In this document: positions 1-45,087 of the stretch, in pieces
Position numbering within the stretch: the stretch's first letter is position 1
Layout: every line of letters begins with the position of its first letter
Source of the DNA: a virus
Length of the DNA stretch: 45,087 nt
Virus record (IMG/VR): IMGVR_UViG_3300044699_000065
Coordinates: 1 to 45,087 of that record
Direction: 5' to 3' (one strand)
Notes under the pieces: generated by a model
What the model saw: the letters and a program-made list of their open reading frames with translations, nothing else
Told to the model about the DNA's origin: nothing
Database searches by the model: none
Translations under genes and position numbers: made by a program

Positions 1-2
1 CC

Positions 3-644
3 GACACAGCGGCCGCCGACAAAGCGGCCGCGGATAAGGTCACCGCGGACGCCGCGGCGGCCGCGCTCGCCGCCGACAAAACCAAAACAGGCGGCGACGG
101 CGCAGACAAGAAAGACGGCCAGCAGACACCGCCGAAGGCGGGCGAGAAAGACGGCCAGGCGACGCCTGAGCCGAAGGCGCCCGACACGTACGCGCTGACC
201 CTGCCGGCCGGCGCGCTGCTCACACCGAAGGACCTCACGGTCTTCGAGGCGAGTGCGCGCGAGGCGGGCCTCACGAATGAGGCCGCTCAAGCGCTGCTCG
301 AGAAGCAACTCACGTTTCTCCAGCAGCAGAGCGACGCGTTTCGCGCGGAAGCCGTGGCCGATGCGGAGTACGGCGGCGACAAGCTCGCCGAGTCGCAACG
401 CCTCGCGAACGCGGTCATCGATCGGATCCGGCCGCCGGGGCATGCCCGGCGCGACGACTTCCTGGCGTTCATTGGGCGCGCCGGCGCCAACAACTCGATC
501 CATGCGCTGTCGTTTTTCGCGGACCTCGGCCGGCTCCTCGGCGAGGACCGCGTCGTGCCGGGCCGCACGCCGGGGAGCGGCGGCGGCGGGCGGAAATCGG
601 ATGCCGAGGTCCTCTTCGGAGAGACCGCGGCGAAAGCCTCGTAA
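3..644 (+). CDS. Head scaffolding protein, 5' end outside window
   Basis: Open from base 3 in frame 3 to TAA at 642-644. The first ~55 visible residues are low-complexity Ala/Asp/Lys/Gly (repeated AADK-like units), followed by an ordered helical part (YALTLPAGALLTP, then charged helices with EKQLTFLQQQ) and a Gly-rich turn near the end. This disordered acidic front plus helical back, placed directly before the major capsid gene and after the portal and Bbp19-like genes at the other end of the window, is the usual look and position of podophage scaffolding proteins. It would act inside the procapsid and be absent from the mature head. The 5' end is probably the GTG-started reading frame at 45028-45087. 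Function is inferred from position and composition; no catalytic motif is visible. Confidence 0.7.
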   Translation, partial: DTAAADKAAADKVTADAAAAALAADKTKTGGDGADKKDGQQTPPKAGEKDGQATPEPKAPDTYALTLPAGALLTPKDLTVFEASAREAGLTNEAAQALLEKQLTFLQQQSDAFRAEAVADAEYGGDKLAESQRLANAVIDRIRPPGHARRDDFLAFIGRAGANNSIHALSFFADLGRLLGEDRVVPGRTPGSGGGGRKSDAEVLFGETAAKAS

Positions 645-676
645 CACTCGCACGCCGCCCAAAGGAGCGGCTGCTT

Positions 677-1822
677 ATGAAATTCTTAGTCACGCTTTTC
701 GCGCTCGTCGTCGCGGTGTGCACGGTGGATGCGCACGCGGCCGGGCTCCTCTCGACGCACGCGGGCGCGGCGCACGGCGCGCTCTTTTATTTGATGTTCG
801 GGGTCGCGGTCTTTGGGGCAACGCTCGCCGTGACCAATCCGACGCTCCTCGACCTGGCGCAAGTCCTCGGGCCCGACGACAAGATCGCCCGGATCATCGA
901 AATCCTCAACAAGCAGAATGAGGTCCTCGACGATATGGTGATGATCGAGGGCAATCTCCTCACCGGGCATCAAACGACGATCCGCACGGGGATCCCGACG
1001 CCGACCTGGCGCAAGCTCTACGGCGGCGTCCAACCGACGAAATCGACGAGCGTGAAGATTGTCGATTCGTGCGGCATGCTCGAGAACTACGCCGAGGTCG
1101 ACAAGGCCCTGGCCGATCTGAACGGCAATACCGCGGCCTTCCGGCTCTCGGAGAACCTGCCGATCCTCGAGGGGTTCAATCAAGAGGTCGCCGATTCCCT
1201 CTTCTACGCGAACGAAGATACGGAGCCCGAGGCCTTCACCGGGTTCGCGCCGCGGTTCAATACGATGGTCGCGGCGAACGCCGAGAATTGGGATCACGTC
1301 ATTCCGGGCGGCAGCGTCGACACCGACAATACGTCGATCTGGCTCGTCGTGTGGGGCGAAAACACCGTGCACGGCATCTACCCGAAGGGCTCGAAAGCCG
1401 GGTTCTTTATGGAAGACAAGGGCCAGGTCACGATCGAGAACGTCGACGGCGCCGGCGGGCGCATGGAAGCGTACCGGACACATTACCGCTGGGATGTTGG
1501 CCTCACCGTGCGCGATTGGCGCGCCGTCGTGCGGATCTGCAACATCGACGTGAGCCTCCTCACCAAGAACGCGGCGACCGGCGCGGACATCATTGACTTG
1601 ATGGCGCAGGCGCTCGAGATGGTGCAGTCGCTCTCGATGGGGCGGCCGGCGTTCTATTGCAACCGCACGATCAAGTCGTTCCTCCGCCGGCAGATCGTCG
1701 CGAAGGTCGCGGCCTCGACGCTGACGATGGATCAGGTCGCCGGCAAGCATGTGATGACGTTCGATGGCGTGCCGGTGCGGCGCACCGACGCGATCCTCAA
1801 TAACGAGGCGCTCGTCGTCTGA
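677..1822 (+). CDS. Major capsid protein with signal-peptide-like N-terminal extension
   Basis: 381 aa. From residue 48 (ATLAVTNPTLLD) the protein is a typical podophage major capsid protein of the BPP-1 type: WRKLYGGVQP, ADLNGNTAAFRLSE, APRFNTM, WGENTVHGIYPKGSKAG, GGRMEAYRTHYRWD, VRDWRAVVRICNIDVS, FYCNRTI and GKHVMTFDGVPVRRTD are the parts I recognise. It forms the head shell (HK97 fold by family). The start at 677 is supported by a strong AAAGGAG about 10 bases upstream. The odd part is residues 1-47: a basic start, a hydrophobic run (FLVTLFALVVAV), an A-H-A cleavage-like end, and a second hydrophobic segment (ALFYLMFGVAVFGATLAV). Family members normally begin at about residue 48-50. An internal ATG at 794 has no clear ribosome site. 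Followed by the cement gene after a short repeat. Confidence 0.92.
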   Translation: MKFLVTLFALVVAVCTVDAHAAGLLSTHAGAAHGALFYLMFGVAVFGATLAVTNPTLLDLAQVLGPDDKIARIIEILNKQNEVLDDMVMIEGNLLTGHQTTIRTGIPTPTWRKLYGGVQPTKSTSVKIVDSCGMLENYAEVDKALADLNGNTAAFRLSENLPILEGFNQEVADSLFYANEDTEPEAFTGFAPRFNTMVAANAENWDHVIPGGSVDTDNTSIWLVVWGENTVHGIYPKGSKAGFFMEDKGQVTIENVDGAGGRMEAYRTHYRWDVGLTVRDWRAVVRICNIDVSLLTKNAATGADIIDLMAQALEMVQSLSMGRPAFYCNRTIKSFLRRQIVAKVAASTLTMDQVAGKHVMTFDGVPVRRTDAILNNEALVV

Positions 1823-1826
1823 CGGC

Positions 1827-1850
1827 TGTGAACCTGTGAACCTGTGAAGG
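1827..1850 (+). repeat. Three tandem 8-base repeats before cement gene
   Basis: TGTGAACC, TGTGAACC, TGTGAAGG in immediate succession between the capsid stop codon and the cement start. The third unit carries the AAGGAG ribosome site of the next gene, so the copy number would alter the spacing between the two genes but not the site itself. Such short arrays can expand or shrink by slippage. Confidence 0.8.
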
Positions 1851-1860
1851 AGTGATTCCT

Positions 1861-2313
1861 ATGATTCTCGATGAACGGACCGAGTTCGCCGATGCGACCT
1901 CGATCATCAATGCCACCGGGCTCTTACTGATCGGCGACGTGATCGACCTGTCCGTCGCGCGGAACGTCGGCAGTCCGCCGCGGCCGCTCTATCTCGTGAT
2001 CCAAGTCGCGACGACCGTCCTCGCGGCCGGCGGCGCGAGTGAAGTGCAATTTACGCTCGCGTCGGATGCGCAGGCGGCGATCGCCGTCGACGGCACGGCG
2101 ACCGTGCACTGGCGGTCCGCGGCGATTGCGAAGGCGACGCTCGTCGCCGGCTACACGCTGTGTATTCCGTTGCCCGGCGTCAAGCCGGACTATGAGCGCT
2201 ACCTCGGCCTCCTCGTCGGGATCACGACGTTCGCCGTGACCGCCGGCGCGATCAATGCGTTCCTCACGCACGATCCGAAGCAGTGGAAGGCGTACGCAGA
2301 CGGCTTAGTGTAA
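1861..2313 (+). CDS. Bbp16-like capsid cement (decoration) protein
   Basis: 150 aa from ATG 1861, chosen because AAGGAG lies 8 bases upstream; a GTG at 1852 overlaps that ribosome site. The sequence MILDERTEFADATSI, the VQFTLASDAQAAIAVDGTAT segment, PLPGVKPDYERYLGL and the C-terminal FLTHDPKQWKAYADG match what I know of the Bbp16 family of cement proteins that lock the expanded head shell from outside. Length and position (directly after the major capsid gene) fit. It is followed by a strong hairpin with a T-run, as expected for the end of a highly expressed head transcript. Confidence 0.88.
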   Translation: MILDERTEFADATSIINATGLLLIGDVIDLSVARNVGSPPRPLYLVIQVATTVLAAGGASEVQFTLASDAQAAIAVDGTATVHWRSAAIAKATLVAGYTLCIPLPGVKPDYERYLGLLVGITTFAVTAGAINAFLTHDPKQWKAYADGLV

Positions 2314-2326
2314 GCATCCTCAATCC

Positions 2327-2366
2327 GCGCGCGCGCCTGGCGGCAGGGCTGGGCGCGCGCGCTTTT
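2327..2366 (+). terminator. Rho-independent terminator after head genes
   Basis: Perfect 11-bp inverted repeat (GCGCGCGCGCC at 2327-2337, GGCGCGCGCGC at 2352-2362) with a 14-base loop, followed directly by TTTT at 2363-2366. It sits 13 bases after the cement stop codon. The T-run is short, so partial read-through into the tail genes is likely. Confidence 0.7.
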
Positions 2367-2386
2367 CCAACGCGGGAGAGTGCACG

Positions 2387-2632
2387 ATGGCGCAGACACG
2401 CAAGGAAGCCGCGACGCCGAGGCGATCGCGCGATGTGGGCGGCTCGACCGCCACGCGGCCGGCCGCGAAGGTCACCGCCGACACGCCGGGCGCGGTCGTC
2501 GCGACGGCGGCCGGGTTCTATGGCGGCCAGCGGATCAAGGTCGGCCAGTATTTTCTCCTCGAGAAGCCGGCCGATTTTTCGGCGAAATGGATGCGCAAGG
2601 TCACCGACGAGCCGGCCTCGCTGCTCGAGTAA
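2387..2632 (+). CDS. Small head-region protein, unknown
   Basis: 81 aa from ATG with GGGAGAG about 7 bases upstream. A disordered basic N-terminus (residues 1-38) precedes a compact end: ATAAGFYGGQRIKVGQYFLL then PADFSAKWM. Short phage proteins of the form 'ATGFYGG-R---G--F-L----FS-KWM' are common beside capsid genes; they are of unknown role. Lies between the terminator and the fiber-like gene, in its own small transcription interval of the head/tail block. Confidence 0.75.
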   Translation: MAQTRKEAATPRRSRDVGGSTATRPAAKVTADTPGAVVATAAGFYGGQRIKVGQYFLLEKPADFSAKWMRKVTDEPASLLE

Positions 2633-2707
2633 CGATCCGGTCCGGGTGCGCGCCTGGCGCTCACGCATGTCTTTCTGGCAGCGCAGTACGCGAAGGGAGT
2701 CTACGGT

Positions 2708-3688
2708 ATGGCACGACGAGTGAGTAGTCTGGTCGCGGCGGTCTGGCTGCTAACCGGGGCCGGTTACGCGCAACAACAAAACGTCCAGGGGCCGACGTCG
2801 ATTACGGTCGTCGACGCGGGCGCGTGTGCGACGGCGAACGCGTGCGCGACGTTTCTCATGGGCGGCATGGCGTCGATGGCGATCAATGTGTCCGGCACGT
2901 TTACCGGCACGCTGACCTTCGAGAGCACGGTCGACGGCGCGGTGTGGCGCGTGGTGTCGCTGGTCAATGTGGCCGATTATTCGGTCGCGACCACGGCGAC
3001 CGCGCCGGGCGCGTTTGCGGTCTCGAATATCGGGTATCACTCGGTTCGCGTGCGCGCGACGGCCTTCGCCTCGGGGACCGCGGTGGTTCAGGCGCGACAA
3101 GGCTTCGTGATGGTGAAGCGCCAGGGCGGCGTCTTCGGGAGTGCGGCGCTCGCGCCCGATGGCACGGCGGGCGCGCCGTCCTACAGCTTTGCGTCGGAGC
3201 CGACACTGGGGCTCTATCGGAGCGCCGCCGCGACGATCACGAATACCGGCGCGTGGGTGAATAACGGGGTGCTGTCGTCGGGGTCCACGATTTCGGGCTC
3301 GGCGTACCGGATTACGAGCAAGTTGCTCGTCCAAGCGCCGACAGATGGGAACGTGTCCCTAGCCAACACCGGGAACACGACAGGCTCGCAACTCAAAGTC
3401 GATGCCCTTCCCACGATCGCCAGTGGCTTTGGCACGTCGCCGAGTGTCACGGCCGGCAGTACGCCGTTCGCGGGAGCGGTGGTTGTTGGGAGTGGAGGGG
3501 TAGCCACTTCTGGCGTCGTCAATTTCAACGGCACGGCGTTTCCGTCCGCGCCGTTTTGTGCGGTGACAGCATCGGGGGGGGCAGGTGTCTTAGTAGCTCA
3601 AGGGTCTACGACTCAACTCACGATCGCGTCGGCAGCAGCCTTAGCCGCCGGTTCAATAATTTCCTGGATCTGCGTCAGCGCGAAGTAG
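2708..3688 (+). CDS. Fiber-like structural protein with signal peptide
   Basis: 326 aa, AAGGGAG 8 bases before ATG. Residues 1-21 form a classical Sec signal (RR, hydrophobic SLVAAVWLLTGAG, cleavage-like GYA/QQQ). The rest is Ser/Thr/Gly/Ala-rich beta-strand sequence. GAPSYSFASEPTLGLYRSAAATI is the kind of segment found in phage tail fibers before their shaft, and the end (FNGTAFPSAPFCAVTASG, LTIASAAALAAGSIISWICVSA) resembles the terminal beta-rich module of such fibers. A signal peptide is not expected on a protein that assembles in the cytoplasm. It could be a virion fiber with a repurposed N-terminus, or an exported surface protein. Function is inferred; fold comparison would settle it. 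Confidence 0.7.
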   Translation: MARRVSSLVAAVWLLTGAGYAQQQNVQGPTSITVVDAGACATANACATFLMGGMASMAINVSGTFTGTLTFESTVDGAVWRVVSLVNVADYSVATTATAPGAFAVSNIGYHSVRVRATAFASGTAVVQARQGFVMVKRQGGVFGSAALAPDGTAGAPSYSFASEPTLGLYRSAAATITNTGAWVNNGVLSSGSTISGSAYRITSKLLVQAPTDGNVSLANTGNTTGSQLKVDALPTIASGFGTSPSVTAGSTPFAGAVVVGSGGVATSGVVNFNGTAFPSAPFCAVTASGGAGVLVAQGSTTQLTIASAAALAAGSIISWICVSAK

Positions 3689-3694
3689 GCGCGC

Positions 3695-6600
3695 ATGGCC
3701 CTGAAAAACGTCTTTCTGACGTTCGAGGTGCACCTCAACGACGCGGCGCAAGTCGCGGCGTTGCAGGCGCACCCGCCGGGCGTCACGATTCCGACCGGCA
3801 ACCTCTGGATCGGCGACAGCATGCGCGCGATCAATCGCGCGCTCTTTACGCCAGGCCCGCCGATCGGCGGCGCCGCGGTGGAGTTCGGCACGACCGCCGA
3901 GCCGGTGCTGCAGCTCATCGGGCCGAACGATCACGTTCCGCAAAACAAGCCGTACATTTTCAGCGAGCATCTCACCTCGACAAACAATTACCCGAGCGGC
4001 GTCGCCAGCTTCACGCGGAAGAGCGGCGGCTGGTTCGGGATTTCGTTGCTCTTCGGCACGACGACGCGCTACTGGTGGACGGGCGTGTTCGTCTACGATC
4101 CGCCGGCGACCGCGTCGAGTCCCACAGGGCCCGGCACGCGGTCGCCGATCCCGATCCGGCGCTGGCTCGAGCCGTTCTATCTGTTCGAGGATTTCACGCA
4201 AGGCGTAAGCGCGGACGGCGCGCTGCAAGATGGGATGACGCGCGATGCGTCGCGGACGCCGGACGGCTGCGGCTTTGCGATGCGCGGCCAGTCGACGACG
4301 GTCACGCGGGCGCTGACGCAGTACACCGGCGGCGGGGTGTCGACGGAAAACCAATCGTGGGAGCGGCTCTATATTCGGCTCCGCAAGCCGGGCTCGACCG
4401 TCGTGCAGTTCTGGCGCAGTCATGCGACGGTGTCGAACGCCTCGGGGATTGCGCTGCAGATTGCGATCAGCGGGCAGATCGTCGTCTACAACATCAATCA
4501 AAGTGGCGGGGCGACGCTCCTCGGCAGTACGACGGCGCTCGTCGTGGGGCGCTGGTATCGCCTCGATATTCTCCTCACGTATAACGCGGCCGCCAGCGGC
4601 GGCGCCGGCTCGATCAGTCTCTATCTGAACGGCGCGGCCGTGCTGAGTGTGGGCGTCGCGGACGCGCTCGGCGGGCTGGGACAGAACAGCGTCAAGCACT
4701 CGACGACCGAGCTCGGCGCCGGCGTGCTCGGGTACACGACGGAGATTGATATCGGCTTTTGGATGAACGCGCGGCAGCCGACCGCGAGCGGGAGCGGCGT
4801 CGGCGCGGTGCAGCTCGACTCGATCGACTGGCTGAATGGGAGCCGGGCGGTGCTGGTGCGGCCGCGCGGATTCGCGACGGCGACCGGCTGGGTGGGCGAT
4901 TGGCGCCTGCTCCTCCAGAAGCCGCTCCGCGGGAACAGCGAAGGCGTCGAGAGCGCCACAGACAGCGCGCTCCTCGAGGTCACGACCGACGTCGATCATT
5001 CGGTGCTCGGGCATCCGGGCGGCCTCGGCGCGGCCTCGATGATCGTGCACCGCGCCGGCTTCAAGGGGGGCACCGGCGTCGGGTCGGATGGGACGCTCGG
5101 CTACCGCATTGGCGCCGGCGCGCCGGTCGATGCGACGGTCGTCGAGCATCAAACGATTCCGTCATGGAATACCGTGTTCTATCCGGGGCCCGCGACGGCG
5201 CTGCCGGCGGATTTGACCGGGCTGCAGTTGCGCTACGTGCACGGCGTCGGCGGCTTCACCGCGCGCAATACCTCGCTCATGGCGTCGGTGGAAATCATCG
5301 GCGCGTTTGGCGAGGAGGATTACGATCCGTCGGTCGCCGCGGGGCTGAAATTCCCGCTCCCGTTCCTCGGGATCCACAACGCGCCCTATCCGCGATCGCC
5401 CTGGGCGCGTACGGCGACGCCGCCGATGTCGCCGGTCACGATTTACGGCGACACGTACGTCGGCAACGGCACGGGGCACGATCTGACGTTCCGGACGCCG
5501 GTGCATTGGCTGTGGATCCGCCGCGTGAATTCCGCCGCCGGCCGGCCGGAGGCGACGCGCTGGTGGAGCTCGCGCCTGGCGGCCGGCTTCGGGCCGCGGC
5601 AGGGCCTCCTCTCGAGCCTGATGCCCGATCAGCTTCTCAACGCCGCCTTCTCGACGGCGTCGACGGCGACGGCGCCGACCGGCGTCGGCGCGATGCCGGA
5701 CCGGGCGAGCGAGGTCGCGGCGATCGCGAACGCGCACCTCGACCTCCTCGACGGCAACGAGGATCACCGGCGCGACCTGGCGGGGATCATCGCGCGCGAG
5801 CTCAACCTGACGATCCCGGCGGACGGCAATAATTGGGGCCTCCTCCAGAAAAACGATCGGACGCCGCCGTTTATTCCCGCCGACATTCTGGTCTGGAAGC
5901 CGACCGGCGAACACGTCGACATTCTCACCGACGACGGGCCCATGTGGGGCGTGCACGGGCCGATCTCCGCGGCCTGGGCGTGGATCGGCGCCGGCAGTGA
6001 AGGGCAGCAGGAGCAGAGCACGACTGTCCGGATCAGCGGATCGGACGTCGAGTCAAACGAGAACGGCGCCACGTACGCGTATCTCGCGATCGGCGATCCG
6101 GGCATGCGGTTCATGCTCAACGGGGCGACGAAGCACGCCGGCGCCGCGCTGCCGACGGTCCACACGTTGATCCACGCGACGTTTCTCGCGCTCTTCGGCT
6201 GGTTCGTCGATGAACGGCCGGGCGTCACCGGCACGGCGGCGATGTTTATCAAGGGCCCGGGCAACGCCGCGGCCGCCTTGACGAAACTCACCGGGGCGCA
6301 GGTCACGCCGGCCGTCACGGTCGCCGCCGGTGCGCTCACGATGGATACCGCCGCGGCCGCGGTCGGGACGGACCTGTCGCACGCCTTCAGTCTCTTCCGG
6401 ATGGATGACGGCTCGAGCGATCCGGGGCGGTGGAACGTCGTGCGGATCCTGAGCTACACCGGTAACGGCGTCGCCGGCACGCGCTCGATCGCCTTGCCGC
6501 ATGCGACGGGCAAGCGGCCGCTCTGGGCGGCGATCGTGCCGAATGGGGCGCTCGGCTATTACAAAGACTTCCATCACACCGGCGGCACGTCGAACCTCCT

Positions 6601-8455
6601 GAGCGACGGCACGCAAGCGACGACCGGGATCGTGAGCGGCGGACCCGACGAGCTCGTCGTCGGCGTGACGCTCAACGCGACCGGCCAGGTCTATAACGTC
6701 TTTGTTGTGATGGGCGGCGAGGAGGCGGGGCCGGATGGGTTCAGTCCGCCCGGCGTCTACGATCCGGTCGATCCGACGACGCCGACCGGCGGACCGTTCG
6801 GGCCGGATCCGGAACCGCCGGAGGAGCCGCCGACCGAGGACCCGCCCGGCGGGGGCACCGATCCGGACGATCCGCCGGAAGGGCCCGGCGACTTCGAGGC
6901 CTCCTGTCTCGCGGCGTCGACGACCGTGCTCGGCATCGCGCTCGGGCGTATTGGGATCTCGAAGAGCGTCGGGATCGCCGACAACAGCGCCGAGGCGCTC
7001 ATGGCGCGCCTGGTGTGGAACCATGCCGTCGATACGACGCTCCGCGATTTCCCCTGGCCGTTTGCCACGCGCTACGCGCACCTCACGCTCGTCAGCGGGA
7101 GCCTGGCGCTGCCGGTCAATCGCGACTGGACCTACAGCTACCGCCGGCCGATCGATTGCGTCTTTGAGCGGCGGATCGCGGTCGACCGCAGCGGCGCCGT
7201 CGATCCGACGCCGCCGCCGTTTGCGCTCTCGAGCGACGCCGGCGCCGCCGTGGCGCCGCTGACGATCAGCGCGATCAGTGTCGCCAATCCGACGGTCGTC
7301 ACCATCGGGGCGCACGACTTCGTCACCGGCGCCGGCGTCGTGATTGCGGGCTCGAATTCCACACCGTCGATCAATGGGACGTGGATCGTGACGGTGATCG
7401 ACGCGACGCATGTGTCGATTCCGATCGCGGTGACCGTGGCGGGCACGCTCGGCACGCTGACGCGGCTCGCGCCCGGCGGCGGGCTCATCTACACGAACGA
7501 GCCGAACGCGATCCTCGAGTACACGCGGCGGCCGGCCTGTCCCGCGGGCCTCGGCGATGCGCTCTTTCAAGATTCGCTCGCCTGGCGCGTCGCGCTCGAC
7601 CTGGCGCCGGCGCTCACGCGGATTCCGAACCTCGGCGCGGCGTTGCATGAGCAGTATCAGGCGTCACTCGTCAAGGCGCGCGAGGTCCTCCGGCCGGGCA
7701 ATCCGGGCGTGCGGACCTCCGTCGATCCCGACGGCCTCGATCTGGGCGCCGGCTGCGCCGCGGCGAACGTCGCCGTCGTCAATCGCGCGCTGATTCGGAT
7801 TGGCGCGCGGACGATCGCGAACCTCGACACCGAACAGAGTCGCGAGGCGGCCGGCGCGCGTGCGATTTTTCAGGCCGAGCTCGAGGCGTGCTTGCGGGAA
7901 TTCCCGTGGTCGTTCTGCACGAAGTACGAGCCGGCGCTGACGTGGGTCGCCGGCACGGCGACGACGCCGGCGAATGATGATTGGGCCTACAGCTATCGGT
8001 ATCCGAATGATTGCGTGTTTGTCCGGCGCATTGTGACGGAGTCGCGCCGCGAGTTTGCGCGCGCGCCCGAACACTTCCGCGTCGGCCAGGACGCCGACGG
8101 CAATCTCCTGTTTTGCAATCGCGAAAACCCGACGATCGAATACACCGCGCGGATTCCGTGCGTCGTCGGCCGCGGCGATGCGCTCTTTAACGATGCCTTC
8201 GCCTGGCGCCTGGCGGCGTGCCTCGCGCCGTCGCTCGCGCAAGTGGATCCCGCAACGACCGAGCAGCTCGGCCGCGGACCCGCGGAGCAGCCGAAAGAGC
8301 GCAAGGTGACCGAGGCGCAGCTCCGCGCGCGCGCGGCACAATCGGCCTGGGCGATGTACTACGGCGTGATCACGAAGGCGCAGCGCGCGGACGCGAACGA
8401 GGCGCAGCCGACGACCGACCGGGGCGACGCGGATTGGATCCGCGATCGCGGGTAG
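3695..8455 (+). CDS. Giant tail protein: fiber-like domains fused to two tail-tubular-A units
   Basis: 1586 aa in one unbroken frame. Residues ~1-150 are unrecognised beta-rich sequence; ~160-370 resemble a LamG/concanavalin-like jellyroll (FEDFTQG start, GRWYRLDILLTYNA, SISLYLNGAAV); ~370-1020 are further beta-rich virion sequence; ~1025-1070 is a Pro/Gly/Asp/Glu linker. From residue 1071 there are two tandem copies of a tail-tubular-A-like unit: copy 1 (ALGRIGISK, RDFPWPFATRYAHL, RDWTYSYRRPIDCVFERRI) and copy 2 from 1354 (ALIRIGART, REFPWSFCTKYEPAL, DDWAYSYRYPNDCVFVRRI). Each copy ends with a module seen as LEYTRRPACPAGLGDALFQD or IEYTARIPCVVGRGDALFND. Copy 1 carries an inserted ~65-residue Ig-like module (~1193-1260) that recurs in the next gene. 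Tubular-A proteins usually stand alone at ~200 aa and form the ring below the portal. No clear ribosome site (AAGTAGG at most); it starts 6 bases after the previous stop. Confidence 0.8.
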   Translation: MALKNVFLTFEVHLNDAAQVAALQAHPPGVTIPTGNLWIGDSMRAINRALFTPGPPIGGAAVEFGTTAEPVLQLIGPNDHVPQNKPYIFSEHLTSTNNYPSGVASFTRKSGGWFGISLLFGTTTRYWWTGVFVYDPPATASSPTGPGTRSPIPIRRWLEPFYLFEDFTQGVSADGALQDGMTRDASRTPDGCGFAMRGQSTTVTRALTQYTGGGVSTENQSWERLYIRLRKPGSTVVQFWRSHATVSNASGIALQIAISGQIVVYNINQSGGATLLGSTTALVVGRWYRLDILLTYNAAASGGAGSISLYLNGAAVLSVGVADALGGLGQNSVKHSTTELGAGVLGYTTEIDIGFWMNARQPTASGSGVGAVQLDSIDWLNGSRAVLVRPRGFATATGWVGDWRLLLQKPLRGNSEGVESATDSALLEVTTDVDHSVLGHPGGLGAASMIVHRAGFKGGTGVGSDGTLGYRIGAGAPVDATVVEHQTIPSWNTVFYPGPATALPADLTGLQLRYVHGVGGFTARNTSLMASVEIIGAFGEEDYDPSVAAGLKFPLPFLGIHNAPYPRSPWARTATPPMSPVTIYGDTYVGNGTGHDLTFRTPVHWLWIRRVNSAAGRPEATRWWSSRLAAGFGPRQGLLSSLMPDQLLNAAFSTASTATAPTGVGAMPDRASEVAAIANAHLDLLDGNEDHRRDLAGIIARELNLTIPADGNNWGLLQKNDRTPPFIPADILVWKPTGEHVDILTDDGPMWGVHGPISAAWAWIGAGSEGQQEQSTTVRISGSDVESNENGATYAYLAIGDPGMRFMLNGATKHAGAALPTVHTLIHATFLALFGWFVDERPGVTGTAAMFIKGPGNAAAALTKLTGAQVTPAVTVAAGALTMDTAAAAVGTDLSHAFSLFRMDDGSSDPGRWNVVRILSYTGNGVAGTRSIALPHATGKRPLWAAIVPNGALGYYKDFHHTGGTSNLLSDGTQATTGIVSGGPDELVVGVTLNATGQVYNVFVVMGGEEAGPDGFSPPGVYDPVDPTTPTGGPFGPDPEPPEEPPTEDPPGGGTDPDDPPEGPGDFEASCLAASTTVLGIALGRIGISKSVGIADNSAEALMARLVWNHAVDTTLRDFPWPFATRYAHLTLVSGSLALPVNRDWTYSYRRPIDCVFERRIAVDRSGAVDPTPPPFALSSDAGAAVAPLTISAISVANPTVVTIGAHDFVTGAGVVIAGSNSTPSINGTWIVTVIDATHVSIPIAVTVAGTLGTLTRLAPGGGLIYTNEPNAILEYTRRPACPAGLGDALFQDSLAWRVALDLAPALTRIPNLGAALHEQYQASLVKAREVLRPGNPGVRTSVDPDGLDLGAGCAAANVAVVNRALIRIGARTIANLDTEQSREAAGARAIFQAELEACLREFPWSFCTKYEPALTWVAGTATTPANDDWAYSYRYPNDCVFVRRIVTESRREFARAPEHFRVGQDADGNLLFCNRENPTIEYTARIPCVVGRGDALFNDAFAWRLAACLAPSLAQVDPATTEQLGRGPAEQPKERKVTEAQLRARAAQSAWAMYYGVITKAQRADANEAQPTTDRGDADWIRDRG

Positions 8456-8457
8456 GT

Positions 8458-10894
8458 ATGGCGACGCAAGGGCTCATCCAGCGCGCGTTCAGTGGCGGCG
8501 AGCTCGCGCCGGCGCTCCATGCGCGCGCCGATACCATCAAGTACGCAACCGGCCTCCGGCGCTGTCGGAATTTTCTGATTAAGCGCGGCGGCGGCGTGAC
8601 CAATCGGAAGGGCACGCGGTTCGTCGCCGAATGTAAGACGGGGAGTCCGTCGGTCGAGCTGTTCCCCTACTTTTCCGAGCGCGCCGGCGAGTCGATCTTG
8701 ATCGAGTGCGGCGTCGGGTACTTGCGCTTTTTTCAGAACGGGATCGCGGTCGAGGTCGACACCGTCGCGCCGTGGGACGCGGTCACCGACTACGTGCCGG
8801 GCGATGTCGCCTCGGCGGGCGGCGTGAACTATTGGGCGGTGATCGCGTCGACCAATCAAGTGCCGCCGGCCGCGACCTTTTGGGCGCCGCTCCCGGGCGA
8901 CCTGCTCGAGATTCCGCACGACTTCGGGAGTGACCTGCCGTATTGGAGTCAGAGCGGCCGCGTGATCACGCTCACGCACGAGGATCATCCGCCGATGGAG
9001 CTCACGTATCGGGCGCTGGCGCTGTGGTCGCTGACGCCGATCGTGACGACGCCGAGCATCGCGCCGCCGTCGAGTGTGGTGCTGGTCGGCGCGTCGGCGC
9101 TGGGCCTCGGCGTGCCGATTGTGGGGAACAGCGTCGCGAACCCGACCGTCGTCGACACGACGCCGGTCGCGCACGGCTACCTCGGCGGCGACTCCGTCAT
9201 CATTACCGGCGAGACCGGCTCGACGCCGACGATTAACGGCACATGGACGGTGACGCCGATCGACGCGACGCACTTCTCGATTCCGGTCAACGTGACGATC
9301 GCGGGCACCGGCGGGACGGCGACGCGCGTGAGTGTCGGCGTGCGGCATGCCGGCTACGTCGTCACGGCGGCGAAGATCGACACCTATGAAGAGTCCATCG
9401 CGAGCGGCCAGGTCGTGCTTGTCGGCGGCGTCGAGCCGACGATGGACAATCCGAACGTTATCACCTGGGCGCTGCAGGCGGATGCCGCGGAGTACTACGT
9501 CTATAGCGATCCGTACGGGAATGGCGTCTATGGCTACATCGGCACGGCGCTCCTCGGCGAGTTTCACGATCCCGGGCTGACGCCGGATTTTGACACGACG
9601 CCGCCGCTCGCCGTAACGCGCTTTGCGGCGACGGACGATTATCCGAAGGTGAGCGGCACGTATCAGCAGCGCCGGTTCTTCGGCTATACGAAGGCGACGC
9701 CCGACGGCGTCGACGCCTCGCGGACCGGGTTCCCCTCGAATTTCAGCATCTCGAGTCCGCTTCAGGACGATGACGCGCTCCGCTTTCGCATGGCGGCTAA
9801 TCAACACAATCCCGTCCGGCATCTCGTCGGCCTGAAGCAGCTCGTGATCCTCACCGATACCGGCGAGTGGTCGCTCGTCGGCATCCTGGCGCCGGGCAAT
9901 CTGCCGGGCGATCAGCAGCTCTGGTGCGGCAGTGCGGCGGTGAAGCCGGTCGTCGTCGGCAACGCGATCATCTATCTGCAGGCGCGCGGCTCGACCATGC
10001 GCGATGTCCAATTTGATCAGCAGGTCGAAGGCCTCGGCGGCCGCGATCTGACGATCTTCTCAAGTCATCTCTTTGACGGCCGCACGATCCGCGCGATGGA
10101 CTACGCGCAAACGCCCGACTCGATCGTCTGGGCGGTGCGCGATGACGGCGTGCTCCTGGGCCTCACGTATCTCCGCGAGCAGGACGAGTACGGCTGGCAT
10201 CGGCACGATACACAGGGCTGGTTCTGGGACGTGTGCGTCGTGCCGGAGGCCGCCGGCGACGCGGTCTATGTGATTGTCCGCCGCACGATCGGCGGCAGTA
10301 CCGTCCGGTACATCGAGCGCCTCGAGGCGCAAGCGATCGAGGTCTTCGATCGCGATGTGTTTTTCGTCGACGCCGGCCTGAGCTATGCCGGGACGCCGGT
10401 GACGAATATCGCCGGCCTCGAACACCTCGAGGGCGAAGTCGTCGCGGTCGTCGGCGACGGCGCGGTGATCTTCAACGGCGATCCGGCCGCGCCGCAGGCC
10501 GCGGCGTTTACGGTCACCGGCGGCACGCTGCCGGTCGCGCTGCCGGGCGCCTATGCGCACATCCACGCAGGGCCTCCCGATTCGCTTCGCCGAGCTCGAG
10601 ACCCTCGACCTCGACGTGCAGGGCTCGGACGTGCGCGGCAAGCTGAAGCGCACCGGTGGGCTCAACGTGCTCCTCGATGCGAGCTCGCGCGGCTTCCTGG
10701 CGGGCCCGGACCCGGGGCACCTCCTCCCCTACGTGCCGCCGGCCTACGAGCCGGCGAGTGACGCGTTCACCGGCCAGGTCGAGCTCAATCTCACCTCGGC
10801 CTTCACGCACTACGGGCGCGTGTTTATTCGCCAGGTTGATCCGCTCCCGCTGACGATCCTCGGCGTGCTGCCACAAGTGGAGCTCGGAGGCTGA
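8458..10894 (+). CDS. Tail tubular protein B-like nozzle protein (one frameshift)
   Basis: About 811 aa when a single extra base near 10567 (in GCAGGGCCTCCC) is ignored; up to there the frame is that of ATG 8458, then it continues in the next frame (GLPIRFAELETLDLDV...) to TGA at 10892-10894. MATQGLIQRAFSGGELAPAL-HARADTIKYATGL, RNFLIKRGGGVTNRKGTRFV, the central TYQQRRFFGYT, LVILTDTGEWSL, DGRTIRAMDYAQTPDSIVWAV and the final LPIRF segment are hallmarks of the podophage tail-nozzle protein (T7 gp12-type, widely called tail tubular protein B). Residues ~224-292 are a copy of the Ig-like module inserted in the upstream protein. Starts 2 bases after the previous stop with GGTAGG before ATG. The break is probably sequence error. 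Confidence 0.85.
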
Positions 10895-10896
10895 TG

Positions 10897-11235
10897 ATGA
10901 AACTCGCGAACATGAAACTCGATCCGGCCGCGCGGACGCCGACGTCGCAAGCGTATCCGGCGCCGCCGGATCAGCGGCCGATGTATCCGTACGGCCTCGA
11001 GCTCTCGCTCGATCAGGATGCGCTCAAGGCGCTCGGCCTCGTCGACGCGCTGCCGGCGGTCGGCGCGAGTCTGAAACTGTCGGCGCTCGTCGATGTGACC
11101 TCGGTCAGTGAGAACGAGAGCGCCGACGGCGGGAAGAGCTGCAACGTGCGGCTCCAAATCACCGACCTCGGGCTCGAGGCGAAGGCGGCGAAGAAGAGCG
11201 ACGCCGAAGTCATCTACGGCAAGGGGAAGGAGTAG
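10897..11235 (+). CDS. Capsid-staple-like small virion protein
   Basis: 112 aa. Two ATG codons stand at 10894 and 10897; GGAGG at 10886-10890 is better spaced for the second. MKLANMKLDPAAR, then YPYGLELSLDQDALKALGL, a VGASLKLSALVDVTSVSENES strand pair and NVRLQITDLGLE. This layout (short linear N-terminus, 'YPYGL-I-L', a small beta barrel with 'V-LQITDM-L') matches the small podophage proteins now named capsid staple proteins; the name is from family memory and the role in this phage is inferred. Overlaps the end of the nozzle gene, so it is translationally coupled to it. Confidence 0.7.
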   Translation: MKLANMKLDPAARTPTSQAYPAPPDQRPMYPYGLELSLDQDALKALGLVDALPAVGASLKLSALVDVTSVSENESADGGKSCNVRLQITDLGLEAKAAKKSDAEVIYGKGKE

Positions 11236-11238
11236 CAC

Positions 11239-11880
11239 ATGGCCGCGTTTACCACGATGGCGATCATCGCGATTATCGCCGCCTCGTCGTCGACGGCCGT
11301 CGGCGTCACCGGCACGGTGAAAGCGGCCGGGCGGCGAAGAAAGCCGGCGCGCTGCAGCGCGAGGCCTCCGAGTCCGAGGGGGAGCTCCAAGATTGGAACG
11401 CGCAAGTCGCGGACCTGCAGGCGACCGACGCGATCGCGCGCGGCGCCGAGGAGGAGGCGCGCTTTCGCTCGAGCGTGAAGGTGATGATCGGCGGGCAACG
11501 GACCGAGCTCGCCGGATCGAATATCGATGTCGGCTTCGGATCCGCGGTCGACGTGCAGGCCGATGTCGCGTACCTCGGCGAGCTCGACGCGCTCACGATC
11601 AAAACGAACGCGGCGCGCGAGGCCTGGGGCCTTCACCGTACAAGGCCAGGACCTCAAAAAGCGCGCGGTGATCACGCGGAAGGAAGGCGTCTATCTCGAG
11701 AAGGCCGGCAACGCCGCGAACACGGCGGCGAAGTGGTCCGCGGCGGGCCAGTTGATCGGGACGGGCTCGAACCTGCTCGCCTCGCGGTATGGGTTCTCGG
11801 GCGGCGGCACGGGGGCGCGGACGATCAGCGCGAGCCGGAGCTATCAATCGCCGGCGATGGCCGGGCCGGGGCTGGGGTAG
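11239..11880 (+). CDS. Internal virion protein, gp14-like (two frameshifts)
   Basis: AAGGAG 8 bases upstream of ATG 11239. The frame changes by -1 near 11329 (GGCCGGGCGG, probably lost G) and +1 near 11626 (CCTGGGGCC, probably extra G); after both it reads to TAG at 11878-11880, giving 213 aa. N-terminus is a hydrophobic helix (TTMAIIAIIAASSSTAVGV), then Ala/Glu-rich helices (ALQREASESEGELQ, DAIARGAEEEARFRS), a GSNIDVGFGSAVDV turn and LASRYGFSG near the end. This small, helical, membrane-active protein just before a larger helical one is the pattern of the first ejection protein of T7-type podophages, which helps build the trans-envelope channel. The match is to the general pattern, not to a specific sequence. 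Confidence 0.7.
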
Positions 11881-13619
11881 ATGGCGACTGTCCGCTCCTA
11901 CGGGCCGCGGAAAGGTCTCAACGGCCGCCTTGCCGGGCGTGCGGCGCCAGGCGAGCGAGACCGCGCTCTCGACGGGCGCCGGCGCCGCGGCCGCGGACGC
12001 CGCGAAGTGGCAAACGATCGGCGACGTCGCCGGCGGCCTGGCGCAGCACGCGAGCGCGATCGTCGTCGCCGAGCAGCAGCGCGCCGACGAGGTCGCGGTG
12101 ATGGAGGCGGAGAACGCGCTCGCGCGCTGGGAGAACACGCGCCTCTATGACAGCCAGCAGGGCGCGTTCCTCGTCAAGGGCAAGGACGCGATGCCCTTGC
12201 CCGAGACCGTCGGCGCCGAATACGAAGGCGTTGCGAGCGCGCTCGAGGCCGGCCTGCACACCGATCGGCAGCGCGCCGCGTTTGCGCAGGACGCGCGCGA
12301 AGCGCGGGCTCAATCTCGACCTGAACCTCCGCCGGCACGTCGCCGGCGAAATGCAGGAGTACGAGGCCGGGGAGCTCAAGGCCTTCGTCGGCAATGGCGT
12401 CGCAAGTGCGGTCGCGAACGCGCGCGATCCGCGGCGCGTCGGCGAGGAGCTCGCCGCGGTCACGGCGAAGATTACGGCGAGCGCGCCGCGCCTGGGCCTC
12501 GGGCCGGAGGCGACCGCGGCGGCGGTCGGCGCCGCGCGCACGCAGATTCATGTGGGCGTGATCGGCCGGCTCCTCGATACCGGCGACGATCAGAAAGCCG
12601 CGTTCTATTACCACGGCGACAAAGACACGCCGGGCGCGATGGCGCAGATCGACGGGAAGGCGCGCGGCGATATTGAGAAGGCGCTCGAGGCGGGCTGGCT
12701 TCGCGGCGAGTCGCAACGCGTGAGCGATGTCATCCTCGCGGCCGGCGGATCGCTCGACGAGCAGCGCGCGAAGGTGCGCGCGATCGAGAATCCGAAACTG
12801 CGCGACGCCGTGCAGGATCGCGTCGAGCACGAGGCCGTCGTGGCGGACCGCGTCGCGCGCGAGGCCGAGGAGGCGGACGCGAGCGAGGCGACGAACCTCA
12901 TCGAAAAGAGCGGCCGGTTCGATGCGATCCCGCCGTCGCTCCTGGCGCGGCTGCCGCTCGGCCTGCGCGGCTCGCTCCGATCGTACGCGCGCGCGAAGGC
13001 GGCCGGCGTGCCGGTCGAGACCGACCTGCCGACCTACTACAGCCTAATGACGAAGGCCGGCACGGAGCCGGAGGCCTTCGTCACGGAGAACCTCCTCAAG
13101 TATCGCGGGAAGCTCGACGAGCCGGAATTCAAGCAGCTCGCCAGTCTGCAGCTCGCGCTCCGCAACGGCGAGCGCAACAAGGTGGATAAGGATCTCGCCG
13201 GCTTCCGGACCAAGAGCGACATTCTCGAGGATTCGCTCGTGCAGTACGGCATCGACCCGAAAGCGAAGGCCGGCACGGCGGACGCGAACGCGATCGCGCA
13301 GCTCCGCCGCATGCTCGATCGCCGCGTCGAGGCGGATCAGGCCGGCGGCGTCAAGGTCGACAACGTCACGATCCAGGCACATCTCGACGCGCTCCTCGGG
13401 CAAGAGACCACCATCCCGGGCTCGTGGTGGAACATCTGGCCGGGCGGGAAGTCGTTCACCGATACGAAGGGCTCGCTGCTCAAAACGCCCGCCTCGGCGA
13501 TTCCTGAAGCCGATCGTAAAGTCTACGAGCAGGTCCTCGCGGAGTCGGGGCACGAGGTCACGCCCGCGACGGTGCTCGATCTGCACCTCGAGATCCTCGC
13601 CCGCCGCAAGAAAAAATAG
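11881..13619 (+). CDS. Internal virion protein, gp15-like (two frameshifts)
   Basis: ATG immediately follows the previous TAG. Two single-base insertions (near 11911 in GGAAAGG, near 12309 in GCGGGCTC) split it; joined, it gives 578 aa ending at TAG 13617-13619. MATVRSYGPRKVSTAALPGVR, ETALSTGAGAAAA, NTRLYDSQQGAFLVKGKDA, LNLDLNLRRHVAGEMQEYEAGEL, LLDTGDDQKAAFYY, and RRMLDRRVEADQ are sequences I associate with the long, almost all-helical internal virion protein of BPP-1/Bcep22-type podophages, which is ejected with the DNA. The remainder is charged helix with no enzyme motif. Lies between the gp14-like gene and the giant polyvalent gene, the usual order of the ejection module. Confidence 0.75.
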
Positions 13620-16600
13620 ATGCCCGGCAACCTCTACGACGAGGCGCTCGAGACCCTCAAGGGCACGCCGCCCGCCGGCGCCGGGCCCGGCCGCCGCGGC
13701 GCCGGTGGAGGCGCCGCTCGCGTCTGAAGCGCGCGATACGCTGCGCACGATGGACGACGCCGGGCCAGGCGCCGATCCGCCGCTCCCTCATGCAGAGCGT
13801 CGGCACGTCACCGGACGCGGCCGCGGAATATCAGACCCTCGGCAAACAGTACAACGTGCCGGCGAGTGTGGTCGGCCGGCATCTCGACGAGTACCGCAAG
13901 CGCGCCGCGGTCGACGCGCAACCCGATCGATCGGATCGCGACGGAAACGCCGCATACCGCGGCCTGGCTCGCCGAGCATCCGGAGCACGCGGCGGTCGCC
14001 GGCGACGACCTGGCGAACCTCGGCGCGCTCGAGTGGCTCGTCACGGCGCCGGGCCGCGCGCTGTCGCAAGGCATCAATCAGCTTCGGTTCGCGCAGCTCC
14101 GGAGTCAATCGATCCTCCGCGATCTGACGCGCGCCGAGGAGGATCAGCTTCAGGCGTATCAGTATCACGGCAACCTCGGCGGCAACCTGAGCGACGACAC
14201 CGGCGGCGTCGGCGGCTGGTTCAAGGGCGCGGTGACGGGCGCCATGCGCAATCTCCCCGAACATGGCCGGCGCGTCCCTGCAAGGCCTCTACTATGGCGC
14301 AGCCGCGTCGATCGCCGCGCTGCCGGCCGTCGGTGTGGCCGAAGGCGCCGGCGCCGTCGTGCCGGGCATCGGCGTCGTGCCAGGCGCGACGATCCTCACC
14401 GCGGCCGGGGCCGCCGGCACGATGTACGGCGCCGCGAAATTCAGCGCGGAGCTCGAGGCGGGGAATGCCTTCGAGGAATTTCTCGCGATGAAAGACGAGC
14501 ACGGGCAGCCGATGGAGAAGGACGTCGCGCGCGCCGCGGCGCTCGCCGTCGGCGGCCTGAACGGCGCGCTCGAGGTCGTCGGGCTCGAGGTCCTCGCGCA
14601 ATCGATCCCGGGGATCAAAACCCTGAAGGGCGCGCTCAGTCGGCGCGCGGTGCGCGAAGCGCTGAAGTCGCCGACGATCCGCGCGGCGCTCGGCGCGGCG
14701 GTGAAGAGCTACGGCGGCACGCTGGCGAAGGAGGCCGCCGTCGAGGTCACGCAGCGCGCGATCACGATCATGGGCGGCGAGCTCGGGAAGGCCGCCGGGA
14801 TGGCGGCGCCGGTCTATCGGACGGCCGGCGACGTCTGGGCGGATCTGACGCGCGAGTTTCTCGGCTCGGTTCAATCGTTCGGGCTGACGGTCCTGCCGGG
14901 CCCGCTGATCCAGATCGCGCAGCAGGCGCGCCAGGTGCAGGCCGCGCGGAATAACGAGGCCTTTTTTTACCGCGCTCGGGAAGGCGCGACGAATTCCAAA
15001 ACGCTCGCGCGCGCGCCCGAGGCCGTCCGCGATCTGATTACGCGCGCGACGAAGGACGGGCCGATTCAGAACGTGTTCATTCCGAGCGACACGTTTCAGA
15101 CGTACTGGCAGAGCAAGGGCCAGGATCCGGCCGTCATCGCGCAACGCCTGGGGATCGCGCGCGATGCGTACGAGCAGGCCGTCACGCTCCGGCAGGACCT
15201 CGCCGTGCCGACGGCGACCTATGCGACGACGCTCGCCGCGACCGAGCATCATTCATTTTTCGCGCGCGAGCTCCGGCTGCATCCGCACGATATGAACGCG
15301 CGCGAGGCCGACGCCTTTGAGGCGACCCTCGCGGCGCAGCCGCCGGCGGCGCCGCTGGCGCCCGGGCCCGCCGCGGAGGTGCATGCGCAGCTCGTGGCGG
15401 CGGCCGTGCGCGACCTCGGGCTCACGCCGGCCGTCGCCGAGAAGTACGCGACCCTCCACGAGGCCGCCTTCGGCACGCTCGGCGCGCGTGCGCTCGAGGA
15501 TCCCGTCGCGACGTTTAAGTGCGACGGGCCTGCAGCTCGAGCGGCCCGGCGTGACGCCGGTGCAGGCGCCGGCGCTCGCGGCCGAGCCGATCGCCGAGGC
15601 CGAGGTGACCGTGCCGGCGGAGACCCTCGGCCCGTACACTGGGACGGCAACCTTCTGGGGCTATGAGCCGGGCCCGACCGGCGAGCCCATCGCGAAGTAC
15701 ACGGTCCAGACCGAGAGCGGGCCGACGCAGCTCGCCGGGCCGGACCTCGAGGCGCGCGGCTTCGCGCTGCCGGCGACGCCGGCGTTCTCAGGGATTCAGG
15801 TCACCGGCGGACGAATTGCGCCGGCGGGCGATCGCGGCGCAGACTAAGGCGAGGGAGCAGACCGATGCTGACACCGGAACAGATCGCGCAGGCCCGGGAG
15901 CTGGTGAAGAGCGGCGTATTGCCGTCCGTCGCGTTGAGACAAGTACTCCGGTCAGCCGTCGGACGACCGTCCAATCCGGACCGAACGCCGGACGCGTCCG
16001 GTTTGTCGCCGAGTCCGCCGCCGAGCGCGACGCCCGACGCGCCGAACACTACGCCGACGTCTTCGACGCCGTCCTCGCCGCCGCTCGCGAGCACGATCCC
16101 GCCGTCGATCCCGTAGCGCTGCAAGCCGAGGTGGATCAGCGCGTCGCGCTCGCCGAGAGTCTCGACGAGGACTACCGCGAGAGCGGTCACAATCCGCGGA
16201 CGCTCCTCGAGGCGATCGCCGCCGCCGGCGGCCTGAGCCTCTCTGCGGAAGAGGGTACGGCGCACCGCACGGCCGGCATGAGCGGCGAGCTCCGCTGGAT
16301 CCGCGAGGGGCAGCTCGGGCCGTTCGGCAGCTACGCCGGCGTCCGTGGCGTCTTCCAAAACGTGATACACGCGGCGGCTCGGGCCTGGCGCGGACCGGCC
16401 TCGGGCTCGACGATATGCTGCAGGCGCTCCGCCAGGATGCGCGCTTCGCGTATCTCGAGGACGTCAACGATCTGCTCGCCGCGCTCGAGGACGTCGCGCG
16501 GCTGACCGAGGACCTCGACGCGAAGGGCGCGGTCACGTTCCCGGGCACCGCGGAGCTCGCGAGCCTCGCCGGCGTCAATCAGGCGCGGATCTGGTGGCGG

Positions 16601-19600
16601 GCGCCGACGGACACGGAGCTCGGGCAAGGGCTGTTCGATGACACGCCGCCGACGCTGAAGCTGCACGTCGGCTCCCGCCTCTCGATCAAGGGCAAGGTCT
16701 GGGTCGTCGCACCGCAGGGGGAGAAGGGCTCCGCGGTGCGGAATGGGACGGTGCACCTCGTCGCGCCGGAGCGCGTCGGGCAAGAGCCGCTCGGCGGCGA
16801 GCTCCTCTCGATGACGGTGAAGGAGCTCGCGCGCCTCTACGGCGCCGGCACGCTGGCGGCGGTCGATACGCTCGACACCGGTGAGCAGCAGCCGCGGCTC
16901 CCGGGCGACACCGGCGCGGCGCGCGACGCGGAAGTCGCGACGCCCGCATTCGAGGCGCCCTTCGCGCTGACGTCCGAAGCGTCGACGCGGAAGGGCAAAC
17001 AGACCTCGCTCTTTCAATCCGCCTATCACGGCTCGCCGCATGAGTTCGAGAAGTTCTCGCTGCATGCGATCGGCACGGGCGAAGGCGCGCAGGCGTACGG
17101 GTGGGGCCTCTATTTCGCGTCGCGCCGGGAAACAGCCGAGTACTACCGCGATACGGTCTCGCGGCACGGCTCTCCGGGCTGCCGTTCACGACCGCAACCT
17201 ATCAAGGCGTCGATTACCAGTCGGGCTTCTCGCGCGGCAACCTCCTCTATAACATCGCGACGCACGGCGTCCGGCAGACCGAGCTCGATCTCGAGCGGAG
17301 TATCCGGTTTAATGAAAGCTACGCGCCGACGATGGCGGCGCTCTACAAGATCGATCTCGAGTTTGTGCGGCGCGTCGATCCCGCCGACATTACGGTCAAC
17401 GGGAAGGGCCGCGTCTACACGGTCGAGATTCCCGAGGACGAAGATTTCCTCGCCTGGGATAAGCCGGCCTCGCAACAGAGCCCGAAGGTGCAGGCGGCGC
17501 TTCGCGCGCTCGGCGTGACGTGGGCCGAGGCGACGTATCCAACGCTCGAGGAGGCGACGGGCGAGCTCGAGCGACGGATCAAGCACAACGCCTCTGTCGC
17601 GCAGGGGTGGGGCACGATCGGTACGGATATGGGCGACCTGCTCGCTGAAGGCCTGGCGCTGGCGCGCGCCGGCAACGAGGGCGCTTTTCGCGCGTGGTAC
17701 GACGTCCAGAAGAATCAAATGGGGCACACCGACCTCGATCCGAGGGGGAGCGCGATCTATACGGCGCTCTCCTACGGGCACTCGCGCGAGGTCACGATTC
17801 AGTCGTCGGTCGGACCGTATAGCGGGATGCAACCGAGCGCGCAGGCGGCCAGTGAGGCGCTCGCCGCGCTCGGCGTGGCCGGCATCCGGTATCTCGACGG
17901 GAACAGCCGTACCGCCGGCGAGGGCTCGAGCAATTACGTCGTCTTCGATGATCGCCTCGTCGACATTACCGAATTTTTCCAATCCTCCCGCCCGACGAAT
18001 CTCGAGCAGCTCGAGGCCGACGGCTACGATCTGACGCGCCAGTACTATCACCAGACGGCCGCGGCCGCCGTCGAAGCGATTACAACCGAAGGCTTCGATC
18101 TGACGAAGGCGCGCGCGCGGCTCTCGGACGAACAAGTGCCGGACGGCGTGTTTCTCAAGCCCGATCAGAAGAACATCGGCGTCGGCGCGACCGGCCTGCC
18201 AGGTGACGAGGTCGCGCAAGTGCCGGTGTTTCTCCGCATAGGGAAAACGTGGAAGTTTGCCGATCGCGCGGCGCTCGAGCGCAACCTCAGCCAGGATCCC
18301 GAATACGCCGAGCTCGTCGCCGAGGCGCGCGCCTATGACAAGGCGCAATCGGTCGAGTTCGATCGGATCTGGAATGAGATGCGCGAGCTCGACAAAACCG
18401 ACGGCGGCCGCGAGCATAAGGCGCACAAGCTCGAGGTGGGCCTCGACGCGTTCATGGATGAATGGAAAGAGGGCAACGTCGAGCGCGCGACGGTTGCCCC
18501 GCGCGCGCGCGACGGCGCTCCTGAAAGCGGAAGGCGTCGAAACAGTCATTCTCGAGAAGGATCAAGGCGGCTTTAATCGGGTGACGCAGACCATCATCGC
18601 GATCGGGCAGAATCAGATCGCGCTCGCGAACCCGGGGCAGGAGCGCGTCCTGTTTCAGCCGGCGGTCGTCGCGCCGCCGTTCTATTCCCGCCTCACGCGC
18701 ACGGTGACCGAGTCGACGCTCGCGAAGGCCTCCGGTGCGCAGTGGCAGGCGACGATCAAGAACGCGAAGATCGGCACGAACAAAGACGAGTTCGCGTACG
18801 CGAAGCTCGAGGACCTCGAGCCCGGCACGGTCTATACGAAGGCGGACGTGCTCGCGTACCTGGCGGCGAACACGCTCGAGGTGACGCCGGTCATCCTCGA
18901 GGGGGAAGGCAACGGCTTCGAGGCGGAGGTCGACGACGACGCGGTCGAACAGGAGGCGGAGTACCTGCGCGAGGCGTTCATCAACGACAAGATGGACGAC
19001 TACGAAGACGACGGCGACGACGGCGTCGGCCAGGCGGAGGCGCGCTATAACGAGGACGAAGAACAATGGGAGGCCTTCGTCGGTGACGAGGACGTCGGCG
19101 GCTACTACACGAGCGAGCGGCGGGCGCAGCAGGCGGCCGACGAGCGGGCGGACGAGCTCCGCGACGCCGGGCGCGACGCGCGGGAGCGCGCCCATCGCGA
19201 ATGGCTCGAGGGGAAATACGACGTCGATTACTTCCGCGACGAGGCGCGCGAGCGGCTCGAGGAGCAGGCGCGCGAGGACAATCCGGAGGTCGACAACCCG
19301 AACGCGACGCACTACGGCGAGTATGTCGAGCCGGGCGTCGCGCAGGATTATAAGGAGGTGTTTCTCACCGTCGGCGACGTCGTGGCGAAAACCCCATACC
19401 CCGGCGATGCCTACGTGATTACGGAAGTGCCGGACGGCGACGCGGTTGCGTATGACGTCACGCAGGCCCGCGACAATTTCCATCGGCGCGTCGAGACTCT
19501 GGCGGAGGCGAACCGCCTCGTCGCCGCGGCGAAGCGTTCGATCGCGAACATGGTCGAGGTGCGCGGACCTGGCACGACGGGCACGACCCGTACGACGGCA

Positions 19601-22600
19601 TCCGCAATCCGATCGTGCGGATCCGGTTCAACTCCCGCCTCACCGCGGACGGCCGGCGCATGCTGTTCCTCGAGGAGGTCCAGACGCCGCAGCCGCAAGA
19701 GTTCGCGAAGATGCCGGCGCTCCTGCAGAAAAACTGGCGGCCGATCGCGTTCAAGTGGGCGCTCCGCTACGCCGTCGATAACGGCTTCGCGGTGCTCGGC
19801 TGGACCACCGGCGCGCAACAGGCCGCGCGGTATTCCCTCGAGAAGGAAGTGAAGGGGATCGAATGGGGCGAGCCGACCTCGAGCCCGTCCCAGAAGGCCG
19901 CCGCGCGCGCGTACGTCAATATCACGATGATCCGCGGCACAGCGATCGGGGTTTTATGTCGGCGCCGATGGCCGGATCCTCGAGGGCGATGCCTCCGCGC
20001 AGGCGGAAGCCTGGGCCGGCGCGCCGCTCGAAAACGTGATCGGGGAAAACGCTCGCGGAGAAGATTCTCGCCGAGCCCGACGGCACGATCGCCGGGGAAG
20101 GCCTGAAGATCGGCGGCGAAGGCCTCGCGCGCCTCTACGATGTCGATTTCAAAAACGTCGTGAACGCGATCGGGAAAAAGTACGGCGCGAAGGTCGAGGG
20201 TGTGGCGATGGATATGCCGCACGCGGGCCGGTCCGTCGCCGAGCTGGACGCGGATATGAAGGAAACGCGCGAGTACGGCTTCGAGGCGGTGCAGGATCCC
20301 GACGAGCGCGAGCGGTATATACAGAGTCGCATTGCTGAGTTGCAGCGTCAGCGCGACATCGCGCAGGCGCTCGAGGCCGCCGGCGGTCTCGAGCAGCCGG
20401 CCGTCACGATCACGCCGGAGCTCGCGACGGCCGTCAGCGGCGGGCAAGCGCTCTTCCAAGCCGCGCGCGACGATCGTCGCGGCAGCCTCCGGTTCGGGCC
20501 CGATCGGCAATTCACGCTCTCGCTGTTCGCGAAGGCGGACCTCTCGACGTTCCTGCACGAAAGCGGGCATTTCTTCCTCGAGGTGTTCGGCGACACCGTC
20601 GACCGCCTGCGCGCGCTCGATCCGGCGACGCTCGTCGACACGCAACGCCGGCTGATCAGCGACTACGACGGCCTCCTGGCGCACCTGGGCGTCGCCTCCC
20701 GGGGCGAGCTCGGGACGGCGCAGCATGAAACATTTGCGCGGACGTTCGAGGCGTACCTGATGACGGGCCAGGCGCCGAGCCTGGCGCTCCGGTCGACGTT
20801 TGCGACGTTCCGCTCGTGGCTCGTCGGGATTTACAAGTCGCTCCGCGGGCTCAACGTCGAGCTGAGTCCGGCGATCACCGGCGTGCTCGATCGGCTGCTC
20901 GCGACCGATCAGGCGATCGCGGAGGCCGAGGCGGAAGGCGCCTATACGCCGCTGTTCACCGACGCGCGGTCGGCCGGCATGAGTGACGCGCAATTTGCGC
21001 TCTACCGCGAGACCGTCGCGCAGGCCTCGACGAGGGCGCAAGAGATTCTCCAGACGAAGCTCCTCGCCGAAGTCGAGCGCGTGAAGACGGCGCGCTGGCA
21101 TGAGGAGCGCGAGGCGATCCGGACGACGGTCGAGGCCGAGCTCCATCGGTCGCCGGTGTATGTCGCGCTGAGTGCGATCCGATCGGGCACGGCGCCGAAT
21201 GGCACGTCTTTAACCGAGGGCGATCCCGAGCCGATGCCGCTGTCGCGCCAGGCGATCGTCGACGAGTTCGGCGCCGGCCGGCTGAAAACGCTCCCGCGGC
21301 CGTATGTCTACCGGAGCGCCGGCGGGCTCACGCCGAGCCAGGCCGCCGAGCTCTTCGGGTTCTCGAGCGGCGACGCGCTGCTCACGGCGATCGCCGCGGC
21401 GCCGCCGCTCGCGACCGCAATTAAAGACGAGACCGATCGCCGGATGACGGCCGCTCATCCGTCGATGCTGCTCGATGGCACGCTGCACGAGAAGGCGCTC
21501 GCCGCGCTGGCGAACGACTCCCGCGGCGCCGTCATCCGCGCCGAAATGAAGGCGCTCGCCGAGCTCCGCCGGACGGTCGCGCCGCACGAGGCGCTCGTGC
21601 AGCAGCGGGCCGATCAGGCGCACGCGTACGAGACCCGCTGGCTGGATGCCGAGCGCAAGCTGACGCAGGCGATCGCCGCCGGCAAGCACGCGAGCGAGAT
21701 TGACGCGCTCGAGGACGAAGTCGCGAACCTGAAACGGAAGGCGCGCGGCGGGCCCGCGGTGATTGCCGGCGCGATTCCGCCGGTGAGTCTGATCGAGGCT
21801 GCGGCGGTCGACCGGATCGCCGGCCTGCGGATCGCCGACATCAAGCCGGCGCTGTATTGGTCCGCGGCGCGCCGCGCGAGTCAGAGCGCGATTGACAATG
21901 CCGCGCGCCAAGATTTCGATGCCGCGATCACGGCGCAGCAGCAGCAGCTCCTCAACCTCGCGCTCTATCGGCACGCGACCGATGCGCTCGCGGACGTCGA
22001 GCAGCGCGTCGCCGCGGCGAAGGCGCTCGGCACGCCGGCCGCGCGCAAGCGCCTCGGCCTGCGCGACGCCGCGGACCTGGCGCAAGTCGACGGCGTGCTC
22101 GATCGCTATCAGTTTACGGAGGTGAGCGGGAAGGCGCTCGCGCGGCGGATCTCGCTCCGCGCCTGGGCGGACGCGAAGGCGAAGGCCGGGTTTGCGATCG
22201 ATCTGCCCGACGAGGTGCTCGACGACGCGCGCCGCGTGCATTACAAAGAGCTCACGTATGACGAGCTCGTCGGCGTCACCGACGGCCTGGCGCAGATCGT
22301 CCATGTGTCGCGGCAAAAGAACACGCTCGCCAAGATGCAGGACCTCGCCGACTTCACCGCGGCGCGCGATCGCCTGCTCGCGTCGATCCTCGCGCACACG
22401 AAAGCAACGAAGGCGCCGCTCGAGTTCCGGGGCGTCGACCTGGCGCGGCAAAAGGTCGCGATGGGGTTCGCGGCGCACCGCAAGATCGCGCTCCTCGCGC
22501 GCGCGATGGACGGCCACGAGGACGGCGGGCCGATGTGGGCGCTCGTCAATGTGTTGAACAATGCCGCGAACGCGCAGCAGGAGCGGAACAAGGTCGAGGG

Positions 22601-24474
22601 CAAGGCCTATTTCGCGATCCTCGAGCGCTACTATCCGGGCCGGCAGCTCGGGCTCCTGAAGCAGAAGGTCTACATTCCCGGGATTGATGGCAGCCTCTCG
22701 CTCGAGGGGCGCCTGGCCGTCGCCTTGAACTACGGATCGCAGCAGGGGCGCGATCGGCTGACGAACGATCCGACGCGCAAGTGGTCCGCGGCCGGCGTGC
22801 GCGCGGTGCTCGAGACCCTCACCAAGCGCGATTGGGATTTCGTGCAAGCGACCTGGGATTTTAACGATCGCTTCTGGCCGGAGATTGCGGCGAAGCAGGA
22901 GCGCGTCGTCGGCGTCGCACCGGACCGCGTGATCCCGCTCGAGGTCGATACCAAGTTTGGCCCGTACCGCGGCGGCTACTATCACCTCGCCTATGACCCG
23001 GATCTGAATCCGGGCGCCGCCGGCCACGAGACCATCGCGGCCGCGACGCTGAACATGGCGGCCGGGTACGTGCGGGCGACGACGCGGCGCGGCCATACGA
23101 AGGCGCGCGTCGATGGCGTCCAGCTCTCGGTCAAGCTGAACCTGAGCGTCGAGTTTGCGCACATCGCGGAAGTCATTCACGACCTGACTCATCACGAGGC
23201 GCTCCGCGACGTGACGCGCCTCCTGCGCGATCCGAAGATTGCGCGCGCGATCTACGAGACCCGCGGGCCGGCGGTGTATCGGCAATTCACGACCGCGCTC
23301 GAGGACATCGCACGCGGGACGAACGTCACGCAGAATTTTATCGACAAGGCGGCAACGTGGATGCGCACCGGCACGCAGGTCGCGGCGCTCGGCTGGTCGT
23401 TCTGGACGACGTTTGCAGCAGCCGCTCGGGCTGTTCAACGGCATGAGCCGCGTCGGCGGGAAGGATGGCGTCGCGGTCGGCGTGAAGTATGTGACCCGCG
23501 GCCTCGGGCGCTGGCTCAAAGACGCCGCGACGATGCAGCATACCGTCGCGTGGATTACCGAGAAGTCGCTCCTGATGAAGCATCGCACCGACACCGGCAC
23601 GCAGGACCTCGCCGATCTCCGAACCGCGCTCAAGCGGCCGGGCGGCTGGTTCGATACGCTCGTGCGCACGGTGAGCCGCGACACCCTCACGCAGCAGGCG
23701 ATCCTCGATAGTTACCTCTGGATGATCGGCCTCGGGCAGCGCGTCGCGGACGTGCCGACCTGGCTCGGCGCCTACGAAAAGGCGATGGATCAGGACGCCG
23801 AGGGGCGCGAGCTCGAGGCGCACGAGGCGCGCGCCGTCGCGCTCGCCGATCAGGCGGTGCTCGACAGCCAGGGCGGCGGGCAGATCAAGGACCTCGCCGC
23901 GGTGCAGCGCGGCGGGGGCGCCGCGAAGGCCTGGCTCGCGTTCTACAGCTACGGCAATACGGTGCTCAACGCGACCGCGGACGTCGCCGGGCAGACCAAT
24001 TTCAAATCGCCGGCGGCCGTCGCGACGTTCCTCGGGCATCTCTCGCTCCTCTATCTCTTGCCGGCGCTCGGCACGGTGACGCTCGGTCGGCTCCTCGGCC
24101 GGCGCGGCGGCGCCGATGACGATCCGGAGGCGTTCCTCGTCGACGTCGGCCAGGAAGTCCTCTCGAGCGCGATGAATGGCGTCGTGCTCCTGCGCGAGCT
24201 CACGCAGCTCGTCGGCGATGGGACGCGCGGCTACGCCGGGCCGTCGGGCGCGCGGTTCATTCAGACGCTCTATCAGCTCGCCGCGCAAGTGAAGCAGGGC
24301 GAGGCTGACGAGGGGCTCTGGAAAGCGGCGAACGCCGCCGGCGGCATCCTCTTCCGGTATCCCTCGGCGCAAGTGCAGCGGACGATCGACGGCTGGATCG
24401 CGCTGGATGAAGGCCGCACGACGAATCCCGGCGTGCTTCTCGTCGGGCCGGCGCCGGCGCGGCAGGCGAACTAA
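13620..24474 (+). CDS. Giant polyvalent ejected protein (ART-like, zincin-like, LPD-type domains; 13 frameshifts)
   Basis: ATG 13620 follows TAG directly. Thirteen inferred single-base indels (extra bases near 13686, 13762, 13921, 14254, 15527, 15808, 18499, 19952, 20043, 23412; lost bases near 16373, 17163, 19566) break it; ignoring them the frame chains exactly to TAA 24472-24474, ~3615 aa. Visible parts: Ala/Gly-rich hydrophobic segment ~200-330; ADP-ribosyltransferase-like motif at ~1132 (AYHGSPHEFEKFSLHAIGTG, GWGLYFA); a second substrate-type segment ~1470 (YYHQTAAAAVEAI); a module with GWTTGAQQAARY ~2060; a zinc metallopeptidase motif ~2310 (FLHESGHFF = HExxH, with ETFARTFEAYLMTG downstream as possible third ligand); long helices; and a C-terminal ~380-residue LPD38-like block (RTGTQVAALGWSFWTTF). 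This matches the polyvalent proteins described by Iyer, Aravind and colleagues, injected early to alter the host. Enzyme activities are predicted from motifs only. Confidence 0.75.
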
Positions 24475-25412
24475 TGCCACGCGACAAACGCCAAAAGCCC
24501 GGCCTCCGGTTTCCGCTCCATTACGCGGACGGCTCGAAGGTGATCCTGCCGGGCGGCGGGAGCGGCGGCGGGGTCGGGCCCGCGGGCCCGCCTGGGCCGG
24601 CTGGGCCGATCGGACCCTCGGGCGGGCCGGCCGGGCCGGCCGGACCGACGGGCGCGACCGGGGCGACGGGCGCGACGGGGTCCGCGGGGGGCGCCTGGCG
24701 CGACCGGCGCGGCGGGTCCGACCGGCGCCACGGGGCCGACCGGCGCCACGGGTGCGACGGGCGCCGCCGGCGCGGCGGGGGCGCCTGGCGCAACCGGCGC
24801 TACGGGCGCGGCCGGCGCGGACGGCCTGAGCCCGTTTGTGCCGTGGAGCACGATCACGGCGCCAGTCGATGCCGATTTCGCCTGGGTGAATCAGGGCAGC
24901 GCGGTCGTCGATACGACCTTCGGCGGGATCCATTTGAGCTGTCCGCGGAGGCGAGCGGCGGCTTTCACATCCGGAAAAAGGCGGCGCCGGCGACGCCGTA
25001 CACGATCACGGCGGGCTTTATTCCCGATCCGCTCATCTCGAATTTTCATACGGTCGGGCTCTGTTTTCGGGACGCCGGCGGGAAGCTCGGCACGTTTAGC
25101 CTGCAAGGGTATGACGGCGCGATTCCTGGCCTGAACATCGGCGCGCACAAGTACAACTCGCCGACGAGCTACAGCGGGACGTACCTGAGCCGCGGGTACA
25201 GTCCGGGGGCCCTGCTCTGGCTCCGGATTGCGGACAACGGCACGAATCGGATCTGCTCAGTCTCGGGCGACGGCGTGCACTGGCGCGTGTTCCACACGAT
25301 CGGCCGGACGGATTTCCTCACGGCGACCGAAGTCGGGTTTTTTCTCGACGTGACGGATTCCGGCGTCCTGCACGGCACGGGCATTACGCTGGTGTCGTGG
25401 CTGCAAGCGTAA
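24474..25412 (+). CDS. Collagen-like tail fiber (two frameshifts)
   Basis: ATG overlaps the previous TAA (TAATG). One extra G near 24696 (in a run of six) and one lost base near 24936 (GGATCCATTTGAGC) put the middle in another frame; joined, 312 aa ending at TAA 25410-25412. Residues ~1-35: basic start and GGG linker. ~35-120: about 27 Gly-X-Y triplets (GPAGPPGPAGPIGPSG, then GATGATGATG), a collagen-like trimeric shaft. ~120-312: a globular end (LSPFVPWSTITAPVDADFAW, GLCFRDAGGKLGTFSLQGYD, WLRIADNGTNRICSVSGDG, HTIGRTDFLTATEVGFF) that looks like a jellyroll domain measuring one-dimensional 'spectrum-like' short beta strands, typical of fiber tips. Likely host binding. The triplet shaft could also slip naturally, but both breaks are single bases. 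Confidence 0.75.
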   Translation: MPRDKRQKPGLRFPLHYADGSKVILPGGGSGGGVGPAGPPGPAGPIGPSGGPAGPAGPTGATGATGATGSAGGAWRDRRGGSDRRHGADRRHGCDGRRRRGGGAWRNRRYGRGRRGRPEPVCAVEHDHGASRCRFRLGESGQRGRRYDLRRDPFELSAEASGGFHIRKKAAPATPYTITAGFIPDPLISNFHTVGLCFRDAGGKLGTFSLQGYDGAIPGLNIGAHKYNSPTSYSGTYLSRGYSPGALLWLRIADNGTNRICSVSGDGVHWRVFHTIGRTDFLTATEVGFFLDVTDSGVLHGTGITLVSWLQA

Positions 25413-25437
25413 ATCGCGTAAAAAAGGAGTGTGTCTT

Positions 25438-25623
25438 ATGCTGATGCCCTTACTGCTCGCGCTCTCGCAAGTCGGCGTGATCGTGTTAGTGCTCGTCCTG
25501 TTCCTGCTCTTCGGCGGCGGCGGCTACTACGCCGGCGGCGAGCGCGGGCCCTACTATGCCGGCGGCGGCGTGGGTCTCGTGCTGATCATCCTCCTCGTGC
25601 TCTACCTTCTCGGGGGGTTCTGA
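25438..25623 (+). CDS. Small two-TM glycine-rich membrane protein (DUF3309-like), possible holin
   Basis: 61 aa from ATG 25438, with AAAAAGGAG 8 bases upstream; a GTG at 25429 overlaps that site. Hydrophobic residues ~8-23 (VGVIVLVLVLFLLFGG), a Gly/Tyr loop with GGYYAGGERGPYYAGGG, then VGLVLIILLVLYLLGGF. The Tyr-Gly loop followed by a Leu/Ile helix ending in GG resembles DUF3309-type bacterial membrane peptides. In this position (after the fibers, next to another TM protein) a holin role is possible but not shown. Confidence 0.7.
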   Translation: MLMPLLLALSQVGVIVLVLVLFLLFGGGGYYAGGERGPYYAGGGVGLVLIILLVLYLLGGF

Positions 25624-25634
25624 AAGGACAGTCA

Positions 25635-26198
25635 ATGGATACCTCAACCTTAAGCGGCGGCGTACTGATCGCGGCGATCGCGACGGCGCAGATTCTCCTC
25701 CTCGCCGCGATGCAATCCTGGGCGGCCGCGCGCAAGGATAAGCGCGACGCGGAACGGAAGAGCCTCGAGAAGCAGGAGGATTACGCGCGCCAGGACGTCG
25801 TCGCCGAGCGGGTGACGACGGCCGCGAAGCAAGCCGCTGAAGCCGCGCGCCTGCTGGTGACAGCGAACGAGGAGGCGAAGCTGCGCACCGACGAGGTCGC
25901 GCGCCTGGCGGCGACCTCGCAACGGAAGACCGTCGAGGCGCTCGCGAAGATCGATGAACAAACGCAAAAGATTCACACGCTCGTTAATTCCGACATGACG
26001 GCGGCGCGCACGAACGAGCGCGATACGCTGGTCCGGCTGCTCGCGGCGCTCCGGAAGGTCGACGGCGGCACGCCGGGCGAGCTCGAGGAGCTCGTGAAAG
26101 TGGAGAAGCGGATCGAGGAGCTCGGGATCATCCTCGCGGATCGCCTGGCGGCGCAGAACGTCGTCGACGCGCAGGCGAAGAGCGCGCGGATCGTGTGA
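25635..26198 (+). CDS. Single-TM coiled-coil protein, possible holin/spanin-type accessory
   Basis: 187 aa, AAAGGA 5 bases before ATG 25635. One N-terminal membrane segment (residues ~8-27, GGVLIAAIATAQILLLAAMQ) followed by a long charged coiled coil (KDKRDAERKSLEKQ... AAKQAAEAARLL... TNERDTLVRLLAALRKV... LEELVKVEKRIEEL). The topology (short N-terminus out or in, large helical cytoplasmic or periplasmic part) resembles i-spanin or holin-associated proteins, but there is no specific motif. Residues 8-47 and the last ~20 codons are duplicated in the patchwork block at 26210-26666. Confidence 0.75.
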   Translation: MDTSTLSGGVLIAAIATAQILLLAAMQSWAAARKDKRDAERKSLEKQEDYARQDVVAERVTTAAKQAAEAARLLVTANEEAKLRTDEVARLAATSQRKTVEALAKIDEQTQKIHTLVNSDMTAARTNERDTLVRLLAALRKVDGGTPGELEELVKVEKRIEELGIILADRLAAQNVVDAQAKSARIV

Positions 26199-26209
26199 TG
26201 GAAAAATAA

Positions 26210-26666
26210 AGTAGGCTCGAAGGGCATGGCAGCGGATCAGATCTGTCGCCGCGGCGGCTTGAGCGCGCTCCTTCTCGCGCTCCTCGCCGCGGCGTGTGTC
26301 TCGAGGCCCTTGCCGCCGCCGGTGATCCTGCCGCCGCCGGTGCAGGTCGGCGATGCCGTCTTCGATTACGTCACCGTCCACTCGCCGCGCGACGAGGAAT
26401 GGCCGCGCAAGGCGCACGACGCGATGGATATTCGCGACGGCTTCGAGAATAACGGGAAGCCGTTTCCGGGCGTGCAAGGCGGCGTACTGATCGCGGCGAT
26501 CGCGACGGCGCAGATTCTCCTCCTCGCCGCGATGCAATCCTGGGCGGCCGCGCGCAAGGATAAGCGCGACGCGGAACGGAAGAGCCTCGAGAAGCAGGCG
26601 CCTGGCGGCGCAGAACGTCGTCGACGCGCAGGCGAAGAGCGCGCGGATCGTGTGATGGAAAAATAA
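26210..26666 (+). repeat. Patchwork duplication of three neighbouring gene segments
   Basis: A net 457-bp insertion flanked by a 68-bp direct repeat (26142-26209 = 26599-26666). Inside, in order: 26211-26352 copies 26702-26843 (142 bp); 26351-26478 copies 27646-27773 (128 bp, one synonymous mismatch at 26468, G for T); 26478-26598 copies 25656-25776 (121 bp); then 26599-26666. All copies are in the same orientation; junction overlaps are 0-2 bases. Removing 26210-26666 restores a simple arrangement in which the TM-coil gene is followed by the lipoprotein gene. Could be a replication template-switching event or an assembly/amplification chimera. Confidence 0.9.
26226..26666 (+). CDS. Chimeric ORF made by the patchwork: lipoprotein signal + barrel fragment + TM coil
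   Basis: 146 aa open frame created by the duplication. Residues 1-42 equal the lipoprotein start at 26717 (lipobox LAAAC, Cys24, then Pro-rich linker); 43-84 equal residues 311-352 of that lipoprotein; 85-124 equal residues 8-47 of the 25635 protein (TM segment and first coil turns); the last 22 residues are out of frame relative to their source. The first two junctions both keep the source reading frames. If real and expressed, it would be an outer-membrane or periplasmic lipoprotein with a second membrane segment. It may equally be a non-functional by-product or an assembly artefact. It carries the same upstream bases from 26211 as the parent gene, so the same weak ribosome site. Confidence 0.45.
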   Translation: MAADQICRRGGLSALLLALLAAACVSRPLPPPVILPPPVQVGDAVFDYVTVHSPRDEEWPRKAHDAMDIRDGFENNGKPFPGVQGGVLIAAIATAQILLLAAMQSWAAARKDKRDAERKSLEKQAPGGAERRRRAGEERADRVMEK

Positions 26667-26681
26667 TCTTTAGATCTAGCA
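26661..26681 (+). promoter_or_regulatory. 21-bp element shared with 42046-42066, upstream of lipoprotein gene
   Basis: Exact 21-bp match to 42046-42066. It contains ATAATCTTTAGATCTAGC, including the 8-bp palindrome TAGATCTA. Weaker likeness continues downstream (TCGGATC...GTGCCC here, TCGGGTC...GTGCCC there). Both copies lie 35-40 bases before the start of an accessory gene, in A/T-rich sequence unlike the surroundings. A promoter or regulator site is the simplest reading, but no clear -35/-10 pair is visible. Confidence 0.55.
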
Positions 26682-26716
26682 GGTCGGATCAGGCGTGCCC
26701 TGTAGGCTCGAAGGGC

Positions 26717-28216
26717 ATGGCAGCGGATCAGATCTGTCGCCGCGGCGGCTTGAGCGCGCTCCTTCTCGCGCTCCTCGCCGCGGCGTGTGTCTCGAGGCCC
26801 TTGCCGCCGCCGGTGATCCTGCCGCCGCCGGTGCAGGTCGGCGCCGTCGGGATCACCGTCACGCCGGCGATCGCCGACGTCACGGTGCACGTCGGGCCGA
26901 CGAGCTGCCTCACGAACGGCGACGGGAAAGCCTATTGCGTGCCGGTGCCCGTCGGCACGTATGTCCTCACCTTCTCCGGCATTGACCTCGAGCGCTACGC
27001 GGTCGCCGCCGAGGCGGCCGTCATGGCGACGGTCACCGCCGGCCAGAATACCGAGGTTGTCGCCGCGTACCGCCGGCTGCAGACCGCGGCGGTGTTCGCC
27101 GGCCGGATCCGGCGCGCCGGCCGCCTGTTTCAGACGGAATTCGGCGTGCCGTGGTCGTGGAATTTCGCGACCGAATTCCTCCTGCTTAACGATTACCTCG
27201 ACGGCGGACCGCGGGCGATCGACGCGGTGCTCGACGACATCATCGCGGCCAGGCAGAACGGCGTCCGCATTATCGGGATGGCGCATTGGATCCCGATCAA
27301 CGAGCGGGGCTCGCCGGAATTCCGCCCGAGCACGTACGGCGATCGCTACTTCACCGGCCTGAGCGCGCTCGCCGATTACCTGCAGAGTCGCGGCCTGTAC
27401 TTTGAGTTTACGGCCCTGGCGGATACGCCGTACACGATGCCCGAGCCGCGCGATCAGCGCGCGTTCATTGAGCGCGTCGCCGGCATCCTCTCGAGCAAGC
27501 CGAACGCCTTCCTCGAACACTGTAACGAGCCGTACGACACCGATAACCGCTGCGGTGAGGTGATCGCGCTGGGGCGCGCGCCGGGCTCGGTGCTGCAGGC
27601 GAGCGGCAGCGACGGCGTGCGCGAGCTCAGTGATCGCTACGTGCTCGATGCCGTCTTCGATTACGTCACCGTCCACTCGCCGCGCGACGAGGAATGGCCG
27701 CGCAAGGCGCACGACGCGATGGATATTCGCGACGGCTTCGAGAATAACGGGAAGCCGTTTCCTGGCGTGCAAGTGCCGCTCGTGCTCGACGAACCGATCG
27801 GCGCCGCGGACGTGGCGAACCCGGGCAAGCGCGCGAGCGATCCGAACCTCTTCCGGCAATACGGCGCCGCCTCGGTCCTGTTCGGATCGGGCGCGACGTT
27901 TCACAGTAACGACGGCGTCGCGACGCGGCCGTTCTCCGCCACGCAGAAGGCGGCACAGGTCGCCTTTAGCGTCGGCGTCAATGCGATTCCGGCCTCGGTC
28001 TCGACCTGGCGCTACAACCGCGGCGGCCTGAGCGGCATGCCGATCGCTCACAGTGACGAGCTCGCGCTCCGGACCTTCGCGAAAATGCAGGGCCCGGTCG
28101 CGTATGTCGTGGTGATCGGCCGTCAGCCGGGCTGGCGCCTCATTCTCGAAAACGGCTATTCCTGCGCGCCGCTCGTACCCGAGGGCGACGTGCTCATCTG
28201 CGAGCGCGCGGCGTAA
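26717..28216 (+). CDS. Lipoprotein with glycoside-hydrolase-like TIM barrel
   Basis: 499 aa. Residues 1-24 are a lipoprotein signal (RRGGLSALLLALLAAAC, lipidated Cys24), then a Pro-rich stretch (PLPPPVILPPPVQ), a small Ig-like domain ~43-120 (VTVHVGPTSCLTNGDGKAYC, VPVGTYVLTFSG), and a barrel from ~130. The barrel shows the clan GH-A pattern: strand-end NEP with Glu271 as candidate acid/base and LDEP with Glu359 as candidate nucleophile; GVPWSWNFATEF opens it and TALADTPYTM lies on a mid strand. Related phage and bacterial barrels share 'NEP' and 'NDEPMGA' signatures. Substrate unknown. As a lipoprotein it would sit in the host envelope, where it could change surface glycans, act in lysis, or block superinfection. 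Upstream lies the 21-bp shared element. Confidence 0.75.
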   Translation: MAADQICRRGGLSALLLALLAAACVSRPLPPPVILPPPVQVGAVGITVTPAIADVTVHVGPTSCLTNGDGKAYCVPVPVGTYVLTFSGIDLERYAVAAEAAVMATVTAGQNTEVVAAYRRLQTAAVFAGRIRRAGRLFQTEFGVPWSWNFATEFLLLNDYLDGGPRAIDAVLDDIIAARQNGVRIIGMAHWIPINERGSPEFRPSTYGDRYFTGLSALADYLQSRGLYFEFTALADTPYTMPEPRDQRAFIERVAGILSSKPNAFLEHCNEPYDTDNRCGEVIALGRAPGSVLQASGSDGVRELSDRYVLDAVFDYVTVHSPRDEEWPRKAHDAMDIRDGFENNGKPFPGVQVPLVLDEPIGAADVANPGKRASDPNLFRQYGAASVLFGSGATFHSNDGVATRPFSATQKAAQVAFSVGVNAIPASVSTWRYNRGGLSGMPIAHSDELALRTFAKMQGPVAYVVVIGRQPGWRLILENGYSCAPLVPEGDVLICERAA

Positions 28217-28247
28217 ACCGTCAACCTTTGGGAGCGTGACTTACCGT

Positions 28248-28604
28248 ATGGCGAAATTCAAGTTTGACCTCACGAAAATTTTCCAGCTCTTGCCGATCAT
28301 TATGGCCGGCGTCGACGAGGCCGAAACCCTCTTCGTAAAGCATCCGGGCGAAACGCCGGCGGAGAAGGCCGCGCGCAACGCGCAGCAGAAGAGCCATGTG
28401 ATGAACCTCGTGGCGCTCACGGTGGCCGGCACGAACACCGCCGCCGGCAAAGTGCTGTTGGATCCGGTGATGTCGGCGATCGCGGCCGACAACCTGATCG
28501 ATGGCGTCGTCGCCGCGGCGAAAGTGCGGCCGCCGAAACCCGTGGCGGAGGTGCTGCCGTCCGCGGCGCTGGGACAATTATCGGCGCCGCCGCGGAAGGC
28601 CTGA
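28248..28604 (+). CDS. Small phage protein, unknown
   Basis: 118 aa from ATG 28248; GGGAG lies about 14 bases upstream and a GTG at 28236 would overlap it, so ATG is preferred. An amphipathic helix (KFKFDLTKIFQLLPIIMAGVD), a linker, then helices with HVMNLVALTVAGTN and LLDPVMSAIAADNLIDGVVAA. Proteins of this shape are frequent next to lysis genes of temperate podophages, but I know no function. First gene of a compact cluster running to 30148. Confidence 0.65.
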   Translation: MAKFKFDLTKIFQLLPIIMAGVDEAETLFVKHPGETPAEKAARNAQQKSHVMNLVALTVAGTNTAAGKVLLDPVMSAIAADNLIDGVVAAAKVRPPKPVAEVLPSAALGQLSAPPRKA

Positions 28605-28612
28605 GTCCCGTC

Positions 28613-28969
28613 ATGCTTAAGCGATCCCCGGCTCGGCCTCGACCTCGACCTCGAGCTCGTCACCGGCTCCACGAGCGGCGTCAGAGTGCCAAACTGGCGC
28701 GCCTCGTGGAGTCGCTGACGGGCGTCCTCGCCTCACTCGCTCATCTCACAAAACGTGTTCGGCGCCTCGAGCGCCAGGGAGTTCAAATGGACGCACGCAT
28801 TACCAAAGTCGTCGCGGAAATGAACGAAGAGACCAACGCCATTTCGGCCCGGATCGACAAGCTGATCGCAAGCGGCTCGTTGAGTGACGCGGATCTCGCG
28901 GAGCTGCAAGCTGTCAGCGATCGCCTGAAGACGCTCGGCGCGGATCCCGCGGATCCGATTCCGGCATAG
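28613..28969 (+). CDS. Small coiled-coil protein, start uncertain
   Basis: 118 aa from ATG 28613 or 60 aa from ATG 28788. The second start has a good AGGGAG 7 bases upstream; the first has only GGAAGG at about 13 bases. The long form opens with an improbable Arg/Pro run (PRPRPRARHRLHERR) and then a coiled coil (LARLVESLTGVLASLAHLTKRVRRLE). The short form (MDARITKVVAEMNEETNAIS, ending TLGADPADPIPA) resembles small phage coiled-coil proteins of unknown role found near tail fibers and lysis genes. Both products may be made. Confidence 0.6.
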   Translation: MLKRSPARPRPRPRARHRLHERRQSAKLARLVESLTGVLASLAHLTKRVRRLERQGVQMDARITKVVAEMNEETNAISARIDKLIASGSLSDADLAELQAVSDRLKTLGADPADPIPA

Positions 28970-29008
28970 GTTCAGGCGGGGCGCCGCGCGTGCGTCTGGG
29001 GATCGCTG

Positions 29009-29260
29009 GTGGTTTATTTGCCCCTCCTGGCGATGGTTGCGCGCGCGGTGCTCCGCTTGGTTGGTATGAGTGAAATCGAAGCACACCTCGAGGCGCAACT
29101 CAACGAGGCCGAGGCCGCGCTCAGGCGGGCTCGCGCGACGCTCGCGGCGATTGCGCTCACGGCGCGGAAGGCGCTCGCGGTGACGCCGAACCGGCTGCCG
29201 GCGGAACTCCTCGAGGAGATTGCCGATAAGGCCGCCGCGGAGCTCGAGGCCGCCGGCTAG
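29009..29260 (+). CDS. Small helical protein, start uncertain
   Basis: 83 aa from GTG 29009 (TGGGGA upstream) or 64 aa from ATG 29067, which has no ribosome site. The longer form adds a hydrophobic start (VYLPLLAMVARAVLRLVG) that could be a membrane anchor. The common part is one long helix pair (EAHLEAQLNEAEAALRRAR, LPAELLEEIADKAAAELEAA). Stop overlaps the next GTG start (TAGTG). Function unknown. Confidence 0.6.
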   Translation: MVYLPLLAMVARAVLRLVGMSEIEAHLEAQLNEAEAALRRARATLAAIALTARKALAVTPNRLPAELLEEIADKAAAELEAAG

Positions 29261-29730
29261 TGCCGCTCACCTTCACGACCGTCACGCGCGACGAATGGCT
29301 CGAGGCCCTTCGTGCGCACCTCGCGGCGTGCGACCCGCAGACCTCCCGTATTGATATTTGGGTCGCCACGCGCGAGGACCCGAGCGATCCCTCCGTGGCG
29401 GCCGCTGATGCCCAAGCCGGCATGACGATCACCATTACCCTGAACGGCGGCGCCGGCGCTGCGCAGTACGCGAGTCTCAGCCAGGCGATCCGGAAGTACG
29501 GCGTGCATGAGCAGGATTGCCAGGCGTTCTCTCTGGTGACGGACGTCGCGCCGGCGACGTACACGCGCTATACCGCGGAAGAGTGCACCTGTGGGTTTGC
29601 CGCGGTGCTGGATGGGCTCGGGCTCGAACCTATGACGACCTGGCAGTGTCGCGCGTGCGGGAGCGTGCAATCGCTGACGCTGTCGTACTGTCACCGCTGC
29701 GGCGCCGGTGCGCAGCTCGAGGAGTCATGA
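29260..29730 (+). CDS. Zinc-ribbon protein, unknown
   Basis: 156 aa; GTG start overlaps the preceding TAG and the end overlaps the next ATG (ATGA), so it is coupled on both sides. N-terminal ~100 residues are an alpha/beta domain (LTFTTVTRDEWLEALRAHL, MTITITLNGG). The C-terminus holds Cys pairs CTC (residues ~109-111), CRAC and CHRC (TWQCRACGS, SYCHRCGAG) that fit a zinc ribbon. No enzyme motif. Likely a DNA- or protein-binding accessory gene. Confidence 0.65.
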   Translation: MPLTFTTVTRDEWLEALRAHLAACDPQTSRIDIWVATREDPSDPSVAAADAQAGMTITITLNGGAGAAQYASLSQAIRKYGVHEQDCQAFSLVTDVAPATYTRYTAEECTCGFAAVLDGLGLEPMTTWQCRACGSVQSLTLSYCHRCGAGAQLEES

Positions 29731-29990
29731 GCCGGATCGGCACGCCGGCGCGGCCGCTGATCCGGCGCGTGAGTATGGAAGTACTCGAGCGGCACGTCTA
29801 CCGTGAGGTGGTCTGGTGGCCGGGCGATCGCTTCACCGTCGGGCTCGAGGAGGTTGAGACCCTCGAGCGCGAGGGCTGGGCGCGCCGGCGGATCGTCCGC
29901 CGGCCGCTGAAGCGGCCGAAGGCGGCCAAGCCGGATCCGCCGGCGGATCTGCAGGACACGAACGCGCAGTATCGGGGCTGGTTCAAATGA
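29727..29990 (+). CDS. Small basic protein, unknown
   Basis: 87 aa from ATG 29727 in an ATGA overlap with the previous gene. YREVVWWPGDRFTVGLEEVETLEREGW suggests a small beta-rich fold, and the end (RRPLKRPKAAKPDPP) is basic and disordered. It finishes in another ATGA overlap with the next small gene. Nothing specific recognised; the coupled overlaps and codon use are the support. Confidence 0.6.
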   Translation: MSRIGTPARPLIRRVSMEVLERHVYREVVWWPGDRFTVGLEEVETLEREGWARRRIVRRPLKRPKAAKPDPPADLQDTNAQYRGWFK

Positions 29991-30148
29991 CGACGATCCC
30001 AGACTGCCCGATCCCAGACTGCCCGGGCTGTGACACCGTCCGATCGCTGGCGCCGATCCTCGAGGCGCCGGGCTGGTTCGAGTGTTCCTGCTGCTGCTGG
30101 CGCGTGCGCGTCGCCGGCGGGATGATTGTCGAGACCCGGCCGCGCTAG
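29987..30148 (+). CDS. 53-residue cysteine-rich protein
   Basis: ATG 29987 overlaps the previous TGA; TAG at 30146-30148. The start contains a 15-bp tandem duplication (29997-30026) giving IPDCP twice; Cys-rich throughout (DCPGCD, WFECSCCCWRV), consistent with a tiny metal-binding protein. Last rightward gene before attP. Too short to place in a family; support comes from the overlap, Cys spacing and the fact that the same cluster has other small Cys proteins. Confidence 0.55.
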   Translation: MTTIPDCPIPDCPGCDTVRSLAPILEAPGWFECSCCCWRVRVAGGMIVETRPR

Positions 30149-30155
30149 GTTCGGC

Positions 30156-30177
30156 GGCCAACTTTGCGGCCAACTTT
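30156..30177 (+). repeat. Left pair of integrase arm-type repeats
   Basis: GGCCAACTTT at 30156-30165 and again at 30168-30177, 12 bp apart, same orientation. An identical pair lies on the other side of the attP core at 30385-30407. Paired direct repeats flanking a tRNA-derived core next to the integrase gene are the expected arrangement of arm sites bound by the integrase N-terminal domain. The region between left pair and core (30178-30290) is A/T-rich and holds no gene; IHF-type bending sites there are possible. Confidence 0.7.
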
Positions 30178-30290
30178 GGTACTTGTTACCCGCTATTTAT
30201 GAGCATCAACCGTCATAAAATGATCCGCCCGATTGTGGTGCATCTTTCCTGATTTCTTAACAAATCCCTCAATATTTTCGCGGTTTGTGG

Positions 30291-30343
30291 TGGTGCGCCC
30301 GCCGCGACTTGAACGCGGGACCCTCGGCTTAGAAGGCCGACGC
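30291..30343 (-). other. attP core: 3' half of tRNA-Arg(UCU)
   Basis: On the minus strand this reads as the anticodon arm, variable loop, T arm, acceptor 3' strand and CCA of a tRNA: anticodon stem-loop GCCGA-CTTCTAA-style loop (loop 30329-30335, anticodon TCT), T stem CGCG/CGCG with TTCAAGT loop (30302-30318), acceptor CGGGCGC (30295-30301), discriminator A and CCA (30291-30293). The 5' half (D arm and acceptor partner) is absent, so it is not a functional tRNA but the identity segment of a tRNA-targeting attP. Integration would rebuild the host tRNA-Arg gene. The intact core shows the sequence is the free, unintegrated form. Confidence 0.8.
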
Positions 30344-31495
30344 CACAGCACGCAATCTGCTGAGTTTAATCGACTTACGGCGCCGGCCAACTTTGGCGGC
30401 CAACTTTCCGCCGGATTCCTGTACTCGCGGCGTCGGCGCGGCCTTGAGCTGCGCCTGGCGGAGTTTCGTCAGCGCCTTGTCGAACGCGGCGACGGCCGCG
30501 GCGTCGACCTCTTGGTTCGCGGCGTCGGTGTAGCGGGCCGTGCACTTCGATCCCTTCGCATGGACGCCGAGCCGGCCGACGGTCGCGAGGTCGTGCGTGA
30601 CGCGGTAGATCTGGGATAGGAAGGTGTGCCGCGCGTCGTACATATGGACGCGCTTTGGATCGAGGCCGGCGCGCTTGCATCCGCGTTTGAAGCAGCGATT
30701 GAGCGCGCCGGTATTGAAGGGGCCGTACGCATTGGCCGCGTGGAACGCCTTGAAGGCCGCCAGGCCGTCGGGCGTCAACTCGAGGGTCCGGGCCTTGGCG
30801 CCCTTCCCTTTGGTCCTCGCCTCGACTCTGACGCTGCCCTTGCCGGTAAGGATGAGGTCGTGCGGCAGGATCTTTTTGAGGAGCGCTTGCGGGATGCCGG
30901 CGTACGCGATGACGCGCGCGCGGATCTTCGAGAGGCTCGTCTGTTTCGGGAGGCCTTTCTTCGTGCCCTTGCGGACGTCCGGCATCGCGGCGATCGCGCG
31001 CTCGAGCGCGGCATAGCCGATGTCGCGGGGCTCGGCCTCGGGCGGCTCGGGATTATAGGCGCCCTTCGTCGGGCTGACCTTCGTCGGATACATCAACGAG
31101 TAGAACGCGCGGAGCGCGGTGAACCGATGCCGCACGGTTTGAGGCTTGAGCGTTTCGTGAAGGCCTTGCAGGATGATGTCGATCTCCGCGGTGGTGACGG
31201 ACATCGGCGGCCGGTTCGCGCCGAGCTCGTGCGCCCATGCCTCGAGGTGCATCTTGCGCTCTTTGAGGGTCGGCATGTTCTTCCGGCGCTGCAGGTAGAC
31301 CTTAACCTTCTCGGCCAGGCCGCCGCCGGCGTCCGGCGTGCCGCCGTACTTTTCGATCTGTTCCTCTTGCCAGGCCTTCCGCTCCTCGAGCGGCGTCGCG
31401 AAGTCGAAGGTCTCGGTGTAGAGGTGCCCGTTGACACGCTGGTTCACCTCCCATTTGCCGCGGCGGATGCGCTGGCCCTTGAGTCTACGCGCCAT
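30329..31495 (-). CDS. int: Tyrosine-type site-specific integrase
   Basis: 388 aa from ATG 31493-31495. N-terminal arm/core-binding part (residues ~1-140: KWEVNQRVNGHLYTETFDFA, then helices ending TALRAFYSLM), catalytic part from ~190. Seen: the basic hairpin (RTKGKGAKARTLELTPDG), box II YDARHTF with Arg in an unusual Y-D-A-R rather than H-x-x-R setting, and LGVHAKGSKCTARYTDA with His and the nucleophile Tyr. The box I Arg is not evident: AGIPQALL stands where TGLRxxEL is usual, as in a subfamily of phage integrases I have seen. The last codons lie inside the attP core and the stop TAA is the TAA of the tRNA anticodon loop; the arm repeats 30385-30407 encode KLAAKV. It overlaps the upstream RHH gene by 11 bp. 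Confidence 0.88.
   Translation of the reverse strand: MARRLKGQRIRRGKWEVNQRVNGHLYTETFDFATPLEERKAWQEEQIEKYGGTPDAGGGLAEKVKVYLQRRKNMPTLKERKMHLEAWAHELGANRPPMSVTTAEIDIILQGLHETLKPQTVRHRFTALRAFYSLMYPTKVSPTKGAYNPEPPEAEPRDIGYAALERAIAAMPDVRKGTKKGLPKQTSLSKIRARVIAYAGIPQALLKKILPHDLILTGKGSVRVEARTKGKGAKARTLELTPDGLAAFKAFHAANAYGPFNTGALNRCFKRGCKRAGLDPKRVHMYDARHTFLSQIYRVTHDLATVGRLGVHAKGSKCTARYTDAANQEVDAAAVAAFDKALTKLRQAQLKAAPTPRVQESGGKLAAKVGRRRKSIKLSRLRAVASAF
30385..30407 (+). repeat. Right pair of integrase arm-type repeats (inside int)
   Basis: GGCCAACTTT at 30385-30394 and 30398-30407, 13 bp apart, same orientation as the left pair. These lie within the integrase coding sequence near its C-terminus, so protein-coding and DNA-binding roles share the same bases. 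With the left pair they frame the core almost symmetrically (about 113 bp and 42 bp away). Confidence 0.68.
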
Positions 31496-31673
31496 GTTCG
31501 GGCCTCCGTGCCCATTCAGTGAGCAGCTCGAGAATGAGCGCGCGAAGGCTGATCCCTTCGCGCGCCGCTTTGGTTTTGACGTCCGCCCACAAGCCGGCGG
31601 GGATCTGGTCGAGCAGGTAGCGCTTGCCGCTGTCGCCGTGCGGTTTGAAGTCGCGCGAGTATCCGCGTTTCAT
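31485..31673 (-). CDS. Small ribbon-helix-helix-like DNA-binding protein
   Basis: 62 aa from ATG 31671-31673, with GAGG about 10 bases upstream; longer upstream reading is Arg/Pro-rich non-protein-like sequence. KRYLLDQIPAGLWADVKTKAAREGISLRALILELLTEWA has a short strand followed by two helices, the ribbon-helix-helix pattern (as in Arc and plasmid antitoxin-type regulators). It sits just before and overlaps integrase, so it may regulate int or act as a recombination directionality factor. That role is inferred from position. Confidence 0.7.
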   Translation of the reverse strand: MKRGYSRDFKPHGDSGKRYLLDQIPAGLWADVKTKAAREGISLRALILELLTEWARRPEHGA

Positions 31674-31678
31674 CGGCG

Positions 31679-31906
31679 TTAGTCCTCGTGCCGATTGTTG
31701 AACGCGGCGATCGCCGCCGGCGGGAAGCCGAGCGCCTCGAGGCCGGCGGCGTCGCGGCGCTCGAGGCTGGCGAGGCAGCGCCGGCAGGTCACGGTCGCGC
31801 TGTCCATTGAGAGCTGGCCGCGGGCGCGGAGCGTGGCGGGGTAGTTCGCGCCGCACTCCGCGCCGATGTCGCGGTTGACGAAGTGGATCGGGCGGTTAGT
31901 CGACAT
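31679..31906 (-). CDS. Small Cys-containing protein, unknown
   Basis: 75 aa from ATG 31904-31906 with GAGAGGCGGA upstream. IHFVNRDIGAECGANYP, then VTCRRCLASLERRD: one CxxC pair and a separate Cys plus His. This 'H-vn---g--CG----------VTC-RCL--L' pattern is common in short phage and plasmid zinc-binding proteins of unknown role. Overlaps the upstream gene by 11 bp and is 5 bases from the RHH gene, so it is in the same leftward operon. Confidence 0.7.
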   Translation of the reverse strand: MSTNRPIHFVNRDIGAECGANYPATLRARGQLSMDSATVTCRRCLASLERRDAAGLEALGFPPAAIAAFNNRHED

Positions 31907-32225
31907 ATTCCGCCTCTCCGACGTTCGCCCATTCCGCGATCCGATCGTCCTCCTCGAACCAATCGACGACCTGCTCGATGATCGTCGCTGACCCGAACGC
32001 GCTCGCCTTGTGGTGCGCGACGGCCTTCGCCTTGCGGCGCGCCTTCGCCTTCTCGCTGACCGGGAAGATCCAGCAGCGATAGTACACATCGGTATCAATG
32101 TCAATGTCGTAGTTGCCGCCGGCCGCCTTGACGAGCGCGCCGGCCTTGACGAGCGCGACCTCGACCTCGAGGCGGCGCGCGCCGAGCTCCTCGAATGTCA
32201 TCCCTGGGTAGACTCGAACCTGCAT
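31896..32225 (-). CDS. Unknown protein, first gene of leftward operon
   Basis: 109 aa from ATG 32223-32225, chosen because GGAGG stands 9 bases upstream and the promoter at 32245-32273 is just beyond. MQVRVYPGMTFEELGARRLE is a small alpha/beta start; GNYDIDIDTDVYYRCWIFPVSEKAKARRKAKAVAHH gives a beta hairpin then a basic helix; the end (IIEQVVDWFEEDDRIAEW) is an acidic helix. No family recognised. First gene after a near-consensus sigma-70 promoter. Confidence 0.72.
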   Translation of the reverse strand: MQVRVYPGMTFEELGARRLEVEVALVKAGALVKAAGGNYDIDIDTDVYYRCWIFPVSEKAKARRKAKAVAHHKASAFGSATIIEQVVDWFEEDDRIAEWANVGEAEYVD

Positions 32226-32244
32226 ATCTCTAACCTCCAACGCT

Positions 32245-32278
32245 AGTGTAGCATAGAATCATATGATTGTCAAATCAT
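32245..32278 (-). promoter_or_regulatory. Near-consensus sigma-70 promoter with overlapping palindromic operator
   Basis: Minus strand: -35 TTGACA (32268-32273), 17-bp spacer, -10 TACACT (32245-32250), then the ribosome site and start of the 32225 gene. Two inverted repeats cover it: AATCATATGATT (32257-32268, perfect 12-bp palindrome) and ATGATT-N4-AATCAT (32263-32278). The A/T-rich patch stands out against the G/C-rich surroundings. This drives the integrase-side operon and is probably repressor-controlled. The operators do not match the GGTTAG sites of the immunity region, so a different regulator is implied. Confidence 0.75.
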
Positions 32279-32292
32279 AGGATTGTGCCGTG

Positions 32293-32631
32293 CTACGCCT
32301 GGCGGCGGGGGAGGGCTCGGTCGCAGAGCGCGCAGACGCCGGCCTCGTTCCATTCCTCGCACTCGTGTCCGGCGCCGGCCGCGACGTCGGCGCGCATTTG
32401 GGCGAGCAGGTTGGGCGCGAACACGGTCGACGGCGCGTCGAGCGCCGCGCGGAGGAGCTCGAGCCAGTGCTCGATCGTTTCGATGGTCGTCACGAGTTTG
32501 CGCTGCGCGTCGCCGGCCGGCAGGCTGACGGTCCAGTCGAGCGCGGCGCGATACGCGCCGAGGGCGGCCTCGGCGCGTTCGGCCGCGAGGTACAGGTAGC
32601 GCGGCGATTTCTTCCGCGGCGGTTTCGCCAA
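32293..32631 (-). CDS. Small protein with C-terminal Cys motif, unknown
   Basis: 112 aa using a TTG start (32629-32631) with GGAG 8 bases upstream. YLYLAAERAEAALGAYRAAL and LVTTIETIEHWLELLRAAL are helices; the C-terminus HECEEWNEAGVCALCDRAL has C/H spacing for one zinc. Stop is 18 bases from the start of the promoter region, so it ends the right half of the leftward operon. Unknown function. Confidence 0.6.
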   Translation of the reverse strand: MAKPPRKKSPRYLYLAAERAEAALGAYRAALDWTVSLPAGDAQRKLVTTIETIEHWLELLRAALDAPSTVFAPNLLAQMRADVAAGAGHECEEWNEAGVCALCDRALPRRQA

Positions 32632-32635
32632 TGTG

Positions 32636-32806
32636 TCAGCTCCAGTACAGCGCCAGGCCGCCGACGCCGACGACGATCGCGCCGATGACGGCGGCGATCG
32701 CGAGCGGGTCCGCGTGCCCGTCGATCAGCAGCTTCGCGGTGACGCTGCCGCCGGCGGCGAGCACGGTTAGGATCGTGACTTTCGTGTTGGAGTGCATCCA
32801 TTCCAT
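32636..32806 (-). CDS. Small membrane protein, 56 residues
   Basis: ATG 32804-32806, weak GGTG upstream. Two hydrophobic segments: KVTILTVLAAGGSVTAKLLI and LAIAAVIGAIVVGVGGLALYW. Short two-TM proteins in lysogeny-side operons include superinfection-exclusion proteins and holin-like peptides; nothing here decides. It is separated from the next gene by only 4 bases. Confidence 0.6.
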   Translation of the reverse strand: MEWMHSNTKVTILTVLAAGGSVTAKLLIDGHADPLAIAAVIGAIVVGVGGLALYWS

Positions 32807-32861
32807 TGAGTGACACCTGTTCTCTGGTGACGGGGAAGCGCGACGCGCGTCGTTGTGGCGG

Positions 32862-33074
32862 TTACGCCGGGCTGCTTTCGTTGCCGCTGCTGTCGCCGCT
32901 GTCGTCGGATCGGTCGCGCGGCGCGGTCCCGCCGTTCTGGTACACGAAGCTCCAATCCCACAACCGTTTGGCCGACAAGGTATGGAGATGCTCGCTCGGG
33001 TGGTGCTGAAAATAGACGGTGAGGAGTTCGTCATAGCAATCGTGGAGGCGATGCCCATTCGGTTCGTCCATCAT
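32862..33074 (-). CDS. Small acidic/His-rich protein, unknown
   Basis: 70 aa from ATG 33072-33074, overlapping the end of the upstream gene (ATGA-type overlap). RLHDCYDELLTVYFQHHPSE, LHTLSAKRLWDWSFVYQ then a disordered Asp/Ser tail. Codon use and coupling support a real gene; no family recognised. Confidence 0.55.
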   Translation of the reverse strand: MMDEPNGHRLHDCYDELLTVYFQHHPSEHLHTLSAKRLWDWSFVYQNGGTAPRDRSDDSGDSSGNESSPA

Positions 33075-33445
33075 TTCGCACGCTCCAAGGCTTGTTGTGT
33101 TTCAAACCATCGGCGCAGGCGAGAATCGCGCGGGCCGACGGCGACGAGATCCGCGTTGCGTTCGTGATCGAGTTGCGCCTTCGCCAGGCGGAGGCGTTGC
33201 GCCGGCGCCATCGGCGCTCGTGGCGGCAGCGTGGGGAGGGCCTGCGTGGGGTCCACGCTCAAGGCTCGCAGCGCGACATCGACATAGCCGCTGACGGCCT
33301 CGGCGATCGGCGGGCAAACGTGTTCAATCCAATGCACCTTTTCCGTGAGGCTCGGCGCCGCGTGCGCTGTCCATGACCGGAGTAAGGGAAGCACCGTCGC
33401 CGGCCCTTTCCGCCGGGGGCGTGCGCGTTCGGGGGCGCGATCCAT
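33071..33445 (-). CDS. Unknown protein in repressor operon
   Basis: 124 aa from ATG 33443-33445 with GAGGG 6 bases upstream. Basic start (RAPERARPRRKGP), then helices (SLTEKVHWIEHVCPPIAEAV, YVDVALRALSVDP) and a charged end (QRLRLAKAQLDHERNADLVAVG). Lies 45 bases downstream of the repressor stop, likely co-transcribed with it and made in the lysogen. No family recognised, so a lysogenic accessory role is only a positional guess. Confidence 0.6.
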   Translation of the reverse strand: MDRAPERARPRRKGPATVLPLLRSWTAHAAPSLTEKVHWIEHVCPPIAEAVSGYVDVALRALSVDPTQALPTLPPRAPMAPAQRLRLAKAQLDHERNADLVAVGPRDSRLRRWFETQQALERAK

Positions 33446-33490
33446 CTGTCACCCTCTTTCTCGACGACGTCGTGCGTGCGTCTTAAGGCC

Positions 33491-34135
33491 TCATGCTTTG
33501 TGAACCTTCTTAGCTTTGCGCGCGACGTTCGGCACCGCCTTCGGCGGCGGCGCGGGCACCGGGAGGGGTGCAGGCGGCGTGGCTTTAATCAAGTTCGTTA
33601 ACGCGGCGATCAACTGACTCACGGTGTACCGGGCCGGCGCGTCCAAGCTGAGTAACTGCTCGGCGACGTCCGTCACATCGGCCGAGAGCTGCAGGCGGCG
33701 ATCATGCGGTTGCTGGCGCGCTTGGAGGACGCCGATCGTGTGTTGTTTCACAGTCAACCCCGCATGATGAAACATCTGGGCGACGCGGAGGTCGTCCTCT
33801 GTCAAGTCCTTTAACAGTGGATGATCAGGTTTGATCCGCTGCCCGCCGACGAGTTCCTCGGGCGTCATCCCGAGCTTCTCGACCAATTTATCGATCGTAT
33901 CTTGGCTCGGCTGCTGCGCGGCTCCTTCCAGCGCCCGCAGCGTGGTCCGCGTGATCCCGACATATTCACAAAACGCCGAGCGCGTGCCGAACGCCAGGCG
34001 TTTCTCGCGAACAAGCTTTGCGAATGCGGCTAACCGGTCCGGGGACATACTGTGCCCATTTTTGGCACTCGGCGGACGGCGGTCAAGTTGCACCGGCGCG
34101 AATTTTCTGAACGATTCCGACGTGGTTAGCGACAT
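33491..34135 (-). CDS. XRE-family repressor, CI-like
   Basis: 214 aa from ATG 34133-34135, or 185 aa from ATG 34046-34048; neither has a clear ribosome site. An XRE helix-turn-helix covers residues ~32-95 (FAKLVREKRLAFGTRSAFCE, VGITRTTLRALEGAAQQPS, TIDKLVEKLGMTPEELVGG). The middle (DLTEDDLRVAQMFHHAGLTVKQH) and a Pro/Ala/Lys-rich tail follow; there is no S24 peptidase motif, so it would not be a self-cleaving LexA-type repressor. It is divergent from a second XRE gene across five GGTTAG sites and is the likely lysogeny repressor. The promoter at 34154-34182 leaves a leader of only about 12 bases before the upstream start, which favours that start. Confidence 0.8.
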   Translation of the reverse strand: MSLTTSESFRKFAPVQLDRRPPSAKNGHSMSPDRLAAFAKLVREKRLAFGTRSAFCEYVGITRTTLRALEGAAQQPSQDTIDKLVEKLGMTPEELVGGQRIKPDHPLLKDLTEDDLRVAQMFHHAGLTVKQHTIGVLQARQQPHDRRLQLSADVTDVAEQLLSLDAPARYTVSQLIAALTNLIKATPPAPLPVPAPPPKAVPNVARKAKKVHKA

Positions 34136-34153
34136 GAACGATCTGGTTAGGCA

Positions 34154-34182
34154 GTATTACATATTCAGTTGACAGCGGACAA
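34154..34182 (-). promoter_or_regulatory. Leftward promoter of repressor gene
   Basis: Minus strand: -35 TTGTCC (34177-34182), 17-bp spacer, -10 TAATAC (34154-34159). Predicted start about 34147, inside the operator at 34145-34150 and about 12 bases before the repressor ATG, giving a nearly leaderless message. It shares DNA with the rightward -35 at 34169, so the two promoters would compete. Confidence 0.6.
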
Positions 34183-34197
34183 GAGAATATCCATAAT
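34169..34197 (+). promoter_or_regulatory. Rightward early promoter
   Basis: -35 TTGACA (34169-34174), 17-bp spacer, -10 CATAAT (34192-34197). Predicted start near 34204, just before the operator at 34207-34212. A second possible -10, TATACT at 34239-34244, lacks a good -35. It drives the Cro-like gene and the overlapping early operon to its right. Confidence 0.72.
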
Positions 34198-34262
34198 GAC
34201 CCGATTGGTTAGTCACTATGACTAGAACACAGAGTGTGTATACTAACCAAACTGGTTAACCA

Positions 34263-34499
34263 ATGATGGATCTCAGGATCGCGCGCCGGATTGCCCGGCT
34301 CACGCAACGCGAGCTCGCGACCAAGGCCGGCGTCGATGACTCCTTTATTTCGATGTTGGAAAACGGCAAGCGGGACATCTACGCGACCGACTACCGGACC
34401 GTCGTGCGGATCGCGCGCGCGTTGAACATTACGCCGGATGAGCTGTTTCCGGTCGATGAACTATTTCCCGTCGGCGACGACGCGAAGGGGGCCGCATGA
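34263..34499 (+). CDS. XRE-family small regulator, Cro-like
   Basis: 78 aa from ATG 34263, or 77 aa from the next ATG 34266; no ribosome site, since the palindrome GGTTAACC abuts the start. The whole protein is one helix-turn-helix domain: LRIARRIARLTQRELATKAG, VDDSFISMLENGKRDI, TVVRIARALNITPDELFPV. Divergent from the larger XRE gene and first in the rightward early operon, it is placed like Cro. A repeated DELFPVDELFPV at the end reflects a short in-frame duplication. It overlaps the next gene by an ATGA. Confidence 0.8.
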   Translation: MMDLRIARRIARLTQRELATKAGVDDSFISMLENGKRDIYATDYRTVVRIARALNITPDELFPVDELFPVGDDAKGAA

Positions 34500-34729
34500 G
34501 TGGCGAGCCGCGCTGTTACACGACCGAAGAAATTCTCGCGAAGCTGAACGATATGCCGCGCTCGACATGGGAAGGGCTGAAGCGCCGCGGCAAGCTGCCG
34601 TTCCTGCAAGAGCTTCTCCCGCGGCTCGGTCGGCATCCGCGGTATCGCGCCGATCTGGTCGACCTCTATGTCGCCGGCCGCTGGGGGCAGTCGCGCGCGT
34701 TCGGCGGGCGGCTCAAGAGGAGTGCGTGA
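34496..34729 (+). CDS. Small DNA-binding (excisionase/AlpA-like) protein
   Basis: 77 aa, ATGA overlap with the Cro-like gene. CYTTEEILAKLNDMPRSTWE with KRRGKLPFLQELLPRLGRHPRYRADLVDLYV: a strand-helix-turn-helix then a wing-like LGRHPRYR and a final helix, the general layout of winged-helix excisionases and AlpA-type regulators. Its role as Xis or early activator is inferred. Confidence 0.68.
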   Translation: MSGEPRCYTTEEILAKLNDMPRSTWEGLKRRGKLPFLQELLPRLGRHPRYRADLVDLYVAGRWGQSRAFGGRLKRSA

Positions 34730-34730
34730 G

Positions 34731-35018
34731 ATGCGCGTCGTCGTCGGGCTCGTGCTCGTGGTGGTCCTGGCGATCGTGGCGGGCGTGGTGGACATCGCGC
34801 GCCGCGAGCGTCGCGCGCTGCGCGAGGCGGATCGGTTGTTGGCACTCCGACGAGCTCGTCTTCGGGCGGGCCGGCGACTCCCTCTCGGCGCGGTGCGTGC
34901 GGTGCGGCCGTCTGACGGTGGGCTGGTCGTGGACGCTGCGCCGCGGCCTCGGCTCTCGCCCGTCGATGACTTCAGCGGCTTTTCGGAATACGGCGGATTT
35001 CCAGCAAAGGACAAATGA
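34731..35018 (+). CDS. Small membrane-anchored protein, reading frame partly uncertain
   Basis: 95 aa; GAGGAG about 8-10 bases upstream of ATG 34731. Begins with a clear TM segment (VVVGLVLVVVLAIVAGVVDI) and a charged helix. Residues ~38-75 are Arg/Leu-rich and unconvincing, and the +1 frame there reads a better zinc-like segment (CWHSDELVFGRAGDS, ARCVRCGRL), after which the original frame again looks real (DDFSGFSEYGGFPAKDK) and ends in an ATGA overlap. Either the 95-residue protein is right, or two compensating indels hide a CxxC protein. Confidence 0.55.
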   Translation: MRVVVGLVLVVVLAIVAGVVDIARRERRALREADRLLALRRARLRAGRRLPLGAVRAVRPSDGGLVVDAAPRPRLSPVDDFSGFSEYGGFPAKDK

Positions 35019-35365
35019 ACATCCACGATAGTTTTCCCAGCAAGTATTTGAAGGCGATCGATCTCGGCGCGCACGAGCCGGTCGTCGTCATCCGCGCCGT
35101 CGAGCTCGTGACGATGACGCTCGAGACCGGCAAGCGCCTCGCGAAGCCGGTCGTCTTTTTTGTCGGTAAGGACAAAGGCCTGCCGCTGAACAAAACGAAC
35201 GCGACGGCGATCGCCGCGCTGCTCGGCTCGCCGGAGACCGCGAGCTGGATCGGGAAAGCGATCCGCCTCTACGCGACGCCGGTCACGTTCAAGGGCACAA
35301 CCGTTGCGGGCCTGCGCGTGAAAGCGGCGGGCCTGGCCGCCGTGCCGCGGGCGGTGTCCGCGTGA
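35015..35365 (+). CDS. Conserved small early protein, unknown
   Basis: 116 aa, ATGA overlap. FPSKYLKAIDLGAHEPVVVIRAVELV, KPVVFFVGKDKGLPLNKTNATAIAALLG, WIGKAIRLYATPVTFKGTTVAGLRV: a beta-rich small domain of a family I have seen next to phage recombination and replication genes ('FPSKYLKA-DL', 'GK-KGL-LNKTNA-AIA', 'W-GK-I-LY---V-F-G'). The fold resembles a single-strand-binding OB fold, but function is not established. It precedes and overlaps the exonuclease gene, so a role beside it (for example as binding partner) is a fair guess. Confidence 0.75.
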   Translation: MNIHDSFPSKYLKAIDLGAHEPVVVIRAVELVTMTLETGKRLAKPVVFFVGKDKGLPLNKTNATAIAALLGSPETASWIGKAIRLYATPVTFKGTTVAGLRVKAAGLAAVPRAVSA

Positions 35366-36003
35366 GATTTACGATCGCGCCCGACGCGCAGCGCTCGCCG
35401 GCGTGGTTCGCCGCGCGGTGCGGCCTGGCGACGGGCTCGCGCGCCGCGGCGGTCAAGGCGCGCGTGCGGTTCGGCGAAGCGCTGACGCGCCGCGCGTATC
35501 GCCGGCAGCTTGTGTATGAGCGCTTCACCGCGACGCCGGCGGCCGGCGGGTACGTGAGCGCCGCGATGCGCCGCGGCTTCGAGCAGGAGCCGGCGGCGCT
35601 GCGCGCGTATGAGCAGGCGACCGGCCTCGGCGTCGATCGCTCCGGCTTTCTCACTTCGACGCGCGCGCTCGCCGGCTGCTCGCTCGATGGCAGCGTCGAT
35701 CGGTTTACCGGGATCGTCGAGGTGAAAAATCCGAACAGCCTCACTCATGTCGGCTGGAAGCAGGCCGGCCGGCTCCCGCCGGCGCACGTCGCGCAAGTTA
35801 CACATAACCTCTGGGTCACCGGCGCGCAGTGGTGCGACTTCGTGTCGTTCGATGATCGCTGCGGGCCGAGCTGGCGCTTGTTCGTCGTGCGCGTCGACGC
35901 CGAGGAGCTCGACCTCGCGGCCTACGACCGGACGGTGCGCGCGTTTCTCGCCGAGGTCGCCGCGGAGCTCGCGACGGTCACGGCGTTGTTGAGGCCGCGG
36001 TGA
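35362..36003 (+). CDS. YqaJ-like viral recombinase / lambda-type exonuclease
   Basis: 213 aa from GTG 35362 (GTGA overlap). RSPAWFAARCGLATGSRAAA matches the N-terminal 'W---R-GK-TAS' segment of YqaJ nucleases; MRRGFEQEPAALRAYEQ gives the metal-site Glu (74/76), CSLDGSVD the Asp (109 region) and IVEVKNPNS the E-x-K (Glu120, Lys122) of the PD-(D/E)XK nuclease core; LPPAHVAQVTHNLWVTG carries the family's Q--Q. It degrades one DNA strand for phage recombination, working with an annealing protein. No RecT/Beta-like annealase is obvious beside it; the 35015 product is the only candidate partner. Confidence 0.85.
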   Translation: MRFTIAPDAQRSPAWFAARCGLATGSRAAAVKARVRFGEALTRRAYRRQLVYERFTATPAAGGYVSAAMRRGFEQEPAALRAYEQATGLGVDRSGFLTSTRALAGCSLDGSVDRFTGIVEVKNPNSLTHVGWKQAGRLPPAHVAQVTHNLWVTGAQWCDFVSFDDRCGPSWRLFVVRVDAEELDLAAYDRTVRAFLAEVAAELATVTALLRPR

Positions 36004-36242
36004 CGACGTCGGCGCGGACGGCCTGGCGGCGCGACCGCGATCTCGATCGCGTGTATTGGTCGCTCGTCATGCTCGGGCCGATGACGGCGCTCGACCTGCA
36101 GGAGTGGACGCGCTGGCGGCCGGCGCGCGCGACGGCCGCGCTCGAGGCGCTGCTGCGCGAGGGCTGTGTCACGGTGACGCCGGCGGGCCAGTGGGCGGCC
36201 GTGCGCGACGAGGCCGCGGCCGTCCGCGCGAGTGCGTCGTGA
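36000..36242 (+). CDS. Small winged-helix-like protein
   Basis: 80 aa, GTG 36000 overlapping the previous TGA. RVYWSLVMLGPMTALDLQEW, RATAALEALLREGCVTVTPAGQWAAV: helix-turn-helix with a short wing, the pattern of small winged-helix DNA-binding proteins in phage early regions. The gene begins four bases before the exonuclease ends and so is coupled to it. Confidence 0.65.
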   Translation: MTTSARTAWRRDRDLDRVYWSLVMLGPMTALDLQEWTRWRPARATAALEALLREGCVTVTPAGQWAAVRDEAAAVRASAS

Positions 36243-36284
36243 CGCTGCACGCCGACGCCGATCAGCGACGAATGGAGGATCACG

Positions 36285-36599
36285 ATGACGCTCGGCACGA
36301 ACAATCCCTGTCCGGGGGAAGGGACGGATCCGCGGATCTGGCGCTGGGGTACGTGCTGGCTGCAAAACCGGTGTTCGTTTCATACGCCGGTGGAACCGCT
36401 CGGCATCCTCTTGGCGTTTCCGCCGTTCCTCGCGATCAACTGTCCCGTGCCGACCTGGCTGGTGCGACGGTTCCGCCCGACCGCGACGCCGGGCTGGTAC
36501 GTGATGGCACGCGCGGGTTTTCGGTACGACAAAAATTGGAAGGGCTACATCGTACCCGAGCTCGCGCTCAAGCTTATGCAATCCACCGTCTACTACTAG
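36285..36599 (+). CDS. Unknown early protein
   Basis: 104 aa, GGAGG 7 bases before ATG 36285. Trp/Pro/Cys-rich: NPCPGEGTDPRIWRWGTCWL, then a hydrophobic stretch LGILLAFPPFLAINCPVPTWL that could be a membrane segment or a buried core, and GWYVMARAGFRYDKNWKGY. Composition is less G/C-biased in the third codon position than its neighbours, suggesting a later arrival. No family recognised. Confidence 0.65.
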   Translation: MTLGTNNPCPGEGTDPRIWRWGTCWLQNRCSFHTPVEPLGILLAFPPFLAINCPVPTWLVRRFRPTATPGWYVMARAGFRYDKNWKGYIVPELALKLMQSTVYY

Positions 36600-36609
36600 G
36601 AGTAACTCC

Positions 36610-36879
36610 GTGGGGCAGTCACGCGATCGCCTCGAGCGTCTGATGGCTCGCACGCGCGCGGCGGCTCTGGCGGAGCTCGAGCGCGTCTTCGTGGAGGGCG
36701 GGCTCGCGGAGGCGGGCGCGCGGCCGGCGGTATGTGCGGTGCTCACCGCGGCCGGGTATCGCGTGGAGTGTCTGACGCCGGCGGGCCAGTTCGGCGCGAT
36801 CGCGATCTGGGCGCCGCGTCACGGCGGCGAGTTCCTCGTGTGTCGCGAGCTCGCGCCGGGCGAGTGGGAGCGCGATTGA
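36610..36879 (+). CDS. Unknown early protein
   Basis: 89 aa from GTG 36610 with AGGAG 8 bases upstream. RDRLERLMARTRAAALAELE is a helix; the rest (AVLTAAGYRVECLTPAGQFGAIAIWAP, GGEFLVCRELAPGEWERD) is a small alpha/beta domain. No motif. Next gene begins one base after the stop. Confidence 0.62.
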   Translation: MGQSRDRLERLMARTRAAALAELERVFVEGGLAEAGARPAVCAVLTAAGYRVECLTPAGQFGAIAIWAPRHGGEFLVCRELAPGEWERD

Positions 36880-36880
36880 C

Positions 36881-37081
36881 GTGCCGAAGATGCATCAACC
36901 GGATCACGATGATGTGTACCTCGGCGGCGGCCTGTGGGTGCGCCTGGCGCCGGGCGGCGACATCGTTCTGCGTGAGCGCGATCGGCCGGAGGGCCCGGTG
37001 AGTGGGCAGGTCGTCGTGGCGCCGGAGCAGTGGCGCGAGCTCCTCGCGTGGCGGATGCAGGTCCGGGTAGATGCGCCATGA
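36881..37081 (+). CDS. Small unknown early protein
   Basis: 66 aa, GTG 36881 one base after the previous stop, preceded by GGGAG. VYLGGGLWVRLAPGGDIVLR and SGQVVVAPEQWRELLAWRMQV suggest a small beta sheet with one helix. Its TGA lies inside the next ATG (ATGA). No family recognised. Confidence 0.6.
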   Translation: MPKMHQPDHDDVYLGGGLWVRLAPGGDIVLRERDRPEGPVSGQVVVAPEQWRELLAWRMQVRVDAP

Positions 37082-37473
37082 AGCCGGACGAGCTTCCGCT
37101 CTTTGCGCGGACGAGCGATCCGGAGACCTCGCACGCCGCGGCGGAGGCCTACGATCGCACGCGGCTCGGCTCGGCGATGGCGCTCGCGGTGGAGTTACAC
37201 CGGGCGCCCGGCGGGCTCGCGGATTACGAGTACCGCGCGCTCTTCGCGGCGCGGTTTCCTGGGCCGTGTTGCGATCACCTGTATCAGCAGGCGCGGAGTA
37301 GCGCCCGCGATAAAGGCCTCATTCGTGACAGCGGCCGGCGCGCGCGGAACCCGATCACGCAGCGTCTACAAGTCGTCTGGGAAGCGTGCGACGCGCCGCC
37401 GCCGGCGATTGAGAAGTGCGCGGCGTGTGGGCATGTCCTCCGGCGGAGGGAGGCGCGCGCGGCGGCATGTTGA
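37078..37473 (+). CDS. Early protein with winged-helix and Cys motif
   Basis: 131 aa from ATG 37078 (ATGA overlap). LFARTSDPETSHAAAEAYDR is a recurrent N-terminal tag in phage early proteins ('A-TSDPETSH-AA'), followed by a helix-turn-helix like part (LADYEYRALFAARFPG, LYQQARSSARDKGLIRDSGR) and a C-terminal CAACGHVLRRRE that can bind zinc. Probably DNA-binding. Stop overlaps the next ATG. Confidence 0.68.
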   Translation: MKPDELPLFARTSDPETSHAAAEAYDRTRLGSAMALAVELHRAPGGLADYEYRALFAARFPGPCCDHLYQQARSSARDKGLIRDSGRRARNPITQRLQVVWEACDAPPPAIEKCAACGHVLRRREARAAAC

Positions 37474-37877
37474 TCTTTGATGCGGATGATCCGCGGGTGC
37501 TCGATGGCACGTACGACCGGGAAGGCTACACGCCGGCTGACCGTCGGCGCCAGGCGAAAAAGCGGGAGAAGGAGGCGATCGCGATGAGTGAGGGGATCGA
37601 CGGCGGGACGGCGCCGGTGACGAAGGACCGCGCGGCGCGACGGTTTGCGCAGGTCGCAGCGCTTGAGGTCGAGATTGCCGTCACGGAGGCGCAGCTCAAA
37701 GACGCCGAGCAGCACGTCAAGGATGCGCGCGAGGTCGTGACCGCGCTGCGGGAGCGCGTGACAACGCTCTGGCACGAGCTCCGCGACGCGGTGCGGGATA
37801 AGGGGCAGCTCCCGCTCTTTGACTTTCCCGAGACCGAGGCGGCGCCTGTCGAGCTCGAAGTGGAGCTCGTCAAGTGA
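37467..37877 (+). CDS. Coiled-coil early protein, unknown
   Basis: 136 aa from ATG 37467, overlapping the previous gene by 7 bp. A short N-terminus (MLIFDADDPRVLDGTYDREG), a basic stretch (RRRQAKKREKE), then a long coiled coil (FAQVAALEVEIAVTEAQLKDAEQHVKDAR... LRERVTTLWHELRDAV) and LPLFDFPET near the end. No enzyme motif. Followed by GTGA overlap. Confidence 0.65.
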   Translation: MLIFDADDPRVLDGTYDREGYTPADRRRQAKKREKEAIAMSEGIDGGTAPVTKDRAARRFAQVAALEVEIAVTEAQLKDAEQHVKDAREVVTALRERVTTLWHELRDAVRDKGQLPLFDFPETEAAPVELEVELVK

Positions 37878-38053
37878 GCTGCTGCTTCGGGCCTTGTGTG
37901 GACAGCCTCGAGCGCGGCGGCGCCGGCTGTCCGCTCTGTGATACGCGCGCGCCGCTCCGGCTGTCGAGTGGCCTCGACTACTACCGCGACGCGCCCGCCG
38001 AGCCGCCGGCGCCCGAGCCGAAACGCGCGCCGCGGAAGGGGCAGCTCTTCTAG
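37874..38053 (+). CDS. 59-residue zinc-ribbon-like protein
   Basis: GTG 37874 overlapping the previous TGA; TAG 38051-38053 overlapped by the next GTG. SCCFGPCVDSLERGGAGCPLCDTR supplies four or more Cys for one zinc; the tail PKRAPRKGQLF ends in a basic stretch and a QLF motif of the kind that can bind a sliding clamp (weak match). Overlaps on both sides support it. Confidence 0.6.
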   Translation: MSCCFGPCVDSLERGGAGCPLCDTRAPLRLSSGLDYYRDAPAEPPAPEPKRAPRKGQLF

Positions 38054-38871
38054 TGGCCTGGGTTCGGATCGAGGACGTCGTGCCGGAGCACCGCAAGCAC
38101 CTCCAGGCGGGCCCGGCGGCCTCGTGGCTGTGGGTCTGTGGGATTGCCTACTGTCAGCGGCAACTTTCCGACGGGTTCATTCCCGAGGCCGCCGTGCCGC
38201 TGCTGGGCGTGCCGTCGGGGGCGAAGCGCCTCGTCGAGCTCCTCGTCAAGGCCGGCCTCTTCGAGCGCGTACCGGGCGGGTATCGGATCCACGATTACCA
38301 CGATTACAACGAGCGCCGCGAGGACGCGCTCGATCGAAAAGCGAAGTCCTCCGCGCAGCATCGGACCGCCGGCCTGGCGAGCGGCGCCGCGCGGCGCACC
38401 GTTGAACGGAAAACGAACGGCGCCGTTCCCTCGCCGTCGAACGGTAGCCAGGCGCCGCCGTCGAACGGCGCGCCGCCGGCGCCCGTTGAACGGACGTTGA
38501 ACCCCGACCCGACCCGTACCCGATCCTCTCCCCGACCCGGTGGTAGTACGACTACCGGCGTCGCCGAGTTTCTCGCCTGGTTCCTCGCCGAATACCCGAA
38601 GCATCGGAAGGGCGTCAGCTACAGCCGCGACCTCGTCGCCGGCGAGAGCCTCGTCGCCGAGCTCCTCGAGAGCCGAACGCTCGAGCGGGTGCAGGCGATG
38701 ACGGCGGAGATGTGGGCGTCGAAAGACGAATGGATCCGGACGAGCGATTACAGCCTGCACGTTCTCCGATCGCAAGCGCAGCTCCTCGAGAACGCGGTCG
38801 TCGAGCGTGAGCGCCTCCGGTTCGCGCGGCTCTCCCCGTGGGAGCAGGCGAAGGCGGCGGGGCTGAAATGA
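38053..38871 (+). CDS. Replication initiator-like protein (O-like)
   Basis: 272 aa from GTG 38053 (TAGTG). N-terminal winged-helix domain (residues ~1-85: WVRIEDVVPEHRKHLQAGP, WVCGIAYCQRQLSDGFIP, LVELLVKAGLFERVPGGYRI) typical of phage replication organisers; a low-complexity middle (~115-175, repeats of SNG and VER) encoded by origin-like repeats; and a C-terminal helical domain (FLAWFLAEYPKHRKGVSYSR, LLESRTLERVQAMTAEMWAS) like those that recruit a helicase or loader. This matches the lambda O layout, with the origin inside the gene. No helicase or primase gene is present, so host enzymes would be recruited. Confidence 0.75.
   Translation: MAWVRIEDVVPEHRKHLQAGPAASWLWVCGIAYCQRQLSDGFIPEAAVPLLGVPSGAKRLVELLVKAGLFERVPGGYRIHDYHDYNERREDALDRKAKSSAQHRTAGLASGAARRTVERKTNGAVPSPSNGSQAPPSNGAPPAPVERTLNPDPTRTRSSPRPGGSTTTGVAEFLAWFLAEYPKHRKGVSYSRDLVAGESLVAELLESRTLERVQAMTAEMWASKDEWIRTSDYSLHVLRSQAQLLENAVVERERLRFARLSPWEQAKAAGLK
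38401..38556 (+). repeat. Putative replication origin (iteron cluster inside initiator gene)
   Basis: GAACGG at 38404-38409, 38415-38420, 38439-38444, 38463-38468 and 38488-38493, its complement CCGTTC at 38423-38428, and a near copy GAACCC at 38499-38504; two copies are preceded by GTT and two by GTC. After these come GACCCG-type repeats (38506-38540) and a perfect 6-bp inverted repeat GGTAGT-ACG-ACTACC (38542-38556). Clustering inside the linker-coding part of the initiator gene is how lambdoid origins are organised. Confidence 0.6.
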
Positions 38872-39107
38872 GGCGGCCGCCGAGGGCGCGCCGGGCCGCC
38901 GTGTCGCGGCGCTGGTTTATCGGGAAGGCGGCGCTGCAGTGTGTCGCCGGGCACGCGATCGCCGCCGGCGAGTGGGCGCTCGCGCGCCGTGTGAACCGGA
39001 TCAACGCCGGCGTGTTGTGCGCGGCGTGCGCGAAGGCGCAGCTCAACCTCGAGCCGCCGGTGCCCGAGCCGGATCGGAAAGTGACGGCCGCGGGAGGCGA
39101 GGACTGA
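38868..39107 (+). CDS. Small Cys-containing protein before terminase
   Basis: 79 aa from ATG 38868 (ATGA overlap). Basic start (RRPPRARRAAVSRRWF), then QCVAGHAIAAGEWALARRV and VLCAACAKAQLN: two Cys groups that fit a zinc ribbon, the pattern of short phage zinc-finger proteins beside terminase. The TGA overlaps the terminase ATG. Function not known. Confidence 0.62.
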   Translation: MRRPPRARRAAVSRRWFIGKAALQCVAGHAIAAGEWALARRVNRINAGVLCAACAKAQLNLEPPVPEPDRKVTAAGGED

Positions 39108-39658
39108 TGGCGCGGCCGCGAGGCATCCGTCCGCCGGCCGGCCAGGGCGCGCTCAGTGACGGCGAGGCGCCGCTCGTCGATGCGCAGCGCCTCCGGCCGC
39201 GCGAGCGGCTCTTCGTGGAGGCCTACTGCGGCGTCGCGAACATGAACGCGACGAAGGCCTACGAGCTCGCCGGCTACATCGGCGGCCGCCACAATGCAGC
39301 ACGCTTGATCACAAAAGATCACGTCAAGGCGGCGATTGCTGAGGGCCTGGCGGCGCGCGAGGCGCGGCTCGTGATGTCGGGCCAGGAAGCGAAGGAGCGG
39401 CTCACGCTGATCGCGCGCGGCACGATCCGCCCGTTCCTCGCGCCGACCGATCCCCTGCAGGCGCTCACCGACGAGGACCTCGCGCTGATCAAGGCGATCA
39501 CGCCGAACAAGTACGGCCGGCGGATCGAGCTGCACGATCAGGTCAAGTGCGTCGAGCTCATGGCGAAGATTGCCGGCGCGCTGAAGGACACCGTGAAGGT
39601 CGAGCACACCCTCGAGGACCTCGTCGTCGGCCTGGCGATTGTCGAGCGGAATGTCTGA
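39107..39658 (+). CDS. terS: Terminase small subunit
   Basis: 183 aa from ATG 39107 (TGATG overlap). LRPRERLFVEAYCGVANMNATKAYELAGY is the helix-turn-helix of the Terminase_2 family; NAARLITKDHVKAAIAEGLAAREARL continues it; then IARGTIRPFLAPTDPLQAL and RRIELHDQVKCVELMAKIAGAL form the oligomerisation part. It recognises the packaging site and hands the DNA to the large subunit. Overlaps the large-subunit gene by 8 bp. The upstream 1.1 kb holds the origin cluster, so a pac/cos site could lie nearby, but I see no clear one. Confidence 0.85.
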   Translation: MARPRGIRPPAGQGALSDGEAPLVDAQRLRPRERLFVEAYCGVANMNATKAYELAGYIGGRHNAARLITKDHVKAAIAEGLAAREARLVMSGQEAKERLTLIARGTIRPFLAPTDPLQALTDEDLALIKAITPNKYGRRIELHDQVKCVELMAKIAGALKDTVKVEHTLEDLVVGLAIVERNV

Positions 39659-41123
39659 GGCCTTCGCGCGCGCGGCGGCGCGGATCGCGACCTGGCGCGA
39701 GAATTCGCCGCTCTTCGTGTTTGAGAATTTCGGCGTCGAGCCGGACCGCTGGCAGCTCGAGGCGCTCCGCGCGTTCGATGATCCGCGGCCGGCGATGCAA
39801 CGGATCAGTATGCAGGCGTGCGTCGGGCCCGGGAAGACGACCGTGGAGAGCTGGTGCGGCTGGAAGTTTCTCGCGTGTCACGCGGCGCGCGGTGAGCATC
39901 CGAAGGGCGTCGCGATCGCGGTCACCTGGGACAACCTGAAGGATAACCTCTGGCCGGAGTTTGCGAAGTGGCAAGTGCGATCGCCGTTCCTGAGTGAAGC
40001 GTTTACGTGGACGCACGAGCGGATCTTCGCGACGCAATTTCCGGAAACGTGGTTTCTCTCGGCGCGCTCCTGGCCGAAGTCGGCCTCGCCCGACGAGCAG
40101 GGCAAAACGCTCTCCGGCCTGCACTCGCAATTCGTGCTCGTGCTCGTCGACGAGTCCGGCACGATCCCGCTCACCGTGCTCCGCGCGGCGGATCAAGCGC
40201 TCTCGAATTGCACGTTCGGCAAGATTGTGCAGGGCGGGAACCCGACGAGCCTCGAGGGCATGCTCTACGCCGCGGCGACGACGCTCCGGCATCAATGGCA
40301 TGTGATCCGGGTCACCGGTGATCCGGACGATCCCGACGCCTGGGTGCATGCGCCGCGGCTCGGGCCCGGGCCGCTCGAGTGGGCGCGGCAGCAGGTCGCG
40401 ACGTATGGCCGTGACAATCCGTGGATCATGTCGCAGATCCTCGGGCTGTTCCCGCCGGCGTCGATCAATGCGCTCTTCAGCGTCGACGATGTCGAGGCGG
40501 CGATGGCGCGGCATCTGACGCCCGATCAATACGAGTGGGCGCAGAAGCGCCTCGGTGTGGACGTCGCGCGCTACGGCGACGACCGCACGGTGATCTTCCC
40601 GCGGCAAGGCCTGAAGGCGGACGTGCCGATCGTCATGCGACACAAGCGCGACTCCGCGGTCTCGGTCGACATCGCGGATCGCGTCATGGGGAAAAAGGCG
40701 GCGTACGGATCCGAGGTCGAGCTCTTCGATGCGACGGGCGGATGGGCGGCGGGCGCCGTCGACGTGCTGCGGACGAACCGCCTCGCGCCGATCAATGTGC
40801 AGTTTGCCGCGCCGGCGCACGATCCCCGGTACGCGAACCGGCGCGCCGAGATTTACTTCAACGCCGCGAAGTGGATCCCGACCGGCGCGCTCCCGAACCT
40901 GCCGGAGATGACGCGCGAGCTGACCGCGCTCACCTACACCTTCCACAAGGGCAAGTTCCTGCTCGAGGATAAGGAGCTCGTGAAAAAACGGATCGGCGTG
41001 TCGCCGGATCTGGCGGACGCGTGGGCGCTAACGTTCGGCTTGCCGGAGATGCCGTCGGCGGTGATGGCCGGCGTGATCGCGGGCCGGCGCCCGGGCCGCG
41101 CGGTCGTGGCAGAGGAGGACTAG
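39651..41123 (+). CDS. terL: Terminase large subunit (ATPase and nuclease)
   Basis: 490 aa from ATG 39651, GCGGA just upstream. Walker A ACVGPGKTT (residues 56-64), Walker B FVLVLVDES with Asp167-Glu168, and the C-terminal nuclease: GVDVARYGDDRT (Asp304), ELFDATGGWAAG (Asp360) and PDLADAWAL (Asp453/Asp456). The motor packages DNA into the procapsid through the portal at the expense of ATP and makes the cut. Full length for the family, no break. It runs on into a set of small zinc proteins without a gap (next ATG directly after TAG). Confidence 0.93.
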   Translation: MSEAFARAAARIATWRENSPLFVFENFGVEPDRWQLEALRAFDDPRPAMQRISMQACVGPGKTTVESWCGWKFLACHAARGEHPKGVAIAVTWDNLKDNLWPEFAKWQVRSPFLSEAFTWTHERIFATQFPETWFLSARSWPKSASPDEQGKTLSGLHSQFVLVLVDESGTIPLTVLRAADQALSNCTFGKIVQGGNPTSLEGMLYAAATTLRHQWHVIRVTGDPDDPDAWVHAPRLGPGPLEWARQQVATYGRDNPWIMSQILGLFPPASINALFSVDDVEAAMARHLTPDQYEWAQKRLGVDVARYGDDRTVIFPRQGLKADVPIVMRHKRDSAVSVDIADRVMGKKAAYGSEVELFDATGGWAAGAVDVLRTNRLAPINVQFAAPAHDPRYANRRAEIYFNAAKWIPTGALPNLPEMTRELTALTYTFHKGKFLLEDKELVKKRIGVSPDLADAWALTFGLPEMPSAVMAGVIAGRRPGRAVVAEED

Positions 41124-41399
41124 ATGGACGACGTGATTCGCGCGGGCACGGTGACGGTTGACGAGCTGCTCGAGGCCGCGCTCGAGCGCGAGCGCGCACG
41201 GCGCGCGCAGTGTCAAGATTTAGTGGACGCGGAGCGCGCGCGGCTGCGCCAGGCCGTCGAGGCGCTCGCGCGGTACACGCCGCTGACGCGCTACATGACG
41301 CCCGCCGGCTGCGGGGACTGGATTCGCCGGGCCGAGGTGCTCGAGCTGCTCGAGGGCGCCGGGCGCGACGCGACCGATCGCACGCGAGGTGCGTCGTGA
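41124..41399 (+). CDS. Small helical protein, unknown
   Basis: 91 aa, AGAGGAGG upstream and ATG right after the terminase TAG. TVTVDELLEAALERERARRAQCQDLVDAER is a long helix, then YTPLTRYMTPAGCGDWIRRAEVLELLEG. No family recognised. GTGA overlap with the next gene. Confidence 0.62.
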   Translation: MDDVIRAGTVTVDELLEAALERERARRAQCQDLVDAERARLRQAVEALARYTPLTRYMTPAGCGDWIRRAEVLELLEGAGRDATDRTRGAS

Positions 41400-41806
41400 G
41401 CGTCGGTGCGCCGCGAGCGACGGCGCCCGTGGCTGGGGTTCCGCTGCCGCGCTTACCGTATCTCCATTGTTCGTTTTGTCGGGAACGCGTGAAGACGGAG
41501 CGGCTCGTGTGGGCCGAGCCTGATCCGATTTATATCTGTGATCGGTGCGTGACGCTGGCCGCCCGCCTCCTCCGGCCGGTCGACTACGACGGCCGCGAGC
41601 GCCGGCTGCGGGCCGCGCGCGCGGAGGTGCACAGCCTCCGCCTGGCGCTCAAAGATTCCGAGCTCGTGCGGCGTCGGTACATGCTCGAGTATTACCGCGT
41701 CCGGAGTATTGGCGTCGCCCTGATCGCGGACGATATGCGCCGCGAGGCGCCGGTGATTCAGGCGACGCCTGGCGGCGATCGCCTCCGCTTGGCGGATGAA
41801 CCATGA
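41396..41806 (+). CDS. Stand-alone ClpX-type zinc-binding domain protein
   Basis: 136 aa from GTG 41396 (overlaps TGA). Residues ~22-60 (YLHCSFC-8..., YICDRCVTLAARLL) have the C-x2-C...C-x2-C spacing and the SFC and YICDxCV residues of the ClpX N-terminal zinc-binding domain. The AAA+ part of ClpX is absent; instead a charged coiled coil follows (RRLRAARAEVHSLRLALKD, LVRRRYMLEYYRV). In ClpX this domain dimerises and binds adaptors and substrates such as lambda O. A phage copy could bind host ClpX or its clients, but that is inference. Proteins with this domain do occur elsewhere outside ClpX. ATGA overlap with the next gene. Confidence 0.75.
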   Translation: MSVGAPRATAPVAGVPLPRLPYLHCSFCRERVKTERLVWAEPDPIYICDRCVTLAARLLRPVDYDGRERRLRAARAEVHSLRLALKDSELVRRRYMLEYYRVRSIGVALIADDMRREAPVIQATPGGDRLRLADEP

Positions 41807-42051
41807 ACACGCCGGGCCTCTGTCCGAATTGCGGATCGGAACGCGTCCGCGTCTACAGCGCGGAGTTTCTCGGCACGGCGCGCGGCCGGCGGTATCTGTG
41901 TCGCGACTGTCGGATGGTGTTCAAGCAGGTCGCGCTCAGTGAATTGATTGGCGAGACCCTCGTCACCGTCGAGCAGATCGCGCCGCTCCGCGCCTCGAGC
42001 GTGTTCCCGCTCCGCCGGCTGCTCGAGCAATTTCGCCTCCTGCTCAAATAA
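41803..42051 (+). CDS. Zinc-ribbon protein, unknown
   Basis: 82 aa from ATG 41803. LCPNCGSERVRVYSAEFLG then YLCRDCRMVF: a classical C-x2-C...C-x2-C zinc ribbon in the first half; the rest is a helix (LVTVEQIAPLRASSVFPLRR). Last gene before the shared element; its final bases (AAATAA) are the first six of the 21-bp element. Could be a DNA-binding partner of terminase; no direct evidence. Confidence 0.68.
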   Translation: MNTPGLCPNCGSERVRVYSAEFLGTARGRRYLCRDCRMVFKQVALSELIGETLVTVEQIAPLRASSVFPLRRLLEQFRLLLK

Positions 42052-42066
42052 TCTTTAGATCTAGCA
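42046..42066 (+). promoter_or_regulatory. 21-bp element shared with 26661-26681, upstream of acetyltransferase gene
   Basis: Exact copy of the element before the lipoprotein gene; overlaps the previous stop codon and ends 39 bases before the acetyltransferase GTG. Contains the TAGATCTA palindrome. In an operon where genes otherwise overlap, this is the only real gap, which suggests that the next gene arrived as a cassette with its own signal. Confidence 0.55.
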
Positions 42067-42086
42067 CCTCGGGTCTGTGCCCCTGC

Positions 42087-42103
42087 GCGATTCTGTGAAT
42101 CGC
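42087..42103 (+). promoter_or_regulatory. Hairpin at acetyltransferase translation start
   Basis: GCGATTC-TGT-GAATCGC: perfect 7-bp stem, 3-base loop, ending 2 bases before the GTG at 42106. It covers the place where a ribosome site should be, and no such site is visible. It has no T-run, so it is not a terminator. May limit translation or be an operator. Confidence 0.5.
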
Positions 42104-42105
42104 CC

Positions 42106-42615
42106 GTGCCTGAGACCCTCCCGCGACCCGTCGCCTTCACCATTCGCCCGGCGGAACCGTTCGATGTGCCGGCGCTCGTCGCGATGGCCGGGCGGTTTCT
42201 GCAGACAACCGTCTACGCGCGCTTTCTCACCTCGACGCCGGCGAAGCTGGCGGCGCTCGTCGAGACCGTGCTCGCGATCGGTGTCGTGCTCGTCGCCGAG
42301 GTCGAAGTCGGGCAGGGCGACGGGGCGCGCTTCGAGTGCGTCGGGATGATTGCGCTCGTCAGCGCCGTGCATCCGGTCTCGGGCGAGCCGTTCGTCGACG
42401 AGCTCGCCTGGTGGGTCGAGCCGGCCTGGCGGGGGTCGCCGCACGGCCTCGGCACGCAGCTCCTCGCGGCCGCGGAAGCCTGGGCGACCGAGCGCGGCGT
42501 CGTGTTGATGAAGATGGTCGCGCCGGTCGGGAGTCCCGAGGTCGGCGCGTTCTACGAGCGCCGCGGCTACGCGTGCGTCGAGACCGTCTATCAAAAGCGG
42601 CTGCAGGCCTCCTGA
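42106..42615 (+). CDS. GNAT-family N-acetyltransferase
   Basis: 169 aa from GTG 42106. TIRPAEPFDVPALVAMAGRF, LAWWVEPAWRGSPHGLGTQLL (acetyl-CoA loop R-G-S-P-H-G-L-G, residues 109-116), AAEAWATERGVVLMKMVAP and FYERRGYACVETVYQKRL are the GNAT strands and helices. GNAT genes are often found between terminase and portal in podophages; substrate unknown, perhaps a host protein or antibiotic-like amine. The 21-bp element and hairpin upstream mark it as an accessory cassette. Confidence 0.82.
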   Translation: MPETLPRPVAFTIRPAEPFDVPALVAMAGRFLQTTVYARFLTSTPAKLAALVETVLAIGVVLVAEVEVGQGDGARFECVGMIALVSAVHPVSGEPFVDELAWWVEPAWRGSPHGLGTQLLAAAEAWATERGVVLMKMVAPVGSPEVGAFYERRGYACVETVYQKRLQAS

Positions 42616-42894
42616 ATGGCGAGCTTCACGACGCTCGCGACGTTCGGCCTCAATCACCTCTTCCATAAGAAAGGCCCGCCCGTGAGCGCGCCGGCGCCGA
42701 CGACGCCGCTCGGCGCGCCGGCGCCGCCGGATGCGCGCCTGGCCGCCTCGAGCGGCGTCCTGAGTGCGCAGCTCGCCGCGAAAAAGGCGCGCAAGCAAGC
42801 CGCCGCCGGCACGGCGGCCTCGCCGCTCATGCCGCTCCTGGGCGGCACACCGCCGACGGCCGGCGGCGCGCGGAAAGGGCTGATCGGCTACTGA
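42616..42894 (+). CDS. Small disordered head-region protein
   Basis: 92 aa, ATG directly after the previous TGA. FTTLATFGLNHLFHKKGPP is a helix-like start; the rest is Ala/Pro/Gly-rich and flexible (APAPTTPLGAPAPPD), with KKARKQAAAG in the middle. Short proteins of this style lie between terminase and portal in related phages. Ends in a TGATG overlap with the portal gene. Confidence 0.65.
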   Translation: MASFTTLATFGLNHLFHKKGPPVSAPAPTTPLGAPAPPDARLAASSGVLSAQLAAKKARKQAAAGTAASPLMPLLGGTPPTAGGARKGLIGY

Positions 42895-44618
42895 TGGCCT
42901 TGCCGTATCCGCTCACGTCGACGAAGCGTCAACGCCTGCAGCAGCTCGGGCAGGCGCTCTGGACCGAGCGCGGCACGTTCGATGCCCATTACCGCGACCT
43001 CGCCGACTTCGTCAAGCCGCGGCGCCTCCGGTCGATGACGAGCGATCGGAACAAGGGCGACAAGCGGAACCAAAAGATCATCGATTCGACCGCCGGCTTC
43101 GCGCACCGCACGCTCGCGAGCGGCCTGCATGCGGGCCTCACCTCGCCGGCGCGCCCGTGGTTCATTGTCTCGACGCCCGATCCGGCGCTGAATCGCGTGC
43201 CGGCGGTCAAGGCCTGGCTGCACGAAGTCGGCGATCGCATGCGCTCGATCTTCCAGCAGACGAACCTCTACAACGCGCTGCCGATCGTGTACGGCGATAT
43301 GGGCCTGTTCGGCACGGCGGCGATGGGCATCCTACAGGACGGGCGCGATCTGTTCCGGACCTACACCTATCCGATCGGCAGCTACGCGCTCGGCGTCAAC
43401 GCGCGCGGCCTCGTCACGACGTTCTATCGCGAGCTCGAGATGACGGTCCGCCAGGTCGTCGAGAATTTCGCGGTCGTGCCGGGCATGCGCGATCTCGACT
43501 GGTCGCATGTCTCGCAGCGCGTCAAGGACCAATGGGAGCGCAGCCAGTACGAGGCGACGGTGGACGTGTGTTGGATCGTGCTGCCGAACGAGGACGCGGA
43601 TCCGAGCCGCGGCGAGTCGCGCTTCAAGCCGTTCGCGAGCGTCCACTACGAGAAGAGCACGACGGACGCCGCGGCCGGGTGTTTGCGCGAGGCCGGGTAC
43701 GACACCTTCCCGATCTTGTGTCCGCGGTGGGACGTCACGAGCCACGAGGATACGTACGGAACCGATTGCCCGGGCATGACGGCGCTCGGCGACGTGCGGC
43801 AACTCCAAACGCAGCAGAAAAAAAAGGGCCAGGCGATCGCGAAGATGGTCGAGCCGTCGCTGGTCGGCTCGACGTCCTTAATGACGCAGAAGGTCTCGCT
43901 CCTCCCGGGCGATATCACCTACGAGGAGCCGGTGCACGGCTACGCCGGCCTCCGCTCGATTCACGACGTGCGGATCGACCTGTCCCATCTGACGGCCGAC
44001 ATGCAGGAGGTCCAGTACCGGATCCAACGCGCGTTTTACGAGGACCTGTTTCTCATGCTCGCGAACGACCGCCGGCAGCAGCCGGCGACCGCGCGCGAGA
44101 TTGACGAGCGCCACGAGGAGAAGCTGCTCGCGCTCGGGCCGGTGCTCGAGCGGACGAATGACGAGCTGCTCGATCCGCTGATCGATCGCACGTATGCGCT
44201 GATGGTCGAGGCGCGCCTCGTGCCCGAGCCGCCCGAGGAGCTCGACGGTGTCACGCTGAAGGTCGAATACATTTCGATTCTCGCGCAGGCGCAGAAGCTC
44301 GTCGGCGTCGTCAGTCAAGATCGGTTCCTGAACACGCTCGCGTCGCTCGCGCAGACCTTCCCCGAGGCGCGGCACAAGCTCAACATCTTCCAAGTCATCG
44401 ACAACTACGCCGATATGCTCGGCGTCGATCCGCGGATCGTGCACACGAACGAGGAGGCGCAGGCCGCCGCGCAGCAGGCCGCCGAGGCGGCACAGGCCGC
44501 GCAGGATGCCGAGACCGCGAAGTCCCTCGCGAGTGCCGGCAAGAGCGCCAGTGAGACCTCGCTCGAGGGCGACACGGCCCTGTCGCGGATGATGCAGAAC
44601 GTCGGAGCGGCCGCATGA
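42894..44618 (+). CDS. Portal protein (head-to-tail connector)
   Basis: 574 aa from ATG 42894. KRQRLQQLGQALWTERGTFD, YRDLADFVKPRR, HRTLASGLHAGLTSPARPWF, YGDMGLFGTAAMGI, RTYTYPIGSYALGVNARG, YDTFPILCPRWDVTSHEDTY, GMTALGDVRQLQ and the C-terminal PATAREIDERHEEKLLALGP are characteristic of podophage head-to-tail connectors (T7 gp8 type). Twelve copies form the channel at one head vertex through which terminase packages DNA. The end is an Ala/Gln-rich tail. Normal length, no break; ATGA overlap with the next gene. Confidence 0.92.
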   Translation: MALPYPLTSTKRQRLQQLGQALWTERGTFDAHYRDLADFVKPRRLRSMTSDRNKGDKRNQKIIDSTAGFAHRTLASGLHAGLTSPARPWFIVSTPDPALNRVPAVKAWLHEVGDRMRSIFQQTNLYNALPIVYGDMGLFGTAAMGILQDGRDLFRTYTYPIGSYALGVNARGLVTTFYRELEMTVRQVVENFAVVPGMRDLDWSHVSQRVKDQWERSQYEATVDVCWIVLPNEDADPSRGESRFKPFASVHYEKSTTDAAAGCLREAGYDTFPILCPRWDVTSHEDTYGTDCPGMTALGDVRQLQTQQKKKGQAIAKMVEPSLVGSTSLMTQKVSLLPGDITYEEPVHGYAGLRSIHDVRIDLSHLTADMQEVQYRIQRAFYEDLFLMLANDRRQQPATAREIDERHEEKLLALGPVLERTNDELLDPLIDRTYALMVEARLVPEPPEELDGVTLKVEYISILAQAQKLVGVVSQDRFLNTLASLAQTFPEARHKLNIFQVIDNYADMLGVDPRIVHTNEEAQAAAQQAAEAAQAAQDAETAKSLASAGKSASETSLEGDTALSRMMQNVGAAA

Positions 44619-45031
44619 GTCGCACGCGCGCGCTGCAAGGCAACGCGGCGGATCCGAAGCAGGTCCGGTTCGCCGCGCGGCACAACGATCGCCTCGAGTC
44701 GCGGTATCGCGAGGATATGCGCCTCGCGCTGATGCATCTGCCGACGCGCCGCCTCCTCATGCGGATCCTGTATGAGGCGCGCTGTGACCTGGCGCACCTG
44801 GGCGACGCTCATCCGGAACACTCCGCGTCGGTCTGGGATCCGAGCGCGAAAATTCACTACCACTCAGGCCGGCGCGACCTCGGCCTGCTCATTCAAGGCT
44901 GGATCGCCGCCGCGGATCCGACCGCACTCCTCTCGATGCTCGCCGACGAGCTCACGCGCGTCGCGCAGCTCGAGCACGAAGTCGCGGCCGCGCACACGCC
45001 GCCGGCGACGTCCGCAGGAGGCTCCCTGTGA
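44615..45031 (+). CDS. Bbp19-like protein
   Basis: 138 aa from ATG 44615. REDMRLALMHLPTRRLLMRILYEARC, SVWDPSAKIHYHSGRRDLGLLIQGWI: the short 'R--MRWLM----GRR-LWRLL--A', then 'GR-D-GL-L' pattern of the Bbp19 family, a small protein encoded between portal and scaffold in BPP-1-like phages. Role unknown. Ends in a GTGA overlap with the scaffold start. Confidence 0.8.
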   Translation: MSRTRALQGNAADPKQVRFAARHNDRLESRYREDMRLALMHLPTRRLLMRILYEARCDLAHLGDAHPEHSASVWDPSAKIHYHSGRRDLGLLIQGWIAAADPTALLSMLADELTRVAQLEHEVAAAHTPPATSAGGSL

Positions 45032-45087
45032 TCTTACGCTTCGTTCCGCTCACGCTCACGACGCCCGACGCCGACGCCGGCGGCGGG
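45028..45087 (+). CDS. Start of scaffolding protein (runs off window)
   Basis: GTG 45028 with AGGAGG 8 bases upstream, overlapping the previous TGA. The 20 codons read VILRFVPLTLTTPDADAGGG, an opening plausible for a scaffold. Joined directly to base 1, the frame is off by one base from the open frame at base 3, so either a base is lost at the junction or a short G/C-rich piece is missing. Confidence 0.7.
   Translation, partial: MILRFVPLTLTTPDADAGGG

Follow-up and report, generated by a model that had tools for sequence, protein, structure and literature searches.

Local direct copies form a patchwork in the lysis-like region of a BPP-1-like podovirus record: a probable artefact of sequencing or assembly

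The record and the patchwork locus

The window analyzed here is the whole of IMG/VR record IMGVR_UViG_3300044699_000065 (45,087 bp), which represents a BPP-1-like podovirus. Its portal and major capsid genes (Table 1) are accompanied by tail genes, a gene for a giant internal protein, a fibre gene that includes a collagen-like stretch, a lysis-like region, and an integrase gene. The best-matching related phages share 40-58% identity with it in the giant protein. The gene order suggests that the genome is circularly permuted and nearly complete, and that it was cut within a small tandem repeat at its ends. The two ends of the record (1-31 and 45060-45087) lie in a 15-bp tandem repeat within an apparent scaffolding-protein gene, located between the portal and capsid genes. 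A 1586-aa ORF (3695-8455) carries a tail-tubular-A-like domain about three times in its C-terminal part (6860-7280, 7475-7690, and 7694-8314), and a similar protein of 1444 aa is present in relatives such as G015. Positions 30294-30353 on the minus strand, where the integrase gene has its 3' end, give a weak tRNA match (Rfam, 30.5 bits; none by ARAGORN). This is probably the attachment site of the phage, a copy of host tRNA sequence like that in BPP-1.

The patchwork lies between two intact genes of the lysis-like region, from which all of its pieces derive. The product of the first, a 187-aa protein with an N-terminal transmembrane (TM) segment and a coiled coil, is spanin-like by architecture only, and no relative of it was found in phages, IMG/VR, or the related loci. 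The second encodes a 499-aa putative lipoprotein with a LAAAC lipobox identified by eye; it has no family match and no relative in phages, plasmids, IMG/VR, or GTDB genomes, and its AlphaFold model, built without an alignment, is uninformative (pLDDT 35). By eye only, NEP and DEP motifs in this protein recall glycoside hydrolases. DNA and protein searches of phages, plasmids, IMG/VR, and GTDB genomes returned no close relative that carries the patchwork site; consequently, there is no empty counterpart with which to compare it, and relatives neither confirm nor exclude the patchwork.

Comparison of maximal matches resolves the 457 bp at 26210-26666 into one extra A followed by four pieces copied in direct orientation. 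The four copies, of 142, 128, 121, and 68 bp, lie exactly where a preliminary description of this DNA had placed them, except that the first begins one base later than the 26210 given there: the A at that position matches neither the flank nor the source, and the leftward extension of the first match is zero. The joins overlap, in order, by 0 (plus the extra A), 2, 1, and 0 bases, within the range described earlier, and the one synonymous difference also stands, with CCG at 26468 in place of CCT at source position 27763 (a G/T difference, both codons specifying Pro). This is the only mismatch in the 391 bp of pieces 1 to 3, and the copies show no indel differences. The patchwork thus holds no new sequence, all pieces being copied from the neighbourhood.

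The same interval can be read as two flanks that overlap by 68 bp, the left flank running to 26209 and the right flank starting from 26142, with 389 bp of filler between them that consists of the stray base and three direct copies with sources within about 1.5 kb. No other direct or inverted repeat of at least 40 bp was detected in the 45,087-bp window (20-base seed), and a chance origin of the copies is therefore excluded. DNA secondary structure at the insertion is not unusual (z = -0.59) and is not indicated as a cause.

Table 1. Coordinates of the patchwork, its source genes, and related features of the record
Feature	Coordinates	Strand	Description
Major capsid protein gene	677-1822		E 4e-136
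Frameshift-rich stretch	10570-24950	+	One-base indels (about 14) where relatives are intact; giant Bbp10-like gene and neighbours split
187-aa protein gene (TM-coil)	25635-26198	+	Intact; N-terminal TM segment, coiled coil
Left copy of 68-bp stretch	26142-26209	+	3' end of TM-coil gene with its stop codon, plus the next 11 bp; last part of left flank; identical to 26599-26666
Single A	26210	+	Matches neither flank nor source
Piece 1, copy of 26702-26843	26211-26352	+	Upstream region, start codon, and lipoprotein signal of 499-aa gene; 142/142
146-aa fusion ORF	26226-26666	+	Spans patchwork; 42 + 42 + 40 aa in source frames, then 22 aa out of frame
Piece 2, copy of 27646-27773	26351-26478	+	Inner part of 499-aa gene; 127/128, synonymous difference at 26468
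Piece 3, copy of 25656-25776	26478-26598	+	N-terminal TM segment of TM-coil gene; 121/121
Right copy of 68-bp stretch	26599-26666	+	68/68 identical to 26142-26209; runs on into right flank
499-aa putative lipoprotein gene	26717-28216	+	Intact
Portal gene	42894-44618		Head-tail_con, E 2e-142

Frameshifts upstream of the patchwork

The patchwork starts about 1.3 kb past the last traceable frameshift of a stretch in which the reading frames of the record are repeatedly broken. In the relatives that span the region corresponding to 13.9-24.46 kb (at least 15 loci), a single uninterrupted frame of about 2,500-3,800 aa covers this interval and the neighbouring genes are intact, while in the record the frame of the same giant gene changes repeatedly and leaves at least nine segments. 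In addition, the tail-nozzle gene is shifted at 10570, the lysozyme-like gene at 12287, and the fibre gene at 24690 and about 24930, and another shift lies at 11631, which brings the total to about 14. Eight shifts could be placed well, the remaining ones being identified from frame changes only; all eight are +1 and lie at or beside a run of at least three identical bases, and five of the eight are at runs of four or more, compared with an expected 5-7%. Outside the stretch, 13.3 kb of coding sequence is free of shifts, and the probability that all would fall inside the stretch by chance is about 1e-4.

These frameshifts look like locally uncorrected indel errors in the consensus rather than the decay of genes. 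The broken segments contain no stop codon in 4,562 in-frame codons and retain about 30-67% identity to relatives, as intact genes do, which argues for read errors; gene decay is further disfavoured by the placed shifts being single-base gains at homopolymers. The indel rate of the stretch, about 97 per 100 kb, can be set beside the approximately 23 (polished) to 474 (unpolished) per 100 kb reported for viral long-read assemblies and the fewer than 2 per 100 kb reported for short reads scaffolded with long reads (PMC6487183). Proteins predicted from 10570-24950 of this record are not to be trusted.

The reading frame across the patchwork

The first two joins keep the reading frame, as had been described, and the resulting ORF follows its source frames through the lipoprotein signal, the middle fragment, and the TM segment before the last join takes it out of frame. 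Domain shuffling had been among the origins proposed earlier for such an arrangement, and a chimeric gene of 146 aa, expressed and useful, would account for the preserved start region and the two in-frame joins. However, simulated local mosaics, in which piece 1 was kept and the remaining pieces were drawn at random from the neighbourhood, yield an ORF of at least 146 aa in 18% of cases (P 0.18) and read through three pieces in 30%, so that two in-frame joins of three and an ORF of this length are within chance. Long chance frames are common at the high G+C content of this DNA. The final 22 aa are out of frame, the lipoprotein signal and the TM segment come from two different proteins, and no relative of the fusion or of its two source genes was found in the related loci. 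The fusion ORF offers no evidence of selection and is a chance fusion; a selected chimeric gene is thus most improbable, and the proposal of domain shuffling is not borne out.

Neither the same patchwork nor a different one was seen in 3.1 Mb of related loci, where the preliminary description had suggested looking, and the patchwork junction was not found in IMG/VR. The long exact repeats examined in relatives are not patchworks; they belong to protein-repeat genes, to a noncoding repeat beside a tRNA-like end (locus L098), and to an apparent duplication of a tRNA pair (locus L109). The last of these is an exact 222-bp direct repeat at L109 20483-20999, beside a related prophage in Methylobacillus rhizosphaerae.

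Origin of the patchwork and comparison with known systems

The joins without homology, the use of local sequence only, and the single orientation leave gap bridging, a single odd molecule, or real end joining as origins to be considered. We regard it as probable, on circumstantial grounds, that the patchwork is an artefact of sequencing or assembly and absent from the phage DNA. Two contig ends sharing just 68 bp may have been left unmerged, and the gap between them could then have been filled by reads, or parts of reads, drawn from the neighbourhood. Such bridging would duplicate the 68-bp overlap and leave both neighbouring genes intact; the same outcome could arise if a single chimeric molecule was taken into the consensus where coverage was thin. 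Bridging of unmerged contigs would explain together the duplicated 68 bp, the unharmed neighbours, the sizes and orientation of the pieces, the stray base, and the single mismatch. False gaps are known to arise where overlapping contig ends stay unmerged (PMC4091766), and gap closing is known to introduce misassemblies (PMC9575681).

Several observations support an artefact. The record is error-rich, with its approximately 14 frameshifts clustered, absent from relatives, and, where placed, associated with homopolymers. Homology at the joins does not exceed that of random joins in the same stretch (mean 0.86 bases). The filler is local and in scaffold orientation, its pieces are of plausible read size, and one mismatch in 391 bp with one stray base fits filler of single-read quality. 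An artefact also fits the lack of any new sequence in the patchwork and the lack of patchworks among the related loci examined. The preliminary description, which weighed template switching, domain shuffling, and a chimera, had likewise leaned toward an artefact, partly because the piece lengths are close to those of short reads. That lean is supported here by the frameshifts, the joins without microhomology, and the overlapping flanks, but the argument from length is weaker than it appears: a short-read contig could not keep a patchwork of longer pieces, and short pieces are expected either way.

Other points count against an artefact. A plain de Bruijn assembler does not make joins at overlaps of 0-2 bp unless reads carry them. 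The traceable frameshifts end before the patchwork is reached, and beyond it follows an unbroken gene of 1.5 kb. The copies lack indel differences, although such a complete absence would occur in about 41% of cases at the local error rate. Finally, local pieces in one orientation also fit a real local rearrangement (through template switching, or through duplication with deletion), to which we give roughly one chance in four.

About as much weight falls on the narrower possibility that the patchwork is the product of a microhomology-free replication or end-joining event, in which four chained local template jumps placed a mosaic exactly between two lysis-region genes, made a new ORF from parts of them, and left both unharmed. 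If this took place in one step, as is somewhat less likely, four template switches within about 1.7 kb during replication or break repair would have returned synthesis to a point 68 bp upstream of its exit and inserted 457 bp between the two genes. The closeness and shared orientation of the pieces (P ~4e-5 if ligation partners were drawn at random from the genome), the near-perfect identity expected of a single recent event, and the intactness of both adjoining genes are consistent with this; moreover, the joins must derive from some sequence, most simply if the molecule existed. It is disfavoured by microhomology at chance level, by the absence of a similar patchwork in relatives, and by the demonstrable errors of the record.

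A real tandem duplication spanning about 1.66 kb (from 25656 to 27773, not counting the insert) and three later deletions, which removed 35, 802, and 365 bp of redundant DNA, would give exactly the observed order of the pieces, and loss of redundant DNA from a phage is plausible. Nevertheless, this path is very unlikely, as four distinct events would have had to follow one another while almost no mutations accrued (1 difference in 459 bp), and exact removal by homologous recombination would be far easier. Chance also disfavours random blunt ligation in the library, where pieces that are all local and direct would not be expected (P ~4e-5).

A real patchwork would constitute a rare and complete case of multi-step templated insertion in a phage genome and would give direct evidence for the way in which new phage genes could arise. 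If, as we consider probable, the patchwork is an artefact, it becomes a warning case, as a gene of about 10 kb broken into at least nine frames and a believable chimeric ORF would enter databases as novel proteins.

Comparison with known systems places these readings in context. The templated insertions of microhomology-mediated break-induced replication (MMBIR), known from eukaryotes, likewise consist of several pieces from nearby templates; in a tumour sample, 80% of their junctions carry 2-12 bp of microhomology, with a mean of 3.7 (PMC8421209). In contrast, the four joins of the patchwork show no microhomology beyond chance, its pieces are longer, and all are direct. Strand-displacement chimeras made by phi29 polymerase in multiple displacement amplification, before sequencing, also join segments of one molecule less than 10 kb apart, yet such joins are nearly all inverted (337 inverted and 11 direct, n = 348), and 91% of the direct ones have complementary bases (PMC1855051). 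Here all four joins are direct, none is inverted, and only one has 2 bp, which makes a phi29 chimera very unlikely. The diversity-generating retroelement (DGR) of Bordetella phage BPP-1 invites comparison, as the record is BPP-1-like and has short direct repeats after its tail genes; a DGR origin was rejected because the record has no reverse transcriptase (no RVT_1 match) and the single difference is G/T rather than adenine-specific, and the patchwork differs further in its practically identical copies and in drawing on four sources rather than one template/variable pair. Relative to assembly and gap-closing artefacts, the difference is that the step which made the patchwork is inferred. What the patchwork shares with them is the short duplicated overlap of the flanks, the nearby, read-sized filler in scaffold orientation, and the undamaged flanks on either side.
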